Part shown: positions 1 to 45,728 of the stretch, piece after piece
How positions within the stretch are numbered: the first letter of the stretch is position 1
Layout: each line of letters opens with the position of its first letter
NCBI GenBank assembly: GCA_918272565.1
Contig: CAKJYW010000015.1
Span: 1 to 45,728, forward strand
Reading direction: 5' to 3'
DNA: 45,728 nt
From: Bacilli bacterium
Lineage (GTDB): Bacteria; Bacillota_I; Bacilli_A; ML615J-28; CAG-698
Made by a program: the position numbers and the translations under genes
The notes under the pieces: model-generated
The model's input: only the letters and a program-made list of their open reading frames with translations
What the model was told of the DNA's origin: nothing
Databases searched by the model: none

Positions 1-480
1 GAAGCATATACTAAAATATATCAAGACTGGGGCTTTAATATGCTCACATTGTCTAAAAAAGGGATAGAGCAAATTAAAAAAACAGCTAAAGACGAAAGAT
101 TAAAAGAAGGGAAGCTTATCATTACTTCTCCATTTGGTAGAGCACTTCACACAGCTTCAATCCTTTCTAAAGAATTAGGGGTTGATTTAAAAGTTGAAAC
201 TGCTTTACATGAGTGGAATCCTGATAGAGATTACAAGTTCTTAAGTAATGAAGATGCAATTAATAGTTTTAAAGAGTTCTATTTAAATAGAGGAGAAAGA
301 AACGATAATTGTAAATATAATTGGGAAGATATAAACGACATTAAAGAAAGAATCAATGGTGTTTTAGATAAATATAAAGATTATGATTGTGTAATTGTTG
401 TTACTCATGGTGTTAATATGCAATGCTTTTTAGAAAAATCTGATATTGATAACGGGCAAATAGAGGTAAAATATGAATAA
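1..480 (+). CDS. Histidine phosphatase superfamily protein, 5' truncated
   Basis: The reading frame is open from base 1, so the gene starts outside the window. An internal ATG at 40 is not a credible start because the family's N-terminal RHG catalytic motif must lie upstream. The visible part carries the conserved SPFGRALHTA segment (the family's SPLxRAxxTA) and, near the end, the second catalytic histidine in VVTHG. Members remove phosphate from small metabolites or proteins (phosphoglycerate mutase/cobalamin phosphatase fold). The substrate cannot be told from sequence. The stop overlaps the next gene by 8 bases, which suggests coupled translation. Confidence 0.8.
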   Translation, partial: EAYTKIYQDWGFNMLTLSKKGIEQIKKTAKDERLKEGKLIITSPFGRALHTASILSKELGVDLKVETALHEWNPDRDYKFLSNEDAINSFKEFYLNRGERNDNCKYNWEDINDIKERINGVLDKYKDYDCVIVVTHGVNMQCFLEKSDIDNGQIEVKYE

Positions 481-1339
481 AAGATTTAAAGCAATTAAAT
501 ACATTTTATTAGCATCTATTGTATTGATGCTTTCACTAGGCTTAACATTTAAAGCGGACTCCGGTCCTAAGCCAGCTTTGTATATTACTATTAATAATAT
601 TGATAGTGATATATATGTGACACTACTTGCAAATAGAGAAAGTAGCGGGCCATACAGTGAAGTTAAAGAAGATTCATATAGATTTAGTGAATTAAGCGAA
701 ATTGATCTTAAGTTCTATGAATATGCTAAAAGTAGTGATTACTATTTTTGGGGAATATCTCAAAAACTAGATAAAGAGAATAATACATTTAGTTGGACGT
801 ATTATCCACCAGATGAATTTTTGGTTTTATGTTACATTGAAGATAGTGATGCATTCGTTATTACCGATAAAGTACTAAGTAGATACGCTTTTAGTAGTTA
901 TTTTGAAATGAATTTAGTTAATGAAAGTGGAGTATATACTTTTAGTAACATCAGAAAAAACTATAATTATGCTTTAGAAATAATGCATTTTATGCTTAGG
1001 GTTATAATTACATTAGCTGTTGAAATGGCTTTAGCTTATTTCTTATGTGGGTTCCGTGGAAAAGCATTTATTGTAATACTTGTTGCTAATATCCTTACTC
1101 AAGTAGGATTAAATGTATTCTTAAACGTCATTCATGTTAATTCGATGTTACATATCATCTTTTATGCATTTTTAGAAGTGATGGTGATGGTTGTTGAAAT
1201 GGTGATATATTTAATAGCACTTAGAAAGATAGATAAGAAATATAAAGTAGGTATTATTATTTTATATACTGTTCTAGCTAATCTTTTATCATTTGGTTTA
1301 GGTTTAGTATTATTTAAACTATTTCCAGGAGTAATATAA
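473..1339 (+). CDS. Exported domain plus four-helix membrane protein, unknown function
   Basis: 288 residues. An N-terminal signal peptide or anchor (about residues 8-27) is followed by an extracellular domain of about 140 residues rich in Tyr, Ser and Asp. Four hydrophobic helices (about 168-190, 195-218, 222-248, 256-284) form the C-terminal half. I do not recognise a named family. It starts inside the end of the phosphatase gene (ATG 473, AGAGGT just upstream) and is followed after 2 bases by another small membrane protein, so the genes probably form one transcript. The layout suggests a sensor or envelope protein with a small external domain; this is inference only. Confidence 0.6.
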   Translation: MNKRFKAIKYILLASIVLMLSLGLTFKADSGPKPALYITINNIDSDIYVTLLANRESSGPYSEVKEDSYRFSELSEIDLKFYEYAKSSDYYFWGISQKLDKENNTFSWTYYPPDEFLVLCYIEDSDAFVITDKVLSRYAFSSYFEMNLVNESGVYTFSNIRKNYNYALEIMHFMLRVIITLAVEMALAYFLCGFRGKAFIVILVANILTQVGLNVFLNVIHVNSMLHIIFYAFLEVMVMVVEMVIYLIALRKIDKKYKVGIIILYTVLANLLSFGLGLVLFKLFPGVI

Positions 1340-1341
1340 TT

Positions 1342-1638
1342 ATGCCTATAGTATCAATAGTTTTATTTGTGTTTTCTTTAGCTATGTTAATTTATGCTTT
1401 GCTTACCGCACTCACTAAAAAAATAACAGTGTTTATTACCATGAGTGCATCAGTCAAGCATGCCACAAAAGAGTATGCAGTTAACTTTGCGAAACTAATT
1501 GCCTTTTTAGCAATCGCTCCTTTTGTTGGTGGAGTATTTGGTTTATTTATTGAGATTGTTATAATTCCTGTAATTATATTTGTTGTAATGTTTATAGGAT
1601 TATTAATTCTTGGAATTAAAGTCATAATGAAACAATGA
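1342..1638 (+). CDS. Small membrane protein
   Basis: 98 residues. A hydrophobic N-terminus (about 2-30), a short polar stretch with Lys and Thr, then two strongly hydrophobic segments (about 48-70 and 70-95). No family recognised. It begins 2 bases after the preceding membrane protein gene and ends in TGA, one of several TGA stops showing that this codon terminates here. An antisense open frame over the same region is a low-complexity shadow. Its position suggests it is a partner of its membrane-protein neighbours. Confidence 0.55.
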   Translation: MPIVSIVLFVFSLAMLIYALLTALTKKITVFITMSASVKHATKEYAVNFAKLIAFLAIAPFVGGVFGLFIEIVIIPVIIFVVMFIGLLILGIKVIMKQ

Positions 1639-1654
1639 TATAGGGGAATTCACC

Positions 1655-2173
1655 ATGAAAGGTCTTTTTAGATATATTATTTTTAGCATAGCTATCCCAG
1701 CTTCAATCATTTTAACATTTGTGATATTTATTATAATAATTAGTTTCCTTTGGGGTGGAAGTGATCATATTAGTAAAACAAAAATTAGAAGAAATTTTGC
1801 TAGTTATAATGAAGAATATTCTTTAAACCTACCCAAAGATTTTGATGTTATAGCTACATACAATGAAACTGCTATTGATGGCTATGATAGACAGATGATT
1901 GTTAAAGTGGATAGTAGCTATAAATTAGAATACAGTGAGCAATGCGTCCAAAGTGTTCATGAGGAATTTGATTTAATTAAACATTTTGAGCTGGGTAGTG
2001 ATAATTCTAATGAGTTACTGGAAGCATCAAAAACTTTATCTAATAATTATGATTGGTATGCTTATGAAGAAGATAGAGGAGCTAGAACGTATTGTCTAAT
2101 TGTAATTAGGGACTACGAAACCGATTATTTATTTGTTTATTATATTTGTTCGCAATATACAGACTGTTTTTAA
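1655..2173 (+). CDS. Single-pass membrane protein with extracellular domain
   Basis: 172 residues. One N-terminal transmembrane helix (about 8-33) is followed by about 135 residues that should lie outside the cell, rich in Tyr, Asp and Glu, with Cys near residue 100 and two more near the C-terminus (ICSQYTDCF). An AGGGGAA ribosome site precedes ATG 1655. No recognised family. It is the last gene of the 5' cluster, and a strong terminator follows 16 bases later. Confidence 0.55.
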   Translation: MKGLFRYIIFSIAIPASIILTFVIFIIIISFLWGGSDHISKTKIRRNFASYNEEYSLNLPKDFDVIATYNETAIDGYDRQMIVKVDSSYKLEYSEQCVQSVHEEFDLIKHFELGSDNSNELLEASKTLSNNYDWYAYEEDRGARTYCLIVIRDYETDYLFVYYICSQYTDCF

Positions 2174-2189
2174 AAAGGTGAAGTATAAT

Positions 2190-2227
2190 ATCAGTTGTCT
2201 AGAGTTTATGGACAACTGATTTTTTTT
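2190..2227 (+). terminator. Intrinsic terminator
   Basis: Perfect 10-bp stem ATCAGTTGTC / GACAACTGAT with an 11-base loop and a run of seven T. Closes the membrane protein cluster. Confidence 0.9.
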
Positions 2228-2237
2228 ATATTATAAT
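2209..2237 (+). promoter_or_regulatory. Likely promoter for the 2H phosphoesterase
   Basis: TGGACA (2209-2214), 17-base spacer, TATAAT (2232-2237). The -35 box lies in the right arm of the preceding terminator hairpin, a compact overlap of two signals. Confidence 0.5.
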
Positions 2238-2255
2238 TAGGTTAGAGGTATATAT

Positions 2256-2786
2256 ATGTTTATTTGGTTAGGATTAGAGACAGAAGAAAGCCTTAAATAT
2301 TTAAATGATAAGGTAAGTAAAATAGAAGATAAATACGAATTTAAAACAAGAAATAGTATATTTCCTTTTCATATCTCTTTAAAGATGTCTTTTGATGTTA
2401 GTGATAACATATATCTAAAAGTGATAAATGATTTAAAAGAAGTACTAAAAAGACATAAAAGTACTACTGTTATAGTTAAAGGAATAGAAAGAAACGAGAA
2501 TATTGTTTGGATTAGATATCTAAATAACGATTCATTAGATAATATGCATAAAGACATATGTGAATATTTAAAAAATGAATACGGAATTACCCTTCATGAA
2601 TATGATCTAGATTTCATTTTTCACACTACTTTATTTATGGATGATGATAAAGATAAAATAAAAGGAGCATATGAACTAATAAAAGATGAAGCTTTGCCTA
2701 GTGAAATAAAACTAAGTAGAGTTTTGTTTGGTGTTACTAAAGATATGTCTTTAGGACTTAAATTAATTGATTCATTAGATTTATAA
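2256..2786 (+). CDS. 2H phosphoesterase superfamily (2'-5' RNA ligase-like) protein
   Basis: 176 residues. Two H-x-S/T signatures, H39-I-S41 in FHISL and H123-T-T125 in FHTTL, each on a hydrophobic strand about 84 residues apart, match the paired catalytic motifs of the 2H family. That family hydrolyses or ligates 2',3'-cyclic or 2'-5' phosphodiesters in RNA or nucleotides. Length is normal for the family. The start ATG 2256 has AGAGGT upstream. It stands alone between two terminators. Fold assignment is firm; the substrate is unknown. Confidence 0.8.
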   Translation: MFIWLGLETEESLKYLNDKVSKIEDKYEFKTRNSIFPFHISLKMSFDVSDNIYLKVINDLKEVLKRHKSTTVIVKGIERNENIVWIRYLNNDSLDNMHKDICEYLKNEYGITLHEYDLDFIFHTTLFMDDDKDKIKGAYELIKDEALPSEIKLSRVLFGVTKDMSLGLKLIDSLDL

Positions 2787-2792
2787 AAAATA

Positions 2793-2838
2793 AGTTATCA
2801 GATTGTTGGATATCTAATAATTTTGATAACTCTTTTTT
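2793..2838 (+). terminator. Intrinsic terminator
   Basis: Outer stem AGTTATCA / TGATAACT around an AT-rich inner region that can pair further, followed by CTTTTTT. Confidence 0.75.
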
Positions 2839-2852
2839 ATATAAAGAAATCA

Positions 2853-2881
2853 TTTAATATTAATGCTTTATATGATATAAT
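2853..2881 (+). promoter_or_regulatory. Extended -10 promoter for the EAL protein gene
   Basis: TGATATAAT (2873-2881) is an extended -10 element. The -35 at 2853-2858 (TTTAAT) is weak, with a 17-base spacer. Confidence 0.5.
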
Positions 2882-2912
2882 TGAATGTAGTTTTTAGGAA
2901 AGAGAAAAAAGT

Positions 2913-4856
2913 ATGTACGAGATCAATTTTGAAATACCAGCATTTTTGCTGTCATTACTTTGTTACATATATTGCTTAACCGCAAAGCATAGACAATACA
3001 TTCTTCCTAAGGGATTTAAGAACAAATTAGCTAATCAACATTTTGTTTTCTTACTGATGCTTGTTACTAATATTTTGTCTGCTATCTCTTCGGTTGTTGG
3101 AGTGTATTTAACTGAAGCAACATTTACTGGTGTTGCTTTTTGGCAGTATTTGTTCCATGCTTTTTATTTTGTATTCCATGCAACACTTTCGGTTTCCTTT
3201 ACTTTGTATATTATTAATGTCACATCAACTAGTATTAATTGGAAGAAGATATATTACATTTTATTTGCTATTCCATATGTAATTAGTGAAATAATCGTTC
3301 TAACAAACAGTTTCACTGGCTGGGCCTTCTATATGGATGATAATCTAATTTATCATCGTGGTCCATTAATGATACTTCTATATGCAATTGGTGGATTATA
3401 TGTAGCACTTGGATTCTTTTTCTTCTTTAAGAATAAGAAAGCAATATCAAAAGTTGATAGTATTGCGGTTGCATTCTTTATTGGAATAGCAACCCTTGGT
3501 ATAATCATTCAAGCAGTTAAATCTAGTTTCCTAGTTGAACTATTTAGTGAGTCTTTGGCATGCTTAGTTATTATGATTGTTCTAGAAGAAAAGAGTGGAC
3601 ATATCGACTTAACTACAGGGCTCTTAAATAGAATTGCTTTTACTGATGATAATAGAAGGTTAATTAATACTAAACAAAAATATGGACTTGTATTACTTAA
3701 AATTAAAGAACTTGATAAAATAACTAATCGGTTTGGTGGTAGAGAGATCGATGCTTTATTAATTAACATCGCTTCATATTTAGTAAAAGAATCTGGAGTT
3801 GTTGAAGTGTATTGCTATAGACGTGATGGATATGCCGTTCTTTATAAAGAATTAAATTACGATAAAGCTACAGATTTTATGAATAAAGCTTTAGAGAGAT
3901 TCAATAATGAATGGAAAATCGGTTCATTAGAACTAAAAGCAGATATTATTACAACTTTAGTTAAAGTTCCAGAAGATATTAAATCAATTGAGGAATTAGA
4001 AAACTTGATTTCATCAGGCTACACTAAGGCAAAAACTGGTTCATATTATGTTTCAATTGAAGAAGTCAAAGAGATAACTAATTCCGGAAAATATGAAGAA
4101 GCACTAAGAAAAGCAATAACTGAAAAGAAACTAATGTTAAAATATCAACCTATTTGGTCAACTAGTGAAGCAAAAACAGTATCTGCTGAAGCGCTTCTAA
4201 GAGTTGATTCCGATGAACTTAGAAACATATCACCTGAAGTGTATATTCCGATTGCGGAAAAGAGTGGTTTAATTAAGGATATTGGTTTGTTTGTTTTTGA
4301 GGAAGTATGTAAATTCTTGTGTGATGAAAGAATAAAGAATAGTAACATTAAATACGTTGAACTAAATCTTTCTGTTTATCAATTCATGTATAATGATTTA
4401 ATAGATAGTTTTGAAGAGATTAGAAAACGTTATAATGTAGATGCTAGTAAGATTAATCTAGAGATAACAGAAACCGCCGCAACCCTAGACGAAGATGTGA
4501 TATCTAACACATTGAAAGAATTCCAAAAGTTAGGTTATACTCTTTCACTTGATGATTTTGGTACAGGTTATTCTAATTTAATGAGAATGACTGAAAGTAA
4601 TTACCAAAATATTAAGATTGATAAGTCGATTCTTTGGAAAGTATGCAAAGAAGAAAAAGGCGATGAAATGTTAAAAGATTTAATGAGCTTTGTTAGAACA
4701 TTAAATGCGGAGATTATCCAAGAAGGTGTTGAAACAAAAGAACAACTAGATAAAGTTATCTCTTGTGGATGCGACTATATTCAAGGATTCTATTTTAGTG
4801 CTCCAATTAAAGATGTAGATTTCATTAAATATATAAATAATGAACAAAATAACTAA
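2913..4856 (+). CDS. Membrane c-di-GMP phosphodiesterase (degenerate GGDEF + EAL)
   Basis: 647 residues. About seven N-terminal membrane helices (about 5-225) form a sensor. A GGDEF-fold domain (about 232-385) has RRDGY where GGDEF should be, so it should not make c-di-GMP. The C-terminal EAL domain (about 395-640) is intact by eye: YQPI, EALLR near 426, NLS, EITET, DDFGTGYSNL, KIDKS, EGVET and QGFYF. It should therefore hydrolyse c-di-GMP to pGpG at the membrane, with the dead GGDEF domain perhaps acting as a GTP-binding regulator, as known for other such proteins. Single-gene unit with its own promoter and terminator. The matching cyclase in this window is at 28499-31147. Confidence 0.88.
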   Translation: MYEINFEIPAFLLSLLCYIYCLTAKHRQYILPKGFKNKLANQHFVFLLMLVTNILSAISSVVGVYLTEATFTGVAFWQYLFHAFYFVFHATLSVSFTLYIINVTSTSINWKKIYYILFAIPYVISEIIVLTNSFTGWAFYMDDNLIYHRGPLMILLYAIGGLYVALGFFFFFKNKKAISKVDSIAVAFFIGIATLGIIIQAVKSSFLVELFSESLACLVIMIVLEEKSGHIDLTTGLLNRIAFTDDNRRLINTKQKYGLVLLKIKELDKITNRFGGREIDALLINIASYLVKESGVVEVYCYRRDGYAVLYKELNYDKATDFMNKALERFNNEWKIGSLELKADIITTLVKVPEDIKSIEELENLISSGYTKAKTGSYYVSIEEVKEITNSGKYEEALRKAITEKKLMLKYQPIWSTSEAKTVSAEALLRVDSDELRNISPEVYIPIAEKSGLIKDIGLFVFEEVCKFLCDERIKNSNIKYVELNLSVYQFMYNDLIDSFEEIRKRYNVDASKINLEITETAATLDEDVISNTLKEFQKLGYTLSLDDFGTGYSNLMRMTESNYQNIKIDKSILWKVCKEEKGDEMLKDLMSFVRTLNAEIIQEGVETKEQLDKVISCGCDYIQGFYFSAPIKDVDFIKYINNEQNN

Positions 4857-4860
4857 AAAT

Positions 4861-4896
4861 ATAAGAGATGTTTATTAAAAAACGTCTCTTATTTTT
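4861..4896 (+). terminator. Intrinsic terminator
   Basis: Stem AAGAGATGTTT / AAACGTCTCTT (one G-T pair) with a 6-base loop, followed by ATTTTT. Confidence 0.85.
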
Positions 4897-4924
4897 AATT
4901 TAAAAAAATAAAGCAAAAAAGTTA

Positions 4925-4955
4925 TTGTTTTATTTTTTTATAAAAATGGTATAAT
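4925..4955 (+). promoter_or_regulatory. Promoter of the surface protein gene
   Basis: TATAAT at 4950-4955 lies 32 bases before the start codon. TTGTTT at 4925-4930 is a possible -35, but the spacer (19) is long. Confidence 0.5.
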
Positions 4956-4987
4956 ATATTTGTAATATTGTCTTTTAGGAGAAAAAT

Positions 4988-7567
4988 ATGAGAAAAAAGA
5001 TCAATTTAATTATAGTTTCGTTAATTGTTTTTGTAATGCTTGTTTCCTTTTTCCCTGTGGGATTAGTTAAAGTTAATGCTAGAGAAACTTTATCATTTGA
5101 AAAATACAGTAGAGATGTGGCTGGCTATACTGATGTTGATGGCACTACTAAGGCTGTCAATGTTACAGTTTTAACTGCTTCAACTACTTCACTAACTGGT
5201 GAAGATACTTGGTATTATATTGATAAAGACCTAGTATTTTCAAGTCGTCTTGAAGTAAGTGGAAAAGTTAATCTAATTATTGGTTGTGGAACTAACTCTA
5301 TTCTTAAAGGTGGTATCCATTTACCTAAAGGATCTAGCTTGACAATTTATGCAGGCAATGACATTAAGAAAGTGGGCGAAGGTCGCCTAGCTATGGATGA
5401 TACATTCAGCGATATCAACTCAGCAGGTATCGGTGGAAATGAAAACGAAGAAATCGGTGAATTAACAATTAATGGTGGTTTAGTAATCGCTAGAGCAATT
5501 AATGGTGCCGCAATCGGAAGTGGTGCTTCTAATGCTGATAATAACCTACCATCAAATGCCTACACTGGTAAGATCACTATCAATGGTGGTACAGTTACAG
5601 CTTTATCTACTTCACGTGGTGCCGCAATTGGTTCTGGTGAATATGGATATAGCGTAGATGTTACTATCAATGGTGGATATGTTAGTGCTCTAGCTGTTAG
5701 AGATACTGGCAATGCTGATGGACCTGGATTTGGTGGACAAAAGCTTCAAGGTAATCTTACTATTAATGATGGTATTGTATATATTCGTTCTAATAAAGAT
5801 GCAATTAGAACTAAAAAAGTTACTTTAGCTGGTGGAAGACTATTCTCTAATAGTGAATTAGAATTCATCCGCTACGGAACTGAATTAGATATTAAATATA
5901 ATACTAAAGTAAGTTTAGGATCATCTTTAGATAAACTTGCATTAGTTACAAAAGGAAATGTTGAATTAGATGATATCATTAATTCTTGCGTAGTATTAAT
6001 AGAACCAGCATTTGATCAATACTTTGTTACTGAAGTAAAATTAATCGGTAAAAGTAGTGATAGTAACGAAGCTAATCTTGATGAAAAGGCAATAATCTTA
6101 CTTGAACAAGAAGGTTATATCTGTGTTGCTACAGACTTGAATTCTAGCGCTGGTGGCGATTATATCTACTTGGGATATAAGATGGGTAACAATTACTCAA
6201 AAGCTATCAAAGAATTCTATATTAAGAACGGTGAAGTTGATAATAGTTTCTTATTATCAAGCTTTAATAGAATGTACTACCCAGTTCCATTGATGGGTGA
6301 TGAAAGCTTTATTGCTTCATATGGTAATTTAAATAATAATGCTAATGGCGATAGCTTACATTTATATTATACAAGATATGAAATAAATGATAAAGGCGAC
6401 GCTGTTGGTGGAATCTACTTTGATTCAGATATCAACAATTCAGTATATAATACTAACCTAAATCAAGGTGCAACAGGCGATAAAGTTTACATGCATGCTA
6501 TAAACCAAACTAAGTACTATATTAGTGACATAATGGTTTATGGAAGTAGAGGCGGAGACAGTCAAGCTAAGAGTTATCTAAATAAAGAAGGATATTTCAT
6601 GGTTGAAGTTGATACTAACCGTGGTAATACTTCATTATTCAATATCTTCTTAGGTTATAAGACAACTGAAAGCTTTGATGAAGCTATTAAAGATGTCATT
6701 ATTTTAGAAGGTGAAGACTTCAAAGATAAAGATATCGTTTACTATAATGGCTTAAAATATACTAAAGCCGCAATCGGTGGCGGATTCAATTTCACTAGTG
6801 GTGATTTGAACCGTGGTTCTAAGGGATCTTATCTATTTGTATATTTCACAAAAGAATATATCGGTGAAGAGAAATATGCAGTTAATGGTTTAAGTTTAGA
6901 TGCTAGAAAGAACTATGGCGTAAGTGATGCCACAAGCGTTAATAAAGGCACTGAAGGATTTGATATTTATATCACATTAGCAAAAACTAGTGCTAAAGAG
7001 GATGTAGCTAGTGGCAAGATGGTTGACTTTAGTGAGGGCGTTGACGTAACTGATTGGTTCAAAGAAGCACAAGAGAATAACGAAACATTAGAAATCATCA
7101 TTGGTAATAGCATCATTACATTTGATAAAGAAGCAGTTAAGAAAGTTAATGATTCAGGCGAAACTGTTAAATTAAAATACAGTGAATCTGATGATGTCAG
7201 AGGAATCAAAGTAGAAAATGCGGCTAAGGTTGTTAACATTGAATTTACTAATAATTCACTAAAAGATGTTAATGCTAAAGTAGCATATAAATTAGATGAT
7301 GAACTAAAATCAAGTGAAAAAGTAAATGTTTATTATTTAGATAGTGAAAAAGGTACACTAGCTACTTCAATCGTTAAAGATGATAGATTAGTATTTAATA
7401 CTAATGGCAATAAGCAAAATGTAATTTCTGCTGTTAAAGGTGATGTTGATCCTGATGCTAAAGTACTAAGCGTTACTAAGGTTGCTCTTGCTTGGGGCGT
7501 AGTAGTTATCTTTGGATTACTTGTTTCACTAGTAATTATCACTAACAAAAAGAAAAAAGCAAAATAA
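4988..7567 (+). CDS. Repeat-rich membrane-anchored surface protein
   Basis: 859 residues. Signal peptide (about 1-35, KVNARE after the hydrophobic core), then a beta-helix-like region (about 75-290) with recurring INGG motifs and AAIGSG turns, as in carbohydrate-binding beta-helix surface proteins. Residues about 350-665 hold about six degenerate repeats of some 55 residues with the pattern LNxGxxGxxIYLxY followed by AIxDIxI. A charged linker leads to a C-terminal membrane helix (about 832-852) and the tail KKKKAK. This suggests display on the cell surface by a transmembrane anchor rather than sortase, since there is no LPXTG. Role in adhesion or glycan binding is inference. It has its own promoter (TATAAT 4950) and terminator. 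Confidence 0.75.
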   Translation: MRKKINLIIVSLIVFVMLVSFFPVGLVKVNARETLSFEKYSRDVAGYTDVDGTTKAVNVTVLTASTTSLTGEDTWYYIDKDLVFSSRLEVSGKVNLIIGCGTNSILKGGIHLPKGSSLTIYAGNDIKKVGEGRLAMDDTFSDINSAGIGGNENEEIGELTINGGLVIARAINGAAIGSGASNADNNLPSNAYTGKITINGGTVTALSTSRGAAIGSGEYGYSVDVTINGGYVSALAVRDTGNADGPGFGGQKLQGNLTINDGIVYIRSNKDAIRTKKVTLAGGRLFSNSELEFIRYGTELDIKYNTKVSLGSSLDKLALVTKGNVELDDIINSCVVLIEPAFDQYFVTEVKLIGKSSDSNEANLDEKAIILLEQEGYICVATDLNSSAGGDYIYLGYKMGNNYSKAIKEFYIKNGEVDNSFLLSSFNRMYYPVPLMGDESFIASYGNLNNNANGDSLHLYYTRYEINDKGDAVGGIYFDSDINNSVYNTNLNQGATGDKVYMHAINQTKYYISDIMVYGSRGGDSQAKSYLNKEGYFMVEVDTNRGNTSLFNIFLGYKTTESFDEAIKDVIILEGEDFKDKDIVYYNGLKYTKAAIGGGFNFTSGDLNRGSKGSYLFVYFTKEYIGEEKYAVNGLSLDARKNYGVSDATSVNKGTEGFDIYITLAKTSAKEDVASGKMVDFSEGVDVTDWFKEAQENNETLEIIIGNSIITFDKEAVKKVNDSGETVKLKYSESDDVRGIKVENAAKVVNIEFTNNSLKDVNAKVAYKLDDELKSSEKVNVYYLDSEKGTLATSIVKDDRLVFNTNGNKQNVISAVKGDVDPDAKVLSVTKVALAWGVVVIFGLLVSLVIITNKKKKAK

Positions 7568-7575
7568 ATAAAAAT

Positions 7576-7607
7576 GAGAGATTAATTTAATTGATCTCTC
7601 TATTTTT
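7576..7607 (+). terminator. Intrinsic terminator
   Basis: Stem GAGAGAT / ATCTCTC with an AT loop, then TATTTTT. Confidence 0.8.
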
Positions 7608-7621
7608 GTTATTTAGCCTGT

Positions 7622-7728
7622 ATTCTAGGGGAGTAATGATAGAGTGTCTATTAAAATGATACCTAGAATTGATATAAAGCACAAAGTACTTGCATACGAA
7701 ACATATCATTTTAATAATAGGAGGAAAT
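7622..7728 (+). promoter_or_regulatory. Structured leader of the rhamnose operon with interleaved inverted repeats
   Basis: Two perfect inverted repeats interleave. ATTCTAGG (7622-7629) pairs with CCTAGAAT (7662-7669). TATTAAAATGATA (7649-7661) pairs with TATCATTTTAATA (7704-7716). The left arm of the second directly abuts the right arm of the first, the order expected of an H-type pseudoknot, and the last arm ends 2 bases before the ribosome site AGGAGG (7719-7724). It may control translation of the GH3 gene, or the arms may be DNA operators. I did not find a clear promoter inside the stretch. Confidence 0.45.
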
Positions 7729-10143
7729 ATGGAATTATTAGATTATGAAAAAAAGCATATTGAATATATAAAGAAGAACGCTAGTGAATGTACATTATTT
7801 TTAAAAAAGAATGATGAATTCCCTATTTCTCATCCTTGTAAAGTTGCTTTATTTGGATGTGGCGCAAGGCACACTATTAAAGGTGGAACAGGTAGTGGCG
7901 ATGTAGCGTCTCGATTCTTTAAAACTATCGAAGAAGAATTTATTGATAGAGGATATGAAGTAGTTACTAAAAAGTGGCTTGATAGTTATGATGAATTTAA
8001 AGTAAGCACTAAAAAAGACTATATCAAAGAAGTAAAGAGGGAAGCAAGAAAAGTACATATCTTAGCTCCAGTATACTCAATGGGATATTTTGAAGAAGAA
8101 AAAGATTACGATATAAAAGTTGATGAATATGAAGCTGATATTTGTATTTATGTACTAGCTAGAAATAGTGGAGAAGGTAATGATCGCCGTAATATTAAAG
8201 GTGATGTTAAATTATCTAATAAAGAAATAGAAGATATCAACTTCTTAAACAGGAAATTTAAGAAATTCATGCTTGTTTTAAATGTTGGGGGAGTAGTGGA
8301 TTTAACTCCAGTAATGGATGTATCTAATATTTTACTTTTATCGCAGCTAGGAGTAGTAACATCTAGTGTTTTAGTTGATATTATAAAAGGCGAAGCTAAT
8401 CCATCAGGTAAGTTATCTACAACTTGGGCACCACTTGAAAGTTATCCTTGTTTTAATGAATTTGGTGATAGAGATGATACATATTACAAAGAAGGAATAT
8501 ATGTAGGCTACCGTTATTTTAATACAAAGAATGTAGATACATTATTCCCATTTGGTTTTGGTTTATCTTATACTAACTTTGATATTAAATTTAACGATGC
8601 TAGATTAGATAAAAAAGAATTACTTGTTAAGTGCTCCGTTACTAATATTGGTGCATTTTGCGGAAAAGAAGTAGTAGAACTATATGTAACTAAACCAAAT
8701 ACTATCCTAGATAATCCTTATTTAGAGCTATGCGCTTACGCTAAAACTAAAGAACTAAAACCAGGTGACGAAGAAACAGTAGAACTAAGAGTTGATTTAA
8801 GCACTTTATCTAATTATGACGAAGAAAGGGCCTATACTATTTTACAAAAAGGTGACTATATCTTTAGAATTGGTAATTCTAGTAATAATTTAAAAGCTAT
8901 TTGTAAGTGTCATTTAGATAGTGAAGTAGTATTAGAAAAACTAGATAATAAATGTCCTAGCTATGATATAACTGATTTAGTATTAGATAGGATAGATGAA
9001 GATACATCTAATTTACTAAAATTAGATATTGATGAAACTTTATTTAATATATTTGAGGCAGTTTATAAAAAGGATACATATACTGATTCCTTAATAGAAA
9101 CACTAGAAACAAAAGATTTAGCTAACATGTGCTTAGGTCACCACGATGGAGGAATCGGAGCGATTGTTGGGGAATCATGCAAACATGTCGTTGGTGGCGC
9201 TGGAGAGACTACTTTAAGTGTAGAGAAGGTCGACAAGTCACTAACAATGGCTGATGGTCCTGCGGGGCTAAGAATTACTCAAGAATATTTCATTGATAAA
9301 AAAGGTGTGCATAATACTAAACTTGATCCATTAATGGAAAAACTTGTTGATTTTCTACCTAAGATTTCTTATCCTTTCATCAAGCCTAAGAAATATAAAG
9401 GCGGAGAGCTTTATCATCAATATACAACAGCTATTCCAATTGGAACTGCTTTAGCTCAAAGCTTTAGCGACGATTTTGTTTTAGGTTGTGCTAAAGTTGT
9501 AAAAGAAGAGATGGACATCTTTAATGTTGATTTATGGTTAGCACCTGCTCTAAATATTCATCGTAATATCTTGTGCGGTAGAAACTTCGAATATTTTTCT
9601 GAAGATCCATATGTAGCTGGTAGAGTTAGTGCTACTATTACAAAAGGAATTGAAGAGGATGGTAAACGTGGCGTAACAATTAAACATTTCGCTTGTAACA
9701 ACCAAGAATTTAATCGTAATAATAACAATTCTCATATAAGTGAAAGAGCATTAAGAGAAATATATCTAAAAGGATTTGAACTTTGTATCAAGTGCGCTAA
9801 TCCTAAAGCGATTATGACTAGTTATAATTTGATTAATGGTGTTCATACATCTGAATCATTCGATTTAGTTAATGATATTTTAAGATGTGAATGGGGTTAC
9901 GAAGGACTTGTTATGACTGACTGGATTGTTAGTGGGAGAAGTTTTTGTAAGAATAGTATTTACCTTGCTCCATATGCATCAAATAATATCTTAGCAGGTA
10001 ACGACCTAACAATGAGTGGTTGTAAAAAAGATTATAAAGATATTATGAAGGCTATTAAATCTAAGAAATTATGTAGAGAAGACTTAATTTATAGTGCAAG
10101 TAGAATATATCGTTCAATATTAAAGCTAAAAGATATAAAATAA
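7729..10143 (+). CDS. Glycoside hydrolase family 3 protein, permuted domain order (beta-glucosidase-like)
   Basis: 804 residues from ATG 7729, chosen over an upstream TTG at 7690 because AGGAGG lies at 7719. Domain order is swapped relative to classical GH3: the C-terminal alpha/beta sandwich comes first (about 35-260, with the acid/base-region motif SGEGNDR near 150), then a fibronectin-like domain (about 290-375), then the catalytic barrel (about 460-795). The barrel shows DGPAGLR, the long substrate-binding stretch with KHFACNNQE, and the nucleophile Asp731 in GLVMTDW. No signal peptide, so it acts in the cytoplasm, on imported oligosaccharides or glycosides. Sitting directly before rhaBAD, it may free L-rhamnose or glucose from rhamnose-containing glycosides; the exact specificity is not readable. 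Confidence 0.85.
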   Translation: MELLDYEKKHIEYIKKNASECTLFLKKNDEFPISHPCKVALFGCGARHTIKGGTGSGDVASRFFKTIEEEFIDRGYEVVTKKWLDSYDEFKVSTKKDYIKEVKREARKVHILAPVYSMGYFEEEKDYDIKVDEYEADICIYVLARNSGEGNDRRNIKGDVKLSNKEIEDINFLNRKFKKFMLVLNVGGVVDLTPVMDVSNILLLSQLGVVTSSVLVDIIKGEANPSGKLSTTWAPLESYPCFNEFGDRDDTYYKEGIYVGYRYFNTKNVDTLFPFGFGLSYTNFDIKFNDARLDKKELLVKCSVTNIGAFCGKEVVELYVTKPNTILDNPYLELCAYAKTKELKPGDEETVELRVDLSTLSNYDEERAYTILQKGDYIFRIGNSSNNLKAICKCHLDSEVVLEKLDNKCPSYDITDLVLDRIDEDTSNLLKLDIDETLFNIFEAVYKKDTYTDSLIETLETKDLANMCLGHHDGGIGAIVGESCKHVVGGAGETTLSVEKVDKSLTMADGPAGLRITQEYFIDKKGVHNTKLDPLMEKLVDFLPKISYPFIKPKKYKGGELYHQYTTAIPIGTALAQSFSDDFVLGCAKVVKEEMDIFNVDLWLAPALNIHRNILCGRNFEYFSEDPYVAGRVSATITKGIEEDGKRGVTIKHFACNNQEFNRNNNNSHISERALREIYLKGFELCIKCANPKAIMTSYNLINGVHTSESFDLVNDILRCEWGYEGLVMTDWIVSGRSFCKNSIYLAPYASNNILAGNDLTMSGCKKDYKDIMKAIKSKKLCREDLIYSASRIYRSILKLKDIK

Positions 10144-10166
10144 TAGTGGATAAAGAAGGTGTTAAA

Positions 10167-11474
10167 GTGAAATACTTTTTAGCAATCGATATAGGAGCGT
10201 CATCTGGTCGCCACATTGTTGGCTGGGTTAATGGTGGCAAACTAGAAACCGATGAAGTTTATCGTTTCCCAAATAGCGTAAAGGTATATGCCGGTCACTT
10301 AATATGGGAAATAGATAAGATATTAGATAATGTAAAAAAAGGAATAAAGAAAGCTTTAGATAAATATAAAAAAATAGAATCTATGAGTATTGATACATGG
10401 GGCGTTGATTACGTCTTATTAAGTGGCGATAAAGAGATTTATCCATGCTATGCTTATCGCGATTCTAGAACTAAAGAAGTGATTGAAGAAGTTCATAACA
10501 TTATCCCTTTTAACAAGTTATATGAAATTACTGGAAGTCAATTTCAAGAATTTAACACTATTTATCAATTATATGTAGATAAAAAAGAAAAAAGATTAGA
10601 TAAAGCGACCGACTTTTTACATATCCCTGAATATTTGATGTATAAATTAACAGGAGTAAAGGTGCATGAATATACTAATGCATCTACTACCGGGCTTCTT
10701 GATAAAGATACTAATAGTTATTCAACTGAAATAATTGAAAAATTAGGACTTAAAAAAGAATTATTTAGTGATTTAAAAAAACCGGGATATGTTTTAGGCG
10801 ATTTTAAAGAAGACGTTAAAAAAGAAGTAGGGGGAAATATAAAGGTTGTACTATGCGCAACTCACGACACGGCTTCAGCTGTTGAAGGGATAGAAATGAG
10901 TGATGATGCCCCTTACATTTCTAGTGGAACCTGGAGCCTACTTGGATTAAAGGTTGATAAAGTAATAACAAAGGAAAGTGCCAGAAGCGCTAATTATAGT
11001 AACGAATACGGACCAACCTACATTAGATTTCAAAAAAACATCATGGGTCTTTGGATTATTCAAGGATTACAAAAAGAGATGAACCTTGAATTTAGTGAGA
11101 TGGTTGAATTAAGCAAGAAGTCTAATTATAAAGAAATATTTGATGTTAATGATGAATGTTTCTTATCTAGTATGGGAATGAAACAAGAAATCATCGATTG
11201 GTTTATTAGACATAGCTTCACACCACCTATGGAAGCCAAAGATATCATCAACGCTACATATTTAAGCTTAGCTTATTCTTATAATGTAGCACTAAAAGAG
11301 TTAGAAGAAATAGTAGGTAAAAAGTTTGATAAGATATATATTGTTGGTGGAGGAGCGAAGAACACTTATTTAAATGAACTAACTAAAGAGGCTACAAAGA
11401 AAGAAGTTATCGCTTTACCGATAGAAGCAACCGCAATAGGTAATTTGTTAATTCAAATGAAGGAGAAAGTATGA
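10167..11474 (+). CDS. rhaB: Rhamnulokinase
   Basis: 435 residues if started at GTG 10167, which has AAGAAGGTG just upstream and gives the family start VKYFLAIDIGASSGRH. A GTG at 10146 lacks a ribosome site. FGGY-family carbohydrate kinase: phosphorylates L-rhamnulose to L-rhamnulose-1-phosphate with ATP. Visible motifs are DIGASSGRH (phosphate loop), SIDTWGVDY, ATHDTASAV, SSGTWSLLG and the C-terminal ATP-site VGGGAKN. It follows the GH3 gene closely and overlaps rhaA by 4 bases (ATGA), the signature of translational coupling. Confidence 0.95.
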   Translation: MKYFLAIDIGASSGRHIVGWVNGGKLETDEVYRFPNSVKVYAGHLIWEIDKILDNVKKGIKKALDKYKKIESMSIDTWGVDYVLLSGDKEIYPCYAYRDSRTKEVIEEVHNIIPFNKLYEITGSQFQEFNTIYQLYVDKKEKRLDKATDFLHIPEYLMYKLTGVKVHEYTNASTTGLLDKDTNSYSTEIIEKLGLKKELFSDLKKPGYVLGDFKEDVKKEVGGNIKVVLCATHDTASAVEGIEMSDDAPYISSGTWSLLGLKVDKVITKESARSANYSNEYGPTYIRFQKNIMGLWIIQGLQKEMNLEFSEMVELSKKSNYKEIFDVNDECFLSSMGMKQEIIDWFIRHSFTPPMEAKDIINATYLSLAYSYNVALKELEEIVGKKFDKIYIVGGGAKNTYLNELTKEATKKEVIALPIEATAIGNLLIQMKEKV

Positions 11475-12709
11475 GAGAAGAAGTAAAAAACATATATTTA
11501 TCATATGGAATTGATGTTGATAAAGTAATTGATAAATTAAAGAATGTGAAGATTAGTTTACACTGTTGGCAGTTAGATGATGTTAACGGGTTTGAAAATG
11601 AGGGAGCTTTAACTGGAGGAATTCAAACAACTGGTAATTATCCAGGCAAAGCTAGAAACTTTAAAGAGCTAACAGATGATTTAGAGTTTGCTTTAAAATA
11701 CATTCCAGGAAGCAAAAAGATCAATTTACATGCCATTTATCAAACAGGGAAAATTGTTGATAGAAGTGAAATCACGCCAGTTCAATTTGCTCCTTGGGTA
11801 GAGTTTGCCAAAAAGAATGGTTTAGGCTTAGACTTTAATCCAACAATCTTCTCTAGTCCAATGCTTGTTGATAACATGAGCTTATCTTCTCCTATTAAAG
11901 AAGTAAGAGATTACTGGATTCGTCACTGTGTTAATTCTTTAAAAGTAACTGAATATTTTGGGCGTGAACTAAATCAAAAGTCTTTAATGAATATTTGGAT
12001 TCCTGATGGGTTGAAAGATGCTCCAGCTGATAGAATGGGCCCAAGAAAAAGATTAAAAGAATCACTTGATGAGATATTTAAACAATATAAATATGATAAG
12101 AATGTTATGGATGTAGCTGTTGAATCAAAAGTGTTTGGTATTGGTATGGAATCATATACAACTGGTTCTCATGAGTTTTATATGAATTATGCTATTAAAA
12201 ATAATCTTTTATGTTTACTAGATACTGGACATTTCCATCCTACTGAAAGTGTAGCTGATAAGATCAGTTCAATGCTACTATTTAATGATAGCCTTGCATT
12301 CCATGTTTCTCGTCCTGTTAGATGGGATAGTGATCATGTATTAAAACTAAATGATGATTTACAAGATGTGGCTGATGAATTAGTTAAATGTGATGCACTT
12401 GATAGAGCCTACATTGGTCTAGATTATTTTGATGCATCTATTAATAGAGTATCAGCTTTAATAATTGGTGCTAGAAATATGGAAAAAGCACTCCTAAAAG
12501 CACTACTTACTCCATGGGATTTATTAAAGATTGCTCAAGATGGACTTAACCATACTAGAGTTTTAGCTATGCAAGAAGAACTAAAGTGCTTACCTTGGGG
12601 TGAAGTATGGGATGAATACTGTGATAAATGCGGAGTAAAACGCGAAGCAGAATGGTTTAGTGATGCAATAGAATATGAAAAGAATGTTTTAAGTAAAAGA
12701 GGAAACTAA
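11471..12709 (+). CDS. rhaA: L-rhamnose isomerase
   Basis: 412 residues, normal family length (about 420). Converts L-rhamnose to L-rhamnulose; metal-dependent xylose-isomerase-like barrel. Diagnostic stretches: HCWQLDDVNGFE near the N-terminus, GGIQTTGNYPG, INLHAIYQ, LDTGHFHPTE (metal ligands) and FHVSRPVRWDSDHV. The start overlaps the rhaB stop (ATGA), with AAGGAG upstream. First step of the pathway, followed by RhaB and RhaD. Confidence 0.97.
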   Translation: MREEVKNIYLSYGIDVDKVIDKLKNVKISLHCWQLDDVNGFENEGALTGGIQTTGNYPGKARNFKELTDDLEFALKYIPGSKKINLHAIYQTGKIVDRSEITPVQFAPWVEFAKKNGLGLDFNPTIFSSPMLVDNMSLSSPIKEVRDYWIRHCVNSLKVTEYFGRELNQKSLMNIWIPDGLKDAPADRMGPRKRLKESLDEIFKQYKYDKNVMDVAVESKVFGIGMESYTTGSHEFYMNYAIKNNLLCLLDTGHFHPTESVADKISSMLLFNDSLAFHVSRPVRWDSDHVLKLNDDLQDVADELVKCDALDRAYIGLDYFDASINRVSALIIGARNMEKALLKALLTPWDLLKIAQDGLNHTRVLAMQEELKCLPWGEVWDEYCDKCGVKREAEWFSDAIEYEKNVLSKRGN

Positions 12710-12710
12710 T

Positions 12711-13502
12711 ATGAATGTAATAGAGGAAGTTGTTGAAATATTAGATTTACTTTATAAACATGGTTGGGATGAAAGAAATGGTGGAAACTTATCTTATATC
12801 GTAACTAGAGAAGAAGTAAGTGAAGTAACTAATCCCGATATAGTAAGTAGAACTTTTAAATATAACTGTGATATGACTGATTTAATTGGTAAATATTTCG
12901 TTATTACTGCTAGTGGATCATATTTTAAGAATATGGTTAAAGCAAGTGAAGAAAACTTGGGTATCTTAAAAGTCCTAGATAAAAACACTTTAGGCCTAGT
13001 TTGGGGGTATTCAAGTGGCGCTCATCCAACAAGTGAAGCACCTACTCACTTAAGATGTCACATTGAACGATTAAAAGTTGATAAAGAAAGTCGCTTAGTT
13101 ATTCACTGCCATACAACTAATATCATATGTATGACGCATATCTGTCCACTGGATAGTAAGTTCTTTACTGAAACTTTATGGAAGATGCAAACAGAAAGTA
13201 TCGTAGTATTTCCTGAAGGAGTAGCAGTCTTACCTTGGATTTTATGTGGTGGTGATTTGATCGGTATTGAAACTGCTAAGTTAATGAGCGAATATAGAAG
13301 CGTTGTTTGGGCTCAACATGGATTGTTTGCTACAGGAAAGAGTTTAGATGAAGTTTTTGGCTTAATTGAAACCATCGAAAAAGCTGCAGAAATCTATATG
13401 AAGATATGTGACAAAAAAATTATGCAATCAATTTCTAATGATAATCTAAAAGAAATTGCTGTTGCCTTTAATATTAATTACCGAAAAGGTATAATTGATT
13501 AA
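12711..13502 (+). CDS. rhaD: Rhamnulose-1-phosphate aldolase
   Basis: 263 residues. Class II zinc aldolase that splits L-rhamnulose-1-phosphate into dihydroxyacetone phosphate and L-lactaldehyde. Seen: HGWDERNGGNLSY at the N-terminus, the zinc-binding HCHTTN motif, and WAQHG as the third ligand region. Starts 1 base after the rhaA stop with GAGGAAA upstream. It ends the operon, with a terminator 7 bases on. No rhamnose transporter, mutarotase, regulator or lactaldehyde reductase is in the window, so these must be elsewhere. Confidence 0.95.
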   Translation: MNVIEEVVEILDLLYKHGWDERNGGNLSYIVTREEVSEVTNPDIVSRTFKYNCDMTDLIGKYFVITASGSYFKNMVKASEENLGILKVLDKNTLGLVWGYSSGAHPTSEAPTHLRCHIERLKVDKESRLVIHCHTTNIICMTHICPLDSKFFTETLWKMQTESIVVFPEGVAVLPWILCGGDLIGIETAKLMSEYRSVVWAQHGLFATGKSLDEVFGLIETIEKAAEIYMKICDKKIMQSISNDNLKEIAVAFNINYRKGIID

Positions 13503-13509
13503 AGATAAG

Positions 13510-13535
13510 AAAAAGCATCGAAAGATGCTTTTTTA
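13510..13535 (+). terminator. Intrinsic terminator of the rhamnose operon
   Basis: Perfect stem AAAAGCATC / GATGCTTTT with a GAAA tetraloop and T run. Confidence 0.92.
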
Positions 13536-13536
13536 T

Positions 13537-13565
13537 TTGCGATTATTTATTATTTATGTTATATT
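13537..13565 (+). promoter_or_regulatory. Promoter of the sensor phosphatase operon
   Basis: TTGCGA (13537-13542), 17-base spacer, TATATT (13560-13565), 24 bases before the start codon. Confidence 0.6.
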
Positions 13566-13589
13566 TTAAATATATAGGAATGTGATGAT

Positions 13590-16067
13590 ATGGAAATCTA
13601 TTTAAAATTATTTGGATTAGGGCTCATAATTGTAGCTGTTAGTATATTATGCTACCTTTTAAAAAGAAAAACCAAATTTGGTAATTTAAAGAAATTACAC
13701 GAACAAATAATAATTGGTGTTATCTTTGGTGGCCTTGCTATTATGGGAACAGAGTTTGGAGTAAGCGTTGAAGATGCTACTGCGAATGTCCGTGATGCAG
13801 CACCACTTTGTGCGGGGTTACTATTTGGTGCTCCTGCGGGAATTGTGGCTGGTGTGATTGGTGGCGTTGAAAGATTCGTTGCTACCTACTGGGGACGTGG
13901 TGCATATACTCAATGGGCTTGTTCTATTTCAACAATTCTAGCAGGTTTATATGCAGGATTCTTACGTAAATATATGTTAGATAACAAGCGTGCAAGAGGC
14001 TTCTTTGGAATGATTGCAGCTGCTACAATGGAAATACTTCATCTAACACTAATATTTGTTACTAACATTCGTCGCCCTCAAATAGGACTTGGGCTTGTTG
14101 AAATAATAACAGTACCAATGGTATTTGGTAATGCGATAAGTGTATTTTTAGCATGCTTTATTATCAACATGCTATCTTATAAGATTAATCCAGATAGAAA
14201 AAAAGAAAAGACAATTTCAAGAGAAATTCAAAAATGGTTGTTTGCGATTATCAACTTCATGTTTATTGTAACAATATTCTTTCTGTACGAAGTTCAAACA
14301 AACAACACTAAATATAATACTACTGAGTTATTGGATCTTAATTTAAGTGATGTTTCTGCGGATATGACTTATGCGCTAGAAGATAATATGGAACTAGATA
14401 ATGATGAAAAAATAGCGTCAGTCTTAATAACTAGGTCAATTGGAGAAAGTGGTCATTTCCTAGCTTATAATAAAAATGATGAAAAGATTTTTGGAACATT
14501 TGATTTTGATATCAAAGCAATAAAAGAGAAATATGATGAATATGAATATTTCGAATATAAAGTAATAGAAGATGGCGAAGAAAACAAACTGTGTATTGCT
14601 TATTGTTATAAAGATGATTATTTGATTTTAGGCTATCTTCCATATAAAGAAGCATATGCTGTTCGTGATGCCACAATGTATCTATCATCATTTATGCAAA
14701 TAATTGCATATTCTGTATTGTTCATAGCTATTTATTTCTTAATCAAGAAGATGGTATTAACTAACATGCTTAAGATTAAGGGAAGTTTAAATGAAATATC
14801 AACAGGTAACTTAGATTTTACAGTTAATGTTGAAACAAATAAAGAATTTAGTGAATTATCAAAAGATATCAATACTACAGTTGATACCTTAAAAGGCTAT
14901 ATTGATAAAGAGAAAGAGCAGATTGCAAAAGAACTAGCTTTAGCTAAATCAATTCAAACATCAGCCCTGCCTCAAGTAGAAGATAATATCAAAAACATAA
15001 AAGAATTTGATATCAACGCTAAGATGTTTACCGCAAAAGAAGTTGGTGGCGATTTCTATGATTTCTACACTTTACCAAATGATAGATTAGCATTTATTGT
15101 AGCTGACGTTAGTGGTAAAGGAATCCCAGCCGCAATGTTTATGATGCGTAGTAAGACAGTTATTAAGTCACTAGCTGAAGCTGGGTATGAGGTAGATGAA
15201 ATAATTACAAAAGCAAACAAGAAATTATGCGAACACAACGATGCGGAAATGTTTGTTACTGCTTGGTTTGGTATCCTTGATTTAAATAGTGGCGTGTTAG
15301 AATATGTTAATGCTGGTCATAATCCTCCGCTTTTATTTAAAGGTGAAGAATATACATATTTAAGAAGTCGACCAGGGTTAGTACTCGCTGGTTACAGTGA
15401 ATCTAGATATAAGAAAAACGAGATAAAATTAGATTCTGGCGATAAATTATTCTTATATACTGATGGCGTAACTGAGGCCACAAATCTAACTAACGAACTA
15501 TTTGGAGAGGACCGCTTAATTAGCTATCTAAATAGTAATAAAGACGCTAAAGTTACTAGCCTACTAGAATCATTAAAAGGTGAAATTGATTTATTCTCTG
15601 GTGAAAGAGATCAATTTGATGATATCACAATGCTTGCTATTGATTATTACGGAGCTAATAATCTAAAGAAAAAGACATTTGAAGCGATTGACGCCGAACT
15701 TGATAATGTAATAGCATTTGTGGATGAAGAGCTAGAAGAAGCAAGTGCATCAATGAAAATCATTAATCAAGTGAACTTGTCAATAGAAGAAATATTTATT
15801 AATATTGCTCACTATGCCTATAATGGAGAAAAAGGCGTGGTAGACACAGAACTAGGAGTAAATAACGATGTAATGACGCTTAAGTTTATTGATAGTGGCA
15901 AAGAATTTAACCCACTAGCAAAAGCTGATCCTGATGTAACTTTAAGTGCAGATGAAAGACAGATTGGTGGTCTTGGAATTTTCTTAGTTAAAAAGACAAT
16001 GGATAGTGTTAGTTATGATTACATTGATAATAAAAACATACTAACAATCACAAAGAAAGTTAAATAG
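13590..16067 (+). CDS. LytS-type sensor / PP2C phosphatase / RsbW-like kinase fusion
   Basis: 825 residues. N-terminal 5TM-LYT sensor (about 1-205, with DAAPLCAGLLFGAPAGI and GGVERFVATYWGRGAYTQW), a linker helix, an extracellular domain (about 235-365), another membrane helix, a HAMP-like segment and coiled coil (about 390-460), then a SpoIIE/RsbU PP2C domain. The PP2C metal motifs are VGGDFYD (about 485), DVSGKGIP (about 506), YTDGVTEA and FDDITMLA. The last 135 residues are an RsbW/SpoIIAB-like ATPase (NLSIEEIFINIAHYAY, GGLGIFLVKK). One chain therefore holds both the phosphatase and the kinase expected to act on the STAS protein encoded next. No sigma factor is adjacent. Ligand unknown. Confidence 0.9.
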   Translation: MEIYLKLFGLGLIIVAVSILCYLLKRKTKFGNLKKLHEQIIIGVIFGGLAIMGTEFGVSVEDATANVRDAAPLCAGLLFGAPAGIVAGVIGGVERFVATYWGRGAYTQWACSISTILAGLYAGFLRKYMLDNKRARGFFGMIAAATMEILHLTLIFVTNIRRPQIGLGLVEIITVPMVFGNAISVFLACFIINMLSYKINPDRKKEKTISREIQKWLFAIINFMFIVTIFFLYEVQTNNTKYNTTELLDLNLSDVSADMTYALEDNMELDNDEKIASVLITRSIGESGHFLAYNKNDEKIFGTFDFDIKAIKEKYDEYEYFEYKVIEDGEENKLCIAYCYKDDYLILGYLPYKEAYAVRDATMYLSSFMQIIAYSVLFIAIYFLIKKMVLTNMLKIKGSLNEISTGNLDFTVNVETNKEFSELSKDINTTVDTLKGYIDKEKEQIAKELALAKSIQTSALPQVEDNIKNIKEFDINAKMFTAKEVGGDFYDFYTLPNDRLAFIVADVSGKGIPAAMFMMRSKTVIKSLAEAGYEVDEIITKANKKLCEHNDAEMFVTAWFGILDLNSGVLEYVNAGHNPPLLFKGEEYTYLRSRPGLVLAGYSESRYKKNEIKLDSGDKLFLYTDGVTEATNLTNELFGEDRLISYLNSNKDAKVTSLLESLKGEIDLFSGERDQFDDITMLAIDYYGANNLKKKTFEAIDAELDNVIAFVDEELEEASASMKIINQVNLSIEEIFINIAHYAYNGEKGVVDTELGVNNDVMTLKFIDSGKEFNPLAKADPDVTLSADERQIGGLGIFLVKKTMDSVSYDYIDNKNILTITKKVK

Positions 16068-16076
16068 GTGGATAAT

Positions 16077-16364
16077 ATGGAAATTAAAAAAGAATTAAAT
16101 GAAGGAACAATCATCCTTAAGATAATCGGTAGACTTGATACTAACACTGCTCCGCTTCTTGATGAAGAATTGAAAGTATTAACAAAGAGCGCTAAGCTTA
16201 CAATCGACTTTAGTGAACTAGATTATATTTCTAGTGCCGGGTTAAGACTATTACTTGTTGCTAAGAAGAAATTTGGAGATGGCTTTATTTTAAAAGGCGT
16301 AAAAGAAGATGTCATGGATGTTTTAGAGATGACAGGATTTACTGATATTCTAACTATCGAATAA
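16077..16364 (+). CDS. STAS-domain anti-sigma-factor antagonist (RsbV/SpoIIAA family)
   Basis: 95 residues from ATG 16077. GTG 16068 is rejected because the AGGTGG ribosome site overlaps it. A single STAS domain with DYISSAGLR; Ser53 aligns with the serine that RsbW-type kinases phosphorylate and PP2C phosphatases release. It lies 9 bases after the fused phosphatase/kinase gene and is its likely substrate. Its final target (anti-sigma factor or another effector) is not encoded nearby. Confidence 0.9.
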   Translation: MEIKKELNEGTIILKIIGRLDTNTAPLLDEELKVLTKSAKLTIDFSELDYISSAGLRLLLVAKKKFGDGFILKGVKEDVMDVLEMTGFTDILTIE

Positions 16365-16372
16365 TAAAAATG

Positions 16373-16412
16373 AGCAGTCAAGTTGTTTTATTTAAACAAA
16401 TGACTGCTTTTA
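16373..16412 (+). terminator. Intrinsic terminator
   Basis: Long stem built from AGCAGTCA / TGACTGCT with inner TTGTTT / AAACAA, then TTTATT. Confidence 0.85.
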
Positions 16413-16479
16413 TTCTAAATTATACAAATATGTAGAAAATTATTTGCTTTTATTATATAATTAATAGTAGGTGATAGAG

Positions 16480-19290
16480 ATGAAAAGTGACAAATTAGAA
16501 ACATTAGCTATTAACTTAATAGAAGATTTAAAGAAAAGAAATGATCCTTTTAAAGAAAGTATCATCCTTTTTACCTCACACAGTGTAGCATCCTTCTTTA
16601 AAGCTTTCTATCTAAAACATAATGATGGTATTTTAATGAATGTTAAATATATGACAATAGATAATGCTATCTATGATTTGTTTATGATAGATCCTTCTTT
16701 AAGGAAAGCTTCAAAAAAAGAGATTTCTAGTTTGATTATTAAGTGCATATTAGAAAAAAAACTATATTCTAACTATCTAGACGACGAACTTAAGGGCATT
16801 AAGTTATTCGATTTAGCAAGTGAACTAGCTACTCTTTTTTCTAGTTACGAACAAGATTTAGCATTTGATGCTAGTTTTAGTGATGTGGATAATAAGGATA
16901 AGCAAGATATAGAAAAGGAAATATACGATTATGTATCTAGAAAGTTACAAGATGCAGGTTTTATCACTTTAAATTATGTATTAAATGACGGTGTTAAGGT
17001 AGGATGCGATAAAGATATCTATTTATTTGGCTTTAATGAATATTCTAGATGGGAAAAGGCAGTAATAGATAAAATAAATAAAGAAATAGATATTAAAGAA
17101 TACAAACTAGAATATTGTAAATTAGAAAAAATCGATAAAAATAACATCGTTAAAGCACCTAAGAAAGTTAGAGAAGTAGAAAACCTTCATAGCACCATTT
17201 GTAATATCCTTTTATCTGATAGTGACGCCACTTTTAGTGATTTTCTAGTTATAAGTAATAATTTAAGTGAGTATGAAAATGATATTAATAGGGTGTTTAA
17301 TCAAGATAACGTTAATTTTCCTTCAATTCCTTATTTTATTAACAGTCAAAGCGAAAAAGATAATGATGCTTTAAGCTTATTTAATAGCTTGTTATCGATT
17401 TTAAGTAAGGGATTTTTAGTAAAATCAGACTTTTTAGATATCATATCTAATAATATTATAAGAAATACTAAAGATATTAGTATAGAAGATGCCGCTTTAT
17501 TTAAAGATATCTTAGAAGATTTAGGCGTTTTTAGGTTTGAAACATGGAATAATGCTATAAAAAGGATGCTTTTATCAAAAATAAGCGATATTAATGATAG
17601 TGATAATAAAGTTAATTTAGAAAATAAAGATTATTTGCCATATTATAAGATAGGTTTAGATGATGAGAAAATTGTTAAGTTTATTGAAGTTTATAATGAT
17701 ATAAAGCGCCTTATAAATTTCAAAAATGAGAGCGAAACCATAAATGAAACAAATTTAAACGAATTAATGCAAATTATAGCTAAATTCTATTCTAAAGTGG
17801 AATTTGGGCAAGAAACTAGTAAAACCCTCTCTAAATTGCAAAAATTGGCCGAATTTTGGCGCGAGGCTCGAGTTTTCGGCGTTCCACTAATTACAATACT
17901 CCTCATTTTTAAAGACCAACTAAGGAGAATTAATTATAGTGTTGGAGAAGAGTATTTTAGTGGTATTTCATTTAAATCATTTAATCGAGGAGAAACTCTA
18001 GCAAGCAAGTTTTTATTTATACTTGGTGCAAGTAGCAATAATTTTGATAGCAAAACTAGGGTAAGTTCTTTAGACTTTAGAAAAGAGAAAAATGACTTTG
18101 AATTAGACAAAAATACCTTAAATTTAATCGTTCATAATTGTAAAAATACATATGTTTCATATGTTTATCGTGATTTAAAGAGCGATGGTGAGTATTATTT
18201 GAGTGAACTTGTCATGAGTTTAGTTAATAGTAGGGTAAAAGAGGAAGAAATTAGAGCAATTTCTTTAGATGAAGAAAGAGATTACGCTTCACTATTTACT
18301 AAAGATGAATTTAGACACAAAAATTATTACTTGAATCTATTTGAAAGTAGCAAAAATGAGGAAAAAGAGCCTAGCTATATAGAAGAAACTGAGCAAAATT
18401 TTGTTTATAATTTGAGTGTAGCAAAAATTGCTTCATTTTTAGATGAACCACTTTCACTAAAAGCATCACTTTTATTTGATAATGAGGATGATACTAAGCT
18501 AGAAGATTATGAAAGCTTAAATATTAGTGCTCTTGATAGGGCAAATCTATTTAAAATCTTGATTAAAGATTATTTTAGTTATCTAAATAATAAAAATAGG
18601 GATTTAGAAGCATTTAAAGAAGCTGAATTTGAAAGACTCGATTTAGAAGGAGTGCTAAATGGAAGTAGTAAAATTATAAAGGAAGCTATGTTTAACGTTT
18701 GTTTTATAAATTTGTGCGACTTTTTGACTAAATTAGACTCTCTAGATAATTACGAAGTAGTTAGTGAATTTGATTTAAGGGTTGATGATTATAATATAGA
18801 TTCATTTGATATATATATAAAAAGCGAAGAAAGTGATCATATATCATATTTTCTAACTAAAGTCGGTAAATCTAAAGTAAAAGAAAAAGATTATTTAAAT
18901 CTTTATGTTCTATCACTACTAGATGTTATTAGAAATAAGATTTCAAAAAAAATTATCTTAAATCCATATTTTGATGAAAAGAAAACTAAAGAATATGAGA
19001 TTAATTATCTTGAAGCTAGAGTGGTATTATTAAATATCATCGGTAAAATCAACGATTTTAGTAATCTAAAAGCATTTGATAATAGTATAGATAGCGAAGA
19101 TATTGAATCAGTAGCTTTTATTTATGAAGCGATTAAAGATAACAAGTGGGAATATTTTAAACATAAAGAGTTATTCAATGAAGATAATATCGGGTATAGT
19201 GATTTAGATATCAAATCAATATACAAAAATGAACAAAAAGAATATATAAAACTTGTTAAGTATTATAAGGAGGCAAAAGATGGAGAGTAA
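16480..19290 (+). CDS. recC: Exodeoxyribonuclease V gamma subunit (RecC)
   Basis: 936 residues from ATG 16480 (AGGTGATAG upstream; the earlier GTG 16471 lies inside the ribosome site). The N-terminus, NDPFKESIILFTSHSVASFF, fits RecC's NPLxPExVLVQSxGMxxWL. There is no Walker A P-loop at the N-terminus and no C-terminal cysteine cluster, both of which AddB would have. A later segment (FSGISFKSFNRGETLASKF) fits the RecC region before the inactive nuclease domain. RecC holds RecB and RecD together and reads Chi. Shorter than E. coli RecC (about 1120). It overlaps recB by 11 bases. Divergent, so the call leans on order and neighbours. Confidence 0.82.
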   Translation: MKSDKLETLAINLIEDLKKRNDPFKESIILFTSHSVASFFKAFYLKHNDGILMNVKYMTIDNAIYDLFMIDPSLRKASKKEISSLIIKCILEKKLYSNYLDDELKGIKLFDLASELATLFSSYEQDLAFDASFSDVDNKDKQDIEKEIYDYVSRKLQDAGFITLNYVLNDGVKVGCDKDIYLFGFNEYSRWEKAVIDKINKEIDIKEYKLEYCKLEKIDKNNIVKAPKKVREVENLHSTICNILLSDSDATFSDFLVISNNLSEYENDINRVFNQDNVNFPSIPYFINSQSEKDNDALSLFNSLLSILSKGFLVKSDFLDIISNNIIRNTKDISIEDAALFKDILEDLGVFRFETWNNAIKRMLLSKISDINDSDNKVNLENKDYLPYYKIGLDDEKIVKFIEVYNDIKRLINFKNESETINETNLNELMQIIAKFYSKVEFGQETSKTLSKLQKLAEFWREARVFGVPLITILLIFKDQLRRINYSVGEEYFSGISFKSFNRGETLASKFLFILGASSNNFDSKTRVSSLDFRKEKNDFELDKNTLNLIVHNCKNTYVSYVYRDLKSDGEYYLSELVMSLVNSRVKEEEIRAISLDEERDYASLFTKDEFRHKNYYLNLFESSKNEEKEPSYIEETEQNFVYNLSVAKIASFLDEPLSLKASLLFDNEDDTKLEDYESLNISALDRANLFKILIKDYFSYLNNKNRDLEAFKEAEFERLDLEGVLNGSSKIIKEAMFNVCFINLCDFLTKLDSLDNYEVVSEFDLRVDDYNIDSFDIYIKSEESDHISYFLTKVGKSKVKEKDYLNLYVLSLLDVIRNKISKKIILNPYFDEKKTKEYEINYLEARVVLLNIIGKINDFSNLKAFDNSIDSEDIESVAFIYEAIKDNKWEYFKHKELFNEDNIGYSDLDIKSIYKNEQKEYIKLVKYYKEAKDGE

Positions 19291-22200
19291 CATTTTTGAT
19301 GTTAACAAAGTTGATTTGAAAAAAGCACTTTCTATCGAAGCTTCTGCTGGTACTGGTAAAACTCATAATATATGTGAGATCGTAAAAAGGTTACTATTTG
19401 AATACGATGGTTATTCTTTAGATAATATATTAATTGTTACATATACTGATAAAGCAACTGAAGAGCTGAAAAACCGAATTAGGAAAGCTGTTTTAGAAAA
19501 AGTTAATGAAGGTAAGAAAGATGTTAATCTCGATAAGATGAGCGTCTTTACGATTCATTCGTTTTGTGAGAGTGTCTTAAAAGAGTTTGGAGTAGAGATG
19601 AACCTTCCTCTTGATTTAGAGATTGCTTCTGAAAGAAAGATGCTAGATGACTTTCTAGATTATTATTTAAGAGATACATCAATATTTAGTGAAATAGAAA
19701 GAATCAAAGGGATTGATTTAAAGTTCAATTTTGATGAACTAAAAGTTACACTAATTAATGTTTTAGATAAATATTATTTAGATATAAATAATAAAGTAGA
19801 TGAAAAGATAATATCACTAAAAGATGATGATGCTTTTAGCTATATTGATAAATTGTGGTTAGATGCAAAAGAGCAAGGTAATCCATTTGATAGCATTTAT
19901 AACGAAGCAAAAGCTTTTAAATATTATTATGACATTTTATCTAATAGCAATTTAGATAAAGCAAAGGGACTAACTCTAGCTATAAAAGACTTTATTAATG
20001 ATGAGGTGAGTTTTGATCTATCTACATTTAGAGTAAGTAAAACTTGGAGTGATTTAGAAAAAGAAGCCTATAATTATTTCAAAGAATTTAGAAATCATAT
20101 TAATAAAGGGATTAACTTTAATAAATATCTAATATATAAATATGTTGATGATATATATATTAGGTATGAAGAAAAGAAGAAAGAACTAAAAAAAGAATCT
20201 TTTAATGATTTATTAAAATGTGTTAGAGAAAGTGTTATTAATAACGAAGAGTTTAAGAAAAAATTACAGAAAAAATACAAATATGCGATAATCGATGAGT
20301 TCCAAGACACTAATATGTTACAATATGACATTTTTAAAAATATCTTTTTAAATGTAGAGGGGCATAATTTAGTTGTTGTTGGGGACCCTAAGCAGTCTAT
20401 TTACTCGTTCCAAGGGGCAGATTTAAATGTCTACCAGGAAGCTGTTAGTGAAATTAATAATAAAAAGATACTTGATAATAACTTTAGATCTAGAAAAGAA
20501 GTTGTGGCATCATGTAATAAATATTTTGGTGGAGACTTCTTTAATGAAAGTATAAGTTTTTATAATAGCGCTACACCAAATGCTAGAATAAAAATGAATG
20601 CTAAATATAAAGGTGAAGATATCAAAGGCTTGATTATAGCTGGTGGAGTTGACGCGCCACTATCACCAAGTGAGTACGCTAAAGTGATTGTTGAGAGGAT
20701 TGTTGACTATTGTAAAAAAGAAAATGGAAAAACGAACCTTACTTTAATTGATAAAGATGGTAAAGAAAATAATGTAAGTTTTTCATCTTTTTGTATCCTT
20801 TATAGAACTAAATCAGAAGCATCATATATCATTAATGAGCTTAATAGGTGTGGAATACCATCTGTTAGATACAAAGATAAGAATCTATTAAACGGTCGTG
20901 AATGCAAGAATTTCATCACCATTTTAAAAGCGATTGATGCAATTGATTTTACTGGTAAAAGAAGAAGGTTATTTAGGACCGCTTTATTTACTGATTTCTT
21001 TGGAAAATCAATAAATGAAATAAGCAGTAAAGTTTATGATAGAGATGATTCTAAAGAAATGGGTCTAATCAATGAGTGGAAATATCTAGCTAGAAGCAAA
21101 AGATATGATGAACTAATTGGTGGAATCATTGAAAAATCTAATCTATATGATAACCTAAAGGATATAAGCGATAATAAGATACTTATTAAGTATTTACAAA
21201 TAGCGGATATTGCAATTGATTATTTATATAATAACCATACAATTAGCGACTTAATTAGTTATCTAAACAAAGAGATGAAATCATCTAGTGATGATGACAG
21301 TGAGGTTGTTGAGATTGGAACTGACTTTGATGCACTTAGGCTAATGACAATTCATGCATCTAAGGGTCTTGAATTTCCTATTTGTTTCTTCTTTGGTGGT
21401 TTTAAGAACAAAAACACAAAAGCTAAAGTTTTTACATATCATGATGAAGATGGTAAAAGAAAAATATCTTTTGATAGTAGCGATGAAAGATGCGATTTAA
21501 AGGAAGAGTGGAAAAGATTAATATATGTAGCCTTTACTAGATGTAAATATTTGCTTATGATTCCGTATTTTAAAGAAGGAAAAAGAGAGAATATCTATTT
21601 ATCTACTTTAAATCAAGCTACATTCAATTATCAAAAGAATTATGTAGATGATTATGAATTAGTTGAATATTCATATCCTGACTATCTATCTATAAGAAGC
21701 GACGTTAAAGAGATATTAAGAAAAGAAACCACTGTTTCTTTTAAAGCTGAAGAGCAAAAGATGCGAATTAAAGAACTTATTCCATTTAGATGGAGTAAGG
21801 GAGTGTTTAAACATTCATATTCTTCCCTTTCTCACGGACACGATGAAGATAGTGAAGAGAAGAACCTCGAAGGAGTAGAAGTATTTACAATTAATAAAGC
21901 TGATAGTAATGCTAGAGTATTTATCACTAATTTAGATGAAACAAAAGAGGCTTTTAATACACCTATTGACTTTCCAAAAGGAGCTGATATTGGATCAGCA
22001 CTTCATGAAGTGTTTGAAAAGGCCACATTCACTGATTATTCATTTGATAACTATAATGATAATAGTAGTAAACTAGATGCTTTAATTAATGAATCACTTG
22101 ATAATTACAATGTTAATTGTAATAGTGAAGGAATTAGTTACATTAAAAACATGGTGTTTAATGTTTTAAATAGCGATCTTATTGAAATAAAGGGAAGCGA

Positions 22201-22684
22201 TAATTCTAATAAGTTCTTTAAGCTATCTAGCATTAAAGATATAGATAAATTAGCTGAAACCGAGTTTGATTTTAATCTATTAAATGAGAAACTTAAGAAT
22301 TATTGTAATGGATTTATCGACTTAGTCTTTAGAAGAGGGGATTATTATTCTATTCTAGACTGGAAAAGCGATAGCATTAATGATGATGACTTAACTAATT
22401 ATGGTTTGATGAGTGATTTGATTAATCACACTGATAGTCGCTACTCTATCCAAAGGGTTTTATATTCTTATTGCTTAATTAACTATCTAAGTGAAGTCTT
22501 AGGTAAAACTAAAGAAGAAGTGTTTAAAGAAAACTTTGGTGGTATCTATTATGTATATTTAAGAGGTTGCGTGAAAGATTATTCTAACGGAATCTACGCT
22601 CAGAGTTGGGATAGTTACAAAACTCTAGAAGAAGCTTTTAATAATATCATAAAAGAAAAAATAGGAGGAACAGATGAATCATAA
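19280..22684 (+). CDS. recB: Exodeoxyribonuclease V beta subunit (RecB), helicase-nuclease
   Basis: 1134 residues from ATG 19280, which has AAGGAGG at 19267-19273; a TTG at 19253 is too early. UvrD-type 3'-5' helicase motifs run in order: ASAGTGKT, VTYTDKATEELKNRI, TIHSFCESVL, IIDEFQDT, VVGDPKQSIYSFQGAD, NNFRSRKE, LMTIHASKGLEFP and IYVAFTR. The C-terminal RecB nuclease domain keeps the catalytic residues: His in GSALHEVFE, Asp in NGFIDLVF and D-x-K in LDWKSD. It resects broken DNA ends for RecA loading. Overlaps recC and recD by 11 bases each. Confidence 0.93.
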   Translation: MESNIFDVNKVDLKKALSIEASAGTGKTHNICEIVKRLLFEYDGYSLDNILIVTYTDKATEELKNRIRKAVLEKVNEGKKDVNLDKMSVFTIHSFCESVLKEFGVEMNLPLDLEIASERKMLDDFLDYYLRDTSIFSEIERIKGIDLKFNFDELKVTLINVLDKYYLDINNKVDEKIISLKDDDAFSYIDKLWLDAKEQGNPFDSIYNEAKAFKYYYDILSNSNLDKAKGLTLAIKDFINDEVSFDLSTFRVSKTWSDLEKEAYNYFKEFRNHINKGINFNKYLIYKYVDDIYIRYEEKKKELKKESFNDLLKCVRESVINNEEFKKKLQKKYKYAIIDEFQDTNMLQYDIFKNIFLNVEGHNLVVVGDPKQSIYSFQGADLNVYQEAVSEINNKKILDNNFRSRKEVVASCNKYFGGDFFNESISFYNSATPNARIKMNAKYKGEDIKGLIIAGGVDAPLSPSEYAKVIVERIVDYCKKENGKTNLTLIDKDGKENNVSFSSFCILYRTKSEASYIINELNRCGIPSVRYKDKNLLNGRECKNFITILKAIDAIDFTGKRRRLFRTALFTDFFGKSINEISSKVYDRDDSKEMGLINEWKYLARSKRYDELIGGIIEKSNLYDNLKDISDNKILIKYLQIADIAIDYLYNNHTISDLISYLNKEMKSSSDDDSEVVEIGTDFDALRLMTIHASKGLEFPICFFFGGFKNKNTKAKVFTYHDEDGKRKISFDSSDERCDLKEEWKRLIYVAFTRCKYLLMIPYFKEGKRENIYLSTLNQATFNYQKNYVDDYELVEYSYPDYLSIRSDVKEILRKETTVSFKAEEQKMRIKELIPFRWSKGVFKHSYSSLSHGHDEDSEEKNLEGVEVFTINKADSNARVFITNLDETKEAFNTPIDFPKGADIGSALHEVFEKATFTDYSFDNYNDNSSKLDALINESLDNYNVNCNSEGISYIKNMVFNVLNSDLIEIKGSDNSNKFFKLSSIKDIDKLAETEFDFNLLNEKLKNYCNGFIDLVFRRGDYYSILDWKSDSINDDDLTNYGLMSDLINHTDSRYSIQRVLYSYCLINYLSEVLGKTKEEVFKENFGGIYYVYLRGCVKDYSNGIYAQSWDSYKTLEEAFNNIIKEKIGGTDES

Positions 22685-24611
22685 TGAATTTTATAATTTA
22701 TTAAGTGAATGCAGACTGATTTCTCCTATTTGGAAATATGAGTTAGATCTATTTGAAAAACAAATAGAAGATGATTATTTGAAACTGTTTTTGGTGTATT
22801 TTGCTTTAGTTGATAAAGGAAACATCGCTTTGCCACTAAAGTTAGACGAATTTAGAAAAGTTTCTCAAGACTTAGTAGAAGGCCTAAAAGCAATGGATGA
22901 AGATAGTGACGAAGATCTTATATCTACTTTATCTAAAGAAATTAGTAATCTGGAGGCGACTTTAAACAAAGTAGAAAATGAAGTAGAGACTAAACTAAAT
23001 ACTATTTTTGAAGTATCAGGTGGTTATTTATATCTAAAGAAATATAATCATGCAAGAGTGTCTATTATAGAAGATATTAAAAGGCTTTTTGCTCCTAGAT
23101 TTAGTAATATTAAGAAATTTGAAATCGAAGACTTTTATAAAAAAGATTCTAGTTTTTCTTTAAGCGATGGTCAAAGAGAAATAGTTAATAGTGGACTAAA
23201 TAAAAACCTTGTTATTACTGGGGGACCAGGAACTGGTAAAACGACTTCAATTGTTTATTTACTTTTCTATTTATTATCAAATAACATTAATTATAATGTA
23301 TACCTAGCTTCATCATCTGGTAAAGCGGCATCACGTATGAAGGAATCTATCCTTAATGGGATGGAACTTATTAATCCATTATTAAAAGAAAAATATAGTG
23401 AAGTTAATAAAAAAATAAGTGGTGCAGTTGGTAGTGACATTTCTGAATATACCATTCATCGACTTCTTGAAGTTGATCCAGAAACTAATAAATTCAAATA
23501 TAACGAAAATAGGCAATTTGATGAAAACAGCATCTTTGTTATTGATGAAGCTAGTATGATAGATATCAACTTGTTTAGTAGCTTGCTTAAGGCGATTAAA
23601 ACAGGAAGTAGACTCTTTATCTTAGGTGATAAGAACCAACTTCCTTCAGTTGGTGCTGGTGAAGTGTTTAGTGAACTACTTAGATCAAAGATGTTAACAG
23701 GTAACGGTGAAGTTGTTGAAATTAAAAAATCACAAAGGTTTAAAGAAGATACAACTATCTATAAATTATCACTTATTATTAATAATGATTCATATCTTGA
23801 TTTAAAGAAAGAGAGTTTTCTTGATCCATCTTTATTTAAGGTAGAAAAAGTTGATAAAGCAAAGTGTCCTGTTTATTATTATTTAAATAGTGGTGATAAG
23901 CTTCACCAACAAAAGATAATTCAAAGTGTTTTAGATGTTTGGGTTAAGTGCTTCTTTTTGGGTAGCGATATAAAGAGTGCATCAACTAACCTGAAAGAAG
24001 ACTCAGATTTTGATAAAGTCTATAATTTCAATGAAAGAAGTAAGGTGATCACAGCTGAAAACGATGGTGTTAGAGGCGTTAGAGAGATTAATGATTATAT
24101 AAAAAAGATCATTTATAAAAGAAATGATTTATCTTTAGATATCATTAGAACAATGTATTCTTATCATATGGCTGGTGAAGTGATGATGATCACTAAAAAT
24201 AACAAAGCTCTAGATTTATATAATGGTGATAGTGGAGTTTTAGTTAGTTTTAGTGATGATGCCACATTATATTTCATGGTTAAAAAAGATTCTAAAATTG
24301 TTTATAAAGAAGGAAAAGTCGATGATAAAATCTTTAAGATTGGCTCATTTGTCTTTTATCCTCTTAGAATGATACCTTTAAGCGATATTAGCTTATCTTA
24401 CGCTATCACTGTTCATAAGTCACAAGGAAGTGATTATGAGAATATCTTGGTTATTCCACCAACTTCAGTTAATCACCCACTTCTAAATAGACAAATAATC
24501 TATACCGCAATTACTAGAACTAAAGGTAATACATATATATTATCTAATCTAGAAGCTTTGCTTCATGCTAAAAGCAACGTATTAAGAAGAATTACAAATA
24601 TTGATATATAA
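22674..24611 (+). CDS. recD: Exodeoxyribonuclease V alpha subunit (RecD), 5'-3' helicase
   Basis: 645 residues, close to E. coli RecD (about 608). ATG 22674 has AGGAGGAA upstream and overlaps recB by 11 bases. SF1B helicase motifs: Walker A GGPGTGKTT (about residue 183), ASSSGKAASRM, TIHRLLE, VIDEASMID (Walker B), LGDKNQLPSVGAGE, VHKSQGSDY and TAITRTK. It has the RecD-type N-terminal domain, and the recC-recB-recD order favours RecD over free-standing RecD2. Confidence 0.92.
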   Translation: MNHNEFYNLLSECRLISPIWKYELDLFEKQIEDDYLKLFLVYFALVDKGNIALPLKLDEFRKVSQDLVEGLKAMDEDSDEDLISTLSKEISNLEATLNKVENEVETKLNTIFEVSGGYLYLKKYNHARVSIIEDIKRLFAPRFSNIKKFEIEDFYKKDSSFSLSDGQREIVNSGLNKNLVITGGPGTGKTTSIVYLLFYLLSNNINYNVYLASSSGKAASRMKESILNGMELINPLLKEKYSEVNKKISGAVGSDISEYTIHRLLEVDPETNKFKYNENRQFDENSIFVIDEASMIDINLFSSLLKAIKTGSRLFILGDKNQLPSVGAGEVFSELLRSKMLTGNGEVVEIKKSQRFKEDTTIYKLSLIINNDSYLDLKKESFLDPSLFKVEKVDKAKCPVYYYLNSGDKLHQQKIIQSVLDVWVKCFFLGSDIKSASTNLKEDSDFDKVYNFNERSKVITAENDGVRGVREINDYIKKIIYKRNDLSLDIIRTMYSYHMAGEVMMITKNNKALDLYNGDSGVLVSFSDDATLYFMVKKDSKIVYKEGKVDDKIFKIGSFVFYPLRMIPLSDISLSYAITVHKSQGSDYENILVIPPTSVNHPLLNRQIIYTAITRTKGNTYILSNLEALLHAKSNVLRRITNIDI

Positions 24612-24629
24612 CTTAATGCTATAAAACAG

Positions 24630-24666
24630 CTGCAAGTCCCACTTAGTTTGGGACTTGCAGTTTTTT
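24630..24666 (+). terminator. Strong intrinsic terminator of recCBD
   Basis: Perfect 11-bp stem CTGCAAGTCCC / GGGACTTGCAG, 9-base loop, six T. Confidence 0.95.
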
Positions 24667-24762
24667 AATATTTTGAATAAAAATTTCATTGATATCGTAA
24701 TTATACTAGGGGAAAGTGAAAATGAATAAGATATAAAGAGTATATGTAAAAAAACAAAAATG

Positions 24763-24791
24763 TTGATTTTCTCTAGAAAATATTATATAAT
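24763..24791 (+). promoter_or_regulatory. Promoter of the AbiE operon
   Basis: TTGATT (24763-24768), 17-base spacer, TATAAT (24786-24791), 23 bases before the antitoxin start. Confidence 0.8.
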
Positions 24792-24814
24792 AATATTAAG
24801 TGGAGGAAATAAAC

Positions 24815-25429
24815 ATGGTTTATGATTTGGCGATGTTACATGAAAAGTATAAAAAATATAAAAATATAAATCAAAAAATATTCCTTGAAGAGAAAAAAGG
24901 GAATATTGTTAGAGTTAAAAGAGGCCTATATTCGACTGATATAGATAAAGATGGGGAGGTAATTTCTAATATTTGTTTCTCTCCATCATATATATCTTTT
25001 GAAAAGGCATTAAGTTATTATGGAATTATTCCAGAATATGTTAGTGCGTTTACTTGTGCCACTTTTAATAAAAACCATAATAAAACATATAGTAACGATA
25101 AGATTACTTTGTATTATAAATCTATTCCTGAGAAAGCTTTTCCTTTATACGTTTTAACAATGAGGAATGAAGATGGAATATCTTATAAAATTGCAAGTAA
25201 AGAAAAAGCGATTTGCGATATGCTTTATATCAAGTATCCTGTTAGGAGTATTAAAGATTTAAAAGTAATGCTATATGATGATATGAGATTTGATTATGAG
25301 GAAATAAAAAAACTAGATTTACAAAAACTATCTATTCTTATACCTTATTACAGATCAAACACCCTAAATACATTTTATAAATATATAAAAGGAGAGATTA
25401 CTAATGCTATTGATAGAAGAAATAATTAA
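24815..25429 (+). CDS. AbiEi-type antitoxin / transcriptional regulator
   Basis: 204 residues from ATG 24815 (GGAGG at 24802-24806; the earlier GTG 24800 overlaps that site). The N-terminal winged-helix region with VRVKRGLYS and the following SYISFEKALSYYGIIPE are typical of AbiEi-family antitoxins that repress their own operon. The C-terminal half is the family's second domain (SKEKAICDMLY). It overlaps the toxin gene by 26 bases, the usual arrangement of type IV AbiE modules. These can cause abortive infection or stabilise DNA. Confidence 0.85.
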   Translation: MVYDLAMLHEKYKKYKNINQKIFLEEKKGNIVRVKRGLYSTDIDKDGEVISNICFSPSYISFEKALSYYGIIPEYVSAFTCATFNKNHNKTYSNDKITLYYKSIPEKAFPLYVLTMRNEDGISYKIASKEKAICDMLYIKYPVRSIKDLKVMLYDDMRFDYEEIKKLDLQKLSILIPYYRSNTLNTFYKYIKGEITNAIDRRNN

Positions 25430-26261
25430 GCAATACAATCCCAAAACAATAGAAGAAACTAAGGCAGCATTAAGAGAAGTTATCCAATCAATTATATTAA
25501 TAGGTCTAAGTAGGGGAGGATTTTTTGAAAAGGGTTCTTTTTACGGTGGTACCGCATTAAGGATTTTTCATGGATTAAAGAGATACTCAGAAGACTTAGA
25601 TTTTACTTTAAACAGAAAGGATGATAATTTTTCTCTACAACCATATATTAAATCGATTAGAGAAGTGAGCGAATCTTATGGATTGAATTTTGAATTTTCT
25701 ATAAGAGAAAAAGTGAATCCAACGCCCATCGAAAGTACTTTTGCGAAGATTAATACATATGAAACATTTATTACATTAAAAATCGATCAAACATTCACAA
25801 ATATACTTCATAAGGATGAAGTTTTGAAAGTGAAGTTTGAAGTTGATACAAATCCGCCTCTAGGATTTAATACAGAAACAGTATGGCTAGATAGTCCTGA
25901 ATTTGCTCCAATAGTGGTTTTAGACTTGCCAAGTTTATTCTCTGGTAAAATTCATGCGGTATTATGTCGTAAGTATAAAAACAATGTTAAGGGTAGAGAT
26001 TACTATGATTTATTGTTCTATATTAAGAAGCATATTTCTCCAAATTTGGTTTATTTAAAAAATAGATTAATTGAATCAAATACAATAAAAGAAAGCGATG
26101 AATTTAATATTGATGTATTAAAGTCGATGTTAAAAGAAAGAATAAAAGATCTTGATTTTGATATGGTAAAAGAGGATGCATCTAAGTTTATATTTAAGGG
26201 TGAATCAATAGATATGTATTCTCTAGATTTATTTAATTATATGATAGATCAAATTAAATAA
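25404..26261 (+). CDS. AbiEii/AbiGii-type nucleotidyltransferase toxin
   Basis: 285 residues. The core reads GSFYGGTALRIFHGL with SEDLDFTL, the GG...R and DxD-type nucleotidyltransferase signature of AbiEii toxins. The later KIHAVLCRKYKNNVKGRDYYDL matches the family's second conserved block. Related toxins transfer nucleotides to tRNA or other targets. ATG 25404 has AAAGGAG upstream inside the antitoxin gene. All catalytic motifs are present, so it looks active. Confidence 0.88.
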   Translation: MLLIEEIIKQYNPKTIEETKAALREVIQSIILIGLSRGGFFEKGSFYGGTALRIFHGLKRYSEDLDFTLNRKDDNFSLQPYIKSIREVSESYGLNFEFSIREKVNPTPIESTFAKINTYETFITLKIDQTFTNILHKDEVLKVKFEVDTNPPLGFNTETVWLDSPEFAPIVVLDLPSLFSGKIHAVLCRKYKNNVKGRDYYDLLFYIKKHISPNLVYLKNRLIESNTIKESDEFNIDVLKSMLKERIKDLDFDMVKEDASKFIFKGESIDMYSLDLFNYMIDQIK

Positions 26262-26269
26262 TTATAAAT

Positions 26270-26303
26270 ACAAGTTATTGCAAAGTGTAATAACTTGTTT
26301 TTT
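26270..26303 (+). terminator. Intrinsic terminator
   Basis: Stem ACAAGTTATT / AATAACTTGT, 9-base loop, T run. Confidence 0.88.
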
Positions 26304-26336
26304 GTTGTCACATAAGTTTATAGTTTTTTACTTAAG

Positions 26337-26365
26337 TTGAAATAAAGTTGGAATTGTAGTATAAT
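26337..26365 (+). promoter_or_regulatory. Promoter of the YwaF-like gene
   Basis: TTGAAA (26337-26342), 17-base spacer, TATAAT (26360-26365), 30 bases before the start codon. Confidence 0.8.
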
Positions 26366-26395
26366 CATTGCTGTTTGTGATTCGAGGATAGAATA

Positions 26396-27163
26396 ATGAG
26401 AGAATTTTTTGGCTTTGGAGGATATACAAGAACTCCAGAAGGAGCGTATTCCTTTCAACATTTGTTATTTGTGTTTATTACAATTACACTAATGATTGTT
26501 TTAGCAATCATATTTGGAATTAGAAATAGAAATAAAGAATTAAGCAAAAAGAATAAAGTGCTAGTTGTTAGTGCTATTTTAATAGATTCATTTGAAATAT
26601 TTAAAATAGTCTTAATGTGTATAAGAGGACATAACCCAATGGGCTGGATTACATTACTTCCTTTGTTTTTATGTAGCATCCAGCTAATTACTATTCCCCT
26701 TGCGGCTTTTTCTAAAGGGAAAGTTAAAGAAGCTGCCCTAGATTTTGTGTTTGTGTTTGGTATATTAGGAGCAATTGCAGGTACAATTGGAGCTGCTCAA
26801 AACTATAATGCCTACCCTGTTTTATCATTTGATAATGTCGTTTCCGCAATCACTCACTCAATTTCTGGTTTTGCATCTTTATATATTGTAATAAGCAAGA
26901 TGGAAAGTATGAAGAAGGAAAACATTTGGATGTTATTTACAATATTAGGCGTTTTCATCGTTTTAGCATTTATTGCAAATAAATTAATACCTTATAATTA
27001 TATGTTTTTAAGTAGAGATGATGGAACTCCATATGTTATTATTACTAAGATTGTGAATGGAAATAAGGTCTTATATCCAATTGGAGTAATATTATTATTT
27101 GTTATATATGTATTTGTCTTCTATGGAGCATATTTCTTAATTAAAAAACTGAAGAAGAATTAA
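26396..27163 (+). CDS. TMEM164/YwaF-family integral membrane protein
   Basis: 255 residues with about seven membrane helices. The N-terminal SFQHLLFVF segment, the mid-protein LLPLFLCSIQLITIPLAA and the late NYMFLSRDDGTP loop follow the pattern of the YwaF family. Its histidines and short loops recall acyl-transfer enzymes, but function in bacteria is not settled. In this copy the usual LPLHLC reads LPLFLC, losing a histidine that is common in the family. Single-gene transcript with clear promoter and terminator. Confidence 0.7.
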   Translation: MREFFGFGGYTRTPEGAYSFQHLLFVFITITLMIVLAIIFGIRNRNKELSKKNKVLVVSAILIDSFEIFKIVLMCIRGHNPMGWITLLPLFLCSIQLITIPLAAFSKGKVKEAALDFVFVFGILGAIAGTIGAAQNYNAYPVLSFDNVVSAITHSISGFASLYIVISKMESMKKENIWMLFTILGVFIVLAFIANKLIPYNYMFLSRDDGTPYVIITKIVNGNKVLYPIGVILLFVIYVFVFYGAYFLIKKLKKN

Positions 27164-27165
27164 TG

Positions 27166-27196
27166 ATATTGGTAGATTATCTACCAATATTTTTTT
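27166..27196 (+). terminator. Intrinsic terminator
   Basis: Perfect 10-bp stem ATATTGGTAG / CTACCAATAT, 5-base loop, T run. A TATAAT (27205-27210) for the next gene follows at once. Confidence 0.92.
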
Positions 27197-27235
27197 ATAT
27201 CTTGTATAATAAAGGTGTAAAAGGAGAATAAAAAT

Positions 27236-28315
27236 ATGTTAATTGATTCCCATATTCATTATGATGCTAGTGGAGATGCAAGTAAAATATTAGAAGCGCT
27301 AGAAGTAACAGGGACAGATATGTGCTGCTTACAGGCTCAAATCTACAAAAAGAAGATTAATCAAAATTTTGATGTTTTTTATGCTAAATTAAAATGCCCT
27401 AATAAGGTTTATATTAATATAGCATTAGATAGTTATTTATATTACCATCAAGAAAAAATGGATGAAATGCCTAATTATATTAAAAGGATGATGGAATGTG
27501 GAGCTGATGGAATCAAGATGATTGAAGGAAAGCCAACTGAGCGTAAGCTATTCCCAATTCCTGATTTTGATTCACCGGTGTATGAAGCTACATTTAAGTA
27601 CATTGAAGATAATAAAATACATGTAACATGGCATGTGAATGATCCTGAAGAGTTCTGGGATGAAGAAAAAGTTCCTGACTGGGCAAAAAGAAGTGGCTGG
27701 TTTTATAGTGACGGGACATTTGTAAATAACATAGATCAATACACGCAAATAGAACGCCTACTCGCTAGACACCCTAAATTACATATCACTTTTGCTCATT
27801 TCTATTTTAAGAGTGCTGACTTAGATTATTTAGCTAAGATGTTTGATAAATATCCTTATGTTGGGGTGGATATCACACCTGGAATTGAGCTCTTTACAAA
27901 TATGAGTGAAAATATCGAAAAAGCTAAATGTTTTTTTAATAAATATTATGAAAGAATAATGTATGGAACTGATATTTCAGTTGATAGTGGAGAGATAAAC
28001 GGACTCAACATAGTTGATGCTATAACTAGAAAGAATCTTTGTTGCGACTTTTTAGCAAAAGATAAGGTATATTTAAAAGGTGATGAAAAGGGGCTATTAG
28101 GTAAAGACGATTTAATAATAAATGGTCTTAAGCTAGATAGGGAAAAAGTAGAATATATTGAAGCAAAGAATTTCTTAAAAGAATATGGAGAGATAAAGAA
28201 ACTTAATATCAATAAGATATTAGAAGAAGCGCTTATTCATAGAGAAAGATTAATAGAAGAATTGAAAGATACATCTTATTTAGATAAATTAATAGAAGAA
28301 TTCAAGAAGGCATAA
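27236..28315 (+). CDS. Amidohydrolase (metal-dependent TIM-barrel hydrolase, amidohydro-rel family)
   Basis: 359 residues. The barrel's metal site is readable in order: DSHIHYD (HxH, residues 4-8), a Lys in GADGIKMIEG, His in VTWHVND, His in ITFAHFYF and Asp in MYGTDIS. Amidohydrolase-2 proteins hydrolyse or decarboxylate small cyclic or aromatic compounds, or act as sugar lactonases; the substrate is unknown. The C-terminal third is helical and charged. ATG 27236 has AAAGGAG upstream. Stands alone between terminators. Confidence 0.82.
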   Translation: MLIDSHIHYDASGDASKILEALEVTGTDMCCLQAQIYKKKINQNFDVFYAKLKCPNKVYINIALDSYLYYHQEKMDEMPNYIKRMMECGADGIKMIEGKPTERKLFPIPDFDSPVYEATFKYIEDNKIHVTWHVNDPEEFWDEEKVPDWAKRSGWFYSDGTFVNNIDQYTQIERLLARHPKLHITFAHFYFKSADLDYLAKMFDKYPYVGVDITPGIELFTNMSENIEKAKCFFNKYYERIMYGTDISVDSGEINGLNIVDAITRKNLCCDFLAKDKVYLKGDEKGLLGKDDLIINGLKLDREKVEYIEAKNFLKEYGEIKKLNINKILEEALIHRERLIEELKDTSYLDKLIEEFKKA

Positions 28316-28321
28316 AAGAAT

Positions 28322-28371
28322 AGAATACTTTAATTTGAGAGAGTTGTTTCAAATTGAGGTATTCTTTTTTT
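28322..28371 (+). terminator. Intrinsic terminator
   Basis: Long imperfect stem starting GAATACTT and closing AGGTATTC, followed by a T run. A TATAAT (28433-28438) for the next gene follows. Confidence 0.8.
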
Positions 28372-28498
28372 ATAAAAAAGGTAGGAAAAAATCATTTTTT
28401 TAATTTTTTTACTATTCTTTTTTTAATTGTGTTATAATAAATATATGCATTGCGCTTTATTTTTTATTTAGAGAATTATCGTTTTCTAGAGGTTAATT

Positions 28499-31147
28499 AT
28501 GGCTATTTCAAAAGAACAAAAAATTAAAAGACCAATTGTAAGAACATTATCAATTTATAGCATTATTTTCTTACTTTTATTAACAATAAGTGTTACTGTT
28601 GTTTTCTATTATGTTTCATCTAGTAAATACTATAACAACTTTAATGAAAGAATTAGTAATGTTATTGATTATGTTGAAAATAATGTTGATGCGGATGATT
28701 TATATAACTGTATTGAAACAAAAACAGCATCAACTAAATATAATGAACTTCAAGAATTCTTAAATGGTATTATCGATGACTTCGATTTGGAATATCTTTA
28801 TATTGTTATTCCAACTGAAAACTTAATGTATAATGTCATTTCTGCTACTTCTAAAGCGGAATTTGAAGCTGGTGCTACTAATATGCTACTTCTTGAAACT
28901 AGTGAAGCCTATTCAGCTAGCGAACTTGCACGCTTTATGGCTTGCATGAATCGAAGCGATATCACTTATTTTGAAGAAGCATCTGATTGGGGAGAGTACT
29001 ATACTGGTGCTAAAGCTCTTAAAAATTCAAGTGGAGAAGCTTTTGCTTTGTTATGTGTTGACTTATCAAGTAAGGAGCTACACACTGAATTAAATAATTT
29101 ACTTGTTTTAAGTGCAATTGTTTCACTACTTGGAATTGGTATTTTTGCATCCTTCATCTTTATTTGGTTGCGTCTTGAAGTTGTTCACCCAATTAGCCAG
29201 CTAGAAGAAAGCGCAAGGAATTTTGCTAATCTTGCTCATAAAGAAGAGAACTTAGAAAATATTAAATACAAAAGTCCAAAGATTGATAGTCACAATGAAG
29301 TTGAATCATTATCTGGTGCTATTAACCTAATGGCAAAAGACACTATTCGCCGTATGGGAGAGATAGCTAAAAAAGAAAATGAAAATGATATCCTTCAAAA
29401 AGAAGTAGAGAATGCAAAGCGTATTAATGAAATTACTCAAGCATTTACATCACTTCTAAATAATATGCCAGTATTAACATATTCAAAAGATATTGAAACT
29501 GGTAAATATATCGCATGTAATAAACTATTCTGTAAATACACTTCAATTGATGATCCAGCGGATGTCGTTGGGAAGAGCGATTACGATTTGTATAATAAAG
29601 TTACAGCAGAGAAATTCATTGAAGCCGACAAGAAAGCAGCTGCGATGGATGAAGCATACATCTTTACAGAGGATGTTTACGATGCTAAAGGAAATCCTAC
29701 ACAATTCCAAACAACTAAATTTAAATATGTTGACTCAAACGGTAGAAAATGTCTACTTGGTATGAGCGTAGATATCTCTGAACTTTATAGTACTAAACAA
29801 GCATATGAAGAAAGTAGAAGTGAAACTCTAACATATTCTAATATTGCAAGAGCCTTATCACTTGACTATTCATATCTATATTATGTTGATTTAGAGACTG
29901 ATGAGTTTATCGAATATCATTCAGATAAGAGTAGTACTAATTTGGTTGCTGAAAGAAGAGGAAATGATTTCTTTGCTCAAAGTAGAAAAGATGCTCTAGA
30001 TATCATCTATGCTGATGATCAACAACAATTCATCGATTCTTTCTACAAAGAAAATGTATTAAAACAAATAGAAGAGACAGGTATGTTCATTATTTCTTAT
30101 AGACTTGTTACTAGTGGTACACCAGTTTATATGAGTATGAAAGCATCAAAGATGGAAAATGATGATAAACACCTAATCATTGGTGTAAATAATGTTGATG
30201 TTCAAAAGAAGACTCAAGAATCATACGAAAGATTAAAAGAAGAGCGTATCACTTATAGTCGTATTACGGCACTCGCTGGTAATTACATTTGTATTTATAC
30301 AATTGATCCAAAAACTGACCATTATGTTGAATATTCAGCAACTGATCATTATGAGGCATTAGGACTTGCTAAAAGCGGTGATAATTTCTTTAGACAATCA
30401 CTAATTGATAGTACTGATAACATCTATTTTGATGACTTAGATCGTTTCAATTCAACATTTACTAAAGATAATGTCTTAAGAGAAATCAAACAAAATGGTG
30501 TGTTTGTACTTGACTATCGTCTTTTAATTAATGGAATTCCTTCTTATGTTTCACTTAAAGCAGCACTAGTTGAAGAAAAAGATGGCCCACAACTGATTGT
30601 TGGTATAAGTAACATCGATGCTCAAGTTAAACGTGAGCAAGAATATGCTTATAAGTTATCAATAGAAACGAATAAAGCTAATGTTGATGCTCTAACTGGT
30701 GTTAAGAATAAGCATGCCTATGTTGATATTGAAACAGAGCTAAATAAGAAGATTGAAGAAAAAGAAGATACAAAATTTGCGATTATCGTATTTGACGTTA
30801 ATGGATTAAAATACACTAACGATAAATTTGGTCACCAAAGAGGTGACAAGCTAATCAAGGACGCTAGTGGCATCATCTGTGAAATCTTTAAACACAGCCC
30901 TGTATTTAGAATCGGTGGCGATGAATTCTGCGTTATTGCTCAAGACAAAGATTACGATAACATCGATAATTTGTTAGCTGAAATGACTAAAACAAATCTA
31001 GAAAATATTGCAAATGATGGTGTCGTTGTTGCTTGTGGAATGGCTAAATATTTAGGAGACAGAAGTGTTGCGGCTGTATTTGAAAGAGCCGATGTCAACA
31101 TGTATCTAAATAAGAATTATCTCAAAGAAAGAGATAGGAAACGCTAA
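28499..31147 (+). CDS. Membrane diguanylate cyclase with PAS-like sensor domains
   Basis: 882 residues. Membrane helix (about 17-40), extracellular domain (about 45-195), second helix (about 198-225), HAMP-like region, coiled coil, a PAS domain (about 318-430), then two consecutive PAS-like domains that look duplicated (each begins YS-I-A-L and shares NDFFAQS/DNFFRQS, ENVLKQI/DNVLREI and SYRLVTSG/DYRLLING). A C-terminal GGDEF domain has the intact motif GGDEF at about 806-810 and GVKNKHAYVD, so it should make c-di-GMP from two GTP. No RxxD inhibitory site lies before GGDEF, so product inhibition is unlikely. It overlaps the next gene by one base (TAATG). Confidence 0.9.
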   Translation: MAISKEQKIKRPIVRTLSIYSIIFLLLLTISVTVVFYYVSSSKYYNNFNERISNVIDYVENNVDADDLYNCIETKTASTKYNELQEFLNGIIDDFDLEYLYIVIPTENLMYNVISATSKAEFEAGATNMLLLETSEAYSASELARFMACMNRSDITYFEEASDWGEYYTGAKALKNSSGEAFALLCVDLSSKELHTELNNLLVLSAIVSLLGIGIFASFIFIWLRLEVVHPISQLEESARNFANLAHKEENLENIKYKSPKIDSHNEVESLSGAINLMAKDTIRRMGEIAKKENENDILQKEVENAKRINEITQAFTSLLNNMPVLTYSKDIETGKYIACNKLFCKYTSIDDPADVVGKSDYDLYNKVTAEKFIEADKKAAAMDEAYIFTEDVYDAKGNPTQFQTTKFKYVDSNGRKCLLGMSVDISELYSTKQAYEESRSETLTYSNIARALSLDYSYLYYVDLETDEFIEYHSDKSSTNLVAERRGNDFFAQSRKDALDIIYADDQQQFIDSFYKENVLKQIEETGMFIISYRLVTSGTPVYMSMKASKMENDDKHLIIGVNNVDVQKKTQESYERLKEERITYSRITALAGNYICIYTIDPKTDHYVEYSATDHYEALGLAKSGDNFFRQSLIDSTDNIYFDDLDRFNSTFTKDNVLREIKQNGVFVLDYRLLINGIPSYVSLKAALVEEKDGPQLIVGISNIDAQVKREQEYAYKLSIETNKANVDALTGVKNKHAYVDIETELNKKIEEKEDTKFAIIVFDVNGLKYTNDKFGHQRGDKLIKDASGIICEIFKHSPVFRIGGDEFCVIAQDKDYDNIDNLLAEMTKTNLENIANDGVVVACGMAKYLGDRSVAAVFERADVNMYLNKNYLKERDRKR

Positions 31148-31488
31148 TGACTAGAGTTAGAAGATTTGTTGGGAGATATATCCTAGAGATTGATAACGGG
31201 ACATATAGAGAGTTTTGTGGAAATTACCTTTATCAAATTGAAGGAAACAAACTAAGAAGATTTGCTGGTAGATATCTATATGAAATAGAAGGAAATAGAA
31301 TTAGAGAATTCTGTGGAAACTATATCCTTGAATTTGAAGGTAATAGAGTAAGAAGGTTTTGTGGAAACTATATCTGTGAAATAGAAGGTAACAAGATTAG
31401 AGAGTTTTGTGGCAATTACCTCTATGAAATAGAAGGAAACCTTACTAAACAAGAATTAATGTTTTTAATAGCAATATTATTCTATTGA
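31147..31488 (+). CDS. Small protein of six 16-residue tandem repeats, coupled to the diguanylate cyclase
   Basis: 113 residues. Residues 4-99 are six gapless 16-residue units of the form [IVL]R[RE]F[CAV]G[NR]Y[IL]xE[IF]EGN, mostly alternating RRF and REF. Each unit looks like two short beta strands with turns at CGN and EGN, so a closed beta rosette or 'beta flower' is likely; this is inference. No signal peptide, but the C-terminus (ELMFLIAILFY) is hydrophobic. Translation starts on the stop of the cyclase gene (TAATG), so the two are made together and may work together. No named family assigned. Confidence 0.7.
   Translation: MTRVRRFVGRYILEIDNGTYREFCGNYLYQIEGNKLRRFAGRYLYEIEGNRIREFCGNYILEFEGNRVRRFCGNYICEIEGNKIREFCGNYLYEIEGNLTKQELMFLIAILFY
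31156..31443 (+). repeat. Six tandem 48-bp coding repeats
   Basis: Six consecutive 48-base units encode the 16-residue repeats. Codons vary between units while the protein pattern holds, which indicates old, selected repeats rather than recent slippage. Confidence 0.85.
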
Positions 31489-31508
31489 AATAATCTATTA
31501 ATAGTTTT

Positions 31509-31539
31509 ATGGTTGATACAATGTATCAACCATTTTTTT
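31509..31539 (+). terminator. Intrinsic terminator
   Basis: Perfect 11-bp stem ATGGTTGATAC / GTATCAACCAT with an AAT loop and seven T. Confidence 0.93.
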
Positions 31540-31602
31540 GTAGTGCTTTATGAACCAAAAAGGTCGTTACAAAATATTGCAATAGTGTTTTTTTGGTGAC
31601 TA

Positions 31603-31611
31603 TGATATAAT
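31603..31611 (+). promoter_or_regulatory. Extended -10 promoter
   Basis: TGATATAAT (TG at 31603-31604, TATAAT 31606-31611), 60 bases before the start; the -35 is weak. Confidence 0.5.
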
Positions 31612-31671
31612 TAAATAAGTGATTTAGAGCACAAATAATAGTAGAATTATTATGGTTTAAAGGAGGATTAT

Positions 31672-32256
31672 ATGTTTGGAGAACCAACAACACTAATAGT
31701 CGTTTATAAAGATGAACTACTTGTGAATTTATTAAAGAAATTAATAGAAACTGATGATGATGTTGATGAAGAAAACATTGTTGGAGTGAAAGATGGCTCA
31801 GTTCGTATTGTTTCTTGGACAGAAAAAGTATGGTTAGATCAGAAAAAGGCTGGTAATATAAACAATAAAATTTTAATTTTAGGCAAAGTAAAAGGTTGGG
31901 ATAAACTTGTTCCAATTTTGGATGTTAAATTTGAAAAATTTGGAATTAAATATGGCTGGGCAGGAAATCAGGCATTATTAATTTCAGAAGCAGGATTACT
32001 AGATGATAAAAATGAATATAACCTATTTCTTGATGAGCTAAATAAATATAATATTCCTCAATCTATAAAATCAGATAAAGTAGTTATTGTAGAGGAGCCA
32101 ACAAAGGATACAGTATTTTCTAAAGTTGGTGGTTTTTTAAAGAAAAAAATAGTTGAACCTATTTCTCCTGAAAAGAAGAAGATTCTTAAACAACAGTATT
32201 TCTTTGGGATTCAAAAATTATATGAAAATGATTTAGAGGAGTTTATCAATAAATAA
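31672..32256 (+). CDS. Unknown protein, first gene of a two-gene module
   Basis: 194 residues, soluble, no signal peptide or membrane helix. An alpha/beta pattern is seen: strand TTLIVVYK at the N-terminus, KILILGKVKGWDKLVPILDVKFEK in the middle, then FGIKYGWAGNQALLIS. The C-terminal 55 residues are lysine-rich and helical. No family named with confidence. AAAGGAGG precedes ATG 31672. The next gene starts 3 bases after the stop. Between a diguanylate cyclase unit and a nuclease/ATPase pair; a role as sensor or partner for the downstream membrane-active protein is only a hypothesis. Confidence 0.55.
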   Translation: MFGEPTTLIVVYKDELLVNLLKKLIETDDDVDEENIVGVKDGSVRIVSWTEKVWLDQKKAGNINNKILILGKVKGWDKLVPILDVKFEKFGIKYGWAGNQALLISEAGLLDDKNEYNLFLDELNKYNIPQSIKSDKVVIVEEPTKDTVFSKVGGFLKKKIVEPISPEKKKILKQQYFFGIQKLYENDLEEFINK

Positions 32257-32259
32257 TAT

Positions 32260-33735
32260 ATGAGAAAAATACAAGACCCTATGGAACAAGGATGGGCATA
32301 TGCTTCTCAATTGGCTGGCACTAATGCCTCTACAGTCATAGGAGCGGATTATGTAGGAAAGATTAATGAAGCTATCGAAAGCACAGCTAAAAGCCTTAAT
32401 GAACTAAAAAGTAATTTAACTGATTCTTCAATGGGTGGATTTGTTGCTGAAAGATGGCATGCAGGTTCTTATAATGTGAGAGCTGTTGCATCTGGATCAA
32501 AAAACATTGCAATAGCTGGGGATTCAGGAACAATTGGAGACTTGGGACGAAATAATTATGGTTCAGTCGATGTTAGAGTACAGACAAGCGAGGGAACTAT
32601 AATTAATGATTATGGCTCTAAGTACATGGTTAATGCTAAAGAAACAGCTAAAGCTCAAGCTGCACCATCAAAAAATGCTAATTCACCAAAATACCACAAT
32701 CAGATGAGATTAAACCCATCTGATCAAAATTCAGATATCATAAATTATGCAAGTCATCGTGCTGCTAATGAAAAAACTCCAGAAAACTGGAGAGAAGGTT
32801 ATCGTGAAGTTGCGGAGAATTCAACTGACAGAATATCAGATGGTAAGATTTCTTCTAAACCTCTAAGTAAAAAAGAATCAGAAGAAATTGCTAGAAAAAT
32901 TAAAGATGATAATCTTGATTTGGCTGAGCACGGTTTAAATGCAGATGATGCTATTAAACCTGAATATATAATGAAACAAGCTACTAAAGCTGGTCTCACT
33001 GCTGCAGCAATAACTGCATTAATACAAACTGCTCCTGATATTTATAGAGCAATTGATTATCTTATAAAAACAGGCAATGTTGATATTAATCAATTAAAGA
33101 AAATTGGATTTGATGCGATACAAGGCGCTGCTGAAGGATTTCTTAGAGGTTTTGTTGCTTGTACTATTCAAATATTATGTGATAGCGGAAAACTAGGCAA
33201 AGCATTGATTGATGTAGATCCAACATGTCTTGGCACAATTGTTTCGCTAACTATTCAAACAATCAAAAATAGTGTGCAAGTTGCTTGTGGAAAAATGACT
33301 ATGAGACAGATGGGAGCATCTCTAATTGATAGTGTAGTAATTTCAGCAGGATATATTGTAGGTGCGAAAATAGGTGGTGCAGTTGGTGCTGCACTTGGAT
33401 TTGAAATGCCAGTATTTGGATATCTTCTAGGGTCACTAATTGGATGTGCTTTAGGTGCAACTTATGATTTTGGAAAGAAAAAACTGATTTCTTTTTGTGT
33501 TGAAAGTGGATTTACATGTTTTGGTTTAGTAGAACAAGACTATAAGATACCTAATGAAATGTTAAAAGAAATGGGTATTGATATTTCGGAAATTGAACGT
33601 ATTAATGTTGATAGAAGTGAACTAAATACAATTAGTATTGATAATTCAGTTAATAGATCTAATGTTAGTACTATTGAAATAAAAATACTTAAAAGAGGAT
33701 TAATCAGGATAAACAAAATTGGATATACGAATTAG
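32260..33735 (+). CDS. Unknown protein with glycine-zipper hydrophobic core, second gene of the module
   Basis: 491 residues. The N-terminal 140 residues contain a conserved-looking stretch FVAERWHAGSYNVRAVASGS followed by NNYGSVDVRV and RLNPSDQ, suggesting a folded, possibly catalytic or binding domain. Residues about 240-415 have alternating amphipathic and hydrophobic helices ending in a glycine zipper (GAKIGGAVGAALGF, GYLLGSLIGCALGATYDFG), typical of membrane-inserting proteins. No signal peptide. The ribosome site (GAGGAG 32236-32241) is far from ATG 32260, so translation is probably coupled to the upstream gene. A membrane-damaging effector is possible, not shown. Confidence 0.6.
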   Translation: MRKIQDPMEQGWAYASQLAGTNASTVIGADYVGKINEAIESTAKSLNELKSNLTDSSMGGFVAERWHAGSYNVRAVASGSKNIAIAGDSGTIGDLGRNNYGSVDVRVQTSEGTIINDYGSKYMVNAKETAKAQAAPSKNANSPKYHNQMRLNPSDQNSDIINYASHRAANEKTPENWREGYREVAENSTDRISDGKISSKPLSKKESEEIARKIKDDNLDLAEHGLNADDAIKPEYIMKQATKAGLTAAAITALIQTAPDIYRAIDYLIKTGNVDINQLKKIGFDAIQGAAEGFLRGFVACTIQILCDSGKLGKALIDVDPTCLGTIVSLTIQTIKNSVQVACGKMTMRQMGASLIDSVVISAGYIVGAKIGGAVGAALGFEMPVFGYLLGSLIGCALGATYDFGKKKLISFCVESGFTCFGLVEQDYKIPNEMLKEMGIDISEIERINVDRSELNTISIDNSVNRSNVSTIEIKILKRGLIRINKIGYTN

Positions 33736-33768
33736 AAGAAAAACTAATTATGTATCTATTAAAATGAG

Positions 33769-33805
33769 GTAGTCATATTTTAAACTAGATATGACTACTT
33801 TTTTT
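33769..33805 (+). terminator. Intrinsic terminator
   Basis: Perfect 10-bp stem GTAGTCATAT / ATATGACTAC, 10-base loop, seven T. Confidence 0.93.
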
Positions 33806-33815
33806 GCACTCAAAA

Positions 33816-33850
33816 AACTCGAAAAAAACCGAGTCGGAAAAAACCGAGTT
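33816..33850 (+). repeat. CGAGT repeats upstream of a consensus promoter
   Basis: AACTCG (33816-33821) is followed by CGAGT at 33830-33834 and 33845-33849. The two CGAGT copies are preceded by A-tracts, giving a direct repeat of AAAAAACCGAGT with a 15-base period. The first element is inverted to both. The block ends 5 bases before the -35 box, a likely binding site for a regulator, or one of two alternative hairpins. Confidence 0.5.
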
Positions 33851-33855
33851 AATTG

Positions 33856-33884
33856 TTGACATGTTAAATTATTTAGTTTATAAT
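33856..33884 (+). promoter_or_regulatory. Perfect consensus promoter
   Basis: TTGACA (33856-33861), 17-base spacer, TATAAT (33879-33884): full match to the housekeeping sigma consensus, 23 bases before the ATPase start. Confidence 0.92.
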
Positions 33885-33907
33885 GATAATGGAAAGTGGT
33901 GATAACT

Positions 33908-35281
33908 ATGTTTTATGGAAGAATAGAAGAGTTGAAACTAATTAGAGATGCATATAACAATGATAATTTTGAAAGTATAGCAATATACGGAAGACGTAGA
34001 ATTGGCAAAAGTGAACTAATAAAAGAGTCTTATAAGGAGTTGGATTATAAGAAGGTTTATTATGAATGTAAAAAAGCTTCTGAAGAATTTAATGTTAAAT
34101 CTTTATCTGATAAATTAGCTGAGGTGTTCAATATTCCTAAGCCTGATTTTACAACACTAGATGAAGCATTAAGATTTGTTTTTGATAAATCAATAGAAGA
34201 AAAAATAATATTGGTTCTTGATGAATATCCATATATGAGAGGTAATAGTGCCTTTTTAGATAGTATCATCCAAAATGTTATAGATGATTATAAGAATAAA
34301 TCAAAAATTAAGTTTATATTATGCGGATCATATATCGATGTAATGGAAGAAATATTAAGTAGCAATAGTCCATTATATGGAAGATTCACATTAAAACTTA
34401 ATATTAAACAAATGGATTATTTAGAATCTGCTATGTTTTATAAGAATGCAAAAAACGAAGATAAAGTAAAATATTATTCAGTATTTGGTGGGGTTCCTTA
34501 TTACAATCAATTTATAGATGATAAACTAACAGTTAAAGAAAACATAATAAATTTAATAATAGGTAGTAAAGCTAGGCTTTTAAGTGAAGCAGAAAGTTTT
34601 TTGAATGAGGAAATGACAAAGCTAAACAACGCTAATGAGTGCTTTAGCGCAATTGCTGAAGGGAAAACTAAGTTTAATGATATCTTACAAAAATCAAATG
34701 TTTCTTCTAGCCCAACATTATCAGATGTATTAAAGAAATTGATTAATATGGATGTTATAGAGAAGATATACCCTATAAATGATGATGGCGAGAAAAAGTC
34801 TTATTATGTTATTACTGAAAGGTTATCTCTATTCTATTATAGATATATTTTTAAAAGAGGTTCATATTTCAATGTTATGTCAGGTGAAGACTTCTATGAA
34901 GAATTTGTTGAGGAAGATTTTGAGAAGTATTATGTTCCTAAAGAATTTGAGAATATTGCAAAGCAATATTTGATTAATCAAAACAAGAATAAACAGATTT
35001 CTCCACCATTATATAAAGTTGGTAAATACTATTATGATTTACCAAAAGAAAAGAAAAATGGTGAATTTGATGTTGTGACATTAAATAAAGATGGATATGA
35101 TTTTTACGAAGTAAAGTTCACACAAAAACCTATCGATGATGCTATTATTAATGAAGAGATATATCAAATAGAAAATGCCAAAGTAAAATATAATAAATTA
35201 GGGTTTGTTTCAAAGAATGGATTTAATATCTCTAATTCAAAAGATTATATTTTGATAACATTAGATGATATGTATAAATAG
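33908..35281 (+). CDS. Archaeal-type ATPase with DUF234 nuclease-like C-terminus
   Basis: 457 residues from ATG 33908 (GGTG at 33898; the earlier GTGs overlap the ribosome site). Starts MFYGRIEELKLI, then Walker A IYGRRRIGKSE, Walker B ILVLDEYPYM and sensor LCGSYIDVM. A winged-helix region follows (about 235-310), and then a C-terminal domain with GEFDVVTLNKDGYDFYEVKF, the D...ExK pattern of a PD-(D/E)XK fold. This is the ATPase/DUF234 family common in archaea and gut anaerobes, role unknown though often linked to defence or mobile DNA. Under a consensus promoter with possible operator repeats, which suggests tight repression. Confidence 0.85.
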   Translation: MFYGRIEELKLIRDAYNNDNFESIAIYGRRRIGKSELIKESYKELDYKKVYYECKKASEEFNVKSLSDKLAEVFNIPKPDFTTLDEALRFVFDKSIEEKIILVLDEYPYMRGNSAFLDSIIQNVIDDYKNKSKIKFILCGSYIDVMEEILSSNSPLYGRFTLKLNIKQMDYLESAMFYKNAKNEDKVKYYSVFGGVPYYNQFIDDKLTVKENIINLIIGSKARLLSEAESFLNEEMTKLNNANECFSAIAEGKTKFNDILQKSNVSSSPTLSDVLKKLINMDVIEKIYPINDDGEKKSYYVITERLSLFYYRYIFKRGSYFNVMSGEDFYEEFVEEDFEKYYVPKEFENIAKQYLINQNKNKQISPPLYKVGKYYYDLPKEKKNGEFDVVTLNKDGYDFYEVKFTQKPIDDAIINEEIYQIENAKVKYNKLGFVSKNGFNISNSKDYILITLDDMYK

Positions 35282-35331
35282 TAGGCTATAAATTAATTGA
35301 GTATAAAATACTAGCAAAAAAAGAAGGAAAT

Positions 35332-36552
35332 ATGGAAGCAATATTGATTAATAGAATGTATGCAGGCGAATATTTAACTAAAGGAATAGGTGGTGGAGAA
35401 ACTATCAACCTCCTTTTAGCTGATGATGGTATCAATTATTGTTACATTCAAAAAGTAGGGTTGTTAAACCCTACTTATAACAACACAGTAAAATATGTTT
35501 TAAATACGAGACTTCACGAAGCTGGTTGCTTTGAAATAATAGGTGTTTGCGTTATAAAAGAACAACTAATTGAAGCAAAAGGTGCTACAAGCGCCCAAAG
35601 AGGTAAAAACGCTGTTAAAGAATTAGTGGAATATGTAAAAAAACATCCAATTAATTATGGAGGAGTTCCATACATTAAGGGAACTGAAGATTATCCTCCA
35701 ATAACATTTGCATCTTCTAAGCTTTTGTTTCCTAAAGAACAAGTGTTTATTTTAGATAAGGATTATAATAAAAAAATAAGTGATAATTTCAAAACATTTA
35801 AATTGACTGATAAAAAGTTTTCTAGACAATCATTATTAATGTATGTAGATACAATTAATAACAAAGAATCATTTGAAACAATAAAAGCAATGGTTGATGA
35901 GGAAGATCTTTGGGAAGAAAAAGATACAAGACTTGATCAATATAAAGAGACTAACCATTTTAATTTCTTATCACTAATTAGAAAAGAAGATGATGAATTA
36001 GCTTTTTCTAATATGTTTAGTTATTTCTTTAATAATTATCCTAATCTTTTTAAGGGATTTATAAAAGAAGTATTAAAGGAAGATATTAGTTATGATTATG
36101 AAATAAAAAGGGAATTTCATAATATTGATTTGTGGGTAGAGGATAAGGGAAATAATAGAGTGATTGTTATTGAAAATAAGATTAAGTCTGGAATCAATGG
36201 TGTTTCACCAAGGCATGACTTTAGTGAGGATGGTCTTGTTCAATCTCAATTACTAAAATATTATAAATTTGCTGTAGATTATATTAAAGATGAGGACAAA
36301 GTAGAGTGCTTTATATGTGTTCCTAATTACAATAAGATTGATTTAAAGGCTTATAAAGGAAGTAAACATTATACCGAAATTAAGTATAAAGAGATATATA
36401 ACTATTTAATCACTCAAACAGTAGATAATGTATATTATAGGGATTTTGTGAATGCTTTATATAAACATACGAAAGATGTACCTATTGATTATAGCGAAGA
36501 ATTATTAAATTATATGATTAAGAAAGTAAATAAAGAGAAGAGAAAGGTTTGA
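35332..36552 (+). CDS. PD-(D/E)XK nuclease family protein with extra N-terminal domain
   Basis: 406 residues. The C-terminal half (about 220-385) has the nuclease core: FHNIDLWVED with the catalytic Asp and VIVIENKIKSG with E-x-K, then a QLLKYYKF helix, as in the PDDEXK_4 family. The N-terminal 190 residues (LINRMYAGEYLTKGIGGGET...) form a separate domain of unknown role, possibly DNA or modification recognition. ATG 35332 has AAGAAGGAAA upstream, 50 bases after the ATPase stop with no terminator between, so it is probably in the same transcript. A type IV-like restriction or defence role is inference. Ends in TGA inside a terminator stem. Confidence 0.8.
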   Translation: MEAILINRMYAGEYLTKGIGGGETINLLLADDGINYCYIQKVGLLNPTYNNTVKYVLNTRLHEAGCFEIIGVCVIKEQLIEAKGATSAQRGKNAVKELVEYVKKHPINYGGVPYIKGTEDYPPITFASSKLLFPKEQVFILDKDYNKKISDNFKTFKLTDKKFSRQSLLMYVDTINNKESFETIKAMVDEEDLWEEKDTRLDQYKETNHFNFLSLIRKEDDELAFSNMFSYFFNNYPNLFKGFIKEVLKEDISYDYEIKREFHNIDLWVEDKGNNRVIVIENKIKSGINGVSPRHDFSEDGLVQSQLLKYYKFAVDYIKDEDKVECFICVPNYNKIDLKAYKGSKHYTEIKYKEIYNYLITQTVDNVYYRDFVNALYKHTKDVPIDYSEELLNYMIKKVNKEKRKV

Positions 36553-36572
36553 TTTCAAATCTTTCTTTTTTT
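36542..36572 (+). terminator. Intrinsic terminator overlapping the stop codon
   Basis: GAAAGGTTTGA / TCAAATCTTTC with a 2-base loop and T run. The left arm contains the TGA stop of the nuclease gene. Confidence 0.85.
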
Positions 36573-36610
36573 ATAAAAATATAGAATTTTGGTGCAATAA
36601 TGAGAAATTA

Positions 36611-36624
36611 TGTAAACGTTTTTA
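36611..36624 (+). promoter_or_regulatory. cre-like (CcpA) site
   Basis: TGTAAACGTTTTTA fits the catabolite-responsive element TGWAANCGNTNWCA with one mismatch. It lies 8 bases before the -35 box. Confidence 0.4.
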
Positions 36625-36632
36625 GAAAAATG

Positions 36633-36661
36633 TTGACTGCTTGAATTAGGAGTAGTAAAAT
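36633..36661 (+). promoter_or_regulatory. Promoter of the peptide / GH18 transcript
   Basis: TTGACT (36633-36638), 17-base spacer, TAAAAT (36656-36661). This places a leader of about 150 bases before the peptide gene. Confidence 0.65.
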
Positions 36662-36698
36662 AGAAATATGCATAAAAAAGAAATGTGGATAAACCCAG

Positions 36699-36727
36699 CC
36701 TCTCCCGAAAAGGCGTCGGGGGGGGGG
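36699..36727 (+). repeat. Ten-G homopolymer within a GC-rich leader hairpin
   Basis: 36718-36727 is an unbroken run of ten G in an AT-rich setting. CCTCTCCCGA (36699-36708) can pair with TCGGGGGGGG (36716-36725, two G-T pairs) around a 7-base loop. G tracts of this length are prone to slippage. An assembly or sequencing error in tract length is also possible. Confidence 0.6.
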
Positions 36728-36749
36728 TATGATTATTAATATTGTCTAT

Positions 36750-36785
36750 ATAGACCTGGGATTTTAATCTCGGGTCTATTTTTTT
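36750..36785 (+). terminator. Strong terminator inside the leader (candidate attenuator)
   Basis: A 14-bp stem, ATAGACCTGGGATT / AATCTCGGGTCTAT (two G-T pairs), with a 2-base loop and seven T, lies between the promoter at 36633 and the peptide gene at 36819. No good second promoter follows, so expression seems to need read-through. Upstream CCCAG (36694-36698) can pair with CTGGG in the left arm, and CCCGA (36704-36708) with TCGGG in the right arm. Confidence 0.8.
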
Positions 36786-36818
36786 GTTGATAACTATTTT
36801 TATTAAGGAGGAACTTTA

Positions 36819-36944
36819 ATGGAAAAGAAGAAGTATGAAAAACCTGAAGTTGAAGTGATTGTTATCGATGATAAAGATATAGTCACTGATAGCGTAACAG
36901 TCAACTGGTTTGATATTCCTGAAGGAGATGAAGTAGAAATATGA
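36819..36944 (+). CDS. 41-residue acidic peptide, possible RiPP-type precursor
   Basis: Strong ribosome site AAGGAGG (36805-36811) before ATG 36819. The peptide starts MEKKKYEKPEVEVIVID, continues through DKDIVTDSVTV and ends NWFDIPEGDEVEI. No signal peptide, no Cys. The KxYxKPxxEVI...DIVT layout is like the short precursor-like peptides often seen near PqqD-type genes in gut Firmicutes (from memory, not searched). The stop overlaps the start of the large secreted protein gene (ATGA). Candidate substrate for the PqqD/S26/nucleotidyltransferase/kinase set at 40899-43453. It could instead be a small leader ORF that couples translation to the next gene. Confidence 0.6.
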   Translation: MEKKKYEKPEVEVIVIDDKDIVTDSVTVNWFDIPEGDEVEI

Positions 36945-39526
36945 GAAAGTATTTAACTGCTATTATCTTTTTATTTGTTTCTTTATTTGTTTTTGGATTT
37001 GTTAAGGTAAGTGCAGATCCTGCACCTGGCACAATTACAATAACTAATGGTGCTAGTGTTAGGACTGCAAATCCAGTTGGTCTAAAATTTGAGGCAATAG
37101 TTACTGGTGACTGGGAAGGTGCTGGTACAAGTGTCAAATATGGATTTGTTATATCAAGAGGTTCTTTCTCAAAGAGTCTTTTATTATCAAATCTAGCTAA
37201 AAGCAAAGCGGTTAAGGTAGATTGTGGAACACCTGATGGTGAAGGAAAATTTTTCTTAACTGTAATAGATATTCCAGAAACAGGATATGCTGGAAATATC
37301 ACAGCATTAGCTTATGTTAATGTTGATGGTGAAGATTACTATTCTGATATCGCAGTAACAAGAAACATTGCACAAGTTGCAGCTGTTGCTAATAATAATG
37401 GAATCGAAGCAGATATTATAGATGATGTTGTGACATATACTGCAAGTCATTATATGATAGAATCAACTTTATTCACAGGTGAATACGTATTATCACCAGT
37501 TGATGAAAATGTATATAATTATGCACACTTAGCTGATATGTGGGCTGATTTTATTGCTGACTTTAACTCTGCAACAGGTTCTAGTCTAACTAGTTCATCA
37601 ACATTAACACAATTTCATACAGCTCTTGCAACTGGAATAGCAAGTAATAGTGTTAGAACTTTTCCTGAATCTTGTAATGCTGTTAAATTCTTTAGTGGTG
37701 CAACACTAGTTAAATGGGGTTGGATTTTAGATTATTTCAAGAATAATGGATCAACAGTTCATATTAAAAATCAGGCGAATGGTTTATTAAGAAGTGACAG
37801 AACATGTCAGTCATATGATGGACATAGATTAAGACATTTGGGTGGTTCAATTTACAATTTATTCCATAAAACTCATGAAATGATTGATGGCATGGCAGCA
37901 AATGATTTCACTGGTGGTGAAAGTTCTTACACTGGTGTATGGACTACATTTAATAGTAGTAAGGCTAGCCAACTTAATAACATTGTTGAAATTGGTGAAG
38001 ATGTAACACTACCAAGCGCACTAGTTAAAGCAGGATATGACTTTGCTGGTTATAGAAACTCATCTTTATATTTAGCTGAAGCAAGTTATGAGGTTACAAG
38101 TTCTTTAGCTGTATTTAAACCAGAGTTTTCTCCAACATCTTATACTATTACATATCATCTAGATGGTGGATCAAACGGAGTAGGAAACCCTTCATCATAT
38201 ACAATTGAAACTGCTACAATAAATCTTGCTGACGCTACAAAAGCAGGATATGTATTTGCTGGTTGGTATGGTAATGGTTCATTTACTGGTGATGCAATAA
38301 CCTCTATTCCAAAAGGAAGCACAGGTGACATTGATTTATATGCTAAATACATTCGTGAGGTTTCTATAGTTAATCCTGCTTGGGTAGGAACTGGAAACGG
38401 AACAAAAGTTTCTTATAGTGACACAGAATATACTTTTGGAACTGATGCTTTTGCCACAATAGCTTCTGCTGTTGCTGCGGCTTCACCATATGAACAAATA
38501 TATGTTTTAGCTGGAACATATTCTGAAACATTCACTATATCTACTGCAGGAGTAAATTTGATAGGACCTAATGATGGAGTTTTAGGCAATAGTGGATCAA
38601 GAGTGACTGAAGCTGAAATAACAGGAGGAACAATTACGTTAGGTAAAAACTTAGCAGGTTGTACAATTACTGGTTTCAAGTTTAGTGGAACTTCTAATAT
38701 TGTTAATACTACTGGAGATGCAGGTACAGCTGCAAATCCTGCAACTAACTTAAATGGATTCACTTTTAGTTATAATAAAGTTAATACTAGTTTAACTAGT
38801 GGTAAGGGTTTTATTTATTTTACAGAAGCTTCTAGTAGTTATTCACACAATTTAGTGTTTAGAGGTAATTCATTTACACAAACTGTTACAGGAATCTCTG
38901 CAATGATTTATCTTGATAATAATGCTGGACTATCGATAATTGATAACTCATTTAGTAACATTACTGGTGACGCTGTTTATGTTAATGATACTACGAAAGG
39001 TCTTGCTGGTGATTTGACTGCAACAGGTAATAGTTTTGTAAGTATTACTAAGGGAGCAATCTTTAATCATTGGTATTCACCATTACCTGATACATCTCCT
39101 GATATTTTAGTCAGAGATAACTATTTCAAAGATGTTGATGGAGGAGCCTGTGTAAACTTTGAAAAATGTAATGGTGGAGATAATTATAATTCATTTGTTA
39201 TAGAATTAAATGTATTTGATGACGTATTCAAAGTTTATTGGGTGTATACTTCAACTCAAACAGGAAGTTCATATGGAAGTATATTTAGAAATAATGTTGT
39301 GTTCAAATATGAAGGTGGTCTTTCAGACTGTTATACAGCTAAAGGTGGTGCAATAGACTGTGCTAGTAATTTATATTTGTCAGCAGATGGAGCAACAGTT
39401 TATACAACAACTGTTTTATCTAACTTCTCATTTGGAGCATATGCTGAGCATGTTAATACAAGTAATTATGCATCAATTAAAGATTATAATGATGCAACAG
39501 GAAAAGGATTCAGTTTACCTAGTTGA
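36941..39526 (+). CDS. Large secreted multidomain protein, N-terminal part up to an in-frame TGA
   Basis: 861 residues before TGA (39524-39526). Signal peptide about 1-26 (cleavage near VSADP). An Ig-like N-terminal domain (about 30-160), a helical region (about 170-370), an InlB-like/Listeria-Bacteroides repeat (about 400-475, YTITYHLDGGS and AGWYGNGSFTGDAIT), then a right-handed beta-helix (about 485-830) with repeated NSF/NYF turns. The frame stays open past the TGA for another 421 codons, encoding an Ig-like and a GH18 domain. The natural protein was therefore probably 1,283 residues, and this is a truncated product unless the TGA is read through or is an error. Start overlaps the peptide gene (ATGA). 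Confidence 0.75.
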   Translation: MRKYLTAIIFLFVSLFVFGFVKVSADPAPGTITITNGASVRTANPVGLKFEAIVTGDWEGAGTSVKYGFVISRGSFSKSLLLSNLAKSKAVKVDCGTPDGEGKFFLTVIDIPETGYAGNITALAYVNVDGEDYYSDIAVTRNIAQVAAVANNNGIEADIIDDVVTYTASHYMIESTLFTGEYVLSPVDENVYNYAHLADMWADFIADFNSATGSSLTSSSTLTQFHTALATGIASNSVRTFPESCNAVKFFSGATLVKWGWILDYFKNNGSTVHIKNQANGLLRSDRTCQSYDGHRLRHLGGSIYNLFHKTHEMIDGMAANDFTGGESSYTGVWTTFNSSKASQLNNIVEIGEDVTLPSALVKAGYDFAGYRNSSLYLAEASYEVTSSLAVFKPEFSPTSYTITYHLDGGSNGVGNPSSYTIETATINLADATKAGYVFAGWYGNGSFTGDAITSIPKGSTGDIDLYAKYIREVSIVNPAWVGTGNGTKVSYSDTEYTFGTDAFATIASAVAAASPYEQIYVLAGTYSETFTISTAGVNLIGPNDGVLGNSGSRVTEAEITGGTITLGKNLAGCTITGFKFSGTSNIVNTTGDAGTAANPATNLNGFTFSYNKVNTSLTSGKGFIYFTEASSSYSHNLVFRGNSFTQTVTGISAMIYLDNNAGLSIIDNSFSNITGDAVYVNDTTKGLAGDLTATGNSFVSITKGAIFNHWYSPLPDTSPDILVRDNYFKDVDGGACVNFEKCNGGDNYNSFVIELNVFDDVFKVYWVYTSTQTGSSYGSIFRNNVVFKYEGGLSDCYTAKGGAIDCASNLYLSADGATVYTTTVLSNFSFGAYAEHVNTSNYASIKDYNDATGKGFSLPS

Positions 39527-39571
39527 ACTTCTGGTGATAGAGTAAACTTCACTAAGAATGAATTAGATGAA

Positions 39572-40792
39572 ATGTTTGAGTCTATCACTGAAATTGATAG
39601 TAATATTTCACTACCTACAAGTAATGCCACATACGGAACTACTATTAGTTGGAGTTCTAATAAGACTGATCTAATTAGTAATAGTGGTGTTTATGGTAAT
39701 CCTTATGCGGATGAAACTGTTCGCCTAACTGTCACAATCACTTATGACGTTGCATCAACTACTGTTTATTATGATGTTACAGCTAAAAGGTTCTATAGTG
39801 ATTTGACTGATGGAGTTACAATGGGATATATGTATTTTAGTAATTCAACTGCTAGCTTAAATACATATGAGAATTTAGATATAGTTGTATTTGCTCATGC
39901 TAAAGCTAACGCAAGCGGAGAAATATACAATTTATCAACAATCGCTTCATATGTACCTAGTAATGTTACTAAAGCACATACCTATGGAACATATTGCTTA
40001 TTATCACTTGGTATGATGGATAGCGAACATCTAGGTTATATGACTACCATTGCTGCTTCATCAAGCCTAAGAGCAACATTAATTGATAATATAATTGATG
40101 CAATCAATGATTTAAATCTTGATGGTGTTGATATTGACTGGGAATATCCTAAGTCTAGTGAAAAAGCAAATTTCACTTTGTTTATGAGTGAATTATATGC
40201 AGCTGTTAAAGCTAATAATCCACATCATTTAGTAACTGTTGCAACTGGAATAGAAACATATACTAGATATGATTTTGAAAACAGCAAGAATTATATTGAT
40301 TATATTTCGATGATGACATACGATATGCAACATAGTTCTATAGCTAGTCACCATTCTGCGCTAAATTACAAATCATATCATTGTTATAGATCTGTTCAAG
40401 ATGCCTATAATTACTATATTACTAATAGTGGAATTGACCCATCTAAGATTATATTAGGTATACCATTCTATGGTAGAAAATTTACTGATACTGATGGATT
40501 AGGAGAATCAGCTACTGCAGATGTTGCTTTAAGCTATTCAACAATCGTTTCAGATTACTTAACAAATCCTAATTATACAAGGTATTTTGATAATGATTGT
40601 AAAGTACCTTATCTATATAGTAGTAGTGATAGAGTGTTTATCACTTACGAAGATAGTGAATCTATAGCACTAAAGATTGCTTATGCTAAAGAAAAAGGAT
40701 TTGCTGGAGTAATGTACTGGCAAGACGCTCAAGATAGTGGTGACATATTATTTAATGCAATTATTACTAATATGAGCGGTTATACTGATTAA
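39572..40792 (+). CDS. GH18 chitinase-like C-terminal part of the secreted protein, cut off by the TGA
   Basis: Same frame as 36941-39526 and continuous with it: codons 39527-39571 are open (TSGDRVNFTKNELDE). ATG 39572 has no ribosome site and the segment has no signal peptide, so it is unlikely to be an independent gene. It contains an atypical bacterial Ig-like domain (about residues 1-75: ISLPTS, TISWSSN, SGVYGN, VRLTVTITY) and a GH18 barrel with the complete catalytic motif DGVDIDWEYP. The catalytic Glu would be 1068 of the joined protein. MMTYDMQ, GIPFYGRKF and GVMYWQDAQD are also typical of GH18. The enzyme would cut chitin-like or N-glycan GlcNAc linkages outside the cell. Confidence 0.75.
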   Translation: MFESITEIDSNISLPTSNATYGTTISWSSNKTDLISNSGVYGNPYADETVRLTVTITYDVASTTVYYDVTAKRFYSDLTDGVTMGYMYFSNSTASLNTYENLDIVVFAHAKANASGEIYNLSTIASYVPSNVTKAHTYGTYCLLSLGMMDSEHLGYMTTIAASSSLRATLIDNIIDAINDLNLDGVDIDWEYPKSSEKANFTLFMSELYAAVKANNPHHLVTVATGIETYTRYDFENSKNYIDYISMMTYDMQHSSIASHHSALNYKSYHCYRSVQDAYNYYITNSGIDPSKIILGIPFYGRKFTDTDGLGESATADVALSYSTIVSDYLTNPNYTRYFDNDCKVPYLYSSSDRVFITYEDSESIALKIAYAKEKGFAGVMYWQDAQDSGDILFNAIITNMSGYTD

Positions 40793-40797
40793 TAACT

Positions 40798-40835
40798 AAT
40801 AGGCAAGTTATTGGTTCAATAATTTGCCTATTTTT
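40798..40835 (+). terminator. Intrinsic terminator
   Basis: Stem AATAGGCAAGTTATTG / CAATAATTTGCCTATT (one G-T pair), 3-base loop, T run. Confidence 0.9.
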
Positions 40836-40851
40836 GTATACTCGCTATTTA

Positions 40852-40880
40852 TTGATTAGAGATGTCTATTTTGGTATAAT
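40852..40880 (+). promoter_or_regulatory. Promoter of the nucleotidyltransferase/PqqD/S26 operon
   Basis: TTGATT (40852-40857), 17-base spacer, TATAAT (40875-40880) with an extended TGG before the -10. Confidence 0.85.
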
Positions 40881-40898
40881 AGGTTTGGAGTAATAATT

Positions 40899-42038
40899 AT
40901 GGAAAAGATATTAACTGATTTTCTTATCTTAATAAGAAATTATGTGAGTGACTATGATGCTTCTTTTTCACTAAATGATAAAGAACTAGAAGCATTAGGA
41001 GAATTAGCTCATTTTCATAATATTGATTCTTTAGTACTAGAAGCATTTAAGAAGAATAATCTAACAATAAGTGAAGACTTTTCAAAGAATGCTAAAAGAG
41101 AATCATATAAATCAATGGCTCAAGAAGAGGAATTAGAAGTATTAAAGAGGCGATTTATTGAAGAAAAGATTCCTTTTATGCCACTAAAGGGAGCAGTAAT
41201 ATCAAAAATGTACCCTAAATCTTATTTAAGAAATAGGGCTGATATTGATATCTTAGTTAAATTAGATGATTTTAAGAAAGTAAAAGAAATCTTATTAAGT
41301 GAAGGATATAGTTTTGGAGTTAGTGGCAGTAACCACGATTCATATAATAAAGGTGCTCTAATAAAGATAGAAATCCATAAGAGTTTAATAGATGAAGCAA
41401 TCTCCACTCATTCATTCTTTAGTAATGTTTGGGATAGTGACTATATTTATAATGATGGATATGAATATTTCTTAAAAGAAGAATATTTCTATATGTTTTT
41501 ATTAAGTCATAGTGCTAAGCATTTTAGTAATGGTGGAGGAGCATTTAGGTTATTAATTGATTTATATTATTATTTTAAGTTTTTAAATAATAATGGAAAA
41601 TCATTAGATTTTGATTTAATAAATGAAAAGTTAGAAGAGCTTGGTTTAGCGAAATTCAATAAAATAGTTTTAGAATCAGTTGATTATTTGTTTAATGGTA
41701 AAGAAGAAACTGAAGATATATTACTTTTCTTAGATTATATCTTAAAAGCTGGAACTTATGGAACTAAGCAAATTAATAGTATGATTGGAATTGATCAAGA
41801 AGGTAGTAAGGGTAAACATATATTAAAACGCCTTTTTCCACCGCTATCTATTATGAAGCGTCGTAATCCTACTTTAAAGAAAGCTCCGTTTTTACTTCCT
41901 TGGTTCTATTTTACGAGGTGCATAAAAGGATTATTCCGTTTTAAAGCAACAAAAGAAGAGCTAAAATCAATTGATGATGCTAAAAAATATGATAAAGAAA
42001 GATTAAATAAAATAAAAGATATTACAGGTTTAGGGTGA
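40899..42038 (+). CDS. Nucleotidyltransferase family protein (NTP_transf_5-like)
   Basis: 379 residues. Core motifs of the family are visible: PFMPLKGAVISKMYPKSYLR, then RADIDILVKLDDF with the DxD metal-binding pair, and IEIHKSL. The family is often found beside PqqD-like and HPr-kinase-like genes in peptide-modification loci, as in the lasso peptide paeninodin cluster. The modified target is not known. Own promoter; the stop (TGA TAA in tandem) is followed 4 bases later by the PqqD gene. Confidence 0.85.
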   Translation: MEKILTDFLILIRNYVSDYDASFSLNDKELEALGELAHFHNIDSLVLEAFKKNNLTISEDFSKNAKRESYKSMAQEEELEVLKRRFIEEKIPFMPLKGAVISKMYPKSYLRNRADIDILVKLDDFKKVKEILLSEGYSFGVSGSNHDSYNKGALIKIEIHKSLIDEAISTHSFFSNVWDSDYIYNDGYEYFLKEEYFYMFLLSHSAKHFSNGGGAFRLLIDLYYYFKFLNNNGKSLDFDLINEKLEELGLAKFNKIVLESVDYLFNGKEETEDILLFLDYILKAGTYGTKQINSMIGIDQEGSKGKHILKRLFPPLSIMKRRNPTLKKAPFLLPWFYFTRCIKGLFRFKATKEELKSIDDAKKYDKERLNKIKDITGLG

Positions 42039-42042
42039 TAAT

Positions 42043-42309
42043 ATGAAAATAAAAGAAGGATTTGTTTTAAGAAATGTTGGGGGAAGCTATTTGGTTGTAG
42101 CAACAGGTAAAGTAGGAGCTACTTTTAAAAAGATAGTAGAACTTAATGAAACTTCCGCATTCCTATTTAACTCAATATTAAATGGTGCATCAACACTAGA
42201 TGATTTAGTTAATAAAATGACTTTAGAATATGATGTAGATAAGCATCAAGTAGAAGTAGACATAAAAGCATTTATTGAAAAGATGAAAGGATTAGATATC
42301 ATTGAATAG
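42043..42309 (+). CDS. PqqD-family protein (RiPP recognition element)
   Basis: 88 residues. Begins MKIKEGFVLRNVGGSYLVVATG, with the usual PqqD beta-hairpin, then IVELNETSAFLFNSI and a helical C-terminus (TLDDLVNKMTLEYDV). PqqD-like domains bind leader peptides and bring them to modifying enzymes. AGGGTGATA precedes ATG 42043. It overlaps the peptidase gene by 8 bases, so the two are translated together. Confidence 0.88.
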   Translation: MKIKEGFVLRNVGGSYLVVATGKVGATFKKIVELNETSAFLFNSILNGASTLDDLVNKMTLEYDVDKHQVEVDIKAFIEKMKGLDIIE

Positions 42310-42730
42310 TCCTAAATCATATAAAGAAATATTAGAAATAAAGCCATTTGTAATAGTAAATATTGTTGGGACGAGTATGTTACCTCTTTTACATGAAGGC
42401 ATTGATACAGTAAAAGTAGCTAGACGCGTAAGGCCCTTAGTTAAAGGTGACGTTGTTTTATTTAATCGAGATAGCAAGTTAGTCTTACATAGGATCATTA
42501 GGGTTAAAAAGAACAAAGAAGAAACAACATATGATATATGTGGCGATAACCAAGTACTTCTAGAAAAGAACGTCCCAGATTCAGTAATCTTTGGAGTAAT
42601 GGAAGGATATTATAGAGGCGAAGAATATATTGATATATCTAATAAAGAATATATCAAATATTATAAAAAGAGAATGAGAAATAGAATATTAAGAAAATTC
42701 AAATCTTTTCTTAGTAGACTATTCAAATAA
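42302..42730 (+). CDS. S24/S26-type peptidase, soluble, SipW-like Ser/His form
   Basis: 142 residues from TTG 42302, the only usable start before the active-site motif, with GAAAGGAT 9 bases upstream and overlap of the PqqD stop. VGTSMLPLLHEG carries the catalytic Ser. KGDVVLFNR and LVLHRIIRV supply the HR motif of the Ser-His (SipW/ER-type) branch rather than Ser-Lys, followed by the CGDNQ box. Unlike signal peptidases it has no membrane helix, so it should act in the cytosol, perhaps removing a leader from a modified peptide. The C-terminus is very basic. Confidence 0.82.
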   Translation: MNSPKSYKEILEIKPFVIVNIVGTSMLPLLHEGIDTVKVARRVRPLVKGDVVLFNRDSKLVLHRIIRVKKNKEETTYDICGDNQVLLEKNVPDSVIFGVMEGYYRGEEYIDISNKEYIKYYKKRMRNRILRKFKSFLSRLFK

Positions 42731-42731
42731 A

Positions 42732-42762
42732 AAAGCTGCTTTTATTTAAAAGCAGTTTTTTA
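42732..42762 (+). terminator. Bidirectional terminator between convergent genes
   Basis: Stem CTGCTTTT / AAAAGCAG with an ATTT loop, A run on the left and T run on the right, so it works on both strands. It overlaps the stop of the minus-strand kinase gene. Confidence 0.88.
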
Positions 42763-43453
42763 TTGCATCATATGATATTTTTGCACTATCTAGTTCTTTA
42801 GTGCACTTAAGGTTAAATAATTTAACATTATCTAATGTTTTATTTAATAAATCAAATGTTTTATCTAGTTTAGTTACATCACTTGGAACTAATATTTGTT
42901 TTAATAACTTCTTAGTTATTTCTTTTTTTGATGTCTCATTAATTATGTTTTCCTCACTACGCTCTAAAAAGACGATAGCTTTTAGGGGAGCAAAAGTATT
43001 TGAACCATAATTTTCTTTACCACACCATGGACTTCCAAATACTGTTGGTGTGTTATTAATTATCCTTATAATTGGTTTATCACCATTAATAAAGGTTAAT
43101 TTATCACCTAGTAGCGTTTTTAGATTCATTGTGTGAGTAGTTTTACCTATTCCTGATTTTGCGCAAAATAGATAAGCGTTATTATCAATCTTTATAGCTG
43201 AACCATGAATTAAAAAAGCATCGTATTTAAGAACATTATAAGCGATTTTACGATATATACATATGCTTTCTAAATAAGGATTACTTTGTTTTATTGGGTT
43301 AACTTTTGATTCTTCTATAATTTCTTCGTCAGTTACACTAACACTAAAATCAAAAGAGCTACTATCAATGATATAGTCTTTACAAAGTAATCTTAAATAT
43401 TTATATTTATTGATTATTTGGATTTTAAGATTTGCTATTTCAATAATAAACAT
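42746..43453 (-). CDS. HPr-kinase-like (HprK-related) protein
   Basis: 235 residues from the ATG at 43453 (AGGTGA 6 bases upstream on the minus strand; a GTG at 43462 overlaps that site). FLIHGSAIKIDN leads to Walker A CAKSGIGKTTHT, then INGDKPIIR and a glycine-rich GSPWCGKENYGS, as in the HprK C-terminal kinase fold without the HprK N-terminal domain. Relatives in paeninodin-type lasso loci phosphorylate a Ser of the precursor peptide. Convergent with the nucleotidyltransferase/PqqD/peptidase operon and sharing its terminator, which makes a functional link likely. Confidence 0.82.
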   Translation of the reverse strand: MFIIEIANLKIQIINKYKYLRLLCKDYIIDSSSFDFSVSVTDEEIIEESKVNPIKQSNPYLESICIYRKIAYNVLKYDAFLIHGSAIKIDNNAYLFCAKSGIGKTTHTMNLKTLLGDKLTFINGDKPIIRIINNTPTVFGSPWCGKENYGSNTFAPLKAIVFLERSEENIINETSKKEITKKLLKQILVPSDVTKLDKTFDLLNKTLDNVKLFNLKCTKELDSAKISYDAIKNCF

Positions 43454-43471
43454 ATTATTCACCTATAGTTT

Positions 43472-43500
43472 ATTATATAACAAAATGGTTATTAATTAAA
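43472..43500 (-). promoter_or_regulatory. Minus-strand promoter of the HprK-like gene
   Basis: On the minus strand TTTAAT (43500-43495), 17-base spacer, TATAAT (43477-43472), giving a short leader of about 10 bases. Confidence 0.4.
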
Positions 43501-43511
43501 TATTTATAATG

Positions 43512-43520
43512 TGATATAAT
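43512..43520 (+). promoter_or_regulatory. Extended -10 promoter of the lipoprotein gene
   Basis: TGATATAAT with TATAAT at 43515-43520; weak -35 TTAATT at 43492-43497. Divergent to, and overlapping, the minus-strand promoter. Confidence 0.5.
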
Positions 43521-43546
43521 ATAATTAAGAAGAAAGAGAGATATGT

Positions 43547-44317
43547 ATGAAAAAAATATTAGCTATTATTATATTACTACTTGGAATAGTTTTTTTAAGT
43601 AGTTGTAAAGCTGGAAGCGAAGATCCTATCGTTGATCCAAAAGAAAATGATCCTATAGAACAAGATCCAGTTGTTGACTCTAGTGGAACAAATATTAATG
43701 ATGATGATCCAACAAAAGAAAATGATCCTCCAGCTGTAGAAGATAAGATAATTAGAAAAGTGGAATTAACAATTGATGAAAAAGATGAGGTATTTGAAGT
43801 AGAGGTTGAGACACTCCATGTAGAAGTATCCTCTCACGGTTACAACCGTTATTACAAAGGCGATAATAAAGATGAACTAACATTTGAGCTTGATTTAGTT
43901 CCTCTTGATGGTTATAAATTTGCAATCGATGGAAGATGTGAAGTTGTAGCTAGTTTTAGTAGTGATTACACTCATCTATCAACAATAGTAAATGAAGATA
44001 GAATTAATTATTCGATTGTTAAGACAATTGATGTAGTTAAAGATATTAAAATAAGCTTAGATACTAGTAAATATAAAGTAGAAAGCAAAGTGGAAGGTGT
44101 AAGTGCAGAGATTTTAAAACCTCTTGACTATATTAATATTATTATTGAGATTAGAACAAAATTAGAGCTTAGTGCTAATTTTAGTTTAATTGTTTATAAT
44201 GTTAAAAAAGATAAAGAAGAGGAAATCAGCTTTGATGATTTTGAATTTGAAGTAGTAGAAGGCGAGACAATTATCACCTACAAGATAGATGATCCTAACT
44301 GGACACCATATTATTAA
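43547..44317 (+). CDS. Lipoprotein of unknown function
   Basis: 256 residues. A type II signal peptide ends in lipobox LSSC, so the mature protein is tethered by lipid at Cys20. An acidic, proline-rich spacer (about 25-65, with KENDP repeated) leads to two beta-rich domains of about 95 residues (RKVELTIDEKD..., then SAEILKPLDYINI...), likely cell-surface folds. No family recognised. It faces away from the HprK-like gene and shares its upstream region. Confidence 0.75.
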   Translation: MKKILAIIILLLGIVFLSSCKAGSEDPIVDPKENDPIEQDPVVDSSGTNINDDDPTKENDPPAVEDKIIRKVELTIDEKDEVFEVEVETLHVEVSSHGYNRYYKGDNKDELTFELDLVPLDGYKFAIDGRCEVVASFSSDYTHLSTIVNEDRINYSIVKTIDVVKDIKISLDTSKYKVESKVEGVSAEILKPLDYINIIIEIRTKLELSANFSLIVYNVKKDKEEEISFDDFEFEVVEGETIITYKIDDPNWTPYY

Positions 44318-44325
44318 TAATATAA

Positions 44326-44365
44326 GACAACATATTGACGCAGTTTAGTATGTTGTCATTTTTTT
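44326..44365 (+). terminator. Intrinsic terminator
   Basis: Stem GACAACATA / TATGTTGTC, 14-base loop, seven T. Confidence 0.88.
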
Positions 44366-44389
44366 GATTTGGGTAGGGGGTATGGTTAG

Positions 44390-44418
44390 TTGAAAAAAAG
44401 AGCAATTTGATGTATAAT
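44390..44418 (+). promoter_or_regulatory. Promoter of the glycosyltransferase gene
   Basis: TTGAAA (44390-44395), 17-base spacer, TATAAT (44413-44418), 26 bases before the start codon. Confidence 0.8.
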
Positions 44419-44443
44419 ATAATACTAATTGGAAGTGATTAAT

Positions 44444-45613
44444 ATGAAAGTATTATTTGTTGTGAACAATTTTTATATAAAAGGTAATGGGCTTTCTGCT
44501 TCTGCTCAACGTACTGTAAAGCACTTAAGGGCAAGAGGCCTAGATGTTAAAGTCTTATCTAGTAAGAATCCTGTTGAAGGGGAAGAAGAGCCTGAATTTC
44601 GCTTAGAAAACGTTAAGATACCTCTATTTGATGAACTTGTTAGAAGTCAAGGGTATATCTTTGCTAAAAGGGATAAAGAAGTAATTGAAGAAGCTGTTAA
44701 GTGGGCGGATTTAATTCATCTAGAAGAACCATTCTTCTTACAAATAGAAGTAGCTAGTCTTGCTAAGAAGTACAAAAAACCATGTGTTGGTACATATCAT
44801 TTGCATCCTGAGAACTTGTATGCTTCTATTGATATGGAGCATATGGCTCCTCTTAATGCTTCAACAATGCTAGCTTGGCGTAATCTGGTCTTTAATAAGT
44901 GCGTTATCGTTCAATGCCCAACATATAATGTTAAAGAGCGTCTTTTAAGATGGCACTTTAAAGCTCAGTTAAAAGTTATATCAAATGGACTAGCGCGAGA
45001 AGACTTAAGCAAAAAAAGCGATTTTAGTAAAGTTAAGTTATCAGATGCTAAATACACTGTAATAACTATTGGGCGTCATTCTAAAGAAAAAGATCCAATT
45101 ACGCTTCTTAGGTCAATGAAATATTCTAAATATAATAAAGATATTCAATTAGTTTTCTTAGGACGTGGTCCAAAGACAGTGAAACTAGAAAAATATGCTA
45201 CTAAATTAGTTAATAAAGGTATATTAAAATATATGCCTATCTTTAAATTCTGTTCTTTGGACGAACTTCAGCAAATTACTGCATCAAGCGACCTATATAT
45301 TCACCTAGCATTTATTGAAGTAGAAGGCCTGTCGTGTCTAGAAGCAATACAAATGGGAATAGTCCCTATTATTGCTAAATACAAATTCTCCGCTACTTCT
45401 CAATTTGCTCTTGATGAAATGAGTAAATTTAAAGCTCGTAACCCTCTAGACTTAGCAAGTAAAATAGATTATTGGCTAAGTGATGATGAAAGAAGGAAAA
45501 AAGAAGCACTTAAATACAAGGCATATAACAAAGAATATGACATCGAAAAATCAATCGATGAGATTATTGAAATGTATAATGAAGCCCTAGATTTATATTA
45601 TAAAAAGAAATAA
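44444..45613 (+). CDS. GT4-family glycosyltransferase
   Basis: 389 residues from ATG 44444 (GGAAGTG upstream; the earlier TTG 44429 is inside the leader). A GT-B fold is readable: N-terminal KVLFVVNNFY with a Gly/Ser-rich acceptor loop, ISNGLARED at the domain junction, VITIGRHSKEKDP, LGRGP, and the donor-site E-x7-E motif in EVEGLSCLEAIQMG. Family members use nucleotide sugars to glycosylate lipids or polysaccharides. The length and the YHLHPEN region recall diacylglycerol glucosyl- or mannosyl-transferases, but the acceptor is not certain. The stop is followed within 10 bases by an XRE regulator gene. Confidence 0.85.
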   Translation: MKVLFVVNNFYIKGNGLSASAQRTVKHLRARGLDVKVLSSKNPVEGEEEPEFRLENVKIPLFDELVRSQGYIFAKRDKEVIEEAVKWADLIHLEEPFFLQIEVASLAKKYKKPCVGTYHLHPENLYASIDMEHMAPLNASTMLAWRNLVFNKCVIVQCPTYNVKERLLRWHFKAQLKVISNGLAREDLSKKSDFSKVKLSDAKYTVITIGRHSKEKDPITLLRSMKYSKYNKDIQLVFLGRGPKTVKLEKYATKLVNKGILKYMPIFKFCSLDELQQITASSDLYIHLAFIEVEGLSCLEAIQMGIVPIIAKYKFSATSQFALDEMSKFKARNPLDLASKIDYWLSDDERRKKEALKYKAYNKEYDIEKSIDEIIEMYNEALDLYYKKK

Positions 45614-45623
45614 GGAGGTCATA

Positions 45624-45728
45624 ATGGAAGATATTAAAATGATTGTTGCGAAAAACATTACTGATTTAAGAATATTAAACAATATGACTCAAGCAGAACT
45701 TGGTGAAAAACTTAATTATTCAGATAAA
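45624..45728 (+). CDS. XRE-family HTH regulator, 3' truncated by window end
   Basis: First 35 residues only. ATG 45624 has a near-perfect ribosome site (AAGGAGGT, 45612-45619) that overlaps the stop of the glycosyltransferase gene. The residues IVAKNITDLRILNNMTQAELG and KLNYSDK match the first helices of Cro/CI-type helix-turn-helix domains. Confidence 0.82.
   Translation, partial: MEDIKMIVAKNITDLRILNNMTQAELGEKLNYSDK

Follow-up and report, generated by a model that had tools for sequence, protein, structure and literature searches.

A conserved cassette of HprK-fold kinase, PqqD-type protein, S26 peptidase and nucleotidyltransferase that probably modifies dispersed small peptides encoded beside secreted proteins

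Related peptide-modification systems

An HprK-related kinase, a PqqD-family protein and a nucleotidyltransferase occur together in the HPr-rel-A system named in NCBIfam. The models of this system gave no match, at E values up to 1, to the proteins of the DNA analysed here, i.e., the whole 45,728-nt stretch of contig CAKJYW010000015.1 (GCA_918272565.1), which is referred to as the window and to which all coordinates refer. The SynChlorMet cassette (ScmC, ScmD, ScmE and ScmF in NCBIfam) and other PqqD-family peptide systems of NCBIfam share with the present locus an HprK-like and a PqqD-like protein, as well as a radical SAM protein in some relatives. However, the scores are far under the curated cut-offs (the ScmC model gave a weak 27.5 bits with the L202 kinase, versus a cut-off of 125, and the ScmD model 13.8 bits versus 100), and the S26 and PF14907 members, the dispersed YxxP peptides and the secreted partners distinguish the present system.

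The nearest biochemistry is that of PsmK and PsmN, which would suggest the addition of a phosphate plus a hexose (PMC9266682) rather than the phosphate or nucleotide tag put forward in the initial annotation of this DNA. The phosphorylated and glycosylated lasso peptides, i.e., paeninodin (PadeK) and pseudomycoidin (PsmK/PsmN), have in common with the locus an HprK-like kinase, a nucleotidyltransferase, a discrete PqqD-type B1 RRE and a YxxP leader. In contrast, the locus shows an S26 peptidase instead of a B2 protease, no cyclase, and many dispersed precursors that are paired with secreted proteins; likewise, the conserved Ser lies at a putative cut site and not at the C-terminus.

The peptide encoded at 36819, the PF14907 nucleotidyltransferase, the PqqD-type RRE, the membrane-free S26 peptidase and the HprK-fold kinase form one conserved system, which is larger than the initial annotation of this DNA reported. 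The enzyme set probably modifies small peptides in many gut-type bacteria, and the combination of a kinase, a peptide-binding protein, a peptidase and a nucleotidyltransferase is so far undescribed, given that literature searches, which covered open-access PMC text, found no published description. Taken as a whole, the locus is best read as part of an RRE-guided system in which one cassette modifies many peptides and which is coupled to secreted proteins, a reading that we favour with reasonable, but clearly incomplete, confidence.

The cassette and its distribution

The four enzymes are encoded as follows:

40899-42038, + strand: nucleotidyltransferase-fold protein (NTP; PF14907, Pfam E 1.2e-39)
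42043-42309, + strand: PqqD-type RRE, with lasso B1 proteins as nearest solved relatives (PF05402, E 2.8e-13)
42302-42730, + strand: Ser/His peptidase of the S26 family (SipW/archaeal type), membrane-free and proposed to remove the leader (TIGR02228, E 6e-10, which does not reach the curated cut-off)
42746-43453, - strand: HprK-fold kinase, convergent with the operon (AlphaFold2 and Foldseek)

The initial annotation had predicted these genes from the sequence, and all four assignments were borne out by the corresponding ORFs and matches. It had also made its proposal depend on the co-occurrence of the enzymes and on the conservation of the peptide. The cassette genes are indeed found together in relatives, and a profile search of these genomes recovered conserved peptides whose distribution tracks that of the cassette; chance is therefore ruled out. 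Across 296 genomes of the class, the peptide and a cassette-type PqqD were both present in 42, PqqD only in 11, the peptide only in 5 and neither in 238 (p=4.5e-35, or p=1.4e-28 after removal of the genomes that trained the profile).

Named loci were found in Clostridia, Bacilli, Bacteroidales, Fibrobacter and Bifidobacterium. The 80 named PqqD loci include S26 in 63 cases, HprK in 62, an ABC exporter in 30, NTP in 20 and radical SAM in 12; given that NTP is missing from most of the distant cassettes, it is regarded as accessory. The order [rSAM]-HprK-PqqD-S26-NTP-peptide-secreted protein is common to many of 19 further loci. The window cassette has no adjacent ABC exporter, and the ABC proteins encoded elsewhere in the genome are only 24-29% identical, over their full length, to a cassette exporter. 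One cassette serves up to 15 dispersed peptides per genome.

The putative modifying enzymes

When the PqqD profile was compared with solved structures, the closest were the lasso B1 proteins TbiB1 (3e-8) and TfuB1. In the fold search with NTP, nucleotidyltransferases came up as no more than weak matches (LnuA, E 0.008). The S26 protein shares its sequence family and Ser/His motif with the SipW-type and archaeal S26 signal peptidases, and it retains GTSM..P, LHRI and GD; however, it has no segment resembling a membrane span (the best 19-residue hydropathy is 1.48), and it sits in a peptide-modification cassette.

Pfam gave no match for the HprK-like protein, and its profile recovered, among sequences of solved structures, only P-loop matches in ABC transporters, so that a fold search was needed. 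The AlphaFold2 model (pLDDT 95.9) matches HprK/P 1kkl (Foldseek E 5e-6, prob 1.00), with a query TM-score of only 0.40, and also PEPCK, of the same superfamily; as modelled, the protein has the HprK/P fold with a P-loop. It retains the catalytic His, the P-loop and DKP, the last within NGDKP in the window protein and NDDKP in most others. His-Lys-Asp-Asp is the catalytic motif of a lasso peptide tailoring kinase (PMC9266682); in 38 kinase sequences, the His, the Lys and the second Asp are invariant, and the first Asp is a Gly in the window protein.

The precursor-like peptide

The peptide gene shows these elements:

36805-36811, + strand: Shine-Dalgarno sequence AAGGAGG
36819-36944, + strand: 41-aa acidic precursor-like peptide, with leader M1-S25 and putative core V26-I41 (profile, co-occurrence and column statistics)
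36834-36845, + strand: YxxP RRE-recognition motif (Y6 E K P9)
36885-36893, + strand: T23-D24-S25, an instance of the conserved (A/T)-x-S, at which the S26 peptidase and/or the kinase is proposed to act

Both the ORF and its strong ribosome site are as first annotated. Among 75 distinct peptides the N-terminal 25 residues are conserved and the tail is variable, as in the short ribosomal precursors of RRE-dependent RiPPs, and a PqqD-family RRE protein is encoded within the system. By column, the Pro is present in 74/75 peptides, Y/F in 69/72 and the Ser in 55 of the 62 that could be aligned. YxxP is a known recognition motif of lasso RREs (PMC12710340), and [YF]xxP, found in 68/75 peptides, is the predicted recognition site here. 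The product is probably an RRE-guided, leader-cleaved, phosphorylated and further decorated peptide.

Secreted partner proteins and a proposed mechanism

The distance of 4 kb between the peptide and the enzymes had been regarded as the weak point of the proposal. This objection falls away because the peptides pair with secreted proteins and not with the cassette, one cassette serving many dispersed peptides. A gene at 36941-40792, between the peptide and the enzymes, had been overlooked, as had its in-frame TGA at 39524:

36941-39526, + strand: secreted partner, short form, with a signal peptide and Listeria-Bacteroides repeats, whose start shares 4 nt with the stop of the peptide gene (Pfam, neighbour analysis)

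A secreted-protein neighbour lies within 60 nt of 42 of the 47 assessable peptides, versus a background of 20% (p=4e-24), and in several loci the partner comes first and the peptide lies downstream. Among the 47 partners LPxTG was found once and a C-terminal membrane anchor in none, therefore no known anchor explains them.

In the mechanism that we propose, the YxxP peptide is made beside a large Sec-exported protein, often translationally coupled with it, as the gene order shows. The PqqD-type RRE would bind the YxxP/beta-strand leader and present the peptide to two enzymes, i.e., the HprK-fold kinase and the one with the nucleotidyltransferase fold. By analogy with PadeK, PsmK and PsmN, the kinase would phosphorylate a Ser/Thr, probably the Ser of (A/T)xS or a core residue, and the PF14907 enzyme would place a sugar or a nucleotide on the phosphate. 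The cytosolic S26 peptidase would then remove the leader; the probable cut is at (A/T)-x-S, a motif similar to a signal-peptidase site. The product would leave the cell, in many relatives through an ABC exporter, to act with the partner; both the chemistry of the peptide and its interaction with the partner are inferred. If this is correct, the system would represent a RiPP-like class with a new type of leader peptidase and no macrocycle, and conserved microproteins of gut bacteria would gain a machinery and a physical partner. It can be tested with a handful of genes.

The pairing and the translational coupling would also agree with a peptide that acts as a docking adaptor, recruiting the RRE-kinase-nucleotidyltransferase complex to the nascent partner, which would then be the modified protein. 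Similar peptide C-termini recur with similar N-terminal regions of the partner, e.g., VVIEFPWAEGEEDYFA with GVQIRTDGNNG; nevertheless, this could mean that peptide and partner genes were duplicated together, and the leader peptidase and the (A/T)xS motif fit maturation of the peptide better, so that we consider an adaptor unlikely.

Proposed recoding in the secreted partners

Under the favoured reading, roughly half of the systems examined would make the partner in two forms, a major short one and a minor one extended by a GH18 chitinase or Endonuclease I, or also by a GH43-like domain. The extension would arise from UGA readthrough or -1 frameshifting, with an RNA stem as the stimulating element. 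An extension is lacking in about half of the partner proteins, therefore recoding is not obligatory. The elements in the window are:

39524-39526, + strand: in-frame UGA, a proposed site of programmed readthrough whose position and context are conserved across seven genomes from five genera
39533-39589, + strand: RNA hairpin GGUGAUAGA...UCUAUCACU, which starts 7 nt downstream of the UGA (synonymous-shuffle z -4.6; model R1 E 1.8e-16)
39527-40792, + strand: readthrough extension with aBig_2 and a GH18 chitinase, without a signal peptide of its own (Pfam on the read-through protein)

Seven UGA sites share one hairpin, and in synonymous shuffles of eight sites the mean z was -3.3 versus -0.15 for the background (p=7e-12). 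In addition, base C63 of the hairpin can be kept only with ATC or GTC, which are minority codons. These two lines of evidence reveal that the hairpin exceeds what protein coding requires; no covariation was seen in it, because its arms hardly vary. Hairpin support is missing at two TGA sites (L178 and L043), and where a GH43-like domain follows an in-frame TGA the hairpin is absent.

Alternatively, the TGA could reflect codon reassignment, faulty assembly or a nonsense mutation; the site was read from metagenome assemblies, and isolated in-frame interruptions by TAA (L163) and TAG (L212) exist. However, the same position, context and hairpin recur in seven genomes, none of about 60 other GH18-type matches contains a stop, and the conservation and RNA structure led us to reject a pseudogene or an assembly error. 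Genome-wide reassignment and selenocysteine are unsupported: RF2 is present, the only tRNA-Trp found has a CCA anticodon, no tRNA-Sec scored above the cut-off, and TGA terminates other genes in the window. A non-programmed TGA is thus improbable.

In partners of other families, the coding sequence runs on in the -1 frame into Endonuclease I (Pfam), behind a covarying stem in which both sides changed in 3 pairs, versus 0 when slid. Candidate -1 sites were found in 11 of 12 out-of-frame cases. At the UGA and the -1 sites alike, a conserved site is accompanied by a candidate stimulatory RNA structure, and these would operate in cells. Programmed frameshifting is known to extend phage coat and tail proteins with Ig-like domains, where -1, +1 and in-frame decoding are interchangeable (PMC5009743). 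The partners resemble these in that a minor extended product would accompany the major short one and an Ig-like domain lies at the junction; here, in contrast, they are cellular secreted proteins with an enzyme payload (GH18, Endonuclease I) and a tie to a peptide-modification system. If recoding does occur, hairpin-stimulated UGA readthrough and -1 frameshifting would have a cellular example, in which a minority of the secreted-protein copies receive an enzyme (chitinase, nuclease). It is conceivable, and we advance it only tentatively, that all these components form an undescribed, widespread surface or secretion system, in which a phospho/glyco- or nucleotidyl-peptide is the obligate partner of a secreted protein whose short:long ratio is set by recoding, as in phage coats, and in which the peptide controls the assembly or anchoring of an extracellular structure.

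Other readings of the locus

The closest RREs are lasso B1 proteins, the leader carries YxxP, and pairs of kinase and nucleotidyltransferase are known in lasso clusters; the cassettes could thus be degenerate or divergent lasso tailoring loci whose cyclase is elsewhere or lost. Nevertheless, neither an Asn-synthetase-like cyclase nor a transglutaminase-like B2 leader protease was detected by Pfam in the scanned window proteins, a set that leaves out some ORFs (e.g., 16471-19290 and 31147-32256), an S26 peptidase being present instead. No cyclase cluster recurs among the neighbours in the 80 loci. In agreement with the initial annotation, no lanthipeptide, lasso or other cyclase locus in this material accounts for the PqqD protein and the peptidase, and a nearby cyclase was rejected on the same basis. 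As the peptides are also dispersed and tied to secreted proteins, a lasso origin of this kind seems very improbable. The least probable reading takes the peptide ORF, which in most loci ends shortly before the next start or overlaps it, for a regulatory or translational-coupling element (uORF or attenuator) of the secreted gene unrelated to the cassette; it was rejected given the peptides found downstream of the partner in several loci, the strong amino-acid conservation that includes YxxP, and the genome-wide co-occurrence with the cassette. A role in defence was likewise rejected, as PADLOC gave no defence-system match for the cassette.

The peptide-modification system that we favour is repeated with the same layout as in the window at another locus (G012), where a weak relative of a further window protein lies inside the cassette locus:

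43547-44317, + strand: lipoprotein

The gene set and the peptide family

The short peptide, its ribosome site and the four enzymes described in the initial annotation were all located in the window sequence, together with a secreted-protein gene that it had not used:

36819–36944, plus strand: YxxP peptide, with a strong ribosome site
36941–39526, plus strand, extension to 40792: partner, i.e., the large secreted protein encoded beside the peptide
40899–42038, plus strand: PF14907 nucleotidyltransferase-fold protein (NTP)
42043–42309, plus strand: PqqD-type RRE (PqqD)
42302–42730, plus strand: S26 peptidase (S26)
42746–43453, minus strand: HprK-fold kinase (HprK)

The partner gene overlaps the peptide stop by 4 nt, and its product is a Sec-secreted protein with Listeria-Bacteroides repeats. 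The kinase had no match in Pfam; the top match of its model (pLDDT 95.9) was the HPr kinase/phosphatase 1kkl (E 5e-6). The S26 peptidase is free of membrane segments and keeps its GTSM and LHRI motifs intact. Among solved structures, PqqD is most closely related to TbiB1 and TfuB1, two lasso B1 proteins. In contrast to lasso loci, no cyclase or B2 was present among the window proteins scanned; likewise, SynChlorMet models did not assign the system to SynChlorMet.

The consensus of 75 distinct peptides is KKxYExPxIEIIxF...D-[SIV]-[IL]-[AT]-x-S-[G], followed by a variable, acidic and aromatic tail. RREs are known to read YxxP in lasso leaders, and the motif recognised by PqqD-type RREs collectively is W/Y/LxxP/L/I (PMC12710340). 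The (A/T)-x-S stretch is similar to a signal-peptidase site, which suggests that S26 probably cleaves there.

Co-occurrence and distribution

Peptide and enzymes belong to one system. Among 100 related genomes, HprK, S26 and/or NTP were found near most real PqqD matches, in variable gene order and with fusions. Fusions within the cassette (S26-NTP or HprK-PqqD as a single ORF) occur in loci L042, L043, L201, L203 and L213. Searching with a peptide profile revealed further peptides in these loci, their scores set apart by a clear gap. In a genome-wide search blind to location, peptide–cassette co-occurrence was near-perfect (both 42, cassette only 11, peptide only 5, neither 238; p=4.5e-35, or 1.4e-28 once training genomes are removed), although these p-values overstate independence since the genomes share ancestry. 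Peptide and cassette are gained or lost jointly among close relatives: within the genus of the window its genome (G000) alone has either, and in the pairs G012/G023 and G025/G016 one member differs from the other in both respects.

Scanning named genomes gave 367 PqqD relatives, the best 80 of which belong to Clostridia, Bacilli, Bacteroidales, Fibrobacter, Bifidobacterium scaligerum and Izimaplasma. Their neighbours include S26 (63), HprK (62), an ABC exporter (30), NTP (20) and radical SAM enzymes (12); no recurrent cyclase was found in these 80 neighbourhoods. A radical SAM enzyme (CxxxCxxC) is added to cassettes L031, L032, L033, L039, L045, L202, L204 and L206–L209, which are probably a chemically distinct subtype. 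Genomes G006 and G012 (L032, L035) carry two kinase/peptidase sets each.

Pairing of peptides with secreted proteins

The 4 kb between peptide and enzymes, considered a weak point in the initial annotation, loses its force: a single cassette serves numerous peptides (15 in G031, 8 in G096, 6 in G015), and these adjoin secreted proteins, not the cassette. With signal peptides called by a crude hydropathy rule, a secreted-protein gene lies within 60 nt of 42 of the 47 peptides with assessable neighbours, versus 20% of background genes (p=4e-24), usually directly downstream (−4 to +19 nt). G012 shows the same layout as the window; other families in this class often have both genes directly behind the cassette, in the order [rSAM]-HprK-PqqD-S26-NTP-peptide-secreted protein. 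Partners include chitinases, BspA-type LRR proteins, Endonuclease I and repeat proteins; an LPxTG-like motif was seen in only one of 47 complete partners, and a C-terminal membrane span in none of them.

Apparent recoding in the partner genes

The window partner is interrupted by a TGA at 39524, and the same frame continues into aBig_2 and GH18 domains (39524–40792). Seven genomes, spread over five genera, have this TGA with ACT-NNN-RGT-GAT-AGA downstream, always in a secreted gene of one type; GH18-type matches elsewhere had no stop codon. A detected peptide adjoins six of the seven sites, and in G006 that locus end runs off the contig. All seven have a hairpin that begins 5–9 nt after the UGA. 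When codons were permuted synonymously, leaving the protein unchanged, the mean z was −3.3 at eight sites (these seven and a divergent one in G031) versus −0.15 in 219 windows of the same genes (p=7e-12). Across 823 kb, an RNA model matched exactly the seven sites on which it was trained (E up to 4e-13); the stem hardly varies, hence it shows no covariation. RF2 is present, TGA terminates other genes, the only tRNA-Trp found has a CCA anticodon and no tRNA-Sec was found; therefore, a normal stop codon is apparently read through. Together with its 3' hairpin, the conserved TGA at 39524 is an apparent instance of a secreted bacterial protein being extended by programmed readthrough.

In L043 (about 1600–6600, minus strand), a secreted 1133-aa ORF has an in-frame TGA lacking a hairpin signal, an extension assigned by eye as a GH43-like hydrolase, and then two peptides. 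In-frame TAA or TAG codons with long in-frame continuations occur in partner genes at L163 4408 and L212 5049, and may reflect either recoding or decay.

In other families, 11 of 12 out-of-frame continuations are in the −1 frame, and the extension, which has no signal peptide, contains an Ig-like linker followed by or joined with Endonuclease I. A stem (CCC-U-N-N-N-G-A / U-C-N-N-U-A-GGG) forms across 80 nt 3' of the stop. With arms trimmed and aligned by hand, both sides changed in three of nine pairs (5 cells versus 1.7 in shuffles), a covariation reached by 3 of 500 shuffles; with the arms slid, no pair changed on both sides. In 2.5 Mb searched, the stop-plus-stem pattern was confined to such junctions, including the previously unused L212; synonymous-shuffle z was ≤ −2 at 10 of 11 junctions, and three contain A AAC CCG, a candidate slip sequence. 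Start-less continuations follow 21 of 45 partners of at least 300 aa versus 5 of 75 other genes for secreted proteins (p=5e-7), some of these five being located in the same kind of locus.

Partner genes with a −1-frame continuation behind the covarying stem, which directly follows the stop codon, occur in L038, L032, L035, L200, L202, L203, L204 and L209–L213 (Endonuclease I where tested). In G006 and G012 (L032, L035), a single genome has the UGA-GH18 and −1 extension types side by side.

Proposed mechanism

Building on the observed gene sets, co-occurrence, motifs, folds, pairing, recoding sites and RNA structures, we infer that the RRE would bind the peptide, the HprK-fold enzyme would phosphorylate it and the PF14907 enzyme would decorate it further, by analogy with PadeK and PsmK/PsmN (PMC9266682); S26 would remove the leader, and the product would be exported and act with the partner. 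In its testable features the system appears to work like an RRE-guided RiPP pathway, with putative peptide modification. Phage coats gain Ig-like decorations from recoded minority subunits (PMC5009743), and on this speculative analogy the partners may assemble into extracellular structures. A description of the system was not found in the searchable open-access literature, an absence that does not prove novelty.

Other genes in the window

10146–13502: class II aldolase, L-rhamnose isomerase and FGGY-family kinase, which look like a rhamnose catabolism operon
24800–26261: AbiEi/AbiEii type IV toxin-antitoxin pair (PADLOC E 1e-50 and 3e-91)
31147–31488: 113-aa protein built from short repeats, e.g., REFCGNYLYEIEGN
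33896–36552: ATPase/DUF234 protein matching PADLOC candidate PDC-S27, adjoined by a PD-(D/E)XK-like protein that matches PDC-S26 weakly
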